In this document: positions 1-64,000 of the stretch, piece after piece
Layout of the letters: every line of letters begins with the position of its first letter
Numbering within the stretch: position 1 is the first letter of the stretch
Source of the DNA: Gymnopus androsaceus JB14
Lineage: Eukaryota; Basidiomycota; Agaricomycetes; Agaricales; Omphalotaceae
NCBI GenBank assembly: GCA_009733575.1
Contig: ML769413.1
Location: forward strand, 200,466-264,465
Direction: 5' to 3'
Length of the DNA stretch: 64,000 nt
The notes under the pieces: generated by a model
Databases searched by the model: none
What the model was told of the DNA's origin: nothing
Seen by the model: only the letters and a program-made list of their open reading frames with translations
Translations under genes and position numbers: made by a program

Positions 1-480
1 TGCGAAGCTTGGGTTGAGGAGTTTGGGGGTGTTTGTTTAGTGAGTAGGTGGATTTTTTTTCTTTCGGTCGTTCTTTTTTTTTTTTTTTGGCTGGTGTGAG
101 AAGGGAGAGGGCTCACACTCTCTGTTCTTTCCCAAGGCTGTTGGTCACCAGGAGATGGCTCCAACTTGAGCTTGTGATTCGGACTGGGTTCTGTCTGTTC
201 ACGCTTGTCGCTTTTTGCTTCCTGCTGTATGACAGCTGGTGGTCATCGCTTCTATGCCAAATAGTTAAACTGACATCCTCCCTCCAAGAGCCCAGATCTC
301 TACTTCAAGCCCCCCATCGGATTTCGTGGGCCCCATCTACCACCTTGGTCTCCATATTACTATCATCATCAGCACTATACACGAGCGACAACACATATGC
401 AGGAAATGGAAAAAAATAATTGGATTCGGACTTGGACTCTTCGGAAAAGGACTTTGATAAGATTGACGACAATTCTTAGC
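1..480. other. No supported gene; T-rich leader of unknown origin
   Basis: I see no convincing coding sequence. An open frame at 48-419 is built from poly-T and low-complexity sequence and has no recognisable domain. The stretch could be an untranslated region or degraded repeat. Confidence 0.4.
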
Positions 481-1470
481 ATGATTTCTCCAGGCTGGGG
501 CCGGAAGCTTTTATCTTGGGCGCACCGTTGATTCACTCGTGAATAAGGCGGCCTGCCTCAGTGTGAAGAGGTTGTGGAGAGGATTTACTTGGTATACCGT
601 ATTACTTTTGCTGTACTTGTTATTCATTCGAGAATAAATGTATCAGAATCATTGTATTTGCATGTGAAGGATTCAGTCTGAGAAATTAAAAGAATGTATT
701 ACTATTAATATGTGACTGGTGTCGATTAATCTATCCCTCTATTCATCTACATATGTACTTAACTTATTGAGTTTATGTGCTACTTATTCTGGCAGCGGCG
801 TCTGTTGTCACTCTGAGAGCGAAAGACTCGGACGACACATATGCTGGAAATGGAAATGATTTCTCCAGGCTGGGGCCGGAAGCTTCGCACCGTTGATTCA
901 CTCGTGAATAACTTAGATTTACTTGGTATATACCGTATTACTTTTGCTGTACTTGTTTACTGTAAATATTCATTTTGTATGTAGACTTGAATATACATAC
1001 TCAAAAGGATTCATGTGCCTCAATTAATGTCTGTCTGGCAGTCTGGTGTCGATTAATCTATCACAAGTACCTCCTAATCATCCACCTATCGAAGTGTTGC
1101 TCAAGTTATTCTGGCAGCGGCGTTGCCACTCATTCAGGGTGGATAAGCAATGGGTCCCGTACCTCTAAAGTACGATGAGTAAGAATAGGAAGGAACGTTG
1201 CGACTTGATGCGACTTGATGCGCATTCGTATGTACATTGTACGTGAATGTACTCGAAAGGCGTCAGTCCAAGAATGCTCATTTAGTGAGCGGCTACTATA
1301 CTTAGTGTCGTTTAATATTACAGAATCTATCCCTTCTGTTCATCTACTTATCGAAGTTTGTGTATTCTGACGGCGGCAACTCGTTCAACAGGGTGGATAA
1401 GCAATATGGGAATGAATATCGGGTCCCGTACCTCTAAAGTGCGATGAGTCAAGTACAGTAGGAACTAGTG
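481..1470. repeat. Decayed tandem duplication, about 370-bp units
   Basis: The block starting ATGATTTCTCCAGGCTGGGG at 481 recurs at about 855, followed in both copies by CACCGTTGATTCACTCGTGA and a shared TTTACTTGGTAT...TTTTGCTGTACTTGT stretch. A second module (GGTGTCGATTAATCTAT ... TTCTGGCAGCGGCG) appears at about 718-800, 1045-1125 and, more diverged, 1306-1380. The last two copies continue into GGTGGATAAGCAAT and CGGGTCCCGTACCTCTAAAG (about 1138-1178 and 1392-1445). Copies differ by indels and substitutions, so this is an old tandem duplication rather than a simple satellite. No coding potential was seen. Confidence 0.75.
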
Positions 1471-1855
1471 TAGTATGACTTGATGCATATTATGATGGTG
1501 CATACGGGTCCGTATCCGAGAGGCAGGATGTGCGAGCGTTTGACGGATTGTAGATCCCTTACAGTCCCAGTCCTGTTCTATTTCTATCCTAGGCCTGGAA
1601 AGGTCTAGAGAAGTGGGCGAACCATAAGGTGTGTCTCGTGAATGTAGATGATCATCGACAGACTCAAGGGTGCGGTGCGGGTATTACTGCAATTGCATGA
1701 CAAAAAGATGTGGAATTCTATGAGCAAGACGACGAATACACACAACCGGCAAGTATGAATAACCATAGTACTGCAGCAAGGGCTCATAAACGGGGAATGA
1801 TGAGGGGAGGTAAGGGGAGAGGTGCATGTCCATCTGTCGTCTGGCATCTATCGGC

Positions 1856-2540
1856 TTACGCTGATCCAGAGTAATATCTCCATGCAAAGTAGCCGCCCAT
1901 GAGTGCGAGGGGAACAAAGTACATCATGCTATGAGAAGAAGAAACGTTAGCACGGAAGGACGGGACGGGACCGAGGTAGTTGGAATGGAAACCCACTTGG
2001 ATCCTTGTTCCATGGCTTTCTGTGCTGAGGTTGGTGCGGAGGTCATCTTTTTGATTTCCAGTCCCTGTGAGAGAGTGGGAATGAGAGGAGGGAATGTATT
2101 TAGGTCAGGGGACGTACGCTGTTGGTGTCGAAAGTGCCGACTAGCATGTCGGGAAGAAGAGCACGGGCCTCGTCAGAGTGACCAACGTCTTCGAATGCCT
2201 CGGTTGCATCCTTTCCTGGAAGATGGTGGTAGAACCGCGTCAGCAGGTTATGGTTATGGGAAGATGGACAGAATGTGCGCACCAGCCTCGGCCAAGATAA
2301 CTTCATCTCCTCCAGGGTGCTGACAATAAGTAATGAGAAAGGTTTTCGCTTGAAAAGTATGGATATACCTCGTCTAGGAATTTGGAGACATTGTACACTG
2401 TGGTTCCCCAGTATAAGCATCAGACAAAAACACGAAACATGATTGGCTCTCGCTGTCGTACCCTTTCCGTCCAAAAGTAACCAGATAGAGTCTTTTGAGC
2501 TGTTGGCTTTGAGCTCCTCGAGTGTTACGACCTTGGACAT
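1856..2540 (-). CDS. Cytochrome b5, C-terminal tail-anchored
   Basis: Small haem protein that passes electrons to desaturases, hydroxylases and other oxidases at the ER face. I join six exons (2540-2462, 2397-2369, 2319-2283, 2215-2118, 2064-1997, 1928-1856), all with GT/AG ends, giving 127 aa. The N-terminal b5 core carries the haem motif HPGG near residue 38 and the second haem-ligand context [10 protein letters not shown] near residue 60. After a short linker, a hydrophobic stretch near the end ([16 protein letters not shown]) looks like the tail anchor, followed by a short polar tail. Length and order match canonical fungal cytochrome b5. Start chosen at [10 protein letters not shown] because it fits the usual b5 N-terminus. 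Divergent from the nucleoporin gene at 3116. Family assignment is confident; exon borders come from frame continuity. Confidence 0.93.
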
Positions 2541-3115
2541 GGTTGAATGGTAATGGGATAAAGTTGGAGTTGGAAGTGGTCGTGGAAGAACAAGAATAAA
2601 CTGGTCTGACTTTTTAATGTTGTTTCCCATGAGCCATCATTCGTTCCCGATGCTTGCGGACGCACAGAAGGCAAGTCAACTCGTCTGACCGAGGTAATGC
2701 AGAGTACTAAGTAGCTGTGTTGCAAAAGATTGATTTTTTTTTTACTAGTAAAAATTACAGTAATACAAGTACAAGTACATATCTGCTCAATTTAGTACTC
2801 GAATAACCATGGTACAGCCTAGAAAAAAAAGCTGGCGATTCAAGCGTGGATCAAACACTTTTTATCTTCCACTCGCAAGTAGAGGTAACGAAGGCATTGT
2901 GAGCCATGTTCCTAGGCATAAGCAAGTGGGGTTGGGACGTCGGTCTCAGCAGCAGTGAACAAAATAGATACGATAAGATTTGAGGTAGAGAAGAAAATAG
3001 TGAGCAGTAAAATTTTGCCGCCTTTTATTCCGCGTACGGGACGCTGACAAATCAGCCACGCGTTGAAATCAATTCCAGCTTCTCTTCGCTACCGCTACCG
3101 CTCCGTGCAACGGCC
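2541..3115. promoter_or_regulatory. Divergent intergenic region between cytochrome b5 and the nucleoporin gene
   Basis: 575 bp with no gene; it must hold the 5' regions of both divergently transcribed genes. T-rich and A-rich tracts occur at about 2733-2770 and 2821-2830. I see no certain TATA box or named factor site. Confidence 0.5.
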
Positions 3116-6100
3116 ATGAGCGACGAATATTCCGACATTTTGGGCAGCGATACCCTGCCTCTACGCCAAAAACCAACGTCCAGCTCGCTTTCTTTCACCT
3201 TTAAAACAGCATTTATTGTTGCTCTTCTACTCATTGCCTACATCGTCGTCGCTCGAGCTTGGGACTCGATTCTGAAATGGCGCGAAAAGTCGTACAGACT
3301 GTGAGTTTTGGATATGCTTATTTTCTTAATATCCACTGATATTTGTCCATCAGTTCTCTGCGGAGAAGCCACGGAATTCCAGACAATGACCATCGACCTT
3401 TCAACGTCGCATACGCTGCAGTCCAGCGGGCAAAGGAGCAAAAGGAAAAAGAACATGCTAGGATTCGGCGTGCAGACGCTGCCTTGTCTCTGGAACAGCA
3501 GCTTAGTGCACCGCCAAGTCAAATACGACATCGACCAGGTATGTTGGCGTTACCGCTTTCTCGTTACAGCATCCTCCTAAACCAGCTTGCAGGAAACCAG
3601 CGAGGCGTTGACTCATCTCGGTCTGGCGCTCCTGTCGCAGTGCCTGGGAGTAGTACGCCTTCCAACAGTTACCTACCGATCCCACAGTACGTCGCCGCCT
3701 TAATTTCCGCTCAGATCTCTAAACATCTTTCTTTTAGATCATCTCAATCCAACAGAGTCACTTTTGCCGATGGCTACAACACCAGTGCATCGCCTCTCGA
3801 AATTCCTGTCCAACTTGCTGCGTCTAGTAGTAGTCCTCTTCGACGTTCTGGCCGGAAGAGCATTGGAATCCTCAAATCTAGCGTCATTGATGACGATCGA
3901 AAGAAACGTGAACGAGGAAATGATGATGAAGATGGCGACATTGCTAAAAAGACTCGCGTTGAAGGAGACGAGTTTATCGACGGTGACGAGGAGGCCGAAT
4001 GGCAGGATTCTCATAATTTCGTCCACTCGAGAGGTTCGAAACGGGGATTGGGGGAAGAGGATGACACCGAATCATCGACGTTGAAAGGAAAGCGACAACG
4101 ACAGGTTTTTGGTGATAAATCGGAAGATTATCACGACATGGACGTTGATGCGGAAGACTACGCTGGATCCGTCTCGAGAGGTAAAAAACGCGATCGTGAT
4201 GAAGCTGGCTCTTCGTTTGGCGGTGAGCGCGAAGAGGGAGATGAAGAAGAATTGGACACCGAGGAGGAGGTGGAAAAGGCACGTCGGAGAAAGCGACGGA
4301 ACAAAAGGCGATCTGATGCCAACTCGACTTTGCGAGGTAAAAAGCGCGATAGGGATCTCGAGGACGAAACTGGAGATAGCGATGATGAGAGTCGTGCGTC
4401 TCGGCAAACGCTCAAGAAGAAGAGAGGCAAAAAGGCTTCCTCGTCTACTACGGACGAAGAAAAGCTTAGTGATGTTTCCATGGACGATTCACCGAAGGGG
4501 AGGAAAATCGGAGAGGAGTGGACTTCGAATGGTGTTCAGTATAAGATTGGCCCTAACGCGCAGCGCCTTCGTCTTGAACTGGTCAAGAAAGCTCGTCAAA
4601 AGTTTGTCATGGTGAGTTGTTTGCGATGTTCCATGTATCATTCTGACGATTCCTTCGTAGCCCATGGACTCAGTTCATCCTGACCGAAAAGCCAACCTTC
4701 GAAGTGTATGTTGAAGCTTGGCTAACAGAAGAAGAGTACCGAGAAGCCAAGGCTCAACATATCTTGTCGTGGCAAGAGTCACCGAAAGGCTCTATCGAAC
4801 CTGAGACTCCTCCTCTCACTACCCCCGTACGTATACGTATACTATTTCCTCGTGTTCCATGACTGACATGTCATTCTAGGCCGCTACACCGCCGCCTGCC
4901 CGTACCGGGAAACATCTTCTCTGGGAATCTACCACGACCACTCCCTCCATCCAGGCTCACGACAACCCTTTCGAAGCCGCGAAACCTCCCGTCTTCCCTC
5001 ATCAACTAACAATAGCCAGCAACGTCGGTATCAACCCCTCTAGTCGCCGAATCGCTTCTGCTTTCCGCAGTACCTCCAGTAGCGGCAAGCCGCTCAGCAG
5101 CAGCAGCATCGCTCCAGTCAGCCCAGGTCTCGCCGACAGCACCAACAGCACTCTCCGCAGCCCACGCACCTACAAGCAATTTTCAAAAGTGGGAGAAACA
5201 AGACTTGGAGGCCAAGGCGATGATGCGTATGCGGGAGGCGAATCGGAAGAAGGAGGAGGATGGTGCTCAGAAAGAGAAGGAGAGGCAGGCTTCTCTTGCG
5301 CCGTCGACGGTGCCCAAGATAACGTTGACACCGGCGTCGGACGCAACTGCAACTGCATCGAAGCCACCTACGTTCTCCCTCCCAGGAGCCTCGACTGCGC
5401 CCAAGCTGTCGTTCAACGCACCTGCGGTCAGTTCGCCTTTAGCTGCTGGGGCTAATAAGACGACGGAGGCATCGAAACCTCCTGCGTCCTCTGCCCCTTC
5501 GTTTTCATTTAACAAGCCTAATCCTGCGCCTTCACCTGCCCCTGCACAACAGGCTTCTACTGCTGCACCGTCGCCGTTGTTTAATAGTCCAGCGCCCAGC
5601 ACTCCAGCAGCTCCAGCCAAGTCATCGTTTTCATTCGGACCTCTAGCAGGTGGTGGTGGTGCAGTGGTGGTAATGCATCAGACAAACCGAAACCTAGTTT
5701 GGGGCTTGGCTTCCCTACTTCTGTACAATCGGGTTCGGGTTCTCCAGCGCCTTCTGCTTTCACACCACCCGCTCCGTCTGCACCTGCGCCTGGCGCTGGC
5801 GCTGGTACTACCGCTCCTAAGTTTAGCTTTAACCTTTCTGCTAAACCCGCATCCCAGCCGACGCCTTCTGAACAGAATCAGAATCCTGGGACTAGCGGGC
5901 TGCTTTCAAGGATGGGTGGTAGCAACAATAACGCAACTGCTTCAACTGCGCCTGCCTCTGCGCCTTCTTCGTTTACTTTCGCCAAGCCTGCAGCACCAGC
6001 ATCGTCTTCGCCTTCGCCGTTTGGCGGCGCGTCGACTCCCGCACCCTCTTCCTCTCAGCAACAGCAACAGCAACCTTCGCAGCAGTCGAATAATAATACT

Positions 6101-7417
6101 AATAGTGCTGCTACACCTGCTTCCTCTGGCGCTGAAGTCAAGTTCAACTTTTTCAGTGGTGCTAATAAGAGTCCTTCGCCTTTTGGTAACACTAACGCCG
6201 GTTCATTAACGGCGGCCCCTGCGACTACACCGTCTTCGCTGAGTGGTGCTCTAGGTGCTCCAACACCAGGCTCCTGCTGCCACAGCGCCGTCACCGTTCG
6301 GAGCTGGAGCAGGAAATGCATCACCATTTGGAGCAGGAGCAGGAAACGCGAATGCCAAACCTGCTAGCGAATCTACTACTGCGCCGCACACGCCCCCAAA
6401 GTTTAGCTTTGCTAATTCTTCATCGGGGACCTCTGAGTCGACGGGAACGCCGACGAGACCTCCGTTGAATGTCTTTGGTGCAGGACAAACGCAACAACAA
6501 CAACAACAGTCGTCCGTGTCCAATTCGACTGCACCCGCTGCACCTTCTCCGTCTCCGTTCGGTGCTGGCTCTGCGTTTGGTGGAGGGTCGACTGCACCCG
6601 CTGCACCTTCTCCGTCTCCGTTCGGTAATGGCTCTGCGTTTGGTGGAGGGGATTCCGTCTTTGGTAGTGGCACATCAACATCAGCGTCGAATACCCCTAA
6701 ATCGGCGTTTGGCAATCTATCTGGTGGGAGTGCGTTTGGTGGCTCGTCGTCGTCATCTGCGTTTGGCAATGCTAGTGCCAATGGGAACGCTTCATCGTCG
6801 GGGAGTAATAACAACAACATGTTCGGAGGTGGTTCGAATAGTGTGTTTGGAGCCAAGCCTAATGCGAGTCCGCAACCAGCAGCAGCCAACTCCAACTCGA
6901 CGCAGACAACTTCGCCTCTGGACAGAGCACGACTCCTGCACCTGCACCATCTGCTTTTTCGTTCGCTACTTCGTCGACGACGACTCCCGCTGCAACGGCG
7001 AAACCTGCGTCATCATCGCCGTTTGGTGCTTTCGGTGCTGCTGCTGCTAAATCTGGAGGAGAGACTAAATCGGCATTCTCGTTTCCATCGACGCCAGCTT
7101 CTTCATCGACACCGGCGGCCACTCCTTCTGCTGAAGCACCCAAAACTAGTTTTTCTTTCGCGCCTAGTTCGACACCAGCAGGTTCACCTGCCAAGCCGAA
7201 TGCCTTTGGTAGTAGCGGTGGTTCATTCTCGTTTGGGTCTGCGGGTGGTGGTGGTGGTTCGTTTGGTGCAGCGACGAGTGGTTCTGGCCAGTCCACGCCT
7301 TCGGTATTCGGTAATGGTGGAGGATTCGGATCGTCGACAACGACATCAGGTGGTTTTGGAGCGTTTGGAGCAAAGACTGGAGGTTCAGAGACGACGAACA
7401 ACAGCAACTCCAAATGA
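3116..7417 (+). CDS. FG-repeat nucleoporin-like protein with an N-terminal transmembrane helix; frame breaks present
   Basis: Predicted nuclear-pore or inner-nuclear-membrane protein. Exons I can support: 3116-3300, 3354-3538, 3593-3686, 3738-4611, 4674-4826, then 4880 onward. Residues about 28-46 form one hydrophobic helix (AFIVALLLIAYIVVARAW). Then come a charged Lys/Arg/Asp/Glu-rich nuclear region with many KKR-type clusters and a conserved-looking block (GEEWTSNGVQYKIGPN ... FILTEKPTFEVYVEAWLTEEEY). The C-terminal third is low in complexity, with FSF, SPFG, SAFGG and FGAG repeats. One membrane helix followed by C-terminal FG repeats resembles vertebrate POM121 in layout; homology is not shown. 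The reading frame must shift near 5020, 5660, 6263 and 6915 to keep FG coding to the stop at 7415. The first could be a short intron; the others look like one-base indels in repeats, probably sequence error. Confidence 0.78.
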
Positions 7418-8167
7418 TTATATACTACATACACAGTACAATGAAAATTTGTTGGGACTATTTTACTTTTTTTTTACTTATCATCTTTCTATCTTGACTC
7501 ACCTCACTTCATGCATGGTTCTCATTTCGCACTCTGTACATTACGTTCACACATCTTTTTTTTTTTGTGTTGTAGTTGGTAGCATTTCTATCCATTTCTT
7601 GCAAAGCGCCATGATTGCTGTCGTGCTTTCCTCCTCTCCCTCGAAAGCCCTCCTTTAGCATTCTTAGCACCGCTCTGGTACGTGATCCCTGAATGACATT
7701 TTCCTTTCTAAACGACGAAAATGGTGACAATGGATCATATGATTCTATGCCCTCAGTACAGGACGTCGACACCGTTGAGTCTAGATAGTCCATCTTGATG
7801 CGTTAACCGATGCACTGGAATTCTATTTACGACGCTCTAAGGAGTGTTCACTGAATATCTGCTTTCTATGTCAAGAGGACGGCGTATTGACCCCAGCCCT
7901 CTTGCTTTTCTTATGATTCAGCATTCTGTCCAACGATTCCCATATTCCTCTCAAGATGGAATTTTATCTCCTTGAAAAAGTCGAGATGAATCTGGTTCGA
8001 AAATCCAAGCGAAAAAGGGTGAAGTGGCCGCTGGTAACGCGCAAAGACAATACTGACGTCTCGGACAGCGATTCGGATAGCGCCAGCACTGAACGGATGA
8101 AACTTGATACTCTGGAGATTCTAGTGTTTGTAAATAGGTGACTAAATTGGATCAAGGAAACCGAAAT
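7418..8167. other. Spacer carrying fragments shared with other F-box cassettes
   Basis: No gene supported. About 7685-7790 (GAATGACATTTTCCTTTCT ... GACGACGAAAATGG) recurs at about 9953-10040 and, in inverted orientation, around 27690-27760. About 7900-8165 resembles the 3' flanks of the other coiled-coil F-box copies (about 10600-10980). The 61-codon open frame at 7956-8141 lies in this flank and is not treated as a gene. Confidence 0.6.
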
Positions 8168-9715
8168 CTACAACCAAGTCAGGTAGCTCAGATATCTCCG
8201 TAAATTCCCCTCATTGAACCAGGGAAACCGTAAGACTACTTTCTGTAATCGGAGGAGTCCATCCACCCCCTCAGTTTCATCATGCAAAGACCGCGAAAGA
8301 ATCATGGGTGTCAATTCTGAAGGGAATTCTTCCATGTCATCCTGAGCACGTAGCTCAAAATTTGTGAGCTTTGGAAGAAGCACAGGATGCCCTTTGGTGA
8401 AAGTTAATGCTTGGAGCAGTTCATCCATATTAAATGCACACTCGTGCATCCGAAGTGACCTGACTGCAGGGAAGAGGGAAAATAGTGCGGTGAAGGTCTG
8501 GGTAAGGTTTTCGTTAGTTTCGCGAAATGGCCAGAATCCAACGAGTGTTAGAGATGATAGTAAAGCGGATGAGCGATGCTGGAAGCTGGTCACATCCACA
8601 AGAAGGGCATCCAAATCTTGGACGTTGTAACGAAGAGTCAGCTCTTCAAGATGAGGTGTGGTAAGGCAGTGTAGAAGGTTCACATCGTTCCCGCTAATCA
8701 TAAGAGCAGAGATATCGAGCGACCTCAACGAAGGTAAAGATATGGAAAGGTAGTGACTGAATAGGACGAAGTCCGGTTCGAAGTCTAACCCCAGATCCAC
8801 TCTGAGATGGACAAGATCTTTACATCGGCGTAGGATGTCCGTATAGGCATCTGGGTCAAAATATGACGGTTTGACAATAGTGCTAGTGATCTTCAGCGAG
8901 GTGAATTGCTCCGCAGGTAGCGCAAATTTTTTCAGAATGGGAGTAGTGTCTTCCTCGATGAGTTCAACACATCGTAACTTGGGTGCTCCCAAGAATGTCT
9001 CGATTTGCGAAGGGACCTCATGGTAGGTCAGGTCCGCATACATGTCATCGTTACTGGAAGAAAATGACGAGATTTCGAGATACACCTCTTCCAATTGAGG
9101 AAGGGATGAGCGAGGTAGACTAAAAAGAGGAATGAAGAATGATATATGCCCCTCCAGATTAAGCAATCGGATTTTGTGACTGAACCCCAAGATATTCTCC
9201 ATGAATTGGCTTGATATAGCCGGAGAAATACCGGATCGAGTGTCGAAGTTGAGATACAGGTCCAAGGGCAGACCTTGACTCCGATGAATCCACTCTTTGA
9301 CCCATCCAAGCTCTGGTATGACTGGTTTGCGGCCCTTCAAAGACAGACATAATTCTGACCAGAGTCGAGGGGTAGCATGAGCAACCTTTCTCCAAGCCAC
9401 GCACACAGCGCAGAGAATAGACGTGTATTGAGCGATACTATGCTCGTACATCGACTTCCCCTCTTCAGGAAGACATGCAAGTTCGAAGATTTCGGAAATA
9501 ATTTCCGGCGGGACTCGTCGAATAGGCGAAAGAACGTTCTCGAGTGAAGCAATCTCGACAAGTTTCGCGTCTTTTTGATGCGTCAACTCGGAAATTTGAC
9601 TTTGGAGTTTCTCTACCTGAGTCTCCACGTCGGATATTCGAGCTCGAAGGAAGGATATATCGGTTGGTTCAAGCCATATTGGCCCTTCTATACGTTGAGA
9701 AAGATACTGCGCCAT
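8168..9715 (-). CDS. Coiled-coil F-box protein with leucine-rich C-terminal region (copy A)
   Basis: Single-exon gene of 515 aa from ATG at 9715 (MAQYLSQRIEG). Residues about 28-65 form a heptad-like coiled coil (ISDVETQVEKLQSQISEL). Next is an F-box of the mushroom type (LSPIRRVPPEIISEIFELAC), then Trp/Leu-rich sequence (VAWRKVAHATPRLWSELC) and irregular leucine-rich repeats with LRSLDIS and LEELTL motifs. F-box proteins usually serve as substrate adaptors of SCF ubiquitin ligases through Skp1. Compared with copy B the last residues differ: the end reads RRYLSYLTWL where copies B and C read EISELPDLVVDLGFLDS, so a one-base change has shifted the frame of the tail. Start chosen at this Met because all copies begin there. 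Function of the family is known only by class; the target is unknown. Confidence 0.85.
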   Translation of the reverse strand: MAQYLSQRIEGPIWLEPTDISFLRARISDVETQVEKLQSQISELTHQKDAKLVEIASLENVLSPIRRVPPEIISEIFELACLPEEGKSMYEHSIAQYTSILCAVCVAWRKVAHATPRLWSELCLSLKGRKPVIPELGWVKEWIHRSQGLPLDLYLNFDTRSGISPAISSQFMENILGFSHKIRLLNLEGHISFFIPLFSLPRSSLPQLEEVYLEISSFSSSNDDMYADLTYHEVPSQIETFLGAPKLRCVELIEEDTTPILKKFALPAEQFTSLKITSTIVKPSYFDPDAYTDILRRCKDLVHLRVDLGLDFEPDFVLFSHYLSISLPSLRSLDISALMISGNDVNLLHCLTTPHLEELTLRYNVQDLDALLVDVTSFQHRSSALLSSLTLVGFWPFRETNENLTQTFTALFSLFPAVRSLRMHECAFNMDELLQALTFTKGHPVLLPKLTNFELRAQDDMEEFPSELTPMILSRSLHDETEGVDGLLRLQKVVLRFPWFNEGNLRRYLSYLTWL

Positions 9716-9823
9716 TCGTGATGGACACTGAAAGAAAAATGGTTGGGCGCTTGTATTAGTTGATGGCGCTTGTCTACTGACTCTATTATAGCAGTGTCCA
9801 AGCAGTCCGTCTAGCACATCCTA

Positions 9824-9935
9824 ATGTCTAATCCAACAAATATTCCCTCGATGTGTTTTCACTCGAACCTACCATCCGGATATCTGCACAATTGGATCCG
9901 ATTAGTCTGCTGCGCTGTAGACTCATGACTGAACT
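9824..9935 (+). pseudogene. Relic first exon of the divergent F-box/propeller-like gene (cassette A)
   Basis: The sequence from ATG at 9824 (ATGTCTAATCCAACAAATAT) through TTAGTCTGCTGCGCTGTAGAC matches exon 1 of the intact gene at 23606-23707, including the CAATTGGA(T/C)CC(G/A)ATTAGTCTGCTGCGC part of the F-box. Small deletions break the frame, and the rest of the gene is absent: sequence from about 9945 is shared flank. It sits divergently from copy A exactly as the intact gene sits divergently from copy B. Confidence 0.8.
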
Positions 9936-10053
9936 CCATGTACTAGATCACCGAATGACATTTTCCTTTCTTCTAGACGACGAAAATGGCGACAAGGGAT
10001 GATATGACTCTATTCTCTCAGCGCAGGACACCAGCCATGAACCCCGCGTAGAT

Positions 10054-10330
10054 ATGGACTCGTCGGAACTGTGCTCGAGGCTACGCTCTTCCGCGTTCAA
10101 GCTGGAGGATATTAAAGATCTTCTCCGCCTATGCAATAGAGATAACGACAATTGCGAGCTAGAGATCGTGCGTCTTGTACGTCCGGCAGTAGCAGAAGCG
10201 ATTGAAACATCACAAAGAGAAACCGGATTCGCTATGCTCATCTATCTGTAAAATATCCAATGAAATCCCCTGTATCTTCGAATTTGCTAGCGATTGGAAC
10301 CTGTTCCATCGATTTCGGCGGTCATATTTC
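10054..10330 (+). pseudogene. Relic N-terminal part of another F-box gene
   Basis: A 65-codon frame from ATG 10054 begins MDSSELCSRLRSSAF and continues with a Leu/Asp/Glu-rich stretch (DIKDLLRLCNRDNDNCELEI) like the coiled-coil N-terminus of many mushroom F-box proteins. It ends at a stop at about 10250, after which NEIPCIFEFASDWN-like sequence follows in another frame, matching the PPEILxxIFxxAS pattern of an F-box. An inverted diverged copy lies at about 27413-27700. Too damaged to be functional; the class assignment is inferred from pattern only. Confidence 0.55.
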
Positions 10331-10980
10331 CCCTTTCTCTTTTCCTTGATTCTTAAATGCTGCATATAGTCTATGGTACTCAGTGATGGCTGCTTTGACT
10401 CTTATGTTGTTGTGGTCTCAGCTGAGTCTACATATTCCTAATGCATTTGCTGATTTATTGAAATGGCTATGCTTTGAGGAAAGCTCTCTGAATATTTGCT
10501 AACTTGTGCCAGGAGGACGGAACCCTCTTGCTCTGGCTATCTTATTCAGCACTCTGAACGCTGGACGCTGGAAGAATTTTGGATGTCCATCGATTCCCAT
10601 ATTCTCCGATAATTCGTCTCCAGATGGTACTTATTTGATCTTCTTGTTGAAAAAGTCGAGATGAATCCGGGGTTGGAAATTTAAGGACCCGACGTACTAA
10701 ATATGGTCAAAAAAAGCTCCAATGGCGGTGGTCATTGAGAGGGAATGAAGGCGGCCAGAGCTCCGACTCGACGTTTGGGGATTCAGATAGATTAGATTTA
10801 CCAAGGGTGAAGAACCGGCCGCTGGTAGTAACCCCTAAACGTACAAAAACAATATTGATGCGTCGCTCAGACAGTGAATCGGATAGCGATAGCATTATAA
10901 TTAAATAGAGGAAAGTTGAGATTCTGTAGATTTTAGAAGATGATATATGTAGGCATTGAAATAGGCAACTAAATCGGACC
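10331..10980. other. Spacer, 3' flank of F-box copy B
   Basis: No gene seen. Contains sequence related to the flank at about 7800-8160 (for example CCGATAATTCGTCTCCAGATGG, and CGCTGGTAGTAACCCCTAA near 10820, compared with the flank of copy A). Confidence 0.5.
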
Positions 10981-11721
10981 CTATGAGTCAAGGAAACCGA
11001 GATCTACAACCAAGTCAGGTAGCTCAGATATCTCCGTAAACTCCTCCTCTTGAAAGTCGGGAAACCGTAAGAATACTTTCTGTAATCGGACGAGTCCATC
11101 CGCCCCCTCAATTTCATCAGGCAAAGACCGCGAAAGAATCATCGGTGTCAATTCTGAGGGGACTTTTTCTATTTCACTCGGAGCACATAGCTCAAAATTT
11201 GTGAGCTTTGGAAGAAGCGCAGGATGCCCTTTGGCGAAAGTTAATGCTTGGAGCAGCTCATCCATATCAAATACGCAATCCTCCATCCGAAGTGACCTGA
11301 CGGCGGGGAAAAGGGATAATAATGCCGTCAAGGTCTGGGTCACGTTTTCGTCGGTTTGACGAAGTGTCCAGAATCCAACGAGTATTAGAGATGATAGTAT
11401 AGAAGATGAGCGATGCTGGAAGCTGGTCACATCCACAGAAAAGGCCTCCAAATCTTGGAGGTTGTGACGAAGAGTCAACTCTTCAAGGTGGGGTGTGGTG
11501 AGGCAGTGTAAGAGGTTCACATCGTTGCCACTAATACTATGAGCAGAGATATCGAGCGACTTCAACGAAGGTAAAGATATGGAAATGTGTTTACTGAATA
11601 AATCAAGGTCCGGTTCGAAGTCTAACCCCAGATCCACTCTGAGATGGATGAGCTCTTGACATCGATATAGGATGTCCACATAGGCATCTGGGTCAAAATC
11701 TGATGGATCGGCAATAGTGCT
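10981..11721 (-). pseudogene. Coiled-coil F-box gene copy B, C-terminal part, cut off by the KDZ transposon
   Basis: The leucine-rich C-terminal part of copy B, in frame from the insertion point to the stop at 10981, ending ELPDLVVDLGFLDS. The N-terminal part of the same gene lies 10.9 kb away at 22624-23459. Removing the transposon and one copy of the 8-bp duplication ATAGTGCT leaves a single open frame with no other lesion, so the gene was intact before the insertion. The uninterrupted target sequence is seen in copies A (about 8875) and C (about 28985). Confidence 0.92.
11714..11721. repeat. Left 8-bp target-site duplication of the KDZ element
   Basis: ATAGTGCT immediately precedes the terminal CACCTGCTAG of the element and is repeated at 22624-22631. 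Confidence 0.93.
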
Positions 11722-11897
11722 CACCTGCTAGTCCCCACTAATCCCTCCTGTTAGAGGCCTCAATCGTTTTTGTTCCCGTCTAATAGGAGGGTTTACGGGG
11801 TTTACTCAGACAATAGACTAGTATAGATACCCTTAGTATATATTAGGTATTACCATCGTGCCAGAGCATATTTGGCGCCCATAGGCGCCCATTATCT
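11722..11897. repeat. Left terminal inverted repeat of the KDZ element
   Basis: 176 bp matching the reverse complement of 22448-22623 with about four mismatches by eye. Ends in a GGCGCC-rich stretch (TTTGGCGCCCATAGGCGCCC) that could form a local hairpin. Confidence 0.93.
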
Positions 11898-12175
11898 GGT
11901 ATGGCACACAGCGAGCGGGATTTTTTAACCATCCAAACCTTCATTTCAAGAGATATAACTAGACAAAATGTTATTAAACACATGTTTAACTACTCTACGA
12001 GACATCTTCCGCCAGAGTAACAAGAAAATTAGTCATTATTTACAAGATACTACAGTACACTTGACGCTACATTAAGCAGAGACCGCATGCTACATACAAA
12101 TCATCAAAATTACAAGAAGATAGCCTAGCACAACGTGAGAGCGCTACAGGGGATGGTACAGGGAATGCTAATGTC

Positions 12176-14720
12176 CTACTCATCGTCCACATACGCATCC
12201 GACTCACCCTCGTTTTCATCCTCAATACCATCCGCCATTGCCTTACCCTTACCCTTAGCCTTCCGCGCCATGGGGGTGCGAGTCTTTCCCGACATCTCCA
12301 CTGCTTTATCCTTCAGCCTGTCCACGCGTTTCTTCTCCGCCGGCTTCCCCTTCCCCTTCTCCTTCTCCTTCCGCTTCCCCTTCTCCTTCCGCTTCCCCTT
12401 CTCCTTCCGCTTACCTCCCGCAGGCCCCGGAGCCTCTCCCGTCGCAGGTTTTTTCTTCTTACGAGTAGTTTCTTCCTCTTCATCATCACTGGTCGGCTCC
12501 TCATCAGAAACATGCTCCTGAGCCCGCTTACGCTTACGACCACTGTCCTGGCTCTTCTTTGTCTGCTTTACCCTTCCAACTAACGGATCGCGCAGGCCCT
12601 TCAGCTCCCGGACCTCCTTGCTCGAGAGCTTCCGCCAAACTGCCTGACCTTCAGCCCATGCATCATAGAGCTCCTTGACATCCTCAGCTTTGCTAAGCGA
12701 CTGGGGCGACACTCGGGGTATATCAGAAGGCCAGCCGTCAACGGTGACCTTGTGAACGGCAACGATGGTCTCCTCGTATTTGCTGTAAGCCATAGTAAGA
12801 CCCCTGACACCAGTGATTTCCTCTACAGATACGGAGGTCAGTCGAGAAGAATGGTAAATATCAAGAGAAACCTACCCAGTCCACGATTAATAAGCTTCAC
12901 CGTTGCCTTGGCCATGTCCGCCTTCGACAACTTCTTCGACCCCACTGCAACAGAAGGATTAGCCCCTTGCTCTGAACCCACATCGCAGGACAATCACTTA
13001 CATGCTTCTTTTGTGCAAACATAAGCGTCAAAGCATTCGCCTAACTTTGCCAGACTAATGCCAAAGGTCTCCCGCAAAAAGTCATCAGCAGGCCCCGCTC
13101 CAAAGAACCCCTTCGCTGTCTCCTTCTCAAAATCGCCACGCGTAATGACCCCAAAGGAGTTCGACCCCGAGTTAACAAAAGCATAATCGCACTAAGAATA
13201 TACTTAGCCAGAGCCAATAGAGCCGCAACCAATTAACTTACCTGAGCTTGAAGCAAATCATGAGTCTTCGAAGCCGCCTGGGCCATAGACTTGGACGACA
13301 CCCTGCGAACTTTATCCTTTGACTCCCCCTCCTTCATGTCGTAATAATCATCGCGGTACTGCTGCATTTTGACTCGGTCCTTCATGATTGCCATAAGCTT
13401 CTTGTCCTTGCGGAGCGCATCACGAATCTCCTCCAGACTAACGCGATCGCCAGGGCCCGCATCTAAGAGCTTGTTTTAAGATCTATAATCATCAAAAGCG
13501 TCACTGAAGACTAACCTTCATTCAGCTCTTTGCCCTTAAAATGGACCATGATGTTCCAATCGGACACCTTCCTCCTCTGCGTGATTGGCGGAGCGTGCAA
13601 CGCAAGCTGCTTGACGCGAGTAACCTTCACGCCGTTAGCCTCTGCGATTTCCTCCAGCTTTTTCTCGTACGCAGCCGTCGCAGCATTAATTGCGCTCATC
13701 AGGTTATGCTGCTTCTCCGCATTCGAAAGATTAGCAGCCTTCCTTTCCTCTACGCCCATTTTTGCCCTCTTCTTTCGCGATGAGCCCACCTCCTCAGCTG
13801 GAGGGCAGCGACTGGTAGAGGCGTTCTCAAGAATCGGGCCTTCCGAGCCTTGAACCACCGCAGAACTCGAAGCGCCGCGCACGCGTTCAGGTTGCCCAGA
13901 CCCCTCAGAAGTCGAACTGCCGTCCACGCGTTCAGATTGCTCAGACTCTTCAATCGCACCAGAAGCCAAAGATACCTGTGGCCCAGAAGGGCTAATGGCC
14001 TCAGAGGAGCGCGCCGAAACAGCTGGAGGCATGCCACGAAGATCAGCAGGGCCTTTGACATGTTTTGAAGCAGCAGTTGCTGCAGGAATGGAAGCTCCAC
14101 GTGCAAGAGAGGAGTCTCCGGAGCCAGCTACATCGGAAATCTCGACAGAAAAGCCATTGCGAGCAACAGGCTCTTCGAGGCGTTCTGAACCAGCAGCTGC
14201 AGGAATGGAAGCTCCACGTGCAAGAGAGGAGTCTCCGGAGCCAGCTACATCGGAAATCTCGACAGAAAAGCCATTGCAAGCAACAGGCTCTTCGACGCGT
14301 TCTGAACCAGCAGCTGCAGGAATGGAAGGTCCGCGCGCAACCGAGGAATGTCCTGGATCAGCTATAATCTGATTCTGGAGAGAAGGGCCGCCATAGCCAG
14401 TCAGCTGAAGGATATCCAATGATCGAACAGCCGGGGGTTCACCAGACTCCGCGAGGGCGCCAGAATCGAGACGGTCGAGGTAGCTGATGACCTGGCTAGA
14501 CGATGGCCGTTGGATAGTGATTTTGCGCATGGTTTGTGAAGCTTTTTCTACAAAGCACAAAAATCTGATTAAAAAACGCAGAAAAAACCAGAAAGAAAAA
14601 CATACGGATCGCCTCCTGAGTGCTTTTGGACGGCTCAGCGGCGAGAGCTTTTGCTTGGGCTACCTCGGAGGCATCGACATTGATGTTGACCACAGGATCG
14701 ACCCATGAAAGCTTATCCAT
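12176..14720 (-). CDS. Transposon-carried basic nuclear protein with a possible HMG-like segment
   Basis: Six exons join in frame (14720-14606, 14547-13516, 13462-13242, 13191-13002, 12944-12876, 12822-12176) to give 757 aa. The start (MDKLSWVDPVVNINVD) is the first ATG upstream that stays in frame. Exon 2 contains a 39-residue tandem repeat, about 2.5 copies (14050-14340), rich in Ser, Ala and Glu. A Lys/Arg region follows (RKKRAKMGVEERKAANLSNA). The segment around KVSDWNIMVHFKGKELNE up to MKDRVKMQQYRDDYY has the Trp/His/Lys pattern of HMG-box-like DNA-binding folds, but this is tentative. The last exon has VDGWPSDIPRVSPQSL and then long KGKRKEK repeats and an acidic end. Likely nuclear and nucleic-acid binding by composition. 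It is divergent from the gene at 14899 (178-bp gap). The role in transposition is unknown. Confidence 0.75.
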
Positions 14721-14898
14721 CTTGGGCAAAAGAGTGATCAACAAAGTTTGGTGAAATCGGCGTCCCCAAAAAAGCCAATAAAGTTTCGGTGGCGCTGTCG
14801 CACAACGTGGGCTGGGATTCGCAGTGAGCAAAGAATCTCGTAAGTTTAAGAAACTTTACCTTTGGCCACCACCATCCTCCTCCAGATCGACTTGCAAC

Positions 14899-16177
14899 AT
14901 GAACAACAGTAGTAAGTTGTGTTTGAGTTACTTTCATCAAATTCCCAAGTGATGTTTTCTGACAAATCAATCTTTTTTCCAGGAAAAGATGCCGAGCCCG
15001 AGGAACCGGCTGAACTTCCTTTGCCTTCTGCCATCAACCAAGCCCGTCTCGATGCTTTGACAAGGCTCACGAAAGGCGACGGCGTACAGGAAGGTAAGTC
15101 AGTTCTTGATTTTAACCTCACATGCAATCTCAATCGTTGCAATGCAGCGAAACGCGAGTTCTATGAAATCGCCAGAGCTTCTATACTAACTTCCATGCGT
15201 CGGTTCAAGACACGACTGGCATACTCCCAAGACTTAAGTAAGCTGCCTCTTCCTTCAGGTGGACTCGGCGCTAACATAAATTGTAGCTCTTGAGGAAGCA
15301 CGCTATACATTCCAGCAGATCTTAGGTGCTACCGAAAACACGTTTGGTCAGTCAATTTCTTCATGTTTCCCGATATCTTGTAGCCTCATTATTGGCTTAG
15401 CATTTACCGGGGATGCATACGGCGAAAACCAGACCCAAGCATCTGGACAAAGCACCTCTCTCTCCTCTTCGACCCGGCTTCCGCCTCAGACCCCGAAGGA
15501 TCATCACCGTGCTCCACTAATTCCTCCTCCGAATCCTCTCAAACCTAAAACCCCCATAGCCGAACCTGATCTTAAAATCCCTCGAGCAATTCCTCTCATT
15601 GTGTCCGGCGGACGCTTTGCCATGCCCAACTTTGGACCTCCTCTTCCCCAGCCTCCCCTCGATGTCCCTGAAAACTCCGGCCCAGCCTACGTCGTTTACC
15701 TCGGGACCAACAACTGTTCCGGCTTTTTTCGCCACTTCCACAGCACCGACAGCATGCCTGGCGCCGAGACCATTGCGCCTGCAAACTTTCCTGGGCGCCT
15801 CGTCAAATCTTTCCCCACCGTCCAGGCTGCAAAGAGCACGTACCAAGAGTGCCTGCAGACCGGTGTACTTGGCCTGCTGGCCCAGGAGGACACGAAGACT
15901 ACCGTGTACATTGTGACCAAGGGGTTTGAGCCAGGCGTCTACGCATCCAGGTGAGCCTCAATCCTTCTTTGATTCCCGTCAGCAAAATGACCTCCCATGC
16001 AGGAAGAACGCCCTTAAATACGGCCTGAACTGGCGCGGCGGCGAAGTTACCTGCACCGATGGCACCGTGATCCAAGCCAAGGCCATCTTCGAGCTCTGGA
16101 GGTCCCTCGGTCATGTCACGCATCTCCGCTGGGACCGTAAGTTTGTTGTGGACGCGATTTTGAGCGAAGCGGTGTAG
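14899..16177 (+). CDS. Transposon-carried protein with possible RNase H1 N-terminal-like (viroplasmin-type) modules
   Basis: Six exons (14899-14911, 14983-15093, 15148-15237, 15287-15346, 15401-15950, 16003-16177) join in frame with GT/AG ends. The start MNNS is supported by the splice signal 13 nt after the ATG. The N-terminal third is helical and charged, and the middle is Pro/Ser-rich. The C-terminal part has two stretches resembling the RNase H1 N-terminal fold: AYVVYLGTNNCSGFFRHF ... FPGRLVKSFPTVQAAKSTY, and VYIVTKGFEPGVYASRKNAL ... IQAKAIFELWRSLG. These match the known pattern of a YxVxxG-xxPGVY start followed by a FxTxxxA helix. That fold binds nucleic acid duplexes in RNase H1; no catalytic RNase H domain is present. 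The domain call is a judgement from pattern and needs a profile search. Confidence 0.7.
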
Positions 16178-16513
16178 CACTAATATTCATATATCCATTA
16201 ATCGTGTACTCATACATCTCCGACTGTCTTGATATAAATTTTTTTCAAATAAATCGATACAGTCCAAGATATAAGTAGTTACATTAAAAGCACTCGTTGT
16301 GCAAGCCTAGCCAACTGCACTATTCTCGCTTTTGCCAATACGCTTCGACCCGTTACGACACTTGTATATGCCAGGGGGATGCCCATTCCATTGGTCCGTC
16401 CATTTGCTAACGATCGATCAGTTGGCAGTATCTTTGAGAAGGAAACAAGAACGTACTTAATGCGACTCCAACGAGCATCATCCAATATCGTGTCGCGATT
16501 TCTGGCCATAAAG
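16178..16513. other. Spacer inside the KDZ element
   Basis: Convergent 3' ends of two genes; no coding sequence supported. An antisense open frame at 16279-16509 lacks coding character. Confidence 0.5.
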
Positions 16514-16946
16514 TTATTTCACATACAAAAACCAGAGAGGCGAAGCACACTTTAAGTAATATTTGGTATCGGACTCCTTACGCTGGAGCTTAGCTGCTGC
16601 CTTCTCATCGCCGTCCATGGCACCTCTGCGCCTGCAAAGACATATGAGCTTCCGAATGAAAAAAAAAACCCCCTAGAGAGCGTACTGCATCATCCGGCGC
16701 CGTTCCATCTCTTTGAGTTTTTGACCCTTCCTGTATGCACAAGCGAAACAGAGCATATTTTAGAATACACGTATAGTAAACGGCACTCCATTACCTGCAG
16801 GATAATGGAGCGTTGAAGGTTATAACGACATACCGAAGGCGGTAGTTGCGATTAGCCTTTGCACGGCTATTCTTGCGATTTTCTGCTTTTTGCTCCGGAG
16901 TGAGCTGGGACTTCGCAATTGCAGAGGCAGTCCGAGCTCGAGGCAT
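16514..16946 (-). CDS. Small basic protein with a bZIP-like basic region
   Basis: Three exons (16946-16834, 16730-16686, 16631-16514) join in frame to 91 aa. Begins MPRARTASAIAKSQLTPEQK. The stretch AENRKNSRAKANRNYRLRKG resembles the Asn/Arg-spaced basic region of bZIP proteins, followed by KLKEMERRRMMQRRG; no clear leucine zipper follows. The C-terminus is KYYLKCASPLWFLYVK. The gene is too short and spliced to show up as a simple open frame. It lies in the same orientation as the TET-like gene at 17383-19165, but its start is on the transposase side, 437 bp before that gene's stop. It could be a DNA-binding accessory or regulator of the element. I do not recognise a named family. Confidence 0.62.
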
Positions 16947-17382
16947 CCTAAGAGTGTGTTTGATTATGAAATGAGGACAGTTTGCAAGATTGTGAGTTTG
17001 TGATAGTCAAAGTTTTGAAGAAAGACGGGGTTAGTCGCATGGGAAAAATCAAAGCCATTTCACTTTCGATTTAACATTTCACCCAATATCACAATTATTT
17101 TTCTACCGATCCATTGACGCATCTCAGACACAAATATTACTGAGAGAACTTGTAGACAATGTTCATAAGTTTGCCTTGTAAAAAGCTGGAAGCCATTGGG
17201 GGAATCAATGTTGAATAATTGGCCATCGAATGCTTCGATGGCTTGTTTTATGTGTTCGAGTAATTTTGTACCTTGCATGCTAGGGCCTCTGTATCGTAGT
17301 TTCTACAGTGCGCACTTAATTTCAAAACATCGGGGAAGTAACCTAGTATATTTCTATCCTTTGGATGCACATGCGTAAGTAC

Positions 17383-19165
17383 CTATGAGCCCGTCGACGT
17401 GTCCTGAAGCAAATCCAAAGCTACCTCACCCAAATTCTTCCGATAATCGAGCCAAGCCTGGAGCTCAGACGGCGCTGCCAAATCTCTAAACTCTTTATCT
17501 GAACGGAAGCCGTTATGATACCACCTTACAAGACCCGCTGGGAGAAAGAAAGCAAGAGAGTGGCGCCGCTCATGCTTGGCAAGGGGGGTGTTTGAATGAG
17601 GAACAGCGGCGGAGGGCACAAAGATGGCGGTCCCCGGTGGAAACTCGAATGCTAGACCAAGAGACCATGCAATGAAGTGAGCGCTGCGCTTGCAATCGAA
17701 CTTTCCCCCGCTGACTATGGCGCACATGCCGCCAATGTAATTCCAATAGTCGCTGTGATATGCGGTGCTGCTGCTGTGGAGGTTGAAGTGACAGGCCGGA
17801 TAGCAGCAGTTTTGAAAGCTGCGTTGTATTTCGGGGTTATCGACATCTACCACGCTCCTGTCAAGGTTCGTACATAGGGAATGGAGGGCTGGAAAAAGAG
17901 CAAGAAGGCCTTCTGGATGCGAAGTGAGCACAGCAAGCTGCAGAAAGGGGAATCAGCTTACGGTCAACATATCTTGCAATGCGATGTATAACTGGGCTCC
18001 CAAGCGCTTGCTGCAACAGCCTAGCATTATGAGCACTGTTCACGTAGCTCCCTGGCCGCCTTCTGCCCCCTCCAAACCCATACCCAACCCCAATGGTCGC
18101 GTAACGGCCTCTCCGATGATCCAGAAGGCCTGGAGGAAGCTTGAGGCAGCGGAAAAGCCACTCCATAAGATTGTCAAACGCCTCCATGAGCTCAGCCCAG
18201 TTGGGATCTCGAGGAGATGCGTATAGCCCCATTACTCTATGACCTGCGGCGGTTCGGACAATTTGGGTAACGCTGCGCATGGTAAGCTAAGCGGCGGCTA
18301 TTCTACTAGAAGCTGCTTGCTCACCTTCCATCCCTGGCAACGAGCTGCAGCCCAGAGAGCCGGAACACATCGGGGCTAGATACAATGTGGATTGATTCAG
18401 GCACAGCTTGATGGCCAGTCCATGCATTTGGACGAACAGGAAGGCAAGTGGAGCTGATAACTATTACAGTGGCGGATTGAATGCGACGTTGGGCGTATTG
18501 TTTGAGCACAGCGCTACTCGAGCCCATTTCCTCCTGTCTCTGAACGCTGCGCTTCTGGCGCCAGGCATCTCTAGCCTTGAGATTCACCTTCTCTTTTGCA
18601 GAAAGCCCTAAGTAGCGGTTGGGTAAGAGCTCCTTAACGGCAAAGACTCGGCGAACAGGGGCTAGCAGTGTAGCAAGAGGGAGGTGCACCGCTCTAGCTG
18701 CAGGCTGAGGCTGAGAGGAGTGGAGCTTAGGCTGGTCAGTGTCTGCTGGGTCACCTTGCTCATCTGCCAGAGCAATCTCCTGGGCGCTATACGCGCTTTG
18801 GAATAGCGAAAGCGCGTCGATATTTTGAAGCACAAGGTCTGGGCCTAGCTGGTATGGGCTGAACTCTTTCTTATTGCGTAGGACGCGTCGCCCAATTTCT
18901 AGACCTTGGTTAGCAAGCGTTTTACGCAATGGCGCTCAGAAGGAAGCAAAGAACAAAATAAGCGCTCGCCACCTCCCCAATGCCGGGGTGGCGTTGAGCG
19001 AAAGAAGCCTACTACGCAAAAAGAAATACAATATGGAGAATAAGCATACCTGCTGGAGCACCCTCATCGTCTTGATTCCTTTTGCACTTGCCCATGCTGG
19101 AAGGACGGAGAGAGAGAGCCAACAGGCTTGCCGACGTGCCGTGTTTAAATCCGAGAGGATCACAT
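17383..19165 (-). CDS. TET/JBP-family 2-oxoglutarate/Fe(II) dioxygenase, transposon-borne, with frame breaks
   Basis: Enzymes of this family oxidise 5-methylcytosine or thymine in DNA using iron and 2-oxoglutarate. The core reads AGHRVMGLYASPRDPNW, then GRYATIGVGYGFGGG, then the iron site AYHSDYWN (His-x-Asp), FEFPPGTAIFVPSAAVPHSN (distal His) and ERRHSLAFFLPAG (the Arg expected to hold 2-oxoglutarate). All key residues look present. The order and motifs fit the basidiomycete TET/JBP group linked to KDZ elements. The stop is at 17383. Frame has to change at about 17950 (within an A/G run) and about 18900. A 38-nt gap near 18283-18320 is unusually short for an intron. The 5' end near 19165-19200 is unresolved and approaches or overlaps the divergent transposase start. 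Either sequence errors or decay. Confidence 0.82.
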
Positions 19166-19202
19166 GGCTGTTTGAGTCATTGATAATTCTTCCAAGTCTT
19201 GC

Positions 19203-22200
19203 ATGAACACCGCTCGCTTCAATAACCGCGTCAATCGTATAGCCAAAGCCCGCGGCGGTGCGGTTCGTTCCTCATCCAGTCGTATTCGAGGCCCTGCTCA
19301 TGGGTGCCAAGGCTCCGCCAAATCACAGAGAAGGCTGGGAGGCAACTCGACTCAAGTCCTGCGCCGCGCTGATCTTGCTACACTCAACCACAAGGGTGAA
19401 TTGGCTCAGCTTCAAGCTGAGATTTCAGGCACTCCGGACATTACTATTCAACAAACTTACGGTGCTGATTCTCATGACTTCGACATGCCCATGGGTTGCG
19501 ATTATGGCGACTCCAGACCATGCGCGGATGACGACGAGGATTCAGACTGGGAAGCGGAGGATGAGGCTGAGCAGCTAAAAGAGAAGTTGAGGGAGAGAGC
19601 TGGGTATTGCATCCGCCGTGAAGACCATCGTACGCGTCGCGACCGAACTGATCTCCAGTGGAAGCATTGGGAAAGCCAGAGAGAGTTTATGCTGGATGCT
19701 TACATGACTTGGTCTCTCCGTGAAAAGGATGAAAGCGCTCCTCGAGAGGGCCGGAAATTGGAGTCTGAAATGGGTATTACGGTGATAGACCTCTTCGGTA
19801 AGTGACGGCTGCAGCTCTATGGTTGTACCAGCGGCGCTGATAGTTATCAGGTACTAATTACAGGGGTATTCCTCGGTATGAGGGCGATACCTGGCAATCC
19901 CAGTCGCTGCTTCTAGCGGGCCTTCTTCCCACTGCTCCTCTTGCCCACACCTATGCCGTCACTATCCGTACAATGCAGCTTTATCACACTCTGTTCTGTC
20001 GCTGTCCTAAAATTGGAATCCAGCCTTTTGCAAAAACGCTTTGTGACCTAGCTGGTGAAGCGTTTAAGCCTTACATGTCTACCCAACTCTCAACAGCATT
20101 CGACGTTTATTGCTCCCTTTTACAAGGCGTTCGCAAACGAGTAAATGTAGCCCTGGGGCGTGACAGCACGGACTGGCGCATGTTAAACTCATGCCCTCCA
20201 TGCCAATACCGGCTTAGAGAGGATCTACCTTTGGAGGTGCGGATGATTGTGGAGATGGATGGAAATGATTCCCTGCGTCGAGTCGAACGTCGTGGTGACG
20301 CTTCCTTGGTACCGTTGGGTGAGGGTGAGGAGGAAGGCGCGCCGCGACTAGGTCCTTTGAAGGAGCGGAAAGATCACCGAGTAGGGGGAGGGGACTACTT
20401 CCTGTCTCGGGAGGAGGTGGATGCGTGGGACAAAGGCTGCTGGGAGGATGCTCCGGCGGAGGCTCAGCCTCAGGAAATGACAAAGTCACCGTTAGAGATG
20501 CTCTGGGAAGAAGGTCGCTGCGAGGAGCGGTGGAATAATATGAAGGAGCGCAATACGGCTCGCTCAGTTGGAAGGTTCTACGAGTGGGGATGGTTTGTAC
20601 TCTTATGCCGACATATGTTCCTGCTTGTCGCCTGCGACATGATTAGGAGCGGAGAGCAGTAAGTCTCTTGCTTAATCCTTTCAGCCTATATTTGTTGACG
20701 CCTGGAATAGAAGCAAATATCCACTTGCGTGCCTTCACAAATACATGTCCGCAGAGAAGAGAGAGCGTCTTCAGAATGGGGAGGGTAGGCCTGCCGGGAA
20801 GTTGGGGTGCGCCTACGACTGCGGATGTAAGCTGGGAAAAACGGTGAATCGGAGCCCTCTGCAGGAACTAGCTCTCTGGGCATTGTTCTTGCCAATGGTT
20901 GGCCTGATGCACGGCTATGCGCACGAGCGACTATGTCAACTCCTCTTCCTTATGCTTTACATCGCGGGGACGGGACTGGAAGATGGAGAGGGCTGCGAAC
21001 GCTACTTCAGCATCATGAATGCGCTCGCCGGAGTAACTCGACATATGTCTGTGTTCCATCGCCGGCAAGCCATTGCGGAAGTTGCATATGCGCATGACAA
21101 CCTCGAAGCTTACGCAAACCTCAGCCGTTTCATAATCAATAACTATCGCCAGGCGCTGGAGATCTTGGCAACCCGCAACTCCGTCTCACGAAGCATGGTG
21201 CAGGCCGGAATTTCTGCAGAGAATTTCTTTGAGTGGCTCGAGGAGGAAGGGAACTACCTGCGTAGCTTGACTAAAACTCCTCCCTCAGAAACGCTGGAGA
21301 TGGAGTATTATCTCAAGCTCGAGATGTTATATGCCTGCCAGGGCAGACTAATGAAGGTTCGTGCGGTCTGGAAAGAGTACCAGCCTTCTCCAACCGACGC
21401 AGCGGCAACGAGCAGGATAGAGGCCAAGCATCGTAATGAGCAGGAGAACGAACGCAAGCTGATTGCAGATGTTCAGGCTCTGGAGAACAAGCTAGGGTTG
21501 GCTTCACGTTGGAAGGAGGGTTCAGAGGAATGGGAGGCTGCGAAGAAGCTAGTGAGAGAAAGAGACTATAGAAAGGCTTTGGATAAGCTGGAGGGCCTCT
21601 TGGTTGCACGTATCTTTGAGATGACTCGCCTGAATGTGGCTGGAACTGGTACGCTTGTTCATATTTCTTCAAAGATTCTGGCTGACTTTGTTGTACAGGC
21701 TATAAGATGCGTAAACACCTGGCGAATGCGCTGAAAGCCCGGTCAAAGTCTATTCAAGCAGCGATTGAGACGTATAACACAGCTGCGCGCTCCCTGTCGC
21801 CTCCTCGCCAGCTGATCTCCTGGGACGAAATCCTAGACTTTTCCTTCCTTTCGGAGTTCGATATCTTACGGGATGCTCGGGATGATGTACGAGAGAAGAA
21901 ATGGGCCACGCAGAAGAACCGTCTGCTGATGCAGCAGTTCTTCAAGCTGCTCTCTGCGGAGACAGAGCTGACTCGCCTGCATGTTGAGATCCGGAGGTTA
22001 TTGACTTATATGGAGGATGAGGACTCGAAGATTCATGCATGTTCAGAGAGGCTGCGTGAGTCAGATCCTGCGTTGGCTTTGCAAGTCCGTCTCCGAGGCC
22101 AGATGCGCTCACGCTTCAACAAGCTTCACCGACAACGTTTTGGGGCGATTACAAGGTTGGAAGGGTTTCAGCGCGCTAACATGGTCTACTTCAGGCGCGG

Positions 22201-22372
22201 GACGTCAGTGGCAGTTGACGATTTCGTTATTGATGCTGGTGAGCTTGATGTTATGGGAAGTGGTGGCATCGATGAGGGGGGGATTGATCCCGAGTCACTC
22301 CATGCGGAGGAGGAGGCGATCATTGCAGAGGAGGTGGAGCTCATGATGTTTATTGCTGAAGATGAGTCGTAG
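19203..22372 (+). CDS. KDZ (Kyakuja-Dileera-Zisupton) transposase
   Basis: Four exons (19203-19797, 19851-20658, 20711-21648, 21699-22372) join in frame to 1,004 aa with no internal stop. Family hallmarks in order: a short Cys-containing region (CPPCQYRLRED), IVEMDGNDSLRRV (first catalytic-type Asp), YDCGCKLG (the YD motif) and LEDGEGCERYFSIMN (the DGE..ER motif). A charged helical C-terminal half follows and the end is acidic (EEEAIIAEEVELMMF). The N-terminal region is basic and Ser/Arg-rich. KDZ transposases use a DDE-like RNase H-fold catalytic core; this protein keeps the expected acidic residues. It is transcribed away from the TET gene, so both may share the short region around 19165-19203. 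The intron 2 acceptor at 19850 was chosen because the nearer AG gives a stop. Confidence 0.9.
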
Positions 22373-22447
22373 AGTACTTGTACAGTGTTTTCTAGTCCTG
22401 TTTCTTGAAATGAAGGTTTAGATAGTCAAAGAATCCTGCCCGCTGTG

Positions 22448-22623
22448 AGATAATAGGCGCCTATGAGCGCCAAATATGCTCTGGCACGATGGTAATACCT
22501 AATATATACTAAGGGTATCTATACTAGTCTATTGTCTGAGTAAACCCCGTAAACCCTCCTATTAGACGGAAACAAAAACGATTGAGGCCTCTAACTGGAG
22601 GGATTAGTGGGGACTAGCAGGTG
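22448..22623. repeat. Right terminal inverted repeat of the KDZ element
   Basis: Reverse complement of 11722-11897 with about four mismatches; ends GGACTAGCAGGTG directly before the second ATAGTGCT. Confidence 0.93.
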
Positions 22624-22631
22624 ATAGTGCT
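22624..22631. repeat. Right 8-bp target-site duplication of the KDZ element
   Basis: ATAGTGCT, the same eight bases as 11714-11721; the host F-box sequence resumes with AGTGAGC. Confidence 0.93.
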
Positions 22632-23459
22632 AGTGAGCTTTAGCGAGGTGAGTTGTTCCGCAGGTAACGCGAATTGTTTCAGAATGGGATTATTGTCTCT
22701 CTCGATGAGTTCAACACATTGTAACTTGGGTGCTCCCAAGAATGTCTCGATTTGCTGAGGGACCTGAAGATGGGCCAGGCCCTCTTCCTGGATACGGGGA
22801 AAAGACGAGATTTCAAGATATACCTCTTCCAATTGAGGAAGGGATGAGCGAGGTAGACTGAAAAGAGGAAGAAAGAATGATATATGCCCCTCCAGATTGA
22901 GGAATCGAAGTTTGTGGCTGAAACCCAAAATGGTCTCCATGAATTTGCTTGATAAAGCAGGAGAAATACCGGATTGAGTGTCGAAGTTGAGATACAGGTC
23001 CAAGGGCAGACCTTGACTCCGATTAATCCACTCTTTAACCCAACCAAGCTCTGGTATGACAGGTGTCTGGTCCTTTTCCAGGGAAATGCATAATTTGGAC
23101 CAGAGTCGAGGGGTAAGATGAGCAGCCTTTCTCCAGGCCACGCACACAGCACAAAGAATAGACGTGTATTGAACGATACTATGCTCGTACATCGACTTTC
23201 CCTCCTCAGGAAGACATGCAAGTTCGAGGAATTCGGAAAGAATTTCCGACGGGACTCGTCGAATTGGTGAAAGAACGTTTTTGAGTGAAGAAATCTCGAC
23301 AAGTTTCGCGTCTTTCTGACGCGTCAATTCGGAAATCTGACTTTCGAGGTTCTCTACCTGACCCTCCACGTCAGACAATCGTGCTCGAAGGAAGGATATA
23401 TCGGTTGGTTCAAGCCATATTGGCCTTTCGATACGTTGTTGAGAAAGATACTGCGCCAT
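22624..23459 (-). pseudogene. Coiled-coil F-box gene copy B, N-terminal part, cut off by the KDZ transposon
   Basis: Starts at ATG 23459 (MAQYLSQQRIERPIW). It has the coiled coil (LSDVEGQVENLESQISEL), the F-box (LSPIRRVPSEILSEFLELAC) and the first leucine-rich repeats up to SLKLTST, where the transposon interrupts. With the element in place the frame meets a stop a few bases inside the terminal repeat, so a truncated protein that keeps the F-box but loses most of the target-binding repeats could still be made. The remainder of the gene is at 10981-11721. Confidence 0.92.
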
Positions 23460-23605
23460 TCGTGGACTGAAAGAAAAATGGGGCTAGGCGCTTGTAGCTG
23501 GCTCGAATACAGGCGCTTATTCTACTTCCTTCAGTACCCTATAATAAATTCGAGTCAGAATTTGACCCTATATATACAGCTGCCAGCACCGTCTAGCACA
23601 TTTCG
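23460..23605. promoter_or_regulatory. Short bidirectional promoter of an F-box gene pair
   Basis: Only 146 bp separate the start codons of copy B (-) and the F-box/propeller-like gene (+). A TATATATA stretch (about 23570) lies 36 nt before the plus-strand ATG. The same divergent spacing is kept next to copies A and C, where the partner is only a relic. Confidence 0.6.
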
Positions 23606-25430
23606 ATGTCTAATCCAACAAATATGCTCCTCGATATATTTCCAACCGAAATTATCATCCGGTTACTTGCACAATTGGACCCAATTAGTCTACTGCGCTG
23701 TAGACTGGTACGTTCTATATCTCTCATCCTTAGACATACGATTATCATCAGAGTCAGGTTTGCAGACTTCTGCGGGATATCATCGCTGAAACGGTCACCT
23801 TCAACTATGATATTGAGCTGGCAATTACTGGTCAAGAAGACGGAGAAAGTTGTCACTTGTCTCCAGCACAAAAGCTGGAAATGCTCAGGAGTCATCAGGC
23901 GTACTGGACGGAGCTCAGATGGAGCACTGAAACTGTCTATACGATGAAGGGCGGCGGTCTTTGGGAGCTCTTCGGTAACATCTTGGCGCAAAAGCATGTT
24001 GAGCAAAGCTTCACCTTTGTGCAACTGCCTTCCACCTATCGGAATATCCCTGAACGAGAGTGGACAGTGGAAGTGGACGTGCCGCAAAGAATACTCGACT
24101 TTGGTGTTGATCCAAGCCAGGATCTTCTGATGTTGATTGAAATGCCGCGATCGTGAGCATAATTGTACTTAGAGCCTAACCTCATTCATCTCATCTCAGC
24201 TCCCAGGAGAACTCTCTTGCAACAGTATTACCGGATACATGTGCAGACTATGTCGACGGCAGAAAAACACCCTCTCATCACAGGCTCAGATGTCATCGAT
24301 CATCGGGCATCGTCGAACCACACATCCTTTTCTATACAGATATCTTCGGAACATGTTGGAATTCTCTTTCGCGCTCGTCAGGCTGGCCCGAAAAACGAAC
24401 TTCTCATCTGGGAATGGAAAACCGGCCGCAAGAAATTCGTAAGGGGTTACAACTGTTGTTTTTTTTTTTCAAGTTTCTGACACCCTGTTAGCACCTTAGA
24501 GGCAACGAGTTTCAATCTTTCTGCTTCTTGTCGGACGAACACGTTGTTCTTACTCTCATGAGTTCGCCCGAAATTTACGTTGAAGCAGCACTAGTAATAG
24601 TCGACTTTGAGAGGGAGGGTCCTGACGAAAAGACTTTCCGCAATATCACCCATGGCCTCGCATTTTCACTCCCCGAGTTTGGACCCTCCGCCGAGCCGCT
24701 CATGTTCACTGTACGATCAGATCCTTCACCTCTCTGGAGTCCCCATTCTGATCTCCATGTTCCGTTTCATATCTCACAAGATGCGCGAATGTTCGTTGCC
24801 TCTCTTTGGGTACGAAATATCTCATTCCTCGACCATCTAACCCTATTCGTACCTAAGAGCACCCTGCTCTCTCGAGTAGACTCGTTAGGACCAATGTCTG
24901 CTTCTCTTTTGCTGCCTTGGGAAGCCTGGGGTCCCACAGGCTCGAGAATGACAAAGCTCGACATCTTCAGCGCCATGGGTTTTGATTCATGGTCATGCCA
25001 CGACCATGGAACCAAGTTTATCATCCCCGAATGCAGCTCTCGAACACAAAACCGATTTACAATACAGGTTTTCGATTTCAACCAATACTCGGTGAAACGT
25101 GCAGTCTCGCAGGGTGCCAAGGTTTCTCCGACTGATATTTCTGCTCTTGCGCATTTGGAATGTGATTCGAGTTTGTGTGTTACTGCTCCTACGGTTTTTC
25201 GAGCCGGAGAAATCTTCAGGAATGAAGTTAGGACTTGTTTGCCGTATCGTTGGATAGCGAAGGTGATACCGTCTGCACGGAACGACTGTTCTGCGATGTG
25301 TAGTGAGGATTCGATTATCTTGGTGGATGTGAGTGGTTTTCCTGCTACGCGTAGTTGCAGAACTAACTGGGATCTTTTTTTTACGCAGTCTGAATCTTTA
25401 AACCCTAGTTATCGTGTCTTTTCATTTTGA
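23606..25430 (+). CDS. F-box protein with propeller-like C-terminal region
   Basis: Five exons (23606-23707, 23758-24152, 24207-24438, 24492-25328, 25389-25430) join in frame to 535 aa. The N-terminus is an F-box: DIFPTEIIIRLLAQLDPISLLRCRLVCRLLRD. The rest has repeated beta-strand-like elements with aromatic and WEWKTGR motifs (ELLIWEWKTGRKKF), SFCFLSDEHVVLTL and LVIVDFERE, as in the large mushroom family of F-box proteins with degenerate WD-like propellers. Predicted SCF ubiquitin-ligase adaptor; target unknown. The acceptor of intron 2 was placed after CCCAG at 24206 because the nearer CTCAG loses the frame. The last intron is in frame, so a version retaining it would also be open. This is the only intact copy of this gene type in the window. 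Confidence 0.83.
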
Positions 25431-26323
25431 TTTAAGCATTAAAGTAAAATGTGTATGTACTGTGAGGCTTCCACTATGACAATTTTACTTGAGCTCGCTT
25501 CTAGAAAAAAGTGGACAAAAGAATCAGAGCTCTCTACAGTCCTTCTCAATTACCACCACCACCACTGGAGCTTTTTCGAAAATATTTAAGTTAGCTCGGG
25601 TCCGGGCCTTGGATTCTCAAACCCACATTCATCTTGATTTTTTTAAGGAAATCAAATTCCATGTTGAGAGAGGAACCTGGACATATCACCGCGAAAACTC
25701 TTTCAGCATCCAGCATACAGTGTGCTAAATAAGAACAAGAGGTTGTAGTCAATAGATAATCTGAGATCATCGGTAAGGCCAAAGCGAGTTTTTTGGAACT
25801 CATTTGATTGCACGTGGGCATCCTGTCTTTCGTTATGCATCGCGCACCGAATGTTCTTGTCCTCAAAACAGGAACTAGCTCTTTTCTCGAGGTCATTAGA
25901 ATCGGCTACTCCAGCCCGTCTAGGCCTGTCTTCACTTGACTCGGAGCTATGATTGTCCGATCGCGAGCTTCCTGTCAAATCCGTTAACGCTTCACCGTTC
26001 AATACACTCAAGAGTCAAGTGTCTACCGCCAGTGTCTGAACTCTGGATTCTCGGATCAGTATCATCGGCCTCTATTGGTCTCCGGCCTCCTCAACAAGTA
26101 CATGGAAAGTCCTTCCGATCCGTCGACCACTTTAGCCACCGTCAAGGTCGTAAGTTTGAACATATTCAGCGCCTTTAGACTCGGAGATGAAGATGAAAGG
26201 TTGTAATGACAGTGGAAGATTGTGGTATGTGCGGGGCTTTGTCGCCGCTGGAACTGAGTATAAGAGAGTAGAAGAATTTACACAATCTTCCTCCAGTTCA
26301 CTATCTACAGTCGAAGTTCTACC
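25431..26323. other. Spacer with no supported gene
   Basis: Several short open frames on both strands show no domain or splice logic. A TATA-like TATAAGAGAG at about 26259 lies 65 nt upstream of the next ATG and may serve the secreted-protein gene. Confidence 0.5.
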
Positions 26324-26976
26324 ATGTTCAAAATTTCCGCTCTCGCACTCTCTGCCACCCTCCTTGCTGGAGCATCGGCCAATCCCCTCCGACGTGATAC
26401 CTGTAACCCCAACGCTCAGGGAAACCCTGTCTCCATTCTGAACGAGGCTACTGGACTCGAATGGGCCGCTCCCAGTATGGTCAATATCATTGGAGAACCA
26501 TTTGCTGGTTCCCTTGAGTTTCCCGGATGGAAGATCCCGCAGACTGGAGAGTTCCCTATAAGCTATTTCATCGAGTCAGTTTTCTCTTCTTGTAACTTGC
26601 TGTTGCAGTTGCTGATACGCTTTACAGAGATGTCGATACCCCTGGTATGACGGCCACGATCACTGGTGGCGAAGTGATTCTCAGTACTTTGAACAACGAA
26701 ATTTTCCAGCCGTGAGTTGCATATATTTTTCCTACGTTGGATTCGTGCCGAGCGCTGACTCTATTTCTTTGTTACAGTAACCAGGTGTTTACTATCTCTT
26801 GCGTTTTTTGTGGGACGGATGCTTCTCCAGGGAACCTTCTGGCTGATGGGTGTGTTATTGGGCCGTACAATGTTTCGGATGCTTGCATGGACATTGGGCC
26901 CGACGCTGGAGACCCTTTGCGCAACTCGGGCTGCAGCACTGTGGGAGCCAACGAGGTCTACACGATCAGAACCTAA
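26324..26976 (+). CDS. Small secreted protein of unknown function
   Basis: Three exons (26324-26574, 26628-26711, 26778-26976) join in frame to 177 aa. A typical signal peptide opens it (MFKISALALSATLLAGASA), followed by NPLRRD, which may be a dibasic processing site. The mature part has about six Cys residues (CNPNAQGN, SCVFCGTD, DGCVIGPY, DACMDIGP, SGCSTVG), a number compatible with disulphide bonds. No catalytic motif recognised. Ends VYTIRT. The fold might be a small beta-sandwich judging from alternating hydrophobic residues, but that is a guess. A TATA-like box precedes it. Unlike its neighbours it shows no sign of duplication in this window. Confidence 0.82.
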
Positions 26977-27412
26977 GGACAATAGGTGGCAGCTCTACTC
27001 CTCGAACATACTATGTATCTTACGGTTTCGCTGATGCTGATTTTGCTTCTAATTAGTGATATTAATAGTTCTTTGAACACTAGGAGTTAACGTAGCATAG
27101 ATTTCGAATGATTTTTGGTTCTAAGTGAACTTGAAGAGAAAAACTTGCCAGCCCAACTCACTCTCCTGAATCGTAGCAGAGGCACAACCCCAAACCTTCA
27201 TCGACAGGTTCCTCTTCTAACCTCTTTGTCATCGCAACGACATATTGGTCTCTTACAATACTCAATCGAGAAGGCCCACATGAAGGAGTGGAAGAAGGTG
27301 GAGAGGATATCATTGAGACCGCAGTTGCCTGCTCCAGGGTGATGGCAAAGAAGGAGAAAGTTGATTCGGAACAGAGTCGCTAACACTGTTCAGAACGTCG
27401 TAAATAGCCGTT
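26977..27412. other. Spacer with no supported gene
   Basis: I see nothing beyond short uninformative open frames. Confidence 0.45.
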
Positions 27413-27700
27413 TCAGTGCATCATCAAACGCATCAGGAATCTTTGTCGATTCCCTAGACGATCGAAATTCTTGAAACAGGGCCCAATCGCTAGAAAATTC
27501 GAAGATACAGCGGAGGATTTCATTCGGATAAGTGAGCATTGCAATCGAGTTTCGATTTGGGAGGTTTCAATTGCTTCTGCTGCTGCCGGACGCATAAGGC
27601 GCGATATCTAGCTCGTAATCGTCGTCGTTATCTCTGTTGCATATAGATGGAGAAGATCTTCAATATCCTCCCATATCTACGCGGGGTTCATGACTGCCAC
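27413..27700 (-). pseudogene. Inverted relic of the F-box-like fragment seen at 10054
   Basis: Reverse complement matches 10054-10330: GTCCGGCAG(C/T)AG(C/T)AGAAGC near 27580-27600, GAGATAACGAC near 27635, and the GATTGG(A/G)...CCTGTT stretch near 27480. Stops and indels break the frame. It places this cassette in opposite orientation to cassettes A and B. Confidence 0.6.
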
Positions 27701-27859
27701 TTTGAGAGTATCATCTCTTGTCGTCATCTTCGTCGTCTAGAAGGCAAAACCGTCATTATGGGATCTAAGTAGTACATAGACGGAAGCGTACCAGAGTGGT
27801 GTGTAATCCCTCTTCCGAGAAATGCTAAAGGAGGGCTTTCGAACATAGAACGTACCAGT

Positions 27860-27971
27860 CCACAGCGTAGTAGACTAATTGGGTCTAATTGGGTGACTGG
27901 GTCCAAGTACCCAGATGATTAATTATTGAGTATTCGGTTTCCAGGAGCATATTTTCGACAAGAATAGACAT
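27860..27971 (-). pseudogene. Relic first exon of the F-box/propeller-like gene (cassette C)
   Basis: On the minus strand ATG at 27971 begins ATGTCTATTCTTGTCGAAAA, and CCAATTAGTCTACTACGCTG matches the F-box part of 23606-23707. The frame is broken by substitutions and a short internal duplication of ACCCAATTAGACCCAATTAG. It lies divergently from copy C, as expected for this cassette. Confidence 0.7.
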
Positions 27972-28153
27972 TAGGTTGCGCTAGACGATACTTTAGGGTC
28001 AAATTCACGTTATGTAAACCCCACGGCGCGATGAGAAAAGGAAGTTACAGTAAGTACTTCAGAATCAAAAGTAGTAGAAGAATAAGCGCCAACTATTGTA
28101 ATGCAAGCGCCCACAATTCGAACTTTGAATCTTTCTCTCCATCACGACTCGGA

Positions 28154-29727
28154 ATGGCGGCACTGGCACAGTACCTTTCTCAACGCCGTATCGAGGGGCC
28201 AATATGGCTTGAACCAACCGATATTTCCTTCCTTCGAGCTCGAATATCCGATGTGGAGGGCCAGGTAGAGAACCTCGAAAGTCAGGTTTCCGAGTTGACG
28301 CGTCAGAAAGACGCGAAACTTGTCGAGATTGCTTCACTCAAAAACCTCCTTTCACCTATTCGAAGAGTCCCACCGGAAATTCTTTCCGAAATCTTCGAAC
28401 TTGCATGTCTTCCTGAAGAGGGGAAGTCGATGTACGAGCATGATATCGTTCAATACACGTCTATTCTCTGCTCTGTGTGCGTGGCTTGGAGAAAGGCTGC
28501 TCATGCTACCCCTCGACTGTGGTCCAAATTCTGTTTGTCCTTGAAGGATCGCAAACCAGTCATACCGGAGTCTGGGTGGGTTAAAGAGTGGATTAATCGG
28601 AGTCAAGGTCTGCCCTTGGACCTGTATCTCAACTTCGACACTCGATCCGGTATTTCTCCGGCTATATCAAGCCAATTTATGGAGAATATCTTGGGTTTCA
28701 GCCGCAAACTTTGATTGCTCAATCTGGAGGGGCATATATCATTCTTCCTTCCTCTTTTCAGTCTACCTTGCTCATCCCTTCCTCAAATGGAAGAGGTGTA
28801 TCTCGAAATCTTTTCCTTTGATAATGACTTGAATGCTCTGGCCTATCTTCAGGTCCCTCAGCAAATCGAGACGTTCTTGGGAGCACCCAAGTTACAATGT
28901 GTTGAACTCATCGAGGGAGACAGTGATCCCATTCTGAATCGATTCGCGCTGCCTGCGGAACAACTCACGTCGCTGAAGATCACTAGCACTATTGTCGATC
29001 CATCAGATTTTGACCCAGATGCCTATGTGGGCATCCTATGTCGATGTAAAGACCTCGTCCACCTCAGAGTGGATTTGGGGTTAGACTTCGAACCGGACCT
29101 CGTTTTATTCAATAAACACCTTTCCATATCTTTACCTTTGTTGAGGTCACTCGATATCTCTGCTCATAGGATCAGCGGCAACGATGTGAACCTCTTACAC
29201 TGCCTCACCACACCTCACCTTGAAGAGTTGACTCTTCGTCACAACCTCCAAGATTTGGAGGCCTTTTCTGTGGATGTGACCAGCTTCCAGCATCGCTCGT
29301 CCGCTGTAATATTATCTCTAATACTCGTTGGATTCTGGACACTTCGTGCAAACCGACGAAAACATGACCCAGACCTTGACGGCATTATTATCCCTTTTCC
29401 CCGCCCTCAGGTCACTTCGGATGGAGGATTGCGAATTTGATATGGATGGGCTGCTCCAAGCATTAACTTTCGCCAAAGGGCATCCAGTGCTTCTTCCAAA
29501 GCTCACAAATTTTGAGCTATGTGCTCCGAGTGATAATGACAAAAGTCCCCTCAGAATTGACACCGATGATTCTTTCGCGGTCTTTGCCAGATGAAATTGA
29601 TGGGGTGGATGGACTCCTCCGATTACAGAAAGTAGTCTTACGGTTTCCCGACTTTGAAGAGGAGGAGTTTACGGAGATATCTGAGCTACCTGACTTGGTT
29701 GTAGATCTCGGTTTCCTTGACTCGTAG
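28154..29727 (+). pseudogene. Coiled-coil F-box gene copy C, nonsense and frameshifted
   Basis: Collinear with copies A and B from MAALAQYLSQRRIEG to ELPDLVVDLGFLDS. Three lesions by comparison with the paralogues: a TGA at 28712-28714 where the others read CGA (Arg), an extra base at about 29349 (CTTCGTGCAAACC versus CTTCGTCAAACC), and a further one-base shift near 29540. The CGA to TGA change is a CpG transition. Coiled coil, F-box and about the first 187 residues remain open, so a truncated F-box protein is possible. Orientation is opposite to copies A and B. Confidence 0.88.
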
Positions 29728-30258
29728 GGTCCGATTTAGTTGCCTATTCTCAATGCCTATTTCTAGAATCTACAGAGTACAAGTTTCCTCCGATTCGCTG
29801 TCCGATTTGAATTGTCTTTGTGCTTTACCAGCGGCCGGTTCCTCGCCCTTGGTAATCTAGGCCACCCGAATCGCCAGAGGACGATGGACCTTCGACCTTC
29901 ATTCTCTTCCATCGCTGCTATTCACTGAGTGTACCTCGAAGTCCTTTTGCTTCTCTTACCCATCGTGGCGAATTCATTTATTCAAGTTTGCCCAAAAATC
30001 GCGTCAGACTCGCAAGGAAGCGCGTATGGAATCAACAATTGGAAACTTGTTTGTTGGGAAGGAAAGTTTCAACGGTTGGATTGGAAGCTCTTCAAATTTC
30101 GTAGATTTTCAAACGAAGAATCAATATGTGCGAATACTCGCAATTAGTTAATAAAACGCTTGTAAATACGTGAGACTAGAGCAACAAAATGTTAGACCTT
30201 CTTTCCAAAATGAGCCGCAAAAGCAAGTACACGAATAGAATACTCACTAAACAATCCA
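29728..30258. other. Spacer, 3' flank of F-box copy C
   Basis: The first 150 bp resemble the 3' flanks of the other F-box copies (CCAGCGGCCGGTTC...CGCCCTTGGTAA compared with 10800-10830). No gene supported. Confidence 0.5.
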
Positions 30259-30738
30259 TTACTTTTTCTTCTTCTTATCCTTCTTCATATACTGAGAAGG
30301 ATCCACCAGTTCTCCTTCAAGCTCGATTCCACTGCCCTCTCCGGTACCAGCCATCCAATCAACATTACCTCCAGCACCTCCAATACCCTCGAACCGCTTA
30401 TTGAATCTTCCCACTCTCCCTGTTGTACTAGCCTCATCCTCCAAGGCTTGTTCATCTGCCCAAAGCGAAGTATTCCATATCGGATTATTGGTCGTGTCAC
30501 GGGTCAAGCGTATGTGAGACCGAGGGGAAGTTGTCCAATGGGTGAAGGAGGTTCCATCAGCTCGGATAACACGCTGGGGAAATTTTGGAACGACAGGATT
30601 TGGAAGGGTTGGCGGTCGTCTTTTCCAGACGTGTGTGCGACCGTAGGGAGAGGTCGAAATGAGACGGGTTTGAGATTTGGGTAATAATGTCGGGTTTCTC
30701 GACACCCAGCGTCGGCAGAGGCCAACTGGTGTTTGCAT
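30259..30738 (-). CDS. Mitochondrial ribosomal protein bL31m
   Basis: 159-aa protein starting at MQTPVGLCRRWVSRN, an Arg-rich, acid-free N-terminus typical of a mitochondrial presequence. The core VPKFPQRVIRADGTSFTHW and RSHIRLTRDTTNNPIWNTSL is the fungal bL31m signature (yeast Mrpl36 is the counterpart), a component of the large mitoribosomal subunit. The C-terminus is Lys-rich. Single exon as read. The Met at 30738 was preferred because upstream in-frame codons lack another ATG. A piece of this gene is duplicated at about 35553-35690 next to a truncated beta-lactamase copy. Confidence 0.87.
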   Translation of the reverse strand: MQTPVGLCRRWVSRNPTLLPKSQTRLISTSPYGRTHVWKRRPPTLPNPVVPKFPQRVIRADGTSFTHWTTSPRSHIRLTRDTTNNPIWNTSLWADEQALEDEASTTGRVGRFNKRFEGIGGAGGNVDWMAGTGEGSGIELEGELVDPSQYMKKDKKKKK

Positions 30739-30899
30739 GGCAAGAGTAGCGGAAGAGAAATTTATGTCGCTAGGCGCCAAAGGGCGCTTGTTCGTGTCGA
30801 TTCGTTTTCTTCGGACTTCGTACTACATACTGCCCTGGGCAGACTCAGATTCAGAACATGCGTATCCATGTTACGAGCCAGATCTCACCGCCTTCGAAT

Positions 30900-31812
30900 A
30901 TAATACCCCCAAGTCTGGCCTTCGTGCTTACTAGTCAACGACTTTTAAAGCAATCAGGTTCTGTGCACTTCCAGCCCTGCGACTCTCAAGAATACTGACA
31001 ATCCTGCCAGCCTCCTACCCTTTTCTCAGGTGCTAGCATCTGCCGCTTTCAGAAAGGGTTTTTTGATATGGATTGAAAGGATGTGCGCGCTGTTGAAGCC
31101 AAGCGGCACGTACAGGTTTTCTGCGCACTCCTGTGACTTGAGGAGCGACTTCTCCAGGTTGCGCATTGTTCCTATTCGCCAGTGGCTACTTTTATGGTGC
31201 TTTCATACCACCTTGAAGCTCACCTGGACACACTCACTGTACTTGAAAGGATTTGTTGCAGGGCCCCTTTGTGCCGAAAACCTCTTCGTTCAATTAGTAT
31301 CCTTGTCACGGTTCAAAGTGTTTGCCAATTGAGCTGTTTACCTCGGGTGTCATGGTCATGTTCTCGGTGTTTTTCAACAGCGGATTGTTCCAGATTGTTC
31401 CATCTATACGACTATATTACAGCTAACTTAATTCCTGCGCTCAAGAATCAAATGAAGAGCGGCAGCTTGTTACATGGCATTCAGTCTTTCAGGTTTCAAA
31501 GGTGAGCTGTTAGTAATTATCGACGTCACTACTTTCTTACAACTAATTGCGCTCAAGAATCAAATGATGAGCGGCAACTGGATGACTGAGGATGGTCAAT
31601 TAATGGAGTGCGCCATGCGGAGGGATGCTAAGCGAGGCTGCCGAGTTCAAAAACTGTTTAGAACGGCCTCTGTAAACGTTTCTAAACGGTTTTTGAGGGA
31701 TTCCACTGTTTAATGACGATTTTATTTGGAAATAGCCTTACGGGAAGTCATTCACTTGTTAAGTATATAATATTCTGCTAGGCCACAGCGGGGTCACTTG
31801 TTTCTTTCTAAC
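30900..31812. repeat. Segmental repeat upstream of beta-lactamase copy 1
   Basis: Large parts recur at 34430-35082 and 36060-37042. Shared blocks include GCTCACCTGGACACAC...GTACTTGAAAGGATTTGTTGCA (31215-31265 and 36472-36516), AATTAGTATCCTTGTCACGG, and an almost identical 310-bp stretch at 31504-31812 and 36733-37042. No gene seen within it; it is the presumed promoter side of the beta-lactamase gene. Confidence 0.85.
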
Positions 31813-33634
31813 ATGAGGCTCTCAGCTTACTTGGTTGTTCCTGGTGCAACTTCAGCTGTCTTAGCAGCTACCACTTTCCCTCCTCCTCCTCTCGGACAGG
31901 GATTCCAACCACCATCAGATCTTCTGGCCAATGTCGATTTTTTACAAGCACTCAGTAGCCTGAACGCATCTCTAACGAGTGTTACCCAGACGGGCGAGTG
32001 CAAATTTGGACAGATCGGAGCCAATACAACCTCGTACTCCATTGGTCTCTTTGACACAAAATCTATTCTTTTGGACTTTGAGCATAGCTCGTCCACGCTC
32101 GCCGCTCCTGGTACATCACAGGTCGATCACAACAGTATCTATCGTATTGGAAGCGTGTCGAAGCTCTTGACTGCTTACCTGTTCCTCATCGAAGCGGGTG
32201 AGGACGTTTGGGATCATCAAGTCACTGACGTCGTGCCTGAGCTCGAAGCGGCCGCACAGAGTTGCAATGCACAGACAGACGCGGTGGACTGCGTAGACTG
32301 GACTAATGTCACACTTGGAGCGCTTGCAAGCCATATGGCAGGAATAGCCAGGGAATGTGATTGAAATTTTTTACTTCTCTTCATGATCTTGTACTGACTA
32401 TGTTGCATAGTCTCCCAATCAGGCGAACTGATTAATAATAACCTTACCTCGGCTCAGCTTGTTGCATCTGGTTTTCCGCCTCTGAACAGCAGTGACGCAC
32501 CACAGTGTGCTACAAATGCCACGGACCCTTGCTCTAGAGAAGGTAGTTTCTATTTCGATTGCAAGGATGAACTGCATATTGACAAAGAAATAAGAATATT
32601 TCCAGGGCGTTACTCAGCTTCACCCAGTATTCAGCCCATTCGGCTCGCCCTCATACTCGAACGTTGCGTACCAGATCCTGGGGTATGCTCTTGAAAACAT
32701 CACCGGCGAATCTTTCGAGTTGATGTTCCAGAGAGACCTGGTTGGGAGATTAGGGCTGAATGGAACCAGTTACAGTGAGCCCGTTAACTCTACCGAGGCC
32801 GTTATTCCGTTCAGTATCAGCGGAAGTGCCTGGTCCTACGAAGTAGGCGATGAGACTCCTGCTGGCGGCATATACTCCACTCTCGCCGATCTAATGAGAA
32901 TAGGACAGAGCATGCTGAACAATGAAGTGCTATCTCCCTCCACCACTCGTAGCTGGATGAAACCCGTGGCACACACAGCGAGCCTCCAGATGTCGGTTGG
33001 CAAGCCTTGGGAAATCATCCGAACCTCCGTCGATGGCCGCGTCGTCGACCTCTACACCAAATCCGGCGACGTTGGTGCCTACTCCTCCATGCTCGTCATT
33101 ATTCCAGACTACAATGCTGGCTTTGCAAATTTGGCTGCAGGCGGAGATGCCAGTCAAGTCAGCGCCGTCACTGCGGACCTTATCATCGACGCATTCCTGC
33201 CCGCTTTGGAGCAAGCAGCTCGAGAACAAGCCATGGCGAAATTGGCTGGCAGCTACAGATCGTTCGATTTGAACTCCTCCATCGAACTCTCCATCGACGC
33301 TGGTAAGCCTGGTCTGGGCATCAAGTCTTTCATCAGTAACGGCTCCGACGTCATTGAAGTGGACTCGGACATCAGACTTTACCCGACAGGGTTGAACGCG
33401 CAAGTCAACTCGACGACGTCCAAGGCCTCATATCGCGCAGTTTTTCCTCAGTTGACCTCGACGGGCACTGGTGTTGTCTCTCAAGCCTTGAACAATGCTA
33501 CATGGCTCGGCTTTGACTCGATCACGTACAACGAAATTGGGATTGACGAATTCTTGTTCACGCTTGATGCTGATGGGAGTGCTACGAGCATTTCTCCTAG
33601 GGCGTGGGAGTCCGAACTATACAGGGAGGAGTGA
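31813..33634 (+). CDS. Secreted serine beta-lactamase-related hydrolase, copy 1 (intact)
   Basis: Three exons (31813-32356, 32411-32542, 32595-33634) join in frame to 571 aa. A signal peptide opens it (MRLSAYLVVPGATSAVLAAT). The class C beta-lactamase/penicillin-binding fold motifs are all present: SVSK at residues 114-117 (nucleophile Ser and Lys), PSYSN (YxN motif) in exon 3, and YTKSGDVGAYSS (the K-S/T-G motif). The C-terminal region is a beta-rich extension. In fungi this family acts on esters, amides or lactams; the substrate here is unknown. The acceptor of intron 2 (after AAATAAG at 32594) was chosen because it restores REYFQGVTQLHPVFSPFG, whereas the AG eleven bases further shifts the frame. 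Many N-x-S/T sites suggest secretion and glycosylation. Two damaged copies follow at 35083 and 37043. Confidence 0.88.
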
Positions 33635-34429
33635 GGGTGCTAAAGCCTCCAGAAAGAATCGGATATCAATTGCTTAGTTTAGTTTTTGGACTTTCGATAG
33701 TAGTAGTCTTACCAATGTCCTCGCAAATATAACATTCACTCATTCATGTCGGTCGTTTTAGCAACGAGCGTCTTCGGATGACTTTTTGGGGACTGGTGTG
33801 TAACGAATAACTACATAAGTAACAGCAGTGAACGTCTAGCTGAAGCTAGTTTGTTTTTCGCATTTCTTGCTTGTTTCTTGCCGTGATTTCTAGCCATGAG
33901 ATACTGTACGCTTACCTCTAAAACCCTCCGGGGGCCTAATTTACGCTCTAACAGGCAAGGTTTCGAGCTTTGAGGCCTACTTTACGCTAAAAACGGCAAG
34001 GATTCCGTCAAATCTGGGTCTTAATTTGCGCTAATTCAGGCGAGGGTCTGTGGGAGGGGGGCCTGGTTGGTCGTTATCATTCGTTCGTTTGCTTTACTAC
34101 TAGGTTTCTGTGCACTTTTGAACTGCCTTTCAGATTAGTTCGCGACTGACTGAAGATAAGTTGTTCGGCACGAGTAAACGAGATATCCAACCTTGTGACT
34201 CTTAAGATCCTGACTGAGCTCCTTCAGCCTGCTAATGTGCCGTATACCGTAAAAATACGGGTATACGGGTGCTGGCAGCCGTACCACATACCGTACCGTG
34301 AAGAGATGCCGTTTTTACGGCCTGTAGCGGATCCCTACTTATCTTTGCTATTCGGCAAGTAAGCTGCACCAGCATGTCTCTTCTACTCAGCTCCACCCCT
34401 ACCTCCAAATTCTAAGAGGATTTATCTTG
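33635..34429. repeat. Spacer with short degenerate tandem repeats and TACGG-rich palindromic sequence
   Basis: Between 33930 and 34050 three imperfect units of about 45 bp repeat the pattern CTAATTTACGCT...AGGCAAGG (33937, 33980, 34022). Between 34228 and 34325 lies a dense cluster of TACCGTA/TACGG motifs that can pair with itself (ACCGTAAAAATACGGGTATACGG split over 34245-34270; GCCGTTTTTACGGC at 34308). No gene was found. Such palindromic termini often mark decayed mobile elements. Confidence 0.6.
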
Positions 34430-35082
34430 TCAGCCTCCTCCTCTCAGGCGCTAGCATTTAACGCTTTCAAAACTTAGGGTTTGCTGATACGGATTGAGAC
34501 AGCCCGCTTATAAAGACTAAGCAGTATGTACAGGTTTTCTGCGCACTTGAGGAGCGACTTCTCCAGTCTGTGCATTATTGATCGTCTATTCACTAGGAGC
34601 ATTGGCTATGCTGCTTCCATATTTCCTTGAAGCTCAACTGGGCACACATCCCACTGTACTTGAAAAGGATTTTTTGTTGCACAAGGGCCCTTCGTGCCAA
34701 AATTTTTTGTTCAATTAAGATCCTTGTCACGGTGAAGACACAATTGCCAAGTGACCTTCAGGGTGTTGAACTTGAAGGGTATATGAATGTACCTCGGTTC
34801 TGGGTGCCATGGTCTTAATGTTCTCGCCGTAATTCGGCGGCTTTTTCATCTACGACTGAGTTTATTGTCAGTGAAATTGTTTTACAAATAAATCGCTGCG
34901 CTCAAGAATCAAACGACAAGCGGCATCTTGTTGTATAATGCTCTGCTCAGCCTCTTACCTGCGGTATTCAGTCTTTCAGGTTCGCGTCGGAGACGGTTAA
35001 CGATGCGATTGCGCAGTTGGATAGGAGGGGTAATAAAAGCTAAGCACCAAAACTTGGGGATATCTAACATTTTCTTCCTATC
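34430..35082. repeat. Segmental repeat upstream of beta-lactamase copy 2
   Basis: Diverged copy of 30990-31812: shares GCGCACTTGAGGAGCGACTTCTCCAG-type blocks (34540-34566), CACTGTACTTGAAAAGGATT and CTCAAGAATCAAA. More diverged than the copy at 36060. Confidence 0.75.
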
Positions 35083-35366
35083 ATGAGGCTTTCAACTTAC
35101 TTGGTTATTCCTGGTGTAACTTCAGCTGTCTTGGCAGCTACCGCTTTCCCTCCTCCTCTTGGAGTAGGATTCCAACCACCATCAGATCTTCTGGCCAATG
35201 TTGATTTTTTACAAGCACTCAGTAGCCTGAACGCATCTCTAGCGAGTGCTACCCAAACAGGCGAGTGCAAATTCGGACAGATCGGGGCCAATACAACCTC
35301 GTACTCCATTGGTCTCTTCGACACAAAATCTATTCTTTTGGACTTTGAGCATAGCTCGTCCACGCT
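35083..35366 (+). pseudogene. Beta-lactamase copy 2, truncated after about 95 codons
   Basis: From ATG 35083 the first 95 codons are nearly the same as copy 1 (MRLSTYLVIPGVTSAVLAAT ... LLDFEHSSSTL). After HSSSTL the sequence leaves the family at a CCCCCCCACACACACC tract. The catalytic SVSK, YxN and KSG motifs are absent. A short bL31m fragment begins about 190 bp downstream. This is a breakpoint of a rearrangement, not a simple stop. Confidence 0.9.
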
Positions 35367-35552
35367 CCCCCCCCACACACACCAAAGGCTTGTGTCATCC
35401 GGCGTGGTGCCCCAAGCCCAGAGTATTTATCGCCACCAATTCAGCGTATATATCTTGCACGTTGTATCGCGCGTCAATTCTAAATGATGAGGGAACTTCC
35501 GTGCTCAGACCTTGAGTTGCTATGCCTTCTTCTTCTATCTGGCTACGCTCTC

Positions 35553-35690
35553 ACTCGCCAGATCAGCGCGATAACACGCTTGGGAAATTTTGGAACGAAC
35601 AGGATTTGGAAGGGTTGGCGGTCGTCCTTTTCCCCAGACGTGTGTCGACCGTAGGGAAGGCTCGAAACTGAGACGGGTTTGGATAAACTG
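35553..35690 (-). pseudogene. Fragment of the bL31m gene
   Basis: CGATAACACGCTTGGGAAAT and GGATTTGGAAGGGTTGGCGG match 30567-30616 of the intact bL31m gene, continuing through CCAGACGTGTGT and GACCGTAGGGA to CGAAA(C)TGAGACGGGTTTG. Small indels disrupt the frame. It covers only the presequence and early core region. Its presence beside a truncated beta-lactamase shows that the duplicated unit once included both neighbours. Confidence 0.85.
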
Positions 35691-36059
35691 TGGCAGATAT
35701 CATAATACATCTTCAGGCTGTTCTTCTCTCTCCGACATCTCCATGCTGCGATCCGCGTCGGAGCCATGAATTCTGAGTTAGTCGGGGGAATTCCTGCTCA
35801 TCGAGCAAGAGCTAGGAAATTATTACTCATTTCTCCGCTTATGCGCCAAATGAGGCGGCCTTGTTCTGGTCGTTCTGCAGCATTCACTATCGTCGTCTAG
35901 CGCAGCACTTCGGTAACTACATCATTGAAAGGCACCTGCGGCGCAGAATCTAGATTTTCAGCCAGACATAACAATCGCATGGTTTATGCGCGTCGACGTA
36001 CCCCACGCACGCATTATAGAGCATATTTTGACATCTAGAGATCGTTCATCTCCAAGTAC
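35691..36059. other. Spacer with no supported gene
   Basis: No recognisable coding sequence or clear repeat. Confidence 0.4.
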
Positions 36060-37042
36060 TGCTCGTGCTTACTAGATCAAAACGCTTTAAAGCAATCAGT
36101 GTTCCATGTGCCACACTTTTCCAGCCGCTGCGACTCTCCAACTTGAACTACTTGCAAGACAACAAGTTGCTAGCCAGCCTCGAACATCTATACCCTTTGT
36201 TCTCAGGGTTGCTTACATTGCAGATAGGTAACTGCCGCTTTCAGGAGAAGGTCATATATCTTTGATAAATACGGAGATCATCTGAAGAGTGGCGCGCTGA
36301 TCCTGCTTGCCAATCCAAGAGGACACCGTAAAGTTATCTTTACGATATGCGCAACTCCTTGGTGCGCTTGAGAGAGAGAGACGAGCTTCTCATCCAGCGC
36401 TGTAGCGCTTCTGTTCCCTACTTCTTCGACAGGTGGAAACTACTTTTATGGTGTCTTTCATACCACCTTAAAGCTCACCTGGACACACCACTGTACTTGA
36501 AAGGATTTGTTGCAGGGCCCCTTTGTGCCGAAAACCTCTTCGTTCAATTAGTATCCTTGTCACGGTTCAAAGTGTTTGCCAATTGAGCTTAAGGTGACTG
36601 TTTGTCCTCGGGTGTCATCAGGAATGTTTTTTTCAACAAATTGTTCAGATAACTATAGATATATTACAGAACTTAATTAATCAAGAATCAAATGAAGCGG
36701 CAATCATGGCATTCAGTTCTTTATTTCACAAGGTGAGCTGTTAGTAATTATCGACGTCACTCATTTCTTACAACTAATTGCGCTCAAGAATCAAATGATG
36801 AGCGGCAACTGGATGACTGAGGATGGTCAATTAATGGAGTGCGCCATGCGGAGGGATGCTAAGCGAGGCTGCCGAGTTCAAAAACTGTTTAGAACGGCCT
36901 CTGTAAACGTTTCTAAACGGTTTTTGAGGGATTCCACTGTTTAATGACGATTTTATTTGGAAAGTAGCTTACGGGAAGTCATTCACTTGTTAAGTATATA
37001 ATATTCTGCTAGGCCACAGCGGGTCACTTGTTTCTTTCTAAC
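36060..37042. repeat. Segmental repeat upstream of beta-lactamase copy 3
   Basis: Begins with GCTCGTGCTTACTAG, as at 30923, and is collinear with 30920-31812. The last 310 bp are almost identical to 31504-31812 except for a few one-base indels. Confidence 0.85.
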
Positions 37043-38193
37043 ATGAGCTCTCAGATTACTTGGTTATTCCTGGTGTAACTTCAGCTGTCTTAGCAGCTAC
37101 CGCTTTCCCCTCCTCCTCTCGGACGAGGATTCCAACCACCATCAGATCTTCTGGCCAATGTCGATTTTTTACAAGCACTCAGTAGCCTGAACGCATCTCT
37201 AAGAGTGTACCCAGACAGGCGAGTGCAAATTTGGACAGATCGGGCCAATACAACCTCGTACTCCATTGGTCTCTTTGACACAAAATCTATTTTTTTGGAC
37301 TTTGAGCATAGCTCGTCCACGCTCGCCGCTCCTGGTACATCACAGGTCGATCACAACAGTATCTATCGTATTGGGAGCCTGTCGAAGCTCTTGACTGCTT
37401 ACTATTCCTCATCGAAGCGGGTGAGGACGTTTGGGATCATCAAGTCACAGACGTCGTGCCTGAGCTCGAAGCGGCGCACAGAGTTGCAATGCACAGACAG
37501 ACGCGGTGGACTGCGTAGACTGGACTAATGTCACACTTGGAGCGCTTGCAAGCCATATGGCAGGAATAGCCAGGAATGTGATTGAAATTTTTACTTTTCT
37601 TCATGAATCTTGTACTGACTATGTGTGCATAGTCTCCCAACCAGGTGAACTGTTAATGATAACCTTACCTCGGCTCAGCTTGTTGCATCTGGTTTTCCGC
37701 CTCTGAACAGCAGTGATGCACCACAGTGTGTGCTACAAATGCCACGGACCCTTGCTCTAGAGAAGGTAGGTTTTCTTCGATTGCAAGGATAAACTGCATA
37801 TTGACAAAGAAATAAGAATATTTCCAGGGCGTTACTCAAAGTTCACCCAGTATTCAGCCCATTCGGCTCGCCCTCATACTCGAACGCTGCGTACCAGATC
37901 CTGGGGTATGCTCTTGAAAAACTCACCGGCGAATCTTTCGAGTTGATGTTCCAGAGAGACCTGGTTGGGAGATTAGGGCTGAATGGAACCAGCTACAGTG
38001 AGCCCGTTAACTCTACCGAGGCCGTTATTCCGTTCAGCATCAGCGAAGTGCCTGGTCCTATGAAGCAGCGATGAGACTCCTGCTGGTGGTATAACTCCAC
38101 TCTCGCCGATCTAATGAGAATAGGACAGAGCATGCTGAACAATGAAGTGCTATCTCCTCCCACCACTCGTAGCTGGATGAAACCCGTGGCACA
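37043..38193 (+). pseudogene. Beta-lactamase copy 3, frameshifted and cut off
   Basis: Collinear at DNA level with copy 1 from the start codon to AGCTGGATGAAACCCGTGGC, but with many one-base deletions (for example after ATGAG at 37043, at AAGAGTGTACCC near 37201, and GATCGGGCC near 37240). Introns are recognisable. The sequence stops abruptly at about 38193, before the KSG motif, where it joins the 3' end of the Nop13-like gene. The scattered single-base losses could be decay, or poor consensus in a repeated region. Confidence 0.88.
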
Positions 38194-39674
38194 CACAGCC
38201 GCGTTTAGCTTGTGCTAGCGCCGCGCCAGGTTTTGGCCTATTACGAGGTCCTTTATGCCGAGGAGCACCGTCAACACCTCTTCCACCAGACCTACGCCCA
38301 ACCGCGCTGTGATCTACCCCTGGTTCATCATCGCCAAGATGAGATTCTCCCTTGTCCTCGCGTCGCTCCGAAGAATCTTCCGACTCCCCGACAGCACCTC
38401 CTCCAGTATCCCGGTCGAATTTACGGAAAGGTTTATTAGGTCTGCCGTTCGTCGGCCTAGATCCCGATTTTTTCCTGGAATCCTTCCAAGAACCTTCACC
38501 TTCAACAGGCTTGGGTTTATTGGGCCCTCTTTTAACTGCATCTGCGGAGGCGTATTCAACGACGAGGTTTCGGCCGTTTAGATGATGATTTTTAGGATTG
38601 ATGAGAGTGGAAGTAGCATTGTCAGTGCTAGAGAAATCAACGAAAGCAAAACTGAAGAACAACAGGGGGTCAGCTCGAACATGAAAGGATATTTGACAAG
38701 CCAACTGTACCCTTTGCACAACCCGCTGTCTTCGAAGGTACCCAAACGAATTTTCCGTATCCAATCATCCCCCGTCTCTTTCGGCTTTTCATCGTCATTT
38801 TCCTCTTCAGCGTCCTTCTTTTCCTTACCAGGTTTCCTCCTATGCGCATCGAACAACTGACGTATATGGTCTTCTGTTGTTTCAAAAGGCAGATTGCCCA
38901 AGAAGAGCGTAGGAGCAGGAGGTTGCTTTTGAGCTCGGAGAATTTTGAGGGCTGTTTTAGAATGAGTCTTTCCGCCAGAAGACTCTTCGACAGCGGGAGC
39001 AGCAGGTCGTCCTGCGAAATCGTCGCCTGAAAACAAAAATGAGTTAGCTTGTAGGATGGATAACGAATGAGAATATCGATTGACCATCTTTGATCAATAG
39101 CTTGCGACCAACCAATGGTTTTTCGGAAAGGGTTATTGCTACAATCTTGGCGTCTGGAGTAGCAAAATCGACATATGCAAATCTAGAAAGAGGAGGATTC
39201 GATACTTCGATTCAGCAATTGGCAACAAGTTACTCACCCTCTATTTTCCGGTGGCATATTCGGCCTCAAAGCTATTTTCATAGGCATGTGTATCCGTGTA
39301 ATCTCTCCAACTCCGTCAAAGAAATTACGTAGAGCTTCCGGGGTCGTCTTAAAAGACAGATTCCCCACCCAAACAGAATTTTGTCGTTTCAAGGCCGATT
39401 CTACAGCAGCCTTCTGATTATCCAGTTTCCGCTTTTTGGTAGGAGGAACTTCTTCGTCGCCTTTGAGTGCGGCTAGCTTTTCTTTCTTCTTCTGTCTACG
39501 CTTTTCTGCATGGGATAAAGCTGGGACATCATCATCAACGGCTTCTTCCTCTGATTCCGAGTCGCTGGATGAAGAATTCGAGTTATCTGAATCTTCTGCA
39601 TTCTTTTCTTCTCTTTTACGCTTTGATGGAGGCTCTGGGCTCGCAGAACTACGGGCGGAGGACGAGGAAGACAT
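38150..39674 (-). CDS. Nucleolar RNA-binding protein with two RRMs, Nop13/Rnp24-like, with a chimeric C-terminus
   Basis: Four exons (39674-39238, 39182-39085, 39026-38711, 38651-38150) join in frame to 450 aa. The N-terminus is Ser/acidic plus Lys-rich (nuclear). RRM1: SVWVGNLSFKTTPEALRNFF ... RGFAYVDFATPD. RRM2: PTLFLGNLPFETTEDHIRQL ... KGFAFVDFSSTDNATS. The tail is Gly/Arg/Lys-rich. This matches yeast Nop13 and S. pombe Rnp24, pre-ribosomal RNA-binding proteins. The reading frame runs past AALAQAKR into sequence antisense to beta-lactamase copy 3 and stops at 38150, so the last 16 or so residues (GCVCHGFHPATSGGRR) are foreign. The RRMs are intact, so the protein may still work. The family's normal end beyond that point is not in the window. 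Confidence 0.85.
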
Positions 39675-41202
39675 GAAAGAAACGCCGGCTTTTTGCCGCC
39701 AAGTTTGCTTCCGACGCAGCCGGCGCTTAATAACTTGCTCTGAGTTCGTTCATTCACCACTCAGCTTACAGGTGCAATGACAGTGAGGCAGAATCATCTG
39801 GTTGTTTCTTGAAGTAAACTGATTCCAACTAGAACGATCACGCCGCTGCCAATGAAATTTACTACGAAATTGCTTTGCGAGGAAACATTCGCCGATCTTA
39901 CTCTAAGAACTTTTGTCAAGTTTCCAACTGGTACTCGTCTCGTACGAAACTGGCAGTGCTTCAGACATAACGACTCTCGCAGCATCCGATAAATCATGCC
40001 GAACCTTTCTCAACGTGCTCGACCCTCATCCCGCCACATTCGTCGAAAAGATCGCATTGCTTTTACGCCTTCAAGAGCATAACGCGTATCCTAAGTAGAG
40101 GTGTGGGATGCCGCCTTTGTGGATCTTCCTCCAAGAGCTCTCGAAAATGCATTTTCCCGTGATTTGTGCCTTGCTTTCTTTCTCTGGCCTCTTGAGCTAG
40201 TTTCGCTTACGGGTTTGAGGCGCTTTTTGCAATGCAATTTTCTTGGGTACTAAAAATGCATTCTACGATATGTGCAAAAAACAATTCGTCAAAATCATGC
40301 CAATCTTCTGGCCCAATTTCACGAATTGTTCCGCTAAGAGGTTTGGCTCTGTATATCATTCTACCAATCCTAACTTTCTACTTAACTGTGTGTTCTAATT
40401 GTACATAAATGACTGAGTGTGCACGCATTAGCGGCCTTAGCGCCCAGTTTTGGCATCAGTAGCTCTAGAGAATAGTGAAATCTCACTAAATTTCAATAAC
40501 TTCCGGTGAATTCAAGAGCAATATGGCCAATGGCTAGATCGGATTGATGGGATGGTGCTGAACTTGAGAAAAAATGAAGGCACCGGTATGATCAATGACT
40601 GTATCTACTTCCTTTAATACTACGGTCTGGCTGGGGAGAAAAAGAGATATTGGTAACAATGAATTTCATTGATTCACTGCACAACAGAACCTCTAAATTT
40701 GGCGATGCTACACACCGGGTCGAGGACTAAAAAGAAGATTAGGAGAGTTCCTAGTAAAAACAAAAAGAAAGAGTTGATTTGACGAGGAACCAAGGATCGA
40801 AGCACAGGGAGATAGACACTTGACAGAAAAGGAATAAGTTTTAATAATACTGTCTGCAATGCAAAGTGGGGCGAGCCGCGATGAGTCTCGGAGGGAAGAC
40901 ATGTGCCTATCATTGCTTATATATTCCCATTCGACACCAAAAAAATATAATTCACTTTGCATACTCAAAACTTTCAACCATTATCCCCAAGGTTATAATG
41001 CTCCACCAAACAAAAAAGTAAAAAAGAAGTGGTAAAGCAGCACCATTTAAGCAAGCGAAAAGGCCAAGCAAAAATTGAATCGAAATAGAAAATAAAATAA
41101 AAGGTGATCAACTACACTCAGTACGTTCAAGTTTTGTTCAAGTTTCAAATACTCTGAAGAAAATCATCAGCATTGGGCATCTCCGGTACTGAGATGGCAG
41201 AC
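39675..41202. other. Long spacer with no confident gene
   Basis: A 61-codon frame at 39913-40098 (ending LLLRLQEHNAYPK) has some coding character but no recognised domain. The rest is AT-rich with A-runs (40730-41100). I see no RNA gene. Confidence 0.4.
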
Positions 41203-41952
41203 TTACCCAAACTCCCATGGCAGTCCTACAATTGGGGAGAAACATATGCCACTAAGCGGAGCACCAGGGTTCGCGCTACATGTAGCAGAAATCGCCGATC
41301 CCAACACTGCCTGAAAGTCACAGTGTTAATGGTGAATATGAGTAAATCCAGGCAAGGGAAGATTCATCTTACTAGAGAGCCGTCACAAATATCAATTTCT
41401 TCAATGCCCGTATTTTCAAAGATAAACTCGCAGGTTCCGAATGTCAATGTCAAAGCATCCCCAGCAGGGACTAAAAATCCATTGACACCTAGAGAGGATT
41501 TTAACAATAGCCTCCGGCAGAATAATCATTATTTACTGTTGTCGCCTGCAAGAAGAGCGTCCTCCAATGAAAAACAATCTTCAAGTACAGGCTGAGCATC
41601 GGCAATAGTAGAGCACTCTGTCTCAGCCACGCCACCTGTTTACAAATAGTGATCATTGGTCTTTAACAAATGCGCGAGCGAGAAGGTACTTACAATCACT
41701 TGAGGGGGCATCACAAAAAGATACTACCTGACGCTTTGAAGCAATGTGTTCAAACCGTTTGCTCTGAGCCTGTTTCGCTGCAGAGCAGGTGGACAAGGTC
41801 ACAGTTATGATATTTTCACCATGCGTTATGATAGAACTGTTGAGGACAGTAGTGTCAGAGCCACATTGAGTCACCAAGGCAGAGCTCGCAGCAAAAGATA
41901 GAGCAACAGGAGTATAAGCGATGAAAAGGATACCAAAGACAGACAGCTTCAT
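41203..41952 (-). CDS. Small secreted protein, cysteine-containing
   Basis: Four exons (41952-41694, 41635-41537, 41488-41373, 41310-41203) join in frame to 193 aa. A signal peptide opens it (MKLSVFGILFIAYTPVALSF). The body has spaced Cys residues (VTQCGSDT, SFCDAPSSDCG, TECSTIAD, LEDCFSL, FGTCEFIFENTG, DICDGSL, SATCSANP) and ends GLPWEFG. The TFGTCEFIFENTG...ICDGSL pattern recalls a group of mushroom small secreted proteins of unknown role; I do not name a family. The introns are 57, 48 and 62 nt. The plus-strand open frame at 41173-41595 is antisense and rejected. Confidence 0.8.
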
Positions 41953-42224
41953 GGTGGTCGAAACTGGGACATTTGCAAAGAGATAGACCTGATTTTATAG
42001 GTGGAGAAATGGCTACTTACACGGAGCAAAAGCCAAAAATAACAAGGGACTCATAATTATTAGGACACGGTGTCATCGGATGAAGACTGCTCACCTTTTC
42101 ATCTTTTAGAAGATTTGCTAGTCCATCGTTTGTCCAATGTGCGATGAGATGAGAAAGTCTATATCCACCAACCTAACAGATTCCTTAATTGGCAATGGAC
42201 CAAGTTCTAGATTGCTTTCAGTTC
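41953..42224. promoter_or_regulatory. 5' region of the secreted protein gene
   Basis: Contains no gene. Presumed promoter; no specific site recognised. Confidence 0.35.
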
Positions 42225-42522
42225 GACAGCAACTAGACAGCGTGTAAGAATGGAATGGACCAGACAAAATGCTCGGCCGATTTATTGGCCGAGCTATATT
42301 ATCTCAAGCCCATGACTTCCCCTCTATGAATCATCACGCACAGCAGCAACTTGACAGCAATAGATGGACAACCAGCAGACAACATGCCCCTGGCACAAGG
42401 TAAAGGGTAAAATCGGCCAAGAAATGCTTGGCCGATTTGTCTCAAGCCATATGACTTCTCCTCTACAAAAAATCGGCCAGAGTAGCTTCTTTTCTGTCCT
42501 TACACGCTGTCGAGTTGCTGTC
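42225..42522. mobile_element. MITE-like inverted repeat, about 298 bp
   Basis: Ends GACAGCAACTAGACAGCG (42225) and CGCTGTCGAGTTGCTGTC (to 42522), which are inverted copies with one or two mismatches and extend through GTGTAAG / CTTACAC. Internal GGCCGA/TCGGCC motifs recur several times (42274-42292, 42410-42440, 42470). No coding capacity. No clear target duplication was found. Confidence 0.65.
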
Positions 42523-43024
42523 AATGATTCTTGGTGAAAGGTCAGGATATTTGAAGTTCTGGCATCTTGACCACCTTTCAAACAATCAAGAGTTCTGTAT
42601 TAGAAGTCGTTCTTACACTCTTAGTTGAGTAGTTTTCTGGTGGAACAATTACTATTTGTGCCAGCCTGGTAGGCAAGCTGCTCAATGCTCGGCAAATCTT
42701 GTTTGAGTCAGTTTGACATTTGGATTAAACATTTTGATTATTCTGATATCAAAAGTAATACATTGAAATGTATGCACTTTTCAGGTTCAAGTCAGTCCAC
42801 AGACTGAGCTAACCGCTGCTCAACAGACCCTTATTATTTATGGGGTGGGTGGGATGTAGGTAACGAGCATGTAAACAAGGGGTGTTCAATCCAATAAGTC
42901 CAGACAAGTCATTATATTCCAACTTTAAGTGACCCCTCCTGCACCTTATATAGAACTATTTTTCCACACTAATTTCCTAATTTGGAAGTCAAAAATTCTG
43001 GTCGTGCATTGATAAACGACAAAC
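42523..43024. other. Spacer with no supported gene
   Basis: AT-rich, nothing recognised. Confidence 0.4.
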
Positions 43025-43440
43025 GACAAGGTTTCGGCCGTTTACATGATGGTTTTTAGGATTGATGAGAGTGGAAGTAACATTGTCGGTGCTGGAGAAA
43101 CCAACGAAAGCAAAACTAAAGAACAACAGGGGATCAGCTCGAGTATGAAAGGATATCTGATGTGCCCTTTGCACAACCCGCTGTTTTCGAAGGTACCCAA
43201 ACGAATTTTCCGTATCCAATTGTCTTTCGGCTTTTCATCGTCATTTTCCTCTTTATCGTCCTTCTCTTCCTTACCAGGTTTCCTCCTATGTGCATCGAAC
43301 AACTGACGTATGTGGTCTTCAGTTGTTTCAAAAGGCAGATTGCCCAAGAAGAGCGTAGGAGCGGGAGGTTGCTTTTGAGCTCGGAGAATTTTGAGGGCTG
43401 TTTTAGAATGAGTCTTTCCGCCAGAAGACTCTTCAACAAT
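43025..43440 (-). pseudogene. Partial duplicate of the Nop13-like gene
   Basis: Collinear with about 38565-39000 of the intact gene: VEESSGGKTHSKTALKILRA, RRM2 (PTLFLGNLPFETTEDHIRQL), an intron, then FAFVGFSSTDNVTSTLIN and GRNLVV. It lacks RRM1 and the C-terminal tail. Small in-frame deletions (ETGDD lost) and substitutions separate it from the original, and homology breaks off sharply at both ends. Reading begins at a chance MAS and ends in unrelated CRLSMHDQNF. Likely non-functional. Confidence 0.88.
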
Positions 43441-45037
43441 GGACGCCATTAACGTATCAGTGTGACTTTCTTTTACACTCCCTGAAGTCTTCTCAAGTAT
43501 CGATGCATCACATTTTTGTCACCTTTAATAAACTTGCAGTTGGATGCCCGTTTCCATCGAAAAATTTGAGGAAAAGCTATCAATGTACGTGTTATTATCA
43601 ATGTGGCTTGGCATCTTGAACTCTGATCAGCAAGATCCATCGCAGAGTTTACTGTGTATCCATCATGCTCAAGTCACTTCTTCAATTATTTCATTCTCAA
43701 TCTTACTGCAGCCTCACTTCTGTTGAGCGGCAGTATATGCGCCTTTGCTTCTGTGGAAGTGCGATTCGTTCCACTCATCGACACCCAATACTTATCATTC
43801 CCTCTTATACCAATATGGCCGAAGGGTTCGGAGATGCGAGGAAGTTCACGCTGAGTCCGGTCCTCCAGCCATCGCCAGAGCCTGAGCAACTCTGCGGGAG
43901 GCTTTGTCCACCTCCAATCGATGTGCGGGATTACGTCAAGAGGTAACCCGACTCGTGTTGGACTCCGACCGTTTCTGTATCCGGAGGAGCGTTTGCGAGG
44001 ACAGTTACCGTACTATTTCCTTATTCGTGTAGTTTTTGTTACTTTATCCCACATTTTCCCCGCGCTTTGGCGCTTAGATAATCAATTCCCCTTTTGACCT
44101 GAACTCTCATATCGCGAAGACCAACGCGTCTTCGTCTGAGTCTTGACACCGTATCTTCGAGCAACGACTCGAAGATATTGTCCTTATCTCACCTCCGATT
44201 CGAACGAATCTTTCACTTTGATTATCGACTCAGTACTGGTCGATTTGGCTCTACTCATCATCTCGAACGACGCCCAACTCGATAACGAATTAGGCGATTC
44301 GTCCAAGTCTCGGCACACGTATTCTAGGTGAGTATCTACACCTAGATTCCCATTTATCTCGCTGCTAGTCAACATTGTTCGCTGTGGGAACATTGTCGCT
44401 ATCTCTTTACAGGCAGACGTCGAGCTCGCTAGCCCGACTGACATACCTCGTTCCTTCTTGGAACAAATCATTCTTCCACACTTCCAAAACTCAAAAGGTT
44501 TCAGGGGCTTCACATGGAGCTTCTGCGCTTTTGGGTAGTGACGGTGTAGTATGTCCTCTGAATCAGAAACCTCGAAACCCTTCCCAATATCGAGTATCTC
44601 AAGCTTAGTGTAAACCCTATCAACGAGTGCTTTGACAAGCCTGTCCTCTTGGCGCATCCGGATAAACTGCAGGAACAATATTGGTATGTTATAGATCTAC
44701 GTGCATCGTCCCAAAGTGCTGTTATTTATATTTACAGTCGGTTCGACGACGAACCACATTTGGAGGAGAAGTTGGTGGAGGGTCATGGCAGGTGGGGTTA
44801 TTCTGGAGTGCTATGTTTCGCCCATTGATGAGGTACCGGTCGTTCCAAGTCTTAACAAATAATGATAAGTGAGTTGATGACATCGGGCGGTCAAAGCGAT
44901 CCTTCGCTACCGAAAAAGGGATTCCTTGCGCTAAATACTATTCTGTCTTCCAGTACGACTTTCTCCCAGCCAGTATCGTGAGTATAAAATGTTTCCAGAA
45001 CAACTTGAATGTACAGAAGGTATCAATTATCTGTTTT
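43441..45037 (+). pseudogene. Decayed region with leucine-rich F-box-like fragments
   Basis: No continuous gene can be built. About 44455-44545 encodes LPKLKRFQGLHMELLRFWV-like sequence, and 44560-44670 encodes ETLPNIEYLKLSVNPINE-like sequence in a different frame, both typical of leucine-rich regions of mushroom F-box proteins. A shorter related piece (CTTCCAAAACTCAAAAGGTT ... TCACATGGAGCT) recurs at about 46758-46800, and 44840-45037 recurs at 46865-47048. This region therefore belongs to the tandem duplication that produced the two propeller genes. Confidence 0.5.
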
Positions 45038-46118
45038 CTATACAACAGCCATATCTTCAGTGTCTAGCCTGAACAGCCCCGCACCGACATTATGCAGCGC
45101 CGTAAATCCACCGATGGTCACAGCGTATAGTTTACCTTTGTCCGATTCCGTTCTTCCAAACGCTACCGATATAGCCTTCGTATAGGTGTCAATATCCGGA
45201 CCTCCTGCAAGCACCAAAACCTCCTTTGTTTTATGATCAACCCTCACAAACTGGTTCAGCGAGAGCAAAGCCGCAAATATATTACCCTCCTTATCAAGGG
45301 CAAACTCTGCCACTGTGGTCAAATTCGACACCACGACCTTTGGCTCCCCCACAGGGAGACCACTACTGGGATGGATAGGAACCCGCGCGATGATGCCTTG
45401 TTGAAAGTTGCTGAGATAAAGGTACTTTGTGGAGTCGTTTTGTGGCTGGAAGAGGTGAATTCCATAGACACCATTGCCACTGTCGAGAGGATAAATTGTA
45501 GTATATGAGTTGTTGATAGCCATATAGTGGTGTCCAGTGTTGACGTTCAGGATGTTGATAACGCCCAATGCACTATCCCCGACGTATATCAGCCCTTCCT
45601 CCTTCGAAATCACCTCCATTCCATTTAAGATGCGTGCATTCGGGAAGTGAACTACTTCCCTGACGCGAGCCGGATGTTCGGGGAAGCCGGTCATGTTGAC
45701 ATGGAAGATAGAGGGAGATCCTAGAACATCTATGTGGGTCCACACAGAGAGGTTACTGGCGGCAACGTAGAATTGGTCGTCCTCGACTTCGAGGATACCG
45801 TGTACAACCGAGTATCCCTCAAAGGTGTGGATGTGTCTGACGGACCCGTTGATCAAGTCCGGATCGACTTGATAGAGATTTGGAGAATTGTCAAAGCCGA
45901 CAATAGCCTCGCCACTTTTACGGATGGCAAGCTTCTCCAAACTGACACTGGAGTTGAAGTGGTAGATGGTTTCGACTTTCACAGGAACTATGGAGACAAT
46001 AGTTAGACTGGAGTATATGAGAAGATGCCTAATTACTACCTTCATACCCCGATGCATTCTGACAAAGGATACCATTAGTAGCACTGAGGATGATAGCGAA
46101 TAAGAGAGATATACGCAT
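45038..46118 (-). CDS. Secreted SMP-30/gluconolactonase-like beta-propeller protein, copy 1
   Basis: Two exons (46118-46040 and 45987-45038) join in frame to 342 aa. A signal peptide opens it (MRISLLFAIILSATNGILC). The rest consists of repeated blades with strand patterns such as LEKLAIRKSGEAIVGFDNSP, NGMEVISKEEGLIYVGDSAL, GVYGIHLFQPQNDSTKYLYL and VAEFALDKEGNIFAALLSLN. The layout resembles extracellular fungal proteins of the SMP-30/NHL-like six-bladed propeller type. Some members are lactonases; the metal-binding residues were not verified here. Several N-x-S/T sequons fit secretion. The donor after GAAG was chosen because it restores GYEVPVKVETIYHF. Copy 2 lies 0.9 kb upstream in the same orientation. 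Confidence 0.83.
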
Positions 46119-47048
46119 TGCAAATATCTAGGTTGCAAAGGTCAGACAGTGGATGAGGGTGTCTCGGAAAAAGGCTCCTCTTTTTATTGACCAGCGTACG
46201 TACTTCCAAGCTTTACTCATGAACAAGGTTCTGGGGAGTCAACAAGAATATGCTTTAACTTGGCTGCTGCGCCATATTGGCTACTTACCGGTTGCGGGCA
46301 TATTGAAGATGAATTCGAATCAAGTCACCAAAATTCGGCAGTAGAATATGTACAGATTGACGAAGTATGCGGCCTACAAAAAGGCATAATTCGATCGAAA
46401 TCCTTTGGGTGAACCATAGTGAGCAGTTCTAATTCGGAAAGCTTGCAGAATGGAATTGAAGATGAGGTAAGAAAAGTCACCATATCAAAAGCACTTTCGA
46501 ACGGGGTTCAACTCCTGCTTTAACCTACTTCGACAGTGGCAGAGAACAATAAGAGCTTGATGAGAGTTGGTCAGATTTACAGTAATGTCATTGAAAAAGG
46601 TTTATAGATTCAAATATTTTGAACATGTACTACAGTATAAACGACGTTGAAATCTCTGCTCGCATCTACTAGGGCATCGAGAAATTTGATTTTTTTCCCT
46701 CTCGTATACATGTCATCTTTAGAACTACAAAGGCGAGCTGCAGTAGGTGCTCCCTTACTTCCAAAACTCAAAAGGTTCCAGATCTTCACATGGAGCTCGC
46801 CTGCGCTTTTGGGTGGTATGTTCTATGTGGCGGAGTGCCAGTTCCAGGATTTCCCAATATTTGAAGTGAGTTGATGACGAGGTCAAAGCGATCCCTACCG
46901 AAAAGTCCCGGCGCTAAATATTCCAGTACGATTTTCTCCCAATTTCATTATACCAGTATCGTGAGTATAAAATGACGGCTTTCAGATCAACTTGAATGTA
47001 CAGAAGATAGCTACCATTTTTTTACTAGTCCGAACGCGACCTTTTAAC
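46119..47048. repeat. Spacer between propeller copies, partly duplicated
   Basis: 46119-46560 (promoter side of copy 1) resembles 48128-48545 (promoter side of copy 2), including TTTTATTGACCAGCGTACGTA and AAAAGCACTTTCGAACGGGG. 46690-47048 resembles 44460-45037. This defines a duplication unit of about 2 kb. No separate gene. Confidence 0.75.
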
Positions 47049-48127
47049 CTACACAACAGCCATATCTTGCGTGTCTAGCCTGAACAGTCCCGCACCGACA
47101 TTATGCAGCGCAGTAAATCCACCGTTGGTCACAGCATACAGCTGACCCTTGTCAGATTCCGTTCTCCCAAATACCACCGATACAGCCTTCGTATAGGTGT
47201 CAATATTCCGACCTCCCGCAAGCACCAAGACCTCGTTCGTTTCATGATCAACCCTCACAAACTGGTTCAGCGAGAACAAAGCTGCAAAAATGTTACCCTC
47301 TTTATCAAGGGCAAACTCTGCTACTGAGGTCAAATTCGACACCACGACCGTTGGCTCCCCTACAGGGAGACCACTTTCGGGATTGATAGGAACCCGAGCG
47401 ATGATGCCTTGTTTAAAGTTGCTGAGATAAAGGTACTTTGTCGACTCGTTCTGTGGCTGGAAGAGGTGAATTCCATAGACACCATTGCCACTGTCGAGAG
47501 GATAAATTGTAGTATATGAGTTGTTGATAGCCATATAGTGGTGTCCTGTGTTGACGTTCAGGATGTTGATAACGCCCAATGCACTATCCCCGACATATAT
47601 CAGCCCTGTCTCCTTCGAAATGACCTCCATGGCATTCAAGATGCGTGAATCTGGGAAGTGAGCTACTTCCCTGACGCGAGCCCGATGTTCGGGGAAGCCG
47701 GTCATGTTGACATGGAAGATAGAGGGAGATCCTAAGACATCTATGTGGTTCCACACAGAGAGGTTACTGACGGCAACGTAGAATTGGTCGTCCTCTACTT
47801 CGACGATACCGTGTGCAGTTAAGTACCCCTCAAAGGTGTGGATGTGTCTGACGGACCCGTTGATCAAGTCCGGATCGACTTGATAGATATCTGCAGAATT
47901 GTCAAAGCAGACAATAGCCTCGCCGCTTTTACGGATGGCAAGCTTCTCCAAACTGACGCTGGAGTTGAAATGGTAAATGGTTTCGACCTTCACAGGAACT
48001 ATGGAGACGAAAGTTAGGCTAGAATAATACGGGAAGATTCTTGATTACCGTTATACGCCGATGCGTTCTGGCAAAGGATACCATTGGTAGCACCGAGGAT
48101 GATAGCGAATAAGAGAGATATACGCAT
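47049..48127 (-). CDS. Secreted SMP-30/gluconolactonase-like beta-propeller protein, copy 2
   Basis: Two exons (48127-48049 and 47998-47049), exactly the same exon lengths as copy 1 (79 and 950 bp), giving 342 aa. The signal peptide reads MRISLLFAIILGATNGILC. Substitutions relative to copy 1 are scattered (for example GFDNSPNL to CFDNSADI, ARILNGME to SRILNAME, VAEFALDKEG kept) and the frame is intact throughout, so both copies appear functional. The stop ends DTQDMAVV. Confidence 0.83.
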
Positions 48128-49994
48128 TGCAAATATCTAGGTTGCAAAGGTCAGGCGGTGAATGAGGGTGTCTCGAAAAAACCTCTCATCTTTTATTGAC
48201 CAGCGTACGTAGTACGTACTTCCAAGCTGTACTCATGAGCAAGGTTCCGAGCTTGGGGTCGACAGTGAAGATGACAGCTGTAACTTGGTGTCTGTCTCAT
48301 ATTAGCTACTTACCACGTTGAAGAAGAATCAGAATCAAGTCGGCAGTGAAAATATGTAAGTATGCGGTCTGCAAAAAGGCGTAACTCGATCGAAATTCTT
48401 TGGATAGACAGTTCCAATTCGAAAAGCTGCAGAAAGAGTAGACAATACTCGCACCTAGAATTCACGATGAGGTAAGAAAAGGTCATTATACTAGTCAAAA
48501 GCACTTTCGAACGGGGTTCAACTCCTGCTTTAACCTACTTCGACAGTCAGAGCTTAATGAAAGTAGTCAGTCTGTCAATGTCATGAAAGAAAGTCTTGAA
48601 CGTTGTTTGAATAGTACACGTTCACAATCTTTTGACCCTGCTCGCATCTACTAGAACATCGAGAAAACTGATATTTCTCCTCGGATGCGCCGCTGAATCA
48701 ACCGATGAACCAGGCTCTCCAAGCTTGACGAATACTTGAGATAATAAAGTGCTGTCTCTGGATAGCGTTAGAAAGACGGAGAATCCACTGGTTTAATGCA
48801 GTACATAGACAGAGAAAGCCCTTACTAACTGTGTACGCTGTGACGGCTTTTGAGCCTCTCTTTGACGACGAAGCGGCCTTTGGGCTCGGTGGCGGAGCAC
48901 AGTGACATAGTTTCGATAGAACTCCCGGAGAGTGAGGAGTCGATGTATAATTAGTGGTACAGAAAAGACCGATTACGCGTACCGTTCATAAAGTTAGCGA
49001 AAACTTTAGTGCTGTCGTCTTTGGGGGAGCAAACGAGAGAGACCATTGTTATTGCCAAAGCTCGTGAAAAATTAAAATGCTGCATCATTCGATCCAGTCT
49101 CGACCAGCCTCTCAATCTCAAGGCAATTTGGCAAATTGCGAGTTTAAAACCCTATCGGTTACAGGAAGGTGGCCGCAGCGGAGGGAGTGCTTGCTTCACG
49201 TCGGTGTTCCACCCTTCTCTCAGTCCACAGTCAGAACCTCCTTTCCGATGCGGAACTGTAGCAGAACAACTATAGGCCAACGAAAGTGTTCTGGAAGTAA
49301 GAAAGTAGTTGCTAGTAATACGTGGTCGTTATCCTTGCCGTGAACTCAATGGGCCATAATGGCCGTCCTGAAATGATATTTTCAGACCTTCAGCAATGCT
49401 CGACACTTTATTGAACACTAACGTACCATGAACTTGAGCTTGATCGTGGTGCATTACTCCTTTCAAGTCGTTCGATAAGCGTACCTGTCTTCAGAGCGAG
49501 CAGGGTGTCGCTCTACCGATGTCATTCCGATATAACTGCGTGCTATCAATCACCTGTAGTTCTAAAGCGAGGATTAACGAGGTACCGGATAGGGAAGCAT
49601 CGAGCACAAGACCTATTTCGCTCGGTGTTCCGGGTGCCCAGTCTAGCAAACCAGTGATCCAAGATGTTTGCACATATGCGATAATCGTCCTTCAGCCTTT
49701 GCCATGCAGTTGCTCAAAGTACAGTAAACAGATGCGTGCCAGAAAGATGCATATTTCAAGCACATAAGGTGTAGGTGCTACGTTTGTCGAGGAGGAAGAG
49801 AAGAAATGCCGGTGGTTTGCCGGTTTGTTGCCGGTTCCACAAAAGCAAAAGCGCACGATGATTTCATCGCGTCTTGTGAACGCTTTCGTGAGAGGACGAG
49901 TTCTGCTATGATTATCCATCGTCTTTCTTCCTCTTTCTCTTCCATACTAAAACCTCAAATTCTACCAATATCCTCTCAATTAACGCGTCACAGA
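48128..49994. other. Long spacer with no supported gene
   Basis: The first 420 bp duplicate the promoter side of propeller copy 1. The rest has only short open frames without recognisable domains. The final 150 bp would hold the promoter of the dehydrogenase gene. Confidence 0.45.
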
Positions 49995-52180
49995 ATGGCT
50001 AGCTCCCAGGCGTCTGTGGTATGTCTTTTGAACATTTTTCAAGCTGATTGCCATCATTCATTCAACGCAGTTCGGACTCAAAGACTCGTCTCTAATCAGA
50101 TTCCAAGGTCTAATTGATGGAAAGTGGGTCGATGCGAAAGATGGGGCCAAGATTGTCGTTAAAAGTGCGTATTGAATTATGCATTGCTTGGGGCTCGAAT
50201 TCTCAAATTTCATTACCTGCAGATCCAGCAACCAACGAAGAGCTAGGTACTGTCCCTGAGATGGGACTAGCGGAAACGAAGGAGGCTATTAGTGCAGCTG
50301 CGAAAGCTTTCCCGGCATGGAGTACAACGACTGGAAAGGTATGTTCATTCGCAGCCTCCGTCACTCTATTGTCATCGACCCGTACCCAAGGAACGTCATG
50401 ATATCCTCATGAAACTGTTTGCTCTGATGCAAGAACATCACGATGATCTGGGTCGCCTCATTGTTTGTCCATCTCTCTATCTGTCGTCTACATTTCCACA
50501 CGATTCATTTAGACTCTGGAAAACGGGAAGACATTAACCGAAGGCAAGGTCCGCCTGATATTTTTATACTTGGTTTTCCTTTCCTTACTGTATTTGCTTT
50601 ATAGGGTGAGAATGCTTATAGTGCTTCTTTCATCGAGGTACCGTTCTTGCACAGATTCACTTTCATATCTCTGACACAGTGATTCACAGTGGTACGGTGA
50701 GCAGCCTAACCTTCCACGTCTTCTCCCCATAGTGAAGTTAAATTATATTCGCAGCCGAAGAAGCTGTTCGCACTTATGGCGAGCAAATTCCTTCTCCCTT
50801 CAAGAACGTCCGAAACGTCGTCATTAAGCAGCCTGTTGGTACGTCGTTGTATATGCATCAACGAACCTGCTTATTCCTGATTCTTCTTCAGGTGTCGTGT
50901 AAGCACTGTTAGCCTAGTTCTGAACTGTCAGGTTATGATGCCTGCCTTGTAGGTCTATCATGACGCCATGGAACTTCCCTTCCGCAATGATTACTCGCAA
51001 ACTCGGCGCCGCTCTAGCTGCAGGATGCACCACCGTCATCAAGCCTCCGCCAGAAACGCCATTCTCCGCTCTAGCGCTTGCCGAGGTACGTATAACCTGT
51101 CCCTGCAACACAAGATAGTAGATTCAAATCGTAAACAAACAGCTCGCTGCTCGTGCTGGTGTCCCAGACGGAGTCATCAACATTGTCACGACAGAGAAGA
51201 ATGTATCCGAGGTAGGAAAGGAAATGTGCGAGAGCAAAGCAGTAAAGAAGGTAACATTTACTGGATCTACTCCTGTGGCGAAAATGCTGGCTAGCATGGC
51301 TTCTTCCACGCTTAAGAAGTTTGTGCATTTTGTTTGCTTATTCGTAATTGGGAGCACTCAAGGATCATGCTCACAGGATATCGCTAGAAGCTGGAGGAAA
51401 CGCGCCGTTCATTGTTTTTGATGACGCTGACATGGATGAAGCTGTTGCTGGTGAGCGGAATGTCCATCTGATTAAACAGGCGAAGTAACTAAGTTTCTCA
51501 TTAGCCGCGATTATTTGTAAATTCAGAGGCAGCGGACAAACTTGTGTTTGCGCGAACAGGATCTTCGTGCACTCCTCTGTCTATGCCGAATTTGCCTCCC
51601 GTTTAGCAGAGAAGGTCTCTGCGTTCAAAGTTGGAAATGGACTCGACGAATCAACGTATGTACACGATCCTACTAGAATCATTGTTTGCTAATGCGTTCC
51701 TCACTCAGAACTCACGGTCCTCTCATCCACAAGCGTGCAACCGAGAAGGTTTCTCGCCACGTTGAGGATGCCATCTCCCAAGGCGCTCAAGTTCTTGTAG
51801 GTGGCAAAGTAATTGAAAACTCCAACTTCTTCCAGCCTACTGTCCTTTCCGACGTGCCCGCTGGTGCCCTAATCAACACCGAAGAAACCTTCGGTCCCCT
51901 CGCTGCGCTTGTCAAGTTCGAAACTGAAGAGGAAGTTGTTCGACTTGCCAACTCCACCGAGGTCGGTCTAGCGGGATATTTCTTTTCACGAGATGTTGGA
52001 CGTGTGTGGAGAGTTGCGGAAAAGTTGGAAGTGGGTATGGTTGGTGTGAATACAGGTTTGATCAGTCAGGCTGTGATTCCGTTTGGAGGTGTCAAGGAGA
52101 GTGGGCTCGGACGAGAGGGTGGACCGCATGGAATTGATGAGTACATGAATGAGAAACTCATCGTGTTTGGTGGGCTTTGA
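49995..52180 (+). CDS. Succinate-semialdehyde dehydrogenase (NAD(P)+ aldehyde dehydrogenase family)
   Basis: Oxidises succinate semialdehyde to succinate in the GABA shunt. Many short exons; the first is 49995-50018 (MASSQASV) and the last ends at TGA 52180. Read in order: [60 protein letters not shown] (cofactor region), [51 protein letters not shown] (general-base Glu; most relatives read ELGG), [20 protein letters not shown] (catalytic Cys with the second Cys typical of SSADH) and [17 protein letters not shown] near the end. These are the standard landmarks of SSADH (yeast Uga2, bacterial GabD). About a dozen introns of roughly 50 nt separate the pieces; I did not fix every border. Confidence 0.9.
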
Positions 52181-52367
52181 AGATCTGAAGGTTCGAAGGT
52201 GGCATCTACGAGCTTGTACCACTACTTTTTTTGATTCCAGAAAAATGGACATGTACTAGTACCGTGTACGGATACTTACTGAACGCATTAAAAACTGATG
52301 TAATATATACGTGCATCTTTTCTTCTGCGAGGTCTACGAGGTCTAATTCTATGACGGCGGGCCACTA

Positions 52368-53144
52368 CTAAAACCTCCTGTCATCGCCATGCATAATCAT
52401 CTCCACTAGTGCATTTTGACCAACCGAAAACATCTTTGCCCTTGCCTCGCCATAATGACTGGCGATAAAAGCTTCCTTTCCATATGTCCTGTAATCCTCA
52501 AAGTACCACGAAACCACGGACTGGTTTATGCTCGCGCTTGTGATGAAATCACCAACTAAGGAAGAGAAAGGAGGGACTGATGGTAGTGCTAGGCTGCCAT
52601 GGGACACGCATACACTCAAGCTTTTCAAGAGCGTGAAATTCTAGTGTATTTCTTGGTCCGCCAACGTGATAGTGCAGCTCGAAAATCACGTATTCCCCGC
52701 ATTCTAGCGCAACAGAGAAGTTCTTTGCGTTGACGAAAGCTGCTGGGGGCTTTTCCGAAACGTTGACTTCCTTCTCATTAAAGTTTACGAGCCTGACGAA
52801 AGCTGGATTCTAGAGAAAGGTTATGTAAATATATCATGGCTTGGAGGCTCCGTAGTAGGTGACACTTACTTGTTAGAATGTGGTATCTTTACATACACCT
52901 CTCCCGACTTCATTCCCTCTAGAAGCACACTTGAACCTCGAGGCATGCCCACTGCAAGGATCTCTTTTCTTATCATCACCACCCTTGAACCCTCAGCTTG
53001 ATGGTGGCACCGGTTCTGAACCATGATTTGGAGCCCAAGATGCGAACCTGCACCGACATCATTCTCTTTGGGATCAAGAAGAGGATTACCGGGCTTTCTG
53101 AGCAACCTACTCCCAGCAAAATTAGTATCATGCAAGACAATCAT
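52368..53144 (-). CDS. Hypothetical protein, three exons, family not recognised
   Basis: Exons 53144-52899, 52809-52614 and 52555-52368 join in frame to 209 aa. Begins MIVLHDTNFAGSRLLRKPGN. Middle: NPAFVRLVNFNEKEVNVSEK and LECGEYVIFELHYHVGGP, strand-rich. Ends VEMIMHGDDRRF after a helical stretch (YGKEAFIASHYGEARAKMF). No signal peptide and no transmembrane helix seen. The first intron uses the donor GAG|GTGTATG rather than a later GTAAGT, because only that keeps the frame. An alternative start upstream (MLGINIGRNQLQ at about 53195) does not connect in frame. Convergent with the dehydrogenase gene, about 190 bp between stops. I do not assign a function. Confidence 0.65.
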
Positions 53145-53500
53145 CTTTCTTTACTTTTGCTCACCTGCAATTGATTTCTCCCAATGTTAATACCCAACAT
53201 CTGTCTTTGAACTATATAGTGATGCGTGGATATGATATATAAAGAATGTGTAGCCTTATGAGAATGGCCTTTGGAACTATCCAGGCCTGCACTCTTAGCT
53301 ACTAGCTTGTATCATTGGGAGAAAGACCGGGAGGTCTTTGGGTCCCAGCGCCAATTTCCAGTATACACAGTCAGCTGCGATTCCCACTATGTAGGAGTGC
53401 ACGACGCATCCAGCTACTGTGGATACCCCCTAAACGTAGGAGGTGCACGGAATACTAAAAGTGATAAAATAGCCAGGTGGCATTGAAAGTGAACATAGAC
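53145..53500. other. 5' region of the hypothetical gene; no other gene
   Basis: TATATAAAG at 53236 may be a TATA box for a minus-strand or plus-strand transcript. A 71-codon open frame at 53271-53486 shows no domain. Confidence 0.35.
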
Positions 53501-54439
53501 TTGAGTCTTGAGATGAAGAATTGCAGAGCTGTGATGAACTGAGTGGGAACTTGAACTTTGATGAGTATAGACAGCAGAGTTGCATAGCACTGTAGTGATA
53601 AGCAAGATGTTATCCTAGCTTGGAAGTATTAGTCACCCTTAGAGTTATCTTGGTGTAGAAAGCGAGTAGTGCCATAGCAGAAAACATGGGTAAGAGAGGC
53701 TGTGGTAAGGCCAAGTGAAGGAAGCAGAGAGTTTCTGTAAGGTTTGAGGGTATCTGATTAGCAGCAGGAAGGTTGTCACGAAGACTGGCATGCTGATCAA
53801 TTATTACCATGGTAATTGTAGGAGTTGTTGGATAAAGGTACAAATAGCAGTAGCAGATGAGAGGGTAGCAGCTGATTATTGAGGTGGAGTATATTGCCAG
53901 AGTAGTAGTAGTGGTGGCAATGGCAAGTAGCAGATTGTAGTAGCACATAATGATAGCAGTAAGAGTTTCTCTTGGCATTTGTGGTGTAGGCAGATCAGAG
54001 AACATGGGCTGTGGATGCAAGAAAGCGCCAGCAGCACAGTTGGATCCAGGAGAAGTCAAACAAGCAAGCTGGATTATGGACTTCTATGAGAAGCATGGTT
54101 AGACTCAGAGTGAGTTGCATCAATATGTTGTATGACTGAGAAAATTGAGAACAGATAGTGTTAGAGTACTGGCACATCATAAATGTGAATAATGGTAGCA
54201 GGAGAGGTAGCAACTGCTAGTAACAGCTGATGGCACTGCTAACTTGTTTGATTTGGAACAATCAGAGAAAAACCAAAGCCTGAGAAGGAGCATGCAAGCA
54301 GTGAACATAGATGATGGTAGATTATGGCAACCATAGGAGCGCCCATAAGTAATGGTTGCCTGTAGTCATTTGTAGATGTTTTAAAATTAGAGAGATTAGG
54401 CTGAGCCAGTAGTAGGGATGCTATCATATAAGTAGTGAA

Positions 54440-54512
54440 TTTAGATGGGGCAAGAAGCACTCGCCACTTGTAGAACAGAGGTAGCAGTAGCAGGTAGCAA
54501 GTAGCCATAGCA
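54440..54512. repeat. Left part of the interrupted GTAGCAG minisatellite
   Basis: CACTTGTAGAACAGAGGTAG and GTAGCAGGTAGCAAGTAGCC match the repeat units at 57220-57320. The array is interrupted at 54512 by the element at 54513-56974. Confidence 0.8.
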
Positions 54513-56974
54513 CATCAGCAAAACCTGTGAGATGGTCATAGGAGCCATAGCAAGCCATAGCGGGTCATAGCAGCCATAGTCCTGCACAGAACTATGAACT
54601 GCTATGGGTTCCTATGGCTTGCTATGAGTTTCTACGGGATCACAAAGCTGTCAATGCAGCTGTCAACCCATTTTGGCATCAGTGTCGCCGCTTGACAGCT
54701 GTTGGTTTCTCCCGCCAACACTATATAATGCATCGTCGTAACTTAGACTTCGACGAGCTCTGTTTTTCCCCCCCCTCAAGTCAATCCTGAGCCACTTGGG
54801 TTTGGACTTTGGCACGTAGTTGCATTTAAGCAATGTCTCTGACAGCGTGTGGGTCACCACCTATGATATATACTAGTATTATCACAGATATGTAGTTATA
54901 TTAATAGTTCTACTAGTTTCGCTATTCCTACTATGACTAGTACAATAATATGATTTTATGATTCCTTCATCCAATTTTGGTCTCACAAAGTGCAACGATG
55001 ATGAGTTAGATTTGTGCTGGGTATGAAAACCAACCAAACAACAATCACCCCAATCAGATATAATCCAAAAGGTTTAATTTAATGCGAGGAAGGAGGTTGT
55101 CAAAGGTTCCCTCGACTACTAATTGATTCGAAGAGAAAAGCACTTGACAGTTGACACAGATAGTGCGCAATGAACAAGGTTTTATATTTGGAGGGAGGTT
55201 TTGAAAAGCCAACTAACGTACGACAACGCGCTGAACTAATCGAGGGGAAAGCAAACACCAAAGCACGGGTCAAGTACGCCGACTCAACAAACGACTTTGC
55301 GTATCTCGGGAGCCTTTACGTCGCCGTGCAATGATACTCCAACTCTCAGGGATTCCCGCGAGTTACCTAACAAGCTTATACGACCGCCGCGCAAGTCACT
55401 CGAGTAGGCGTTTTTAACACACTCAGCGAAGAGCGGGCAAGGGGTAGAATCTGTTGGTAAAGCTAGGTAACACTCCGAGAAGCTTCCTCCCTAAAACTAG
55501 ACCAAGCCGACAGTTGGGTCCAAGACCTTTCCTAATTAACAACGGGCTCGTCGAGGTGTGCACGTTAGGCTCCACCTGCGGTCCTAAGACTGATGTGACC
55601 TCTCTTCAAGATGAAAACCAGGAATGCTCGACTTAATAGCCGGGAAGTAGAATGAACAGCCTCAGTATTATCGAGGTTACAAGAAGGCCACCCGTTTCAA
55701 AGGTTGTAGAGGACGATGCAGACGCGTCTGAGCGTGTACGAATCACTACAGGTCCTAAGATAGAAATGCGTTTCAGGTATCAAGTCTAACTTGTTATTCC
55801 GAGATAGAATAGCTACCCTTATATACTGAGCGAGATATATGAAAATAGGAAAATGAGAGAAACTGAGCGAGATAGGATGAAACAGAGTAAGTAAAATAGA
55901 AAAGATAAATAATGTCCATATATGCGTGTATACTATGGTTTTGCCTCGACGTTTTCCTGCCTCGTTCGTTTGTCTTCCTCGATTGGGTCGACCTTTGGGA
56001 TTTTGGTCCGAATCGACTCGAGTCATTTGCCTTTTTACAAGGCTCGCCAGTTCCTTTAGCAGAACAGCCCTCGGAGGTATTTCTATGTTTTTCCTTGCCA
56101 ATGGGAGACTGGTTATTATCTCTAGTTCCGCGTGGTCTCGAGTCTAGATGCCTGGTAGCATATGGATCTCGGTAAAACGCTGAGGCTCGGATAGAAATAC
56201 TCCTTGGTCCTTCCGTGTTCTAGAAGTAGCTACAGCAAGTGGGTCATGTGGCCGCGTTGGACTGCCGCGGCTATATGCCTGGGCGCTTTCCAGCGAGCGT
56301 CAACTTTGAGGGCACCCGTTAGGGTACTTCCCCATCTCGGTCCACCTTGCTTCGTTTAATAAACTTGAGTGTCGTTTAGACTCCTCGGTGAGCTGATCGC
56401 GGAAGCGATGCCTCGTTAAGACTTCGATCCCTTGGGTATATCCTTCGATGACCTAGCCTAGTATAACTGGTATGTGGGCTCGTTTATCTGCCTCGGTCAG
56501 CAACTTGTTATCCAACAAGCTTGCCTCACTACACTATACCGCGCATAGGACTTTGATCGAGGCGCATTCACAAAGTTGAGTATGGTACCATTGCGCGTAC
56601 CGTTACTCTGCAACCTCTTGGGTAGAATAGGTCCTCGGTAGATTTTAACTATCAGCTCGGGCTCACTATAGTTCTCTTATTGACCGTGTTTTGTTACTAA
56701 CAGAACCTAGGATTATTGGTTCTGCGCAGTTCTAGCCTTAGCCGAAAAATCGGCGTATCAACGAAGCAATTCAAAAGATTAATATATATTTGTATTGAAT
56801 AGAGCCATTCCATGATCAAATGCCTCGAAACCGGTACATTCCATAGCAACCTATAGCAGTCCATAGCAATCCATAGTTCTGCACAGATGGGTACCTTGCT
56901 ATGGGTGCTATGGGTGCTATGGGTGCTGCACAGAACTGTGCAGTTCTGTGCAGTACACCCAGGTTTTGCTGATG
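54513..56974. mobile_element. Non-autonomous DNA element, about 2.46 kb, with CATCAGCAAAACCTG termini
   Basis: Ends are CATCAGCAAAACCTG and CAGGTTTTGCTGATG, a 15-bp inverted pair. It is flanked by CA on both sides, and the surrounding minisatellite reads straight across if the element and one CA are removed (GCCATAGCA|GTAGCAGATAG is present uninterrupted at 57090 and 57265). Subterminal zones (54530-54640 and 56840-56950) carry many CCATAGC / GCTATGG motifs in both orientations. The interior (about 54660-56860) has normal CpG content, unlike the host tract. No transposase was found. The interior open frames have no recognisable domain, so the interior may itself be a nested insertion. Confidence 0.75.
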
Positions 56975-57620
56975 CAGTAGCAGATAGTGGGTAGACTTTG
57001 CTGGTAAAGAAGTGATAACCACAGAAGTAGCAAGTAGCCTTGTAAGACAGAGGTAGCAGTAGCAGGTAGCAGGTAGCAGGTAGCCATAGCAGTAGTAGAT
57101 AGTGGGTAGACTTTGCTGGTAAAGAAGTGATAGCCAAAGAAGTAGCGAGTAGCCTTGTAAGACAGAGGTAGCAGTAGCTGGTAGCATTAGCTGGTAAAGG
57201 AGAGATAGCCACAGAAGTAGTGAGTAGCACTTGTAAAACAGAGGTAGCAGTAGTAAGTGGCAGGTAGCCATAGCAGTAGCAGATAGTGGGTAGTATTTGC
57301 TGGTAAAGAAGCAATAGCCACCAAAGTAGTGAGTAGCACTTGTAAAACAGAGATAGCAGTAGCAGGTGGTAGGTAGCATTAGCTGGTAAAGGAGAGACAG
57401 CCACAGAAGAAGTAGCATATGAGCAGCAAGCATATGAGCAGTAAGTATAGAGATAGTCAGTAGTTGGTAGTTGTAGATGAATTAGTGTAGCAGTTGTGGA
57501 AAGGACAGAGATAGCGGGAGCAGGTAGCATTGCTTGTAAAGAAAAGATAGTCACAGAGGAAGTAGTGCATGAGCATTGGGTATGAAACAGTATTACAGTG
57601 ATAGCCAATAGCAGGTAGTT
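56975..57620. repeat. GTAGCAG-type minisatellite
   Basis: Imperfect tandem units of roughly 60-120 bp built around TGCTGGTAAAGAAGTGATAG, CCACAGAAGTAG, CTTGTAA(A/G)ACAGAGGTAG and GTAGCAGGTAGCCATAGCAG (starts near 56977, 57094, 57173, 57228, 57283, 57360 and 57520). The left end of the array lies at 54440-54512 beyond the inserted element. Confidence 0.82.
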
Positions 57621-60600
57621 GTAGAAAGATTGGTAGTAGTAGCTGTGGAGAGACAGAGCAGCTTATTCAAGTCAGAGGAATCAGAGAAGGTAGTTGAAGA
57701 AATAGCAGTACATGTGCAGGTGCTTGTAGATGCAGAGAAGTTGCCATTGGAATAGTTGAAAAGCCATGTCTGCAGAAGTGCTGTGAATTGCCATTCAGAA
57801 TGGGCAACATGCAAGTGGTGAGCATGGATAGTAGTGCTTGTTACCAGTGAGATAGCAATAGCAGTTGAGCTTGTAGAAGAGGCATTTGCGAGTTGCAGTC
57901 TGGAGTAAGCTGAATAACTAGACTACTATTTTTAGGCTCAATAGGCATTTGGTAGTGGCCAGTAGACATGGATTATGTTTGTTGGAGAATCAATGATAGC
58001 AGTCAGAGGAGATATCACTTGTGAATAGTGGTGGTAGTCACTGGACAATGAGCAACAGCAGTTACAGGTAATGTCACAGTTGCTTGAAGTGAGTTGAATA
58101 AATATATTGAAGTGAACAGAAGGAGCCAAACTAATATTTGGTGAGTCTAGCATGCAAGCAGAGAACCCAGGTAATAGTAGTAATTGCTTGTAAATTGGTG
58201 ATAGCAATTACAGGCAATGCAGTGGAGTTATTAGACAATTAGCTATAGCAGTTGCAAGTTGCAGTCTAGAGTGAGTTGAATGAATGATCAAGCAGAAAGA
58301 GTTGAAAGTGGCGTTTGACAGAGTTAATGTGCAAGGCATGAACATAGCTAGTTATAGAAGTTGAGTTGTAGGCTTGCAACATGAGTAGTATGTGCCAATA
58401 ACTTGGAACATAGGTGATCCATGTAGATAGCAGCAGTATTTTTAGGACAATAGCAGCTTCAACTTTGAAAGCTGTAGCATTGATATCAGTGAATGTGAGT
58501 CTGGTTTACATAGTAAATGGGCAGTAGCAGTTGCTGGGCAATTAGTAATATCAGTCTCAAGTCACTGTCTGTAGTGGTTGAATGGTTCAGTGCAAAGGTC
58601 ACAAAAATGTGGAATGGAACCAATAAGGGGGGCTGTAGATGTAGATTTAGATAGCAGTAGTAGTTGCCCAAGAATAGCGATAGTGTGTACAGCAGCAGTA
58701 GCATTGGAGAAGCAGTGATAACCATTACGGTAGTGATGGCCACTGCAAGTTGCAAACCAGAGTGAGTGGAAAGATCAGAAAAGTAGCTTAGAATAGGTAG
58801 ATCATGGGGAGTTAGAGTGAATGTTGGTTGCAGTGGTAGCTGTTTCCCATTGCCATCCAGAGTGAGTGAAAAGGTAGAAATAGCAGTTACCACAGTAGTA
58901 GCTACCACAAGACATTATGCTCAAATTTCAGACTCCACCTAGTTTGGAGGCTGACATGATGCATTATGCACCAAGTTGAGTATTCCACTGCCATTTTGGT
59001 GAGATTTGGTAAATTGTATTGCTGTTTTGCAGAATTTGAAGTCAATTGGTAGTCAAAACCATACAGTAATACTAGTTGCAGGAGTGTTAGGAGCATGCTA
59101 CAATTGAGTGGTGAAAGAGGTTCGCCAATGGAGGGTTGGCAATTGATAGTGAACAACACTTGGGATGATGGACTAGCGGTGGAGTTATCAACAACACCCT
59201 CGCTACATCACATAGCCAGATGAATAGAAAGATAGAGAAGTAGATCGTTGGTGGTGGAAGTTTTGATCAAAGGTTGGCAGGGTTGCATGGATATAACAAG
59301 GAGAAATGGCAGTTGTGAGTTGCCATCAGCCATTGGGTAGGTCAGCTGGGTAGGTCAGCGGGATCACAGGGAGTAGTTGCAAGAGTGACTATGCATGTGA
59401 CATTGGAATGCACTGAGTTGCCAGTAGTAGTTGGTCAAGCAAGAAAAAAACTCAGACAGTAGTATTGCAAGAGGCTGTGTAGCAGCAGCAATAGTAGTTG
59501 CATGAGAAGTTTCCATATGACAGCCAGAGAGGTACCTGTACAAAAGCTGGAAGGGATCAAAGTTAACTGTTTTGTTGAACAATACAGTTGACCAGGAGTA
59601 AGGTTTAATAATCAAAAGGAAAGAACTTAATGTGATGAGCATGTTTATATCCAAAGGAACAGAGAGTAGAGAAGTGAATTTAGAGTCTGAGTGGGAGCAG
59701 GAGCAAAAGGTAGCAGTGCCAGAGCTAATGGTAGCCCTGGTGCCTATGGTGGAAAGCATGCAAGCACCATAGCTGAGGTATGTCACTTCCAGTGATGAAC
59801 AAGGAAGGATGAGCTAACAGAGCAGAAATGGCATAGCCCAGGCCCAGAACAGAGCAGGAGTAGAAAAGGAATGAAAGAGAAGAGGGGCAAAGCAATGAGA
59901 TGCATGAGAATAGAGGAGAGTGCAGAATGTAGTGTAGCTTTAAAGAAAAGAGCTGGAGCTGAGAGACATTGAGTGTGTGCTTGACTTGGAAGCACTGGAC
60001 ACACACGTGATGATGGTATGTAGCAAGAGCAACAGTACCACATCACGTGTAATGTTCAAAGTCTATAGTTTGCCCAACTTAGCACTGAGCAAACTGACAA
60101 TACCATCTTGATGTCCTTTTGCAAATACAGCTGAAACCAGGTTCCAAGTTGCACCCAGAGATAACACAGTAAAAGTGCAACATAGAGGTATATCTTTGAA
60201 AGATGTCACATCTTAAATCTGGACACAAAGCCACAGTGCAGTTGGCTTTGTGTACAGATTTTTAGTGAGCTACTTGACATGTACAGTGGCAACAATGATT
60301 CAATGAACAGTACTGTGCAACCTGTCAGAAGTCAATATTCTGCTTGGCTCTGCAAGACAATAGATTGACAATAGGTGTGGAGTGCATGGGATGGTGATAC
60401 AAACAAGTGGAGACTACAAGAAAGTGTTCCACAATAGTAAAATTACCTTTGATATTCCAATACTTCCCTCCCATGTTGAAACCAGATCTTTCCTCAAAGT
60501 AAACTAAATACACAAAGATGATCTCATTCTCTGCCATTAATCAGAAGTGTTAAGGTGAGCATTCCAACGTCTGTACATGACTGAGGACCAATATGAGATC

Positions 60601-60658
60601 TGCCAATCGGAGTCATTGGATTCTAGATACTGTACAGTTTTGAATTTAAGTTCAGTAA

Positions 60659-60778
60659 CATCAGCAAAACCTGTATTTTCGCTGGAGGTCTCCAGAGGTC
60701 TCTGAAATAGGGTACCTTGCTCCAGAGATGTCCCAAATGAATGGGTTTTCTCCAGCAAAAATACGGGTTTTGCTGATG
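60659..60778. mobile_element. 120-bp MITE with CATCAGCAAAACC termini
   Basis: Left end CATCAGCAAAACCTGTATTT, right end AAATACGGGTTTTGCTGATG: inverted repeats of about 28 bp with two or three mismatches that continue through CGCTGGAG / CTCCAGC. It is flanked by AA on both sides. It shares the first 13 bases of its termini with the 2.46-kb element, so both probably use the same transposase, which is not in this window. Confidence 0.85.
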
Positions 60779-61149
60779 AATGTGTCACGTGTGGCACTGA
60801 ACTGGGGCATTTTTGATCTTTGTAACACATCACACTGGCCTCTGAACTTGTATTTTTTGGCACTTATGAGGTAAATTTTGTGGCTGGCAAAGCCAGCCAC
60901 TATAAATTGAATCTCGTAATGCCACCTGCTGGTGGCTGAACCATGAACTCAATGGGCTCAAGCTGTAATGCTAACATTGGCCAAACTTAGATTCAAAACT
61001 ATACAGTAGTTTTGTACATGACTCTTCATGGTAAAGGACCTAAAGGTAAGTCAAAGGAAGAACAAAGAAGCACCTAACAGAAGTGGACATCTCAAATGAC
61101 AGGGAGGTAGAGTAGATAAATTTCAAATAAAGACAGGACTCTATGATTC

Positions 61150-62953
61150 AGCAAGATCTAGAATCAAGTGAAGTAGCTCAAATATCTCCATAAAGTCCTC
61201 TTCAAAGTAGAGCAACTGTAGGACTACCCTCTGTAGTCAGAGGAGTCCATCCATCCCCTCAATTTTATCTGGAAAGGACCATGAAAGGATACTCATGCCC
61301 ACAGAAAGTGACAGGCCAGCAGTTAGACAGAAGCTCAATTGTTGAGCCGGTCTTAAAGGCTGACTGGGGACACACAAAATTTTAAATGGATGGTAATATT
61401 GTCTTAGGACATATTGCTTCCCAAAAAATTTTGGAGTATATAAGATAGGTCTAGCGATGATGAGAGCATATCAAAAGTGAGAGGTGTCCAGCTACCGGAC
61501 CATCACTTTCCGTGGCTACGAGTAGGTGTTAATTTCGAAGGGCCTTCTTCCATGTCAATGTCATTCAGGACACATGGCATAGAATCTGTAAGAAGCAATG
61601 AATGCCTGGCCCTTTCGGTGAAAAAATGCCTGGCCCACTCGGTGAAAGCTGATGCCCTGAGCACCTCATCCATATCAAATGAACACTCGTGCATCCGAAG
61701 TGACCTGACCCCGGGGAAAGAGGATAATAATGCAGTCAAGATCCGGGCAAGGCGTTCGCGGCTACGAGTCCGGAATCCAACGAGTATTAGAGACGATAAG
61801 ATGGTAGATGAGCGATGCTGGAAGCCGGTGACATCCGCAAGAAGAGTATCCGCAATTTGGAGATCGTAACGAAGAGTCAGCTCTTCGAGGTGAGGTGTGG
61901 TGAGGCAGTGTAAGAGGTTCACATAGTTGCCGCTGATCATATGAGCATATGATCGATTTCAATGAAGGTAAGGATATGGAAAGGTGTTTACTGAACAAAA
62001 TGAACGGGTCGAAGTCATACCCCAGATCAACTCTGAGGTGGACAAGATCTTTACATCGGCGTAGAATGTCCACATAGACATCGGGGTCAAAACACACATC
62101 GTCGATGATAGTGCTCGTGATCTTCAGCGAGGTGAGTTGTTCCACAGGTAGCACTAATCGTTTTAGCAAGGGAATGGCGTCTTTCTCGATGATTTCGAAT
62201 TGTCGTAGTTTGGGCACTTCCAAGAAAGTCTCGATTTGCTGAGGTACCTGAAGATAGGCCAGCTCCACATCCTGGGCATCTTTCCTGGGGGAAGATGACC
62301 AGATCTTGAGATACACCTCTTCCAATTGAGGAAGGGATGAGCGAGGTAGACTGAAAAGAGGAATGAAGAATGATATATGCCCCTCCAGATTAAGCAATCG
62401 GATTTTGTGGCTGAAACCCAAAATAGTCTCCATGAATTTGCTTGATAAAACAGGAGAAATACCGGATTGAGCATCGAAGTTGAGATACAGGTCCAAGGGC
62501 AGACCTTGTCTCCGATTAATCCACTCTTTAACCCACCCAAGCTCAGGTATGACTGGTGTCTGGTGCTTTTCCAGGGAAATGCATAATTTGGACCAGAGTC
62601 GGGGGGTAAGATGAGCAGCCTTTCTCCATGCCACGCACACAGCACAGAGAATGGACGTGTATTGAACAATACCATGCTTGTACATCGATATTCCCTCTTC
62701 AGGAAAACATACAATTTCGAAAATTTCGGAAAGAACTTTCCAGGGGGACTCTTCGAATAGGTGAAAGAACGTTTTTGAGTGAAGCAATCTCGAAAAGTTT
62801 CGCGTCTTTCTGACGCGTCAACTTGGAAATCTGACTTCCGAGATTCTCTACCTGACCCTCCGTGTCAGATATTCGAGTCCGAAGGAAGGAAATGTCGGCT
62901 GATTCCAGCCATATTGGCCCTTCGATACGGCGTTGAGAAAGATACTGTGCCAT
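61150..62953 (-). pseudogene. Coiled-coil F-box gene copy D, frameshifted, with an insertion and CpG-decayed tail
   Basis: Starts at ATG 62953 (MAQYLSQRRIEGPIW). Frame breaks at about 62745 (within the F-box, after RRVPLE) and about 61950 (after SLPSLKSI) compared with copies A and B. A stretch of about 200 bp unrelated to the family (roughly 61300-61500) splits the last exon region; beyond it the final 150 bp of the gene are still recognisable (CTCCATAAAGTCCTCTTC, GGAGTCCATCCATCCCCTCA). In that final part CpG sites of copies A-C appear as CpA or TpG. Non-functional. Confidence 0.88.
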
Positions 62954-64000
62954 TCGTGCAATTTGTGGTGGATAAGGACAAGAAGGAAGAATGGAAAGAT
63001 GGAAATAACGTTCTTAAGTAGAAAATTAAGAAACGCCCATAATGACTGACAATAATTGACATGACATGACATTGGCAGTGTGATCAACAAGCGCGTCGTT
63101 GATGCCTGTACTACAGGCTGTAGAGCACCTTGCCAGTAATGATAAGGCCGTTCAGGCTGTGCATCACTTCAGGGATCGAAGTGGTAATGACCCACCGGCG
63201 GACATAAAACAGGTCGATGTGTGTTGTCTAGAGCTTCTTCAGCGATACTTCTCACGAGAGCTTTATACTCTTGGACCCGTTGCCAACAAAGTTTGACTGG
63301 ATTTCGTCCGCGTGTCAGCCCTACGTGTACCTGGTCGCTATAACCAGCTAGCCACGATTACCACGAGCAGTCACCCACTCGCCTAGCCAGCCCTCCGACT
63401 CGCCGCCCTGGTAAGCATTGGCCATGTGATTGAAATTGTTACCTGCCCTGTAGAAGATATCGAACGCCTGCTTGCCCTACCGCGAAGTTTTACCTATGGA
63501 AGCTCCAGCAGGAAGGTCCGCCGCAGGCATCTACGCCCTGGTGGCCACTGGGAAGCGAGTTGTTTGAAACCGGAGTACTCGAAGTATGCTGTATGTGTTT
63601 TGGCTTTGTGATCCTTGAAGTGGTTCGTTGCATGAACTATCAGGAGGGTTAAAGGCTCAAAGCATTACAGAATTTAAAGAACAAGTTCAGAGGGAAGGTC
63701 GTTGTTCCCTTTTACTGCAGGGTAAATGGTGAGGTCCAAGTAGCCACAATTCTGGCGTCGGAAACACGAAAGATAATAGTCATGTCTGAGAAAACCAAGG
63801 GATGGTTGCAGGGATGGTTGCAGGGAGCTTTTGTCAAACGGAAGGCTTCACAATTCCAGAACTAAGCTTGTAATACACAATCGACGAATCATCTGAAGCG
63901 ACAGCAAGGTATATCGAAGGCGGGTCAGCCAATGCTGTGAACACGTCTTTTATCCTATAGAAAGATATTAGAAATCCTTTCTCGATATGAAAAATGGAAT
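62954..64000. other. No supported gene at the right end
   Basis: Short open frames at 63099-63296 and 63426-63611 show no domain. CpG content is normal here. A direct repeat GGGATGGTTGCA occurs at 63800-63825. A gene could extend beyond the window edge, but nothing supports it. Confidence 0.4.

What the first reader, a model, noticed from the sequence alone, without database searches (positions are those of the whole stretch)
11722..22623. Complete KDZ transposon carrying a TET/JBP oxygenase plus three further cargo genes
Seen: 176-bp inverted repeats, 8-bp duplication ATAGTGCT, an uninterrupted four-exon transposase frame with the MDGN, YD and DGE..ER motifs, and a TET/JBP core with HxD, distal His and Arg. 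Known: KDZ elements with linked TET/JBP genes occur in basidiomycetes. New or little described, as far as I can tell, is the complete five-gene set in one bounded element, including an RNase H1-N-like protein and a small bZIP-like protein. Inference: the oxygenase may remove or modify 5-methylcytosine on the element to escape silencing.
Basis: partly seen in the sequence, partly recalled or inferred. Interest (0 to 1): 0.9.

Follow-up and report, generated by a model that had tools for sequence, protein, structure and literature searches.

The report
Mushroom transposon carrying a TET-like enzyme
In the mushroom-forming fungus Gymnopus androsaceus this stretch is a complete KDZ-type transposon with five predicted genes, one of them for an enzyme predicted to have the TET fold that would likely oxidise methylated DNA and so help the element escape silencing; transposons of this general kind are already known.

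Summary

The element is not alone. Two further insertions (C90, C201) have both ends, 8-bp duplications and pieces of all five genes; C585 and C667 have pieces of all five in the same order. Of 36 multi-gene loci, 33 keep one order. All five genes show amino-acid constraint. The oxygenase is dispensable: six related loci lack it (5) or hold a decayed copy (1), and C585 and C667 carry stops in it.

TET-bearing KDZ transposons are published (Kojima 2025). New here are the conserved gene cassette and an oxygenase branch outside the published AG/PE marker residues. Escape from silencing is inferred. 'bZIP' is unsupported; RNase H1-N is supported only through relatives.

The parts
11714..11721 (.). 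left target site duplication ATAGTGCT
   Evidence: sequence; joint restored
11722..11897 (+). left terminal inverted repeat, 176 bp, begins CACCTGC
   Evidence: further copies
12176..14720 (-). gene A, 757 aa, exons 14720-14606, 14547-13516, 13462-13242, 13191-13002, 12944-12876, 12822-12176; no known domain, possible HMG-like stretch
   Evidence: hand model; relatives; constraint; weak fold hint
14899..16177 (+). gene R, 332 aa, exons 14899-14911, 14983-15093, 15148-15237, 15287-15346, 15401-15950, 16003-16177; RNase H1 N-terminal-like
   Evidence: hand model; PF01693 below cut-off here, above in 3 of 4 pieces of relatives
16480..16946 (-). gene B, small basic protein, exons 16946-16834, 16730-16686, 16631-16551 and a fourth from 16501; 3' end unresolved
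   Evidence: hand model; relatives in the same place in C585, C90, C667, C201, C12, C798
17383..19095 (-). gene T, TET-like 2OG-Fe(II) oxygenase, 488 aa, exons 19095-19050, 18904-18325, 18272-17962, 17912-17383
   Evidence: hand model; PF12851 14.3 bits, below cut-off; fold; triad
19203..22372 (+). gene K, KDZ transposase, 1004 aa, exons 19203-19797, 19851-20658, 20711-21648, 21699-22372
   Evidence: PF18758 E 1.3e-58
22448..22623 (-). right terminal inverted repeat, 176 bp, ends GCAGGTG
22624..22631 (.). right target site duplication ATAGTGCT
   Evidence: sequence
10984..23483 (-). host LRR-like gene interrupted by the element (frames 10984-11727 and 22617-23483)
   Evidence: 530-aa frame across the joined flanks; LRR_4 25 bits, just below cut-off 27

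Best explanation
It is a complete KDZ-superfamily DNA transposon with 176-bp inverted repeats and an 8-bp target duplication, whose predicted transposase would likely move it by acting on those repeats and whose predicted TET-fold oxygenase would likely oxidise 5-methylcytosine on element DNA so that host methylation silences it less. Shown: the ends, the duplication, the host frame restored across the joint, five predicted genes whose order recurs in divergent loci, fewer amino-acid than silent changes in all five, and parallel divergence of transposase and oxygenase. Inferred: strand transfer by the KDZ protein, 5mC as substrate, protection of the element's own copies, and a nucleic-acid-binding helper role of the A, R and B proteins.
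Against: No activity or methylation data. PF12851 is below cut-off for this protein; of 80 relatives 15 match PF12851 and 7 match the general 2OG family PF13640 at E<=0.01, the public model of this protein matches nothing. Five of six loci with A, R, K but no T in the search have no oxygenase in its usual place and one has a decayed one, and C585 and C667 carry in-frame stops in it, so it is not needed by every copy. In C90 and C201 only pieces of it were matched; intactness was not tested. 51 of 78 clusters holding a T match had no partner gene among the rows entered, mostly distant T relatives, with K and A searches capped. The window element's CpG o/e (0.85) lies between its flanks (0.96, 0.80), so it shows no protection by itself; CpG loss in broken copies may be age, and CpG decay itself makes stops.
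Confidence: 0.55

Rival explanations
1. The oxygenase acts in trans and without aim: it likely makes oxidised 5mC on repeats in general, and its benefit to the encoding copy is diffuse.
For: Kojima 2025 notes that in Coprinopsis and Laccaria oxidised 5mC also lies on retrotransposons and proposes non-target-specific action. Copies with no or broken oxygenase persist here.
Against: Covariation of T and K and amino-acid constraint suggest a benefit tied to the element.
Confidence: 0.25
2. The oxygenase has another substrate (RNA, protein, or a further-modified base) and helps the element in a way unrelated to 5mC silencing.
Against: DNA-acting TETs stand 5-8 Z units above those; Asn five residues after the metal His in 78 of 79 relatives as in TET2 (its base-contacting role is recalled).
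Confidence: 0.2
3. This family is simply a Zisupton-type TET+ element already listed in the supplement of Kojima 2025 or in Repbase.
For: 8-bp duplications and inverted repeats are Zisupton features in that paper, and TET+ Zisupton elements are reported from Auriculariales and Agaricus bisporus.
Against: Oxygenase profile finds no CcTET chain in the PDB at E<=10 although AG-type TETs are called close relatives of CcTET, and HxE of the PE type is not met. Supplement not readable.
Confidence: 0.25
4. The five genes are a chance nest of unrelated elements or an assembly artefact.
For: The neighbouring scaffold has an assembly duplicate of the left flank.
Against: Restored host frame and paralogous empty sites; same order in 33 of 36 loci; three insertions with both ends.
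Confidence: 0.03

Closest known systems
TET+ Kyakuja transposons of Agaricomycetes (Kojima 2025, PMC12730594; association first in Iyer 2014, not held, recalled)
   Same: KDZ transposase plus oxygenase in one element; CA..TG termini
   Different: Kyakuja there: 7-bp duplications, no inverted repeats; here 8 bp and 176-bp repeats, and an oxygenase without the CcTET-type marker residues
TET+ Zisupton transposons (Kojima 2025)
   Same: 8-bp duplication, inverted repeats, KDZ transposase, oxygenase
   Different: known ones are from Auriculariales (AG type) and Agaricus bisporus (PE type, HxE); here HxD. Tree placement not tested
CcTET of Coprinopsis cinerea
   Different: 15% identity; Asn where CcTET has Gly331 and Cys where it has Asp337, counted without gaps from the HxD
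KDZ elements of Marasmius oreades (PMC8290104, passages)
   Same: related mushroom, KDZ elements with described inverted-repeat motifs
   Different: motifs are in a supplement I could not read; no oxygenase cargo mentioned in the passages seen

Membership tests
KDZ transposons | PF18758 transposase domain | tested here: met
   E 1.3e-58, 198.7 bits, cut-off 26.6
KDZ transposons | acidic motifs of the catalytic core (which residues are catalytic is recalled) | tested here: met
   MDGND 334, AYDCGC 502, DGEGCERYF 559; relatives vary at single positions
Zisupton (as described in Kojima 2025) | inverted repeats and 8-bp target duplication | tested here: met
   three insertions
Zisupton (as described in Kojima 2025) | transposase grouping with Zisupton in a tree | not tested
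   no named reference sequences at hand
TET+ Kyakuja | 7-bp duplication and no inverted repeats | tested here: not met
   8-bp duplication and 176-bp repeats
TET/JBP dioxygenases | TET-type double-stranded beta-helix fold | tested here: met
TET/JBP dioxygenases | HxD, distal His and Arg | tested here: met
Pfam Tet_JBP (PF12851) as a curated profile | score above the curated cut-off | tested here: not met
   14.3 against 34.9 bits; 15 of 80 relatives at E<=0.01, best 1.2e-6. I therefore call it TET-like
TET/JBP dioxygenases | oxidation of 5mC | not testable with these tools
   needs an assay
AG-type TET (Kyakuja/CcTET markers) | Gly/Ser five and Asp eleven residues after the first metal His | tested here: not met
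   Asn in 78 of 79 and Cys in 80 of 80 relatives, ungapped count; markers
PE-type TET | HxE in place of HxD | tested here: not met
   D in 76 of 78, N in 2
RNase H1 N-terminal domain (PF01693), protein R | score above the curated cut-off | tested here: inconclusive
   this copy 16 bits, cut-off 21; 3 of 4 pieces from relatives 29-33 bits, the fourth 14.8
bZIP, protein B | bZIP domain match | tested here: not met
   only DUF3043 at E 0.0027, below cut-off

The most novel reading that the evidence does not exclude
The element carries a conserved five-part kit: a KDZ transposase, a TET of a so far unnamed type that reads the methylated base with a TET2-like Asn, an RNA:DNA-hybrid binder, a small basic protein and an HMG-like architectural protein. 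Together they act on the long inverted repeats, strip silencing marks locally and open the element for transposition: a self-targeted anti-silencing machine kept by selection.
Probability: 0.2. Interest if true: 0.8.

Novelty: new variant of a known kind. Interest (0 to 1): 0.5.

Why it matters
Why some transposons carry TET enzymes is open; Kojima 2025 states that their function is not experimentally validated. This genome holds related copies with an uninterrupted, a decayed and a missing oxygenase gene, so the silencing idea can be tested inside one strain by mapping 5mC and 5hmC. The conserved companion genes are new candidates for how such an enzyme might be aimed.

Full report
WHAT IS THERE. 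The element spans 11722-22623. Its inverted repeats are 176 bp with 4 mismatches, and ATAGTGCT flanks it on both sides. Joining the flanks with one copy of that octamer restores a 530-aa frame on the minus strand, and three paralogues in the window align straight through the joint at 84-91%. The frame has an LRR match just below cut-off.

HOST. A public protein of Gymnopus androsaceus JB14 is identical to the C-terminal part of the oxygenase and lies on a contig of 367,296 bases, the length of C31; another lies on a contig of 22,669 bases, the length of C667. Agaricales, Omphalotaceae.

GENES. K (transposase, 1004 aa) matches PF18758. T (oxygenase, 488 aa), R (332 aa), A (757 aa) and B (small, 3' end open) are hand models. 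In 35 gene-by-locus comparisons pN is below pS in all 35: for instance T against C585 pS 0.68, pN 0.19 (471 codons); K against C585 0.67, 0.14 (989); R against C90 0.69, 0.27 (288); A against C90 0.69, 0.24 (230); B against C90 0.80, 0.13 (53). The weakest are A against C667 (0.54 as dN/dS, 51 codons) and K against C41 (0.39, 66 codons). Silent sites are near saturation and only alignable stretches were counted, so ratios are rough.

COPIES. C90 and C201 have the same CACCTGC ends and 8-bp duplications TGAGAATC and TCAAATGC, with pieces of all five genes between them. Their T matched only in part (C90 residues 16-59 and 313-434, C201 313-408), and their genes were not read through. C585 and C667 have pieces of all five genes in the same order with one end found; their T carries in-frame stops. 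The window copy is thus the only one of the five shown to be uninterrupted. Six more loci have A, R, T and K in that order. Of 36 loci with two or more of the genes, joined at gaps under 8 kb and the window's own included, 33 keep order and orientation; C174, C385 and C843 do not. A few of these may be haplotype duplicates (C106 and C544 look nearly identical). 51 of 78 clusters with a T match have no partner among the rows entered; these are mostly distant T relatives, and the K and A searches scored only 46 of 283 and 69 of 122 candidates. Six loci showed A, R and K but no T. Reading the gap found no T in five (C614, C129, C342; C225, C187) and a decayed T in C534. Their transposase is 54-61% identical in its best piece. 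So TET was lost from, or added to, a conserved set; the direction is open. T and K identities covary: r 0.83 over 49 pairs of 11 loci, r 0.935 with 0 of 5000 permutations over 36 pairs after leaving out two loci with under 100 transposase residues.

MECHANISM. K would bind and join the inverted repeats (family knowledge). T would oxidise 5mC on element copies. The host has C5-methylase matches (5). Among 25 T loci, those with a stop in the last 150 aligned residues have lower CpG o/e than those without (0.53 against 0.71, n 11 and 14, p 0.0006; two loci repeating the window stretch were left out). Methylation followed by deamination would leave that trace; age explains it as well, and CpG decay itself makes stops. 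The window element stands at 0.85, its flanks at 0.96 and 0.80, so it alone gives no sign of protection. In Marasmius oreades repeats are CpG-methylated and active transposons less so (PMC9674265, passages). R has an RNase H1-N-like module, over cut-off in 3 of 4 pieces of relatives, which suggests binding of RNA:DNA hybrids. A may hold an HMG-like stretch (weak). B is small and basic; bZIP is unsupported.

NOVELTY. Kojima 2025 (PMC12730594) described complete TET-bearing transposons of 11 lineages, Kyakuja and Zisupton included, and proposed escape from silencing. It names a third protein in TET+ Harbinger families; the sections that I read describe no five-gene KDZ cassette, and its supplements were out of reach. 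This is a new variant of a known kind: ends unlike Kyakuja, a TET-like enzyme outside two published marker sets, and three conserved companion genes.

Noticed in passing
window 8152-9755, 28164-29759, 61641-62958: Three paralogues of the LRR-like gene that the element interrupts; a local family of such genes.
   Followed up: partly
G000:C31:192066-193619 (L007): Repeats window 10221-11775 at 99.7% with gaps only, including 54 bases of the left inverted repeat, then N; likely an assembly duplicate.
   Followed up: yes
window 52001-64000: CpG o/e falls to 0.33 at 56001-60000 with excess TpG/CpA, as expected of old methylated repeats.
   Followed up: no
G000:C425:9685-9906: The only PF12851 match of the genome search, 27.1 bits, below cut-off: perhaps another TET branch.
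   Followed up: no
window 32594-33631 (+) and 45041-46141 (-): Frames with a beta-lactamase-type domain (PF00144, E 2.6e-17) and a marginal doublecortin match (PF03607).
   Followed up: no
G000, many contigs: At least 161 KDZ-domain matches in this genome (150 of 335 candidates scored), a large KDZ load.
   Followed up: partly
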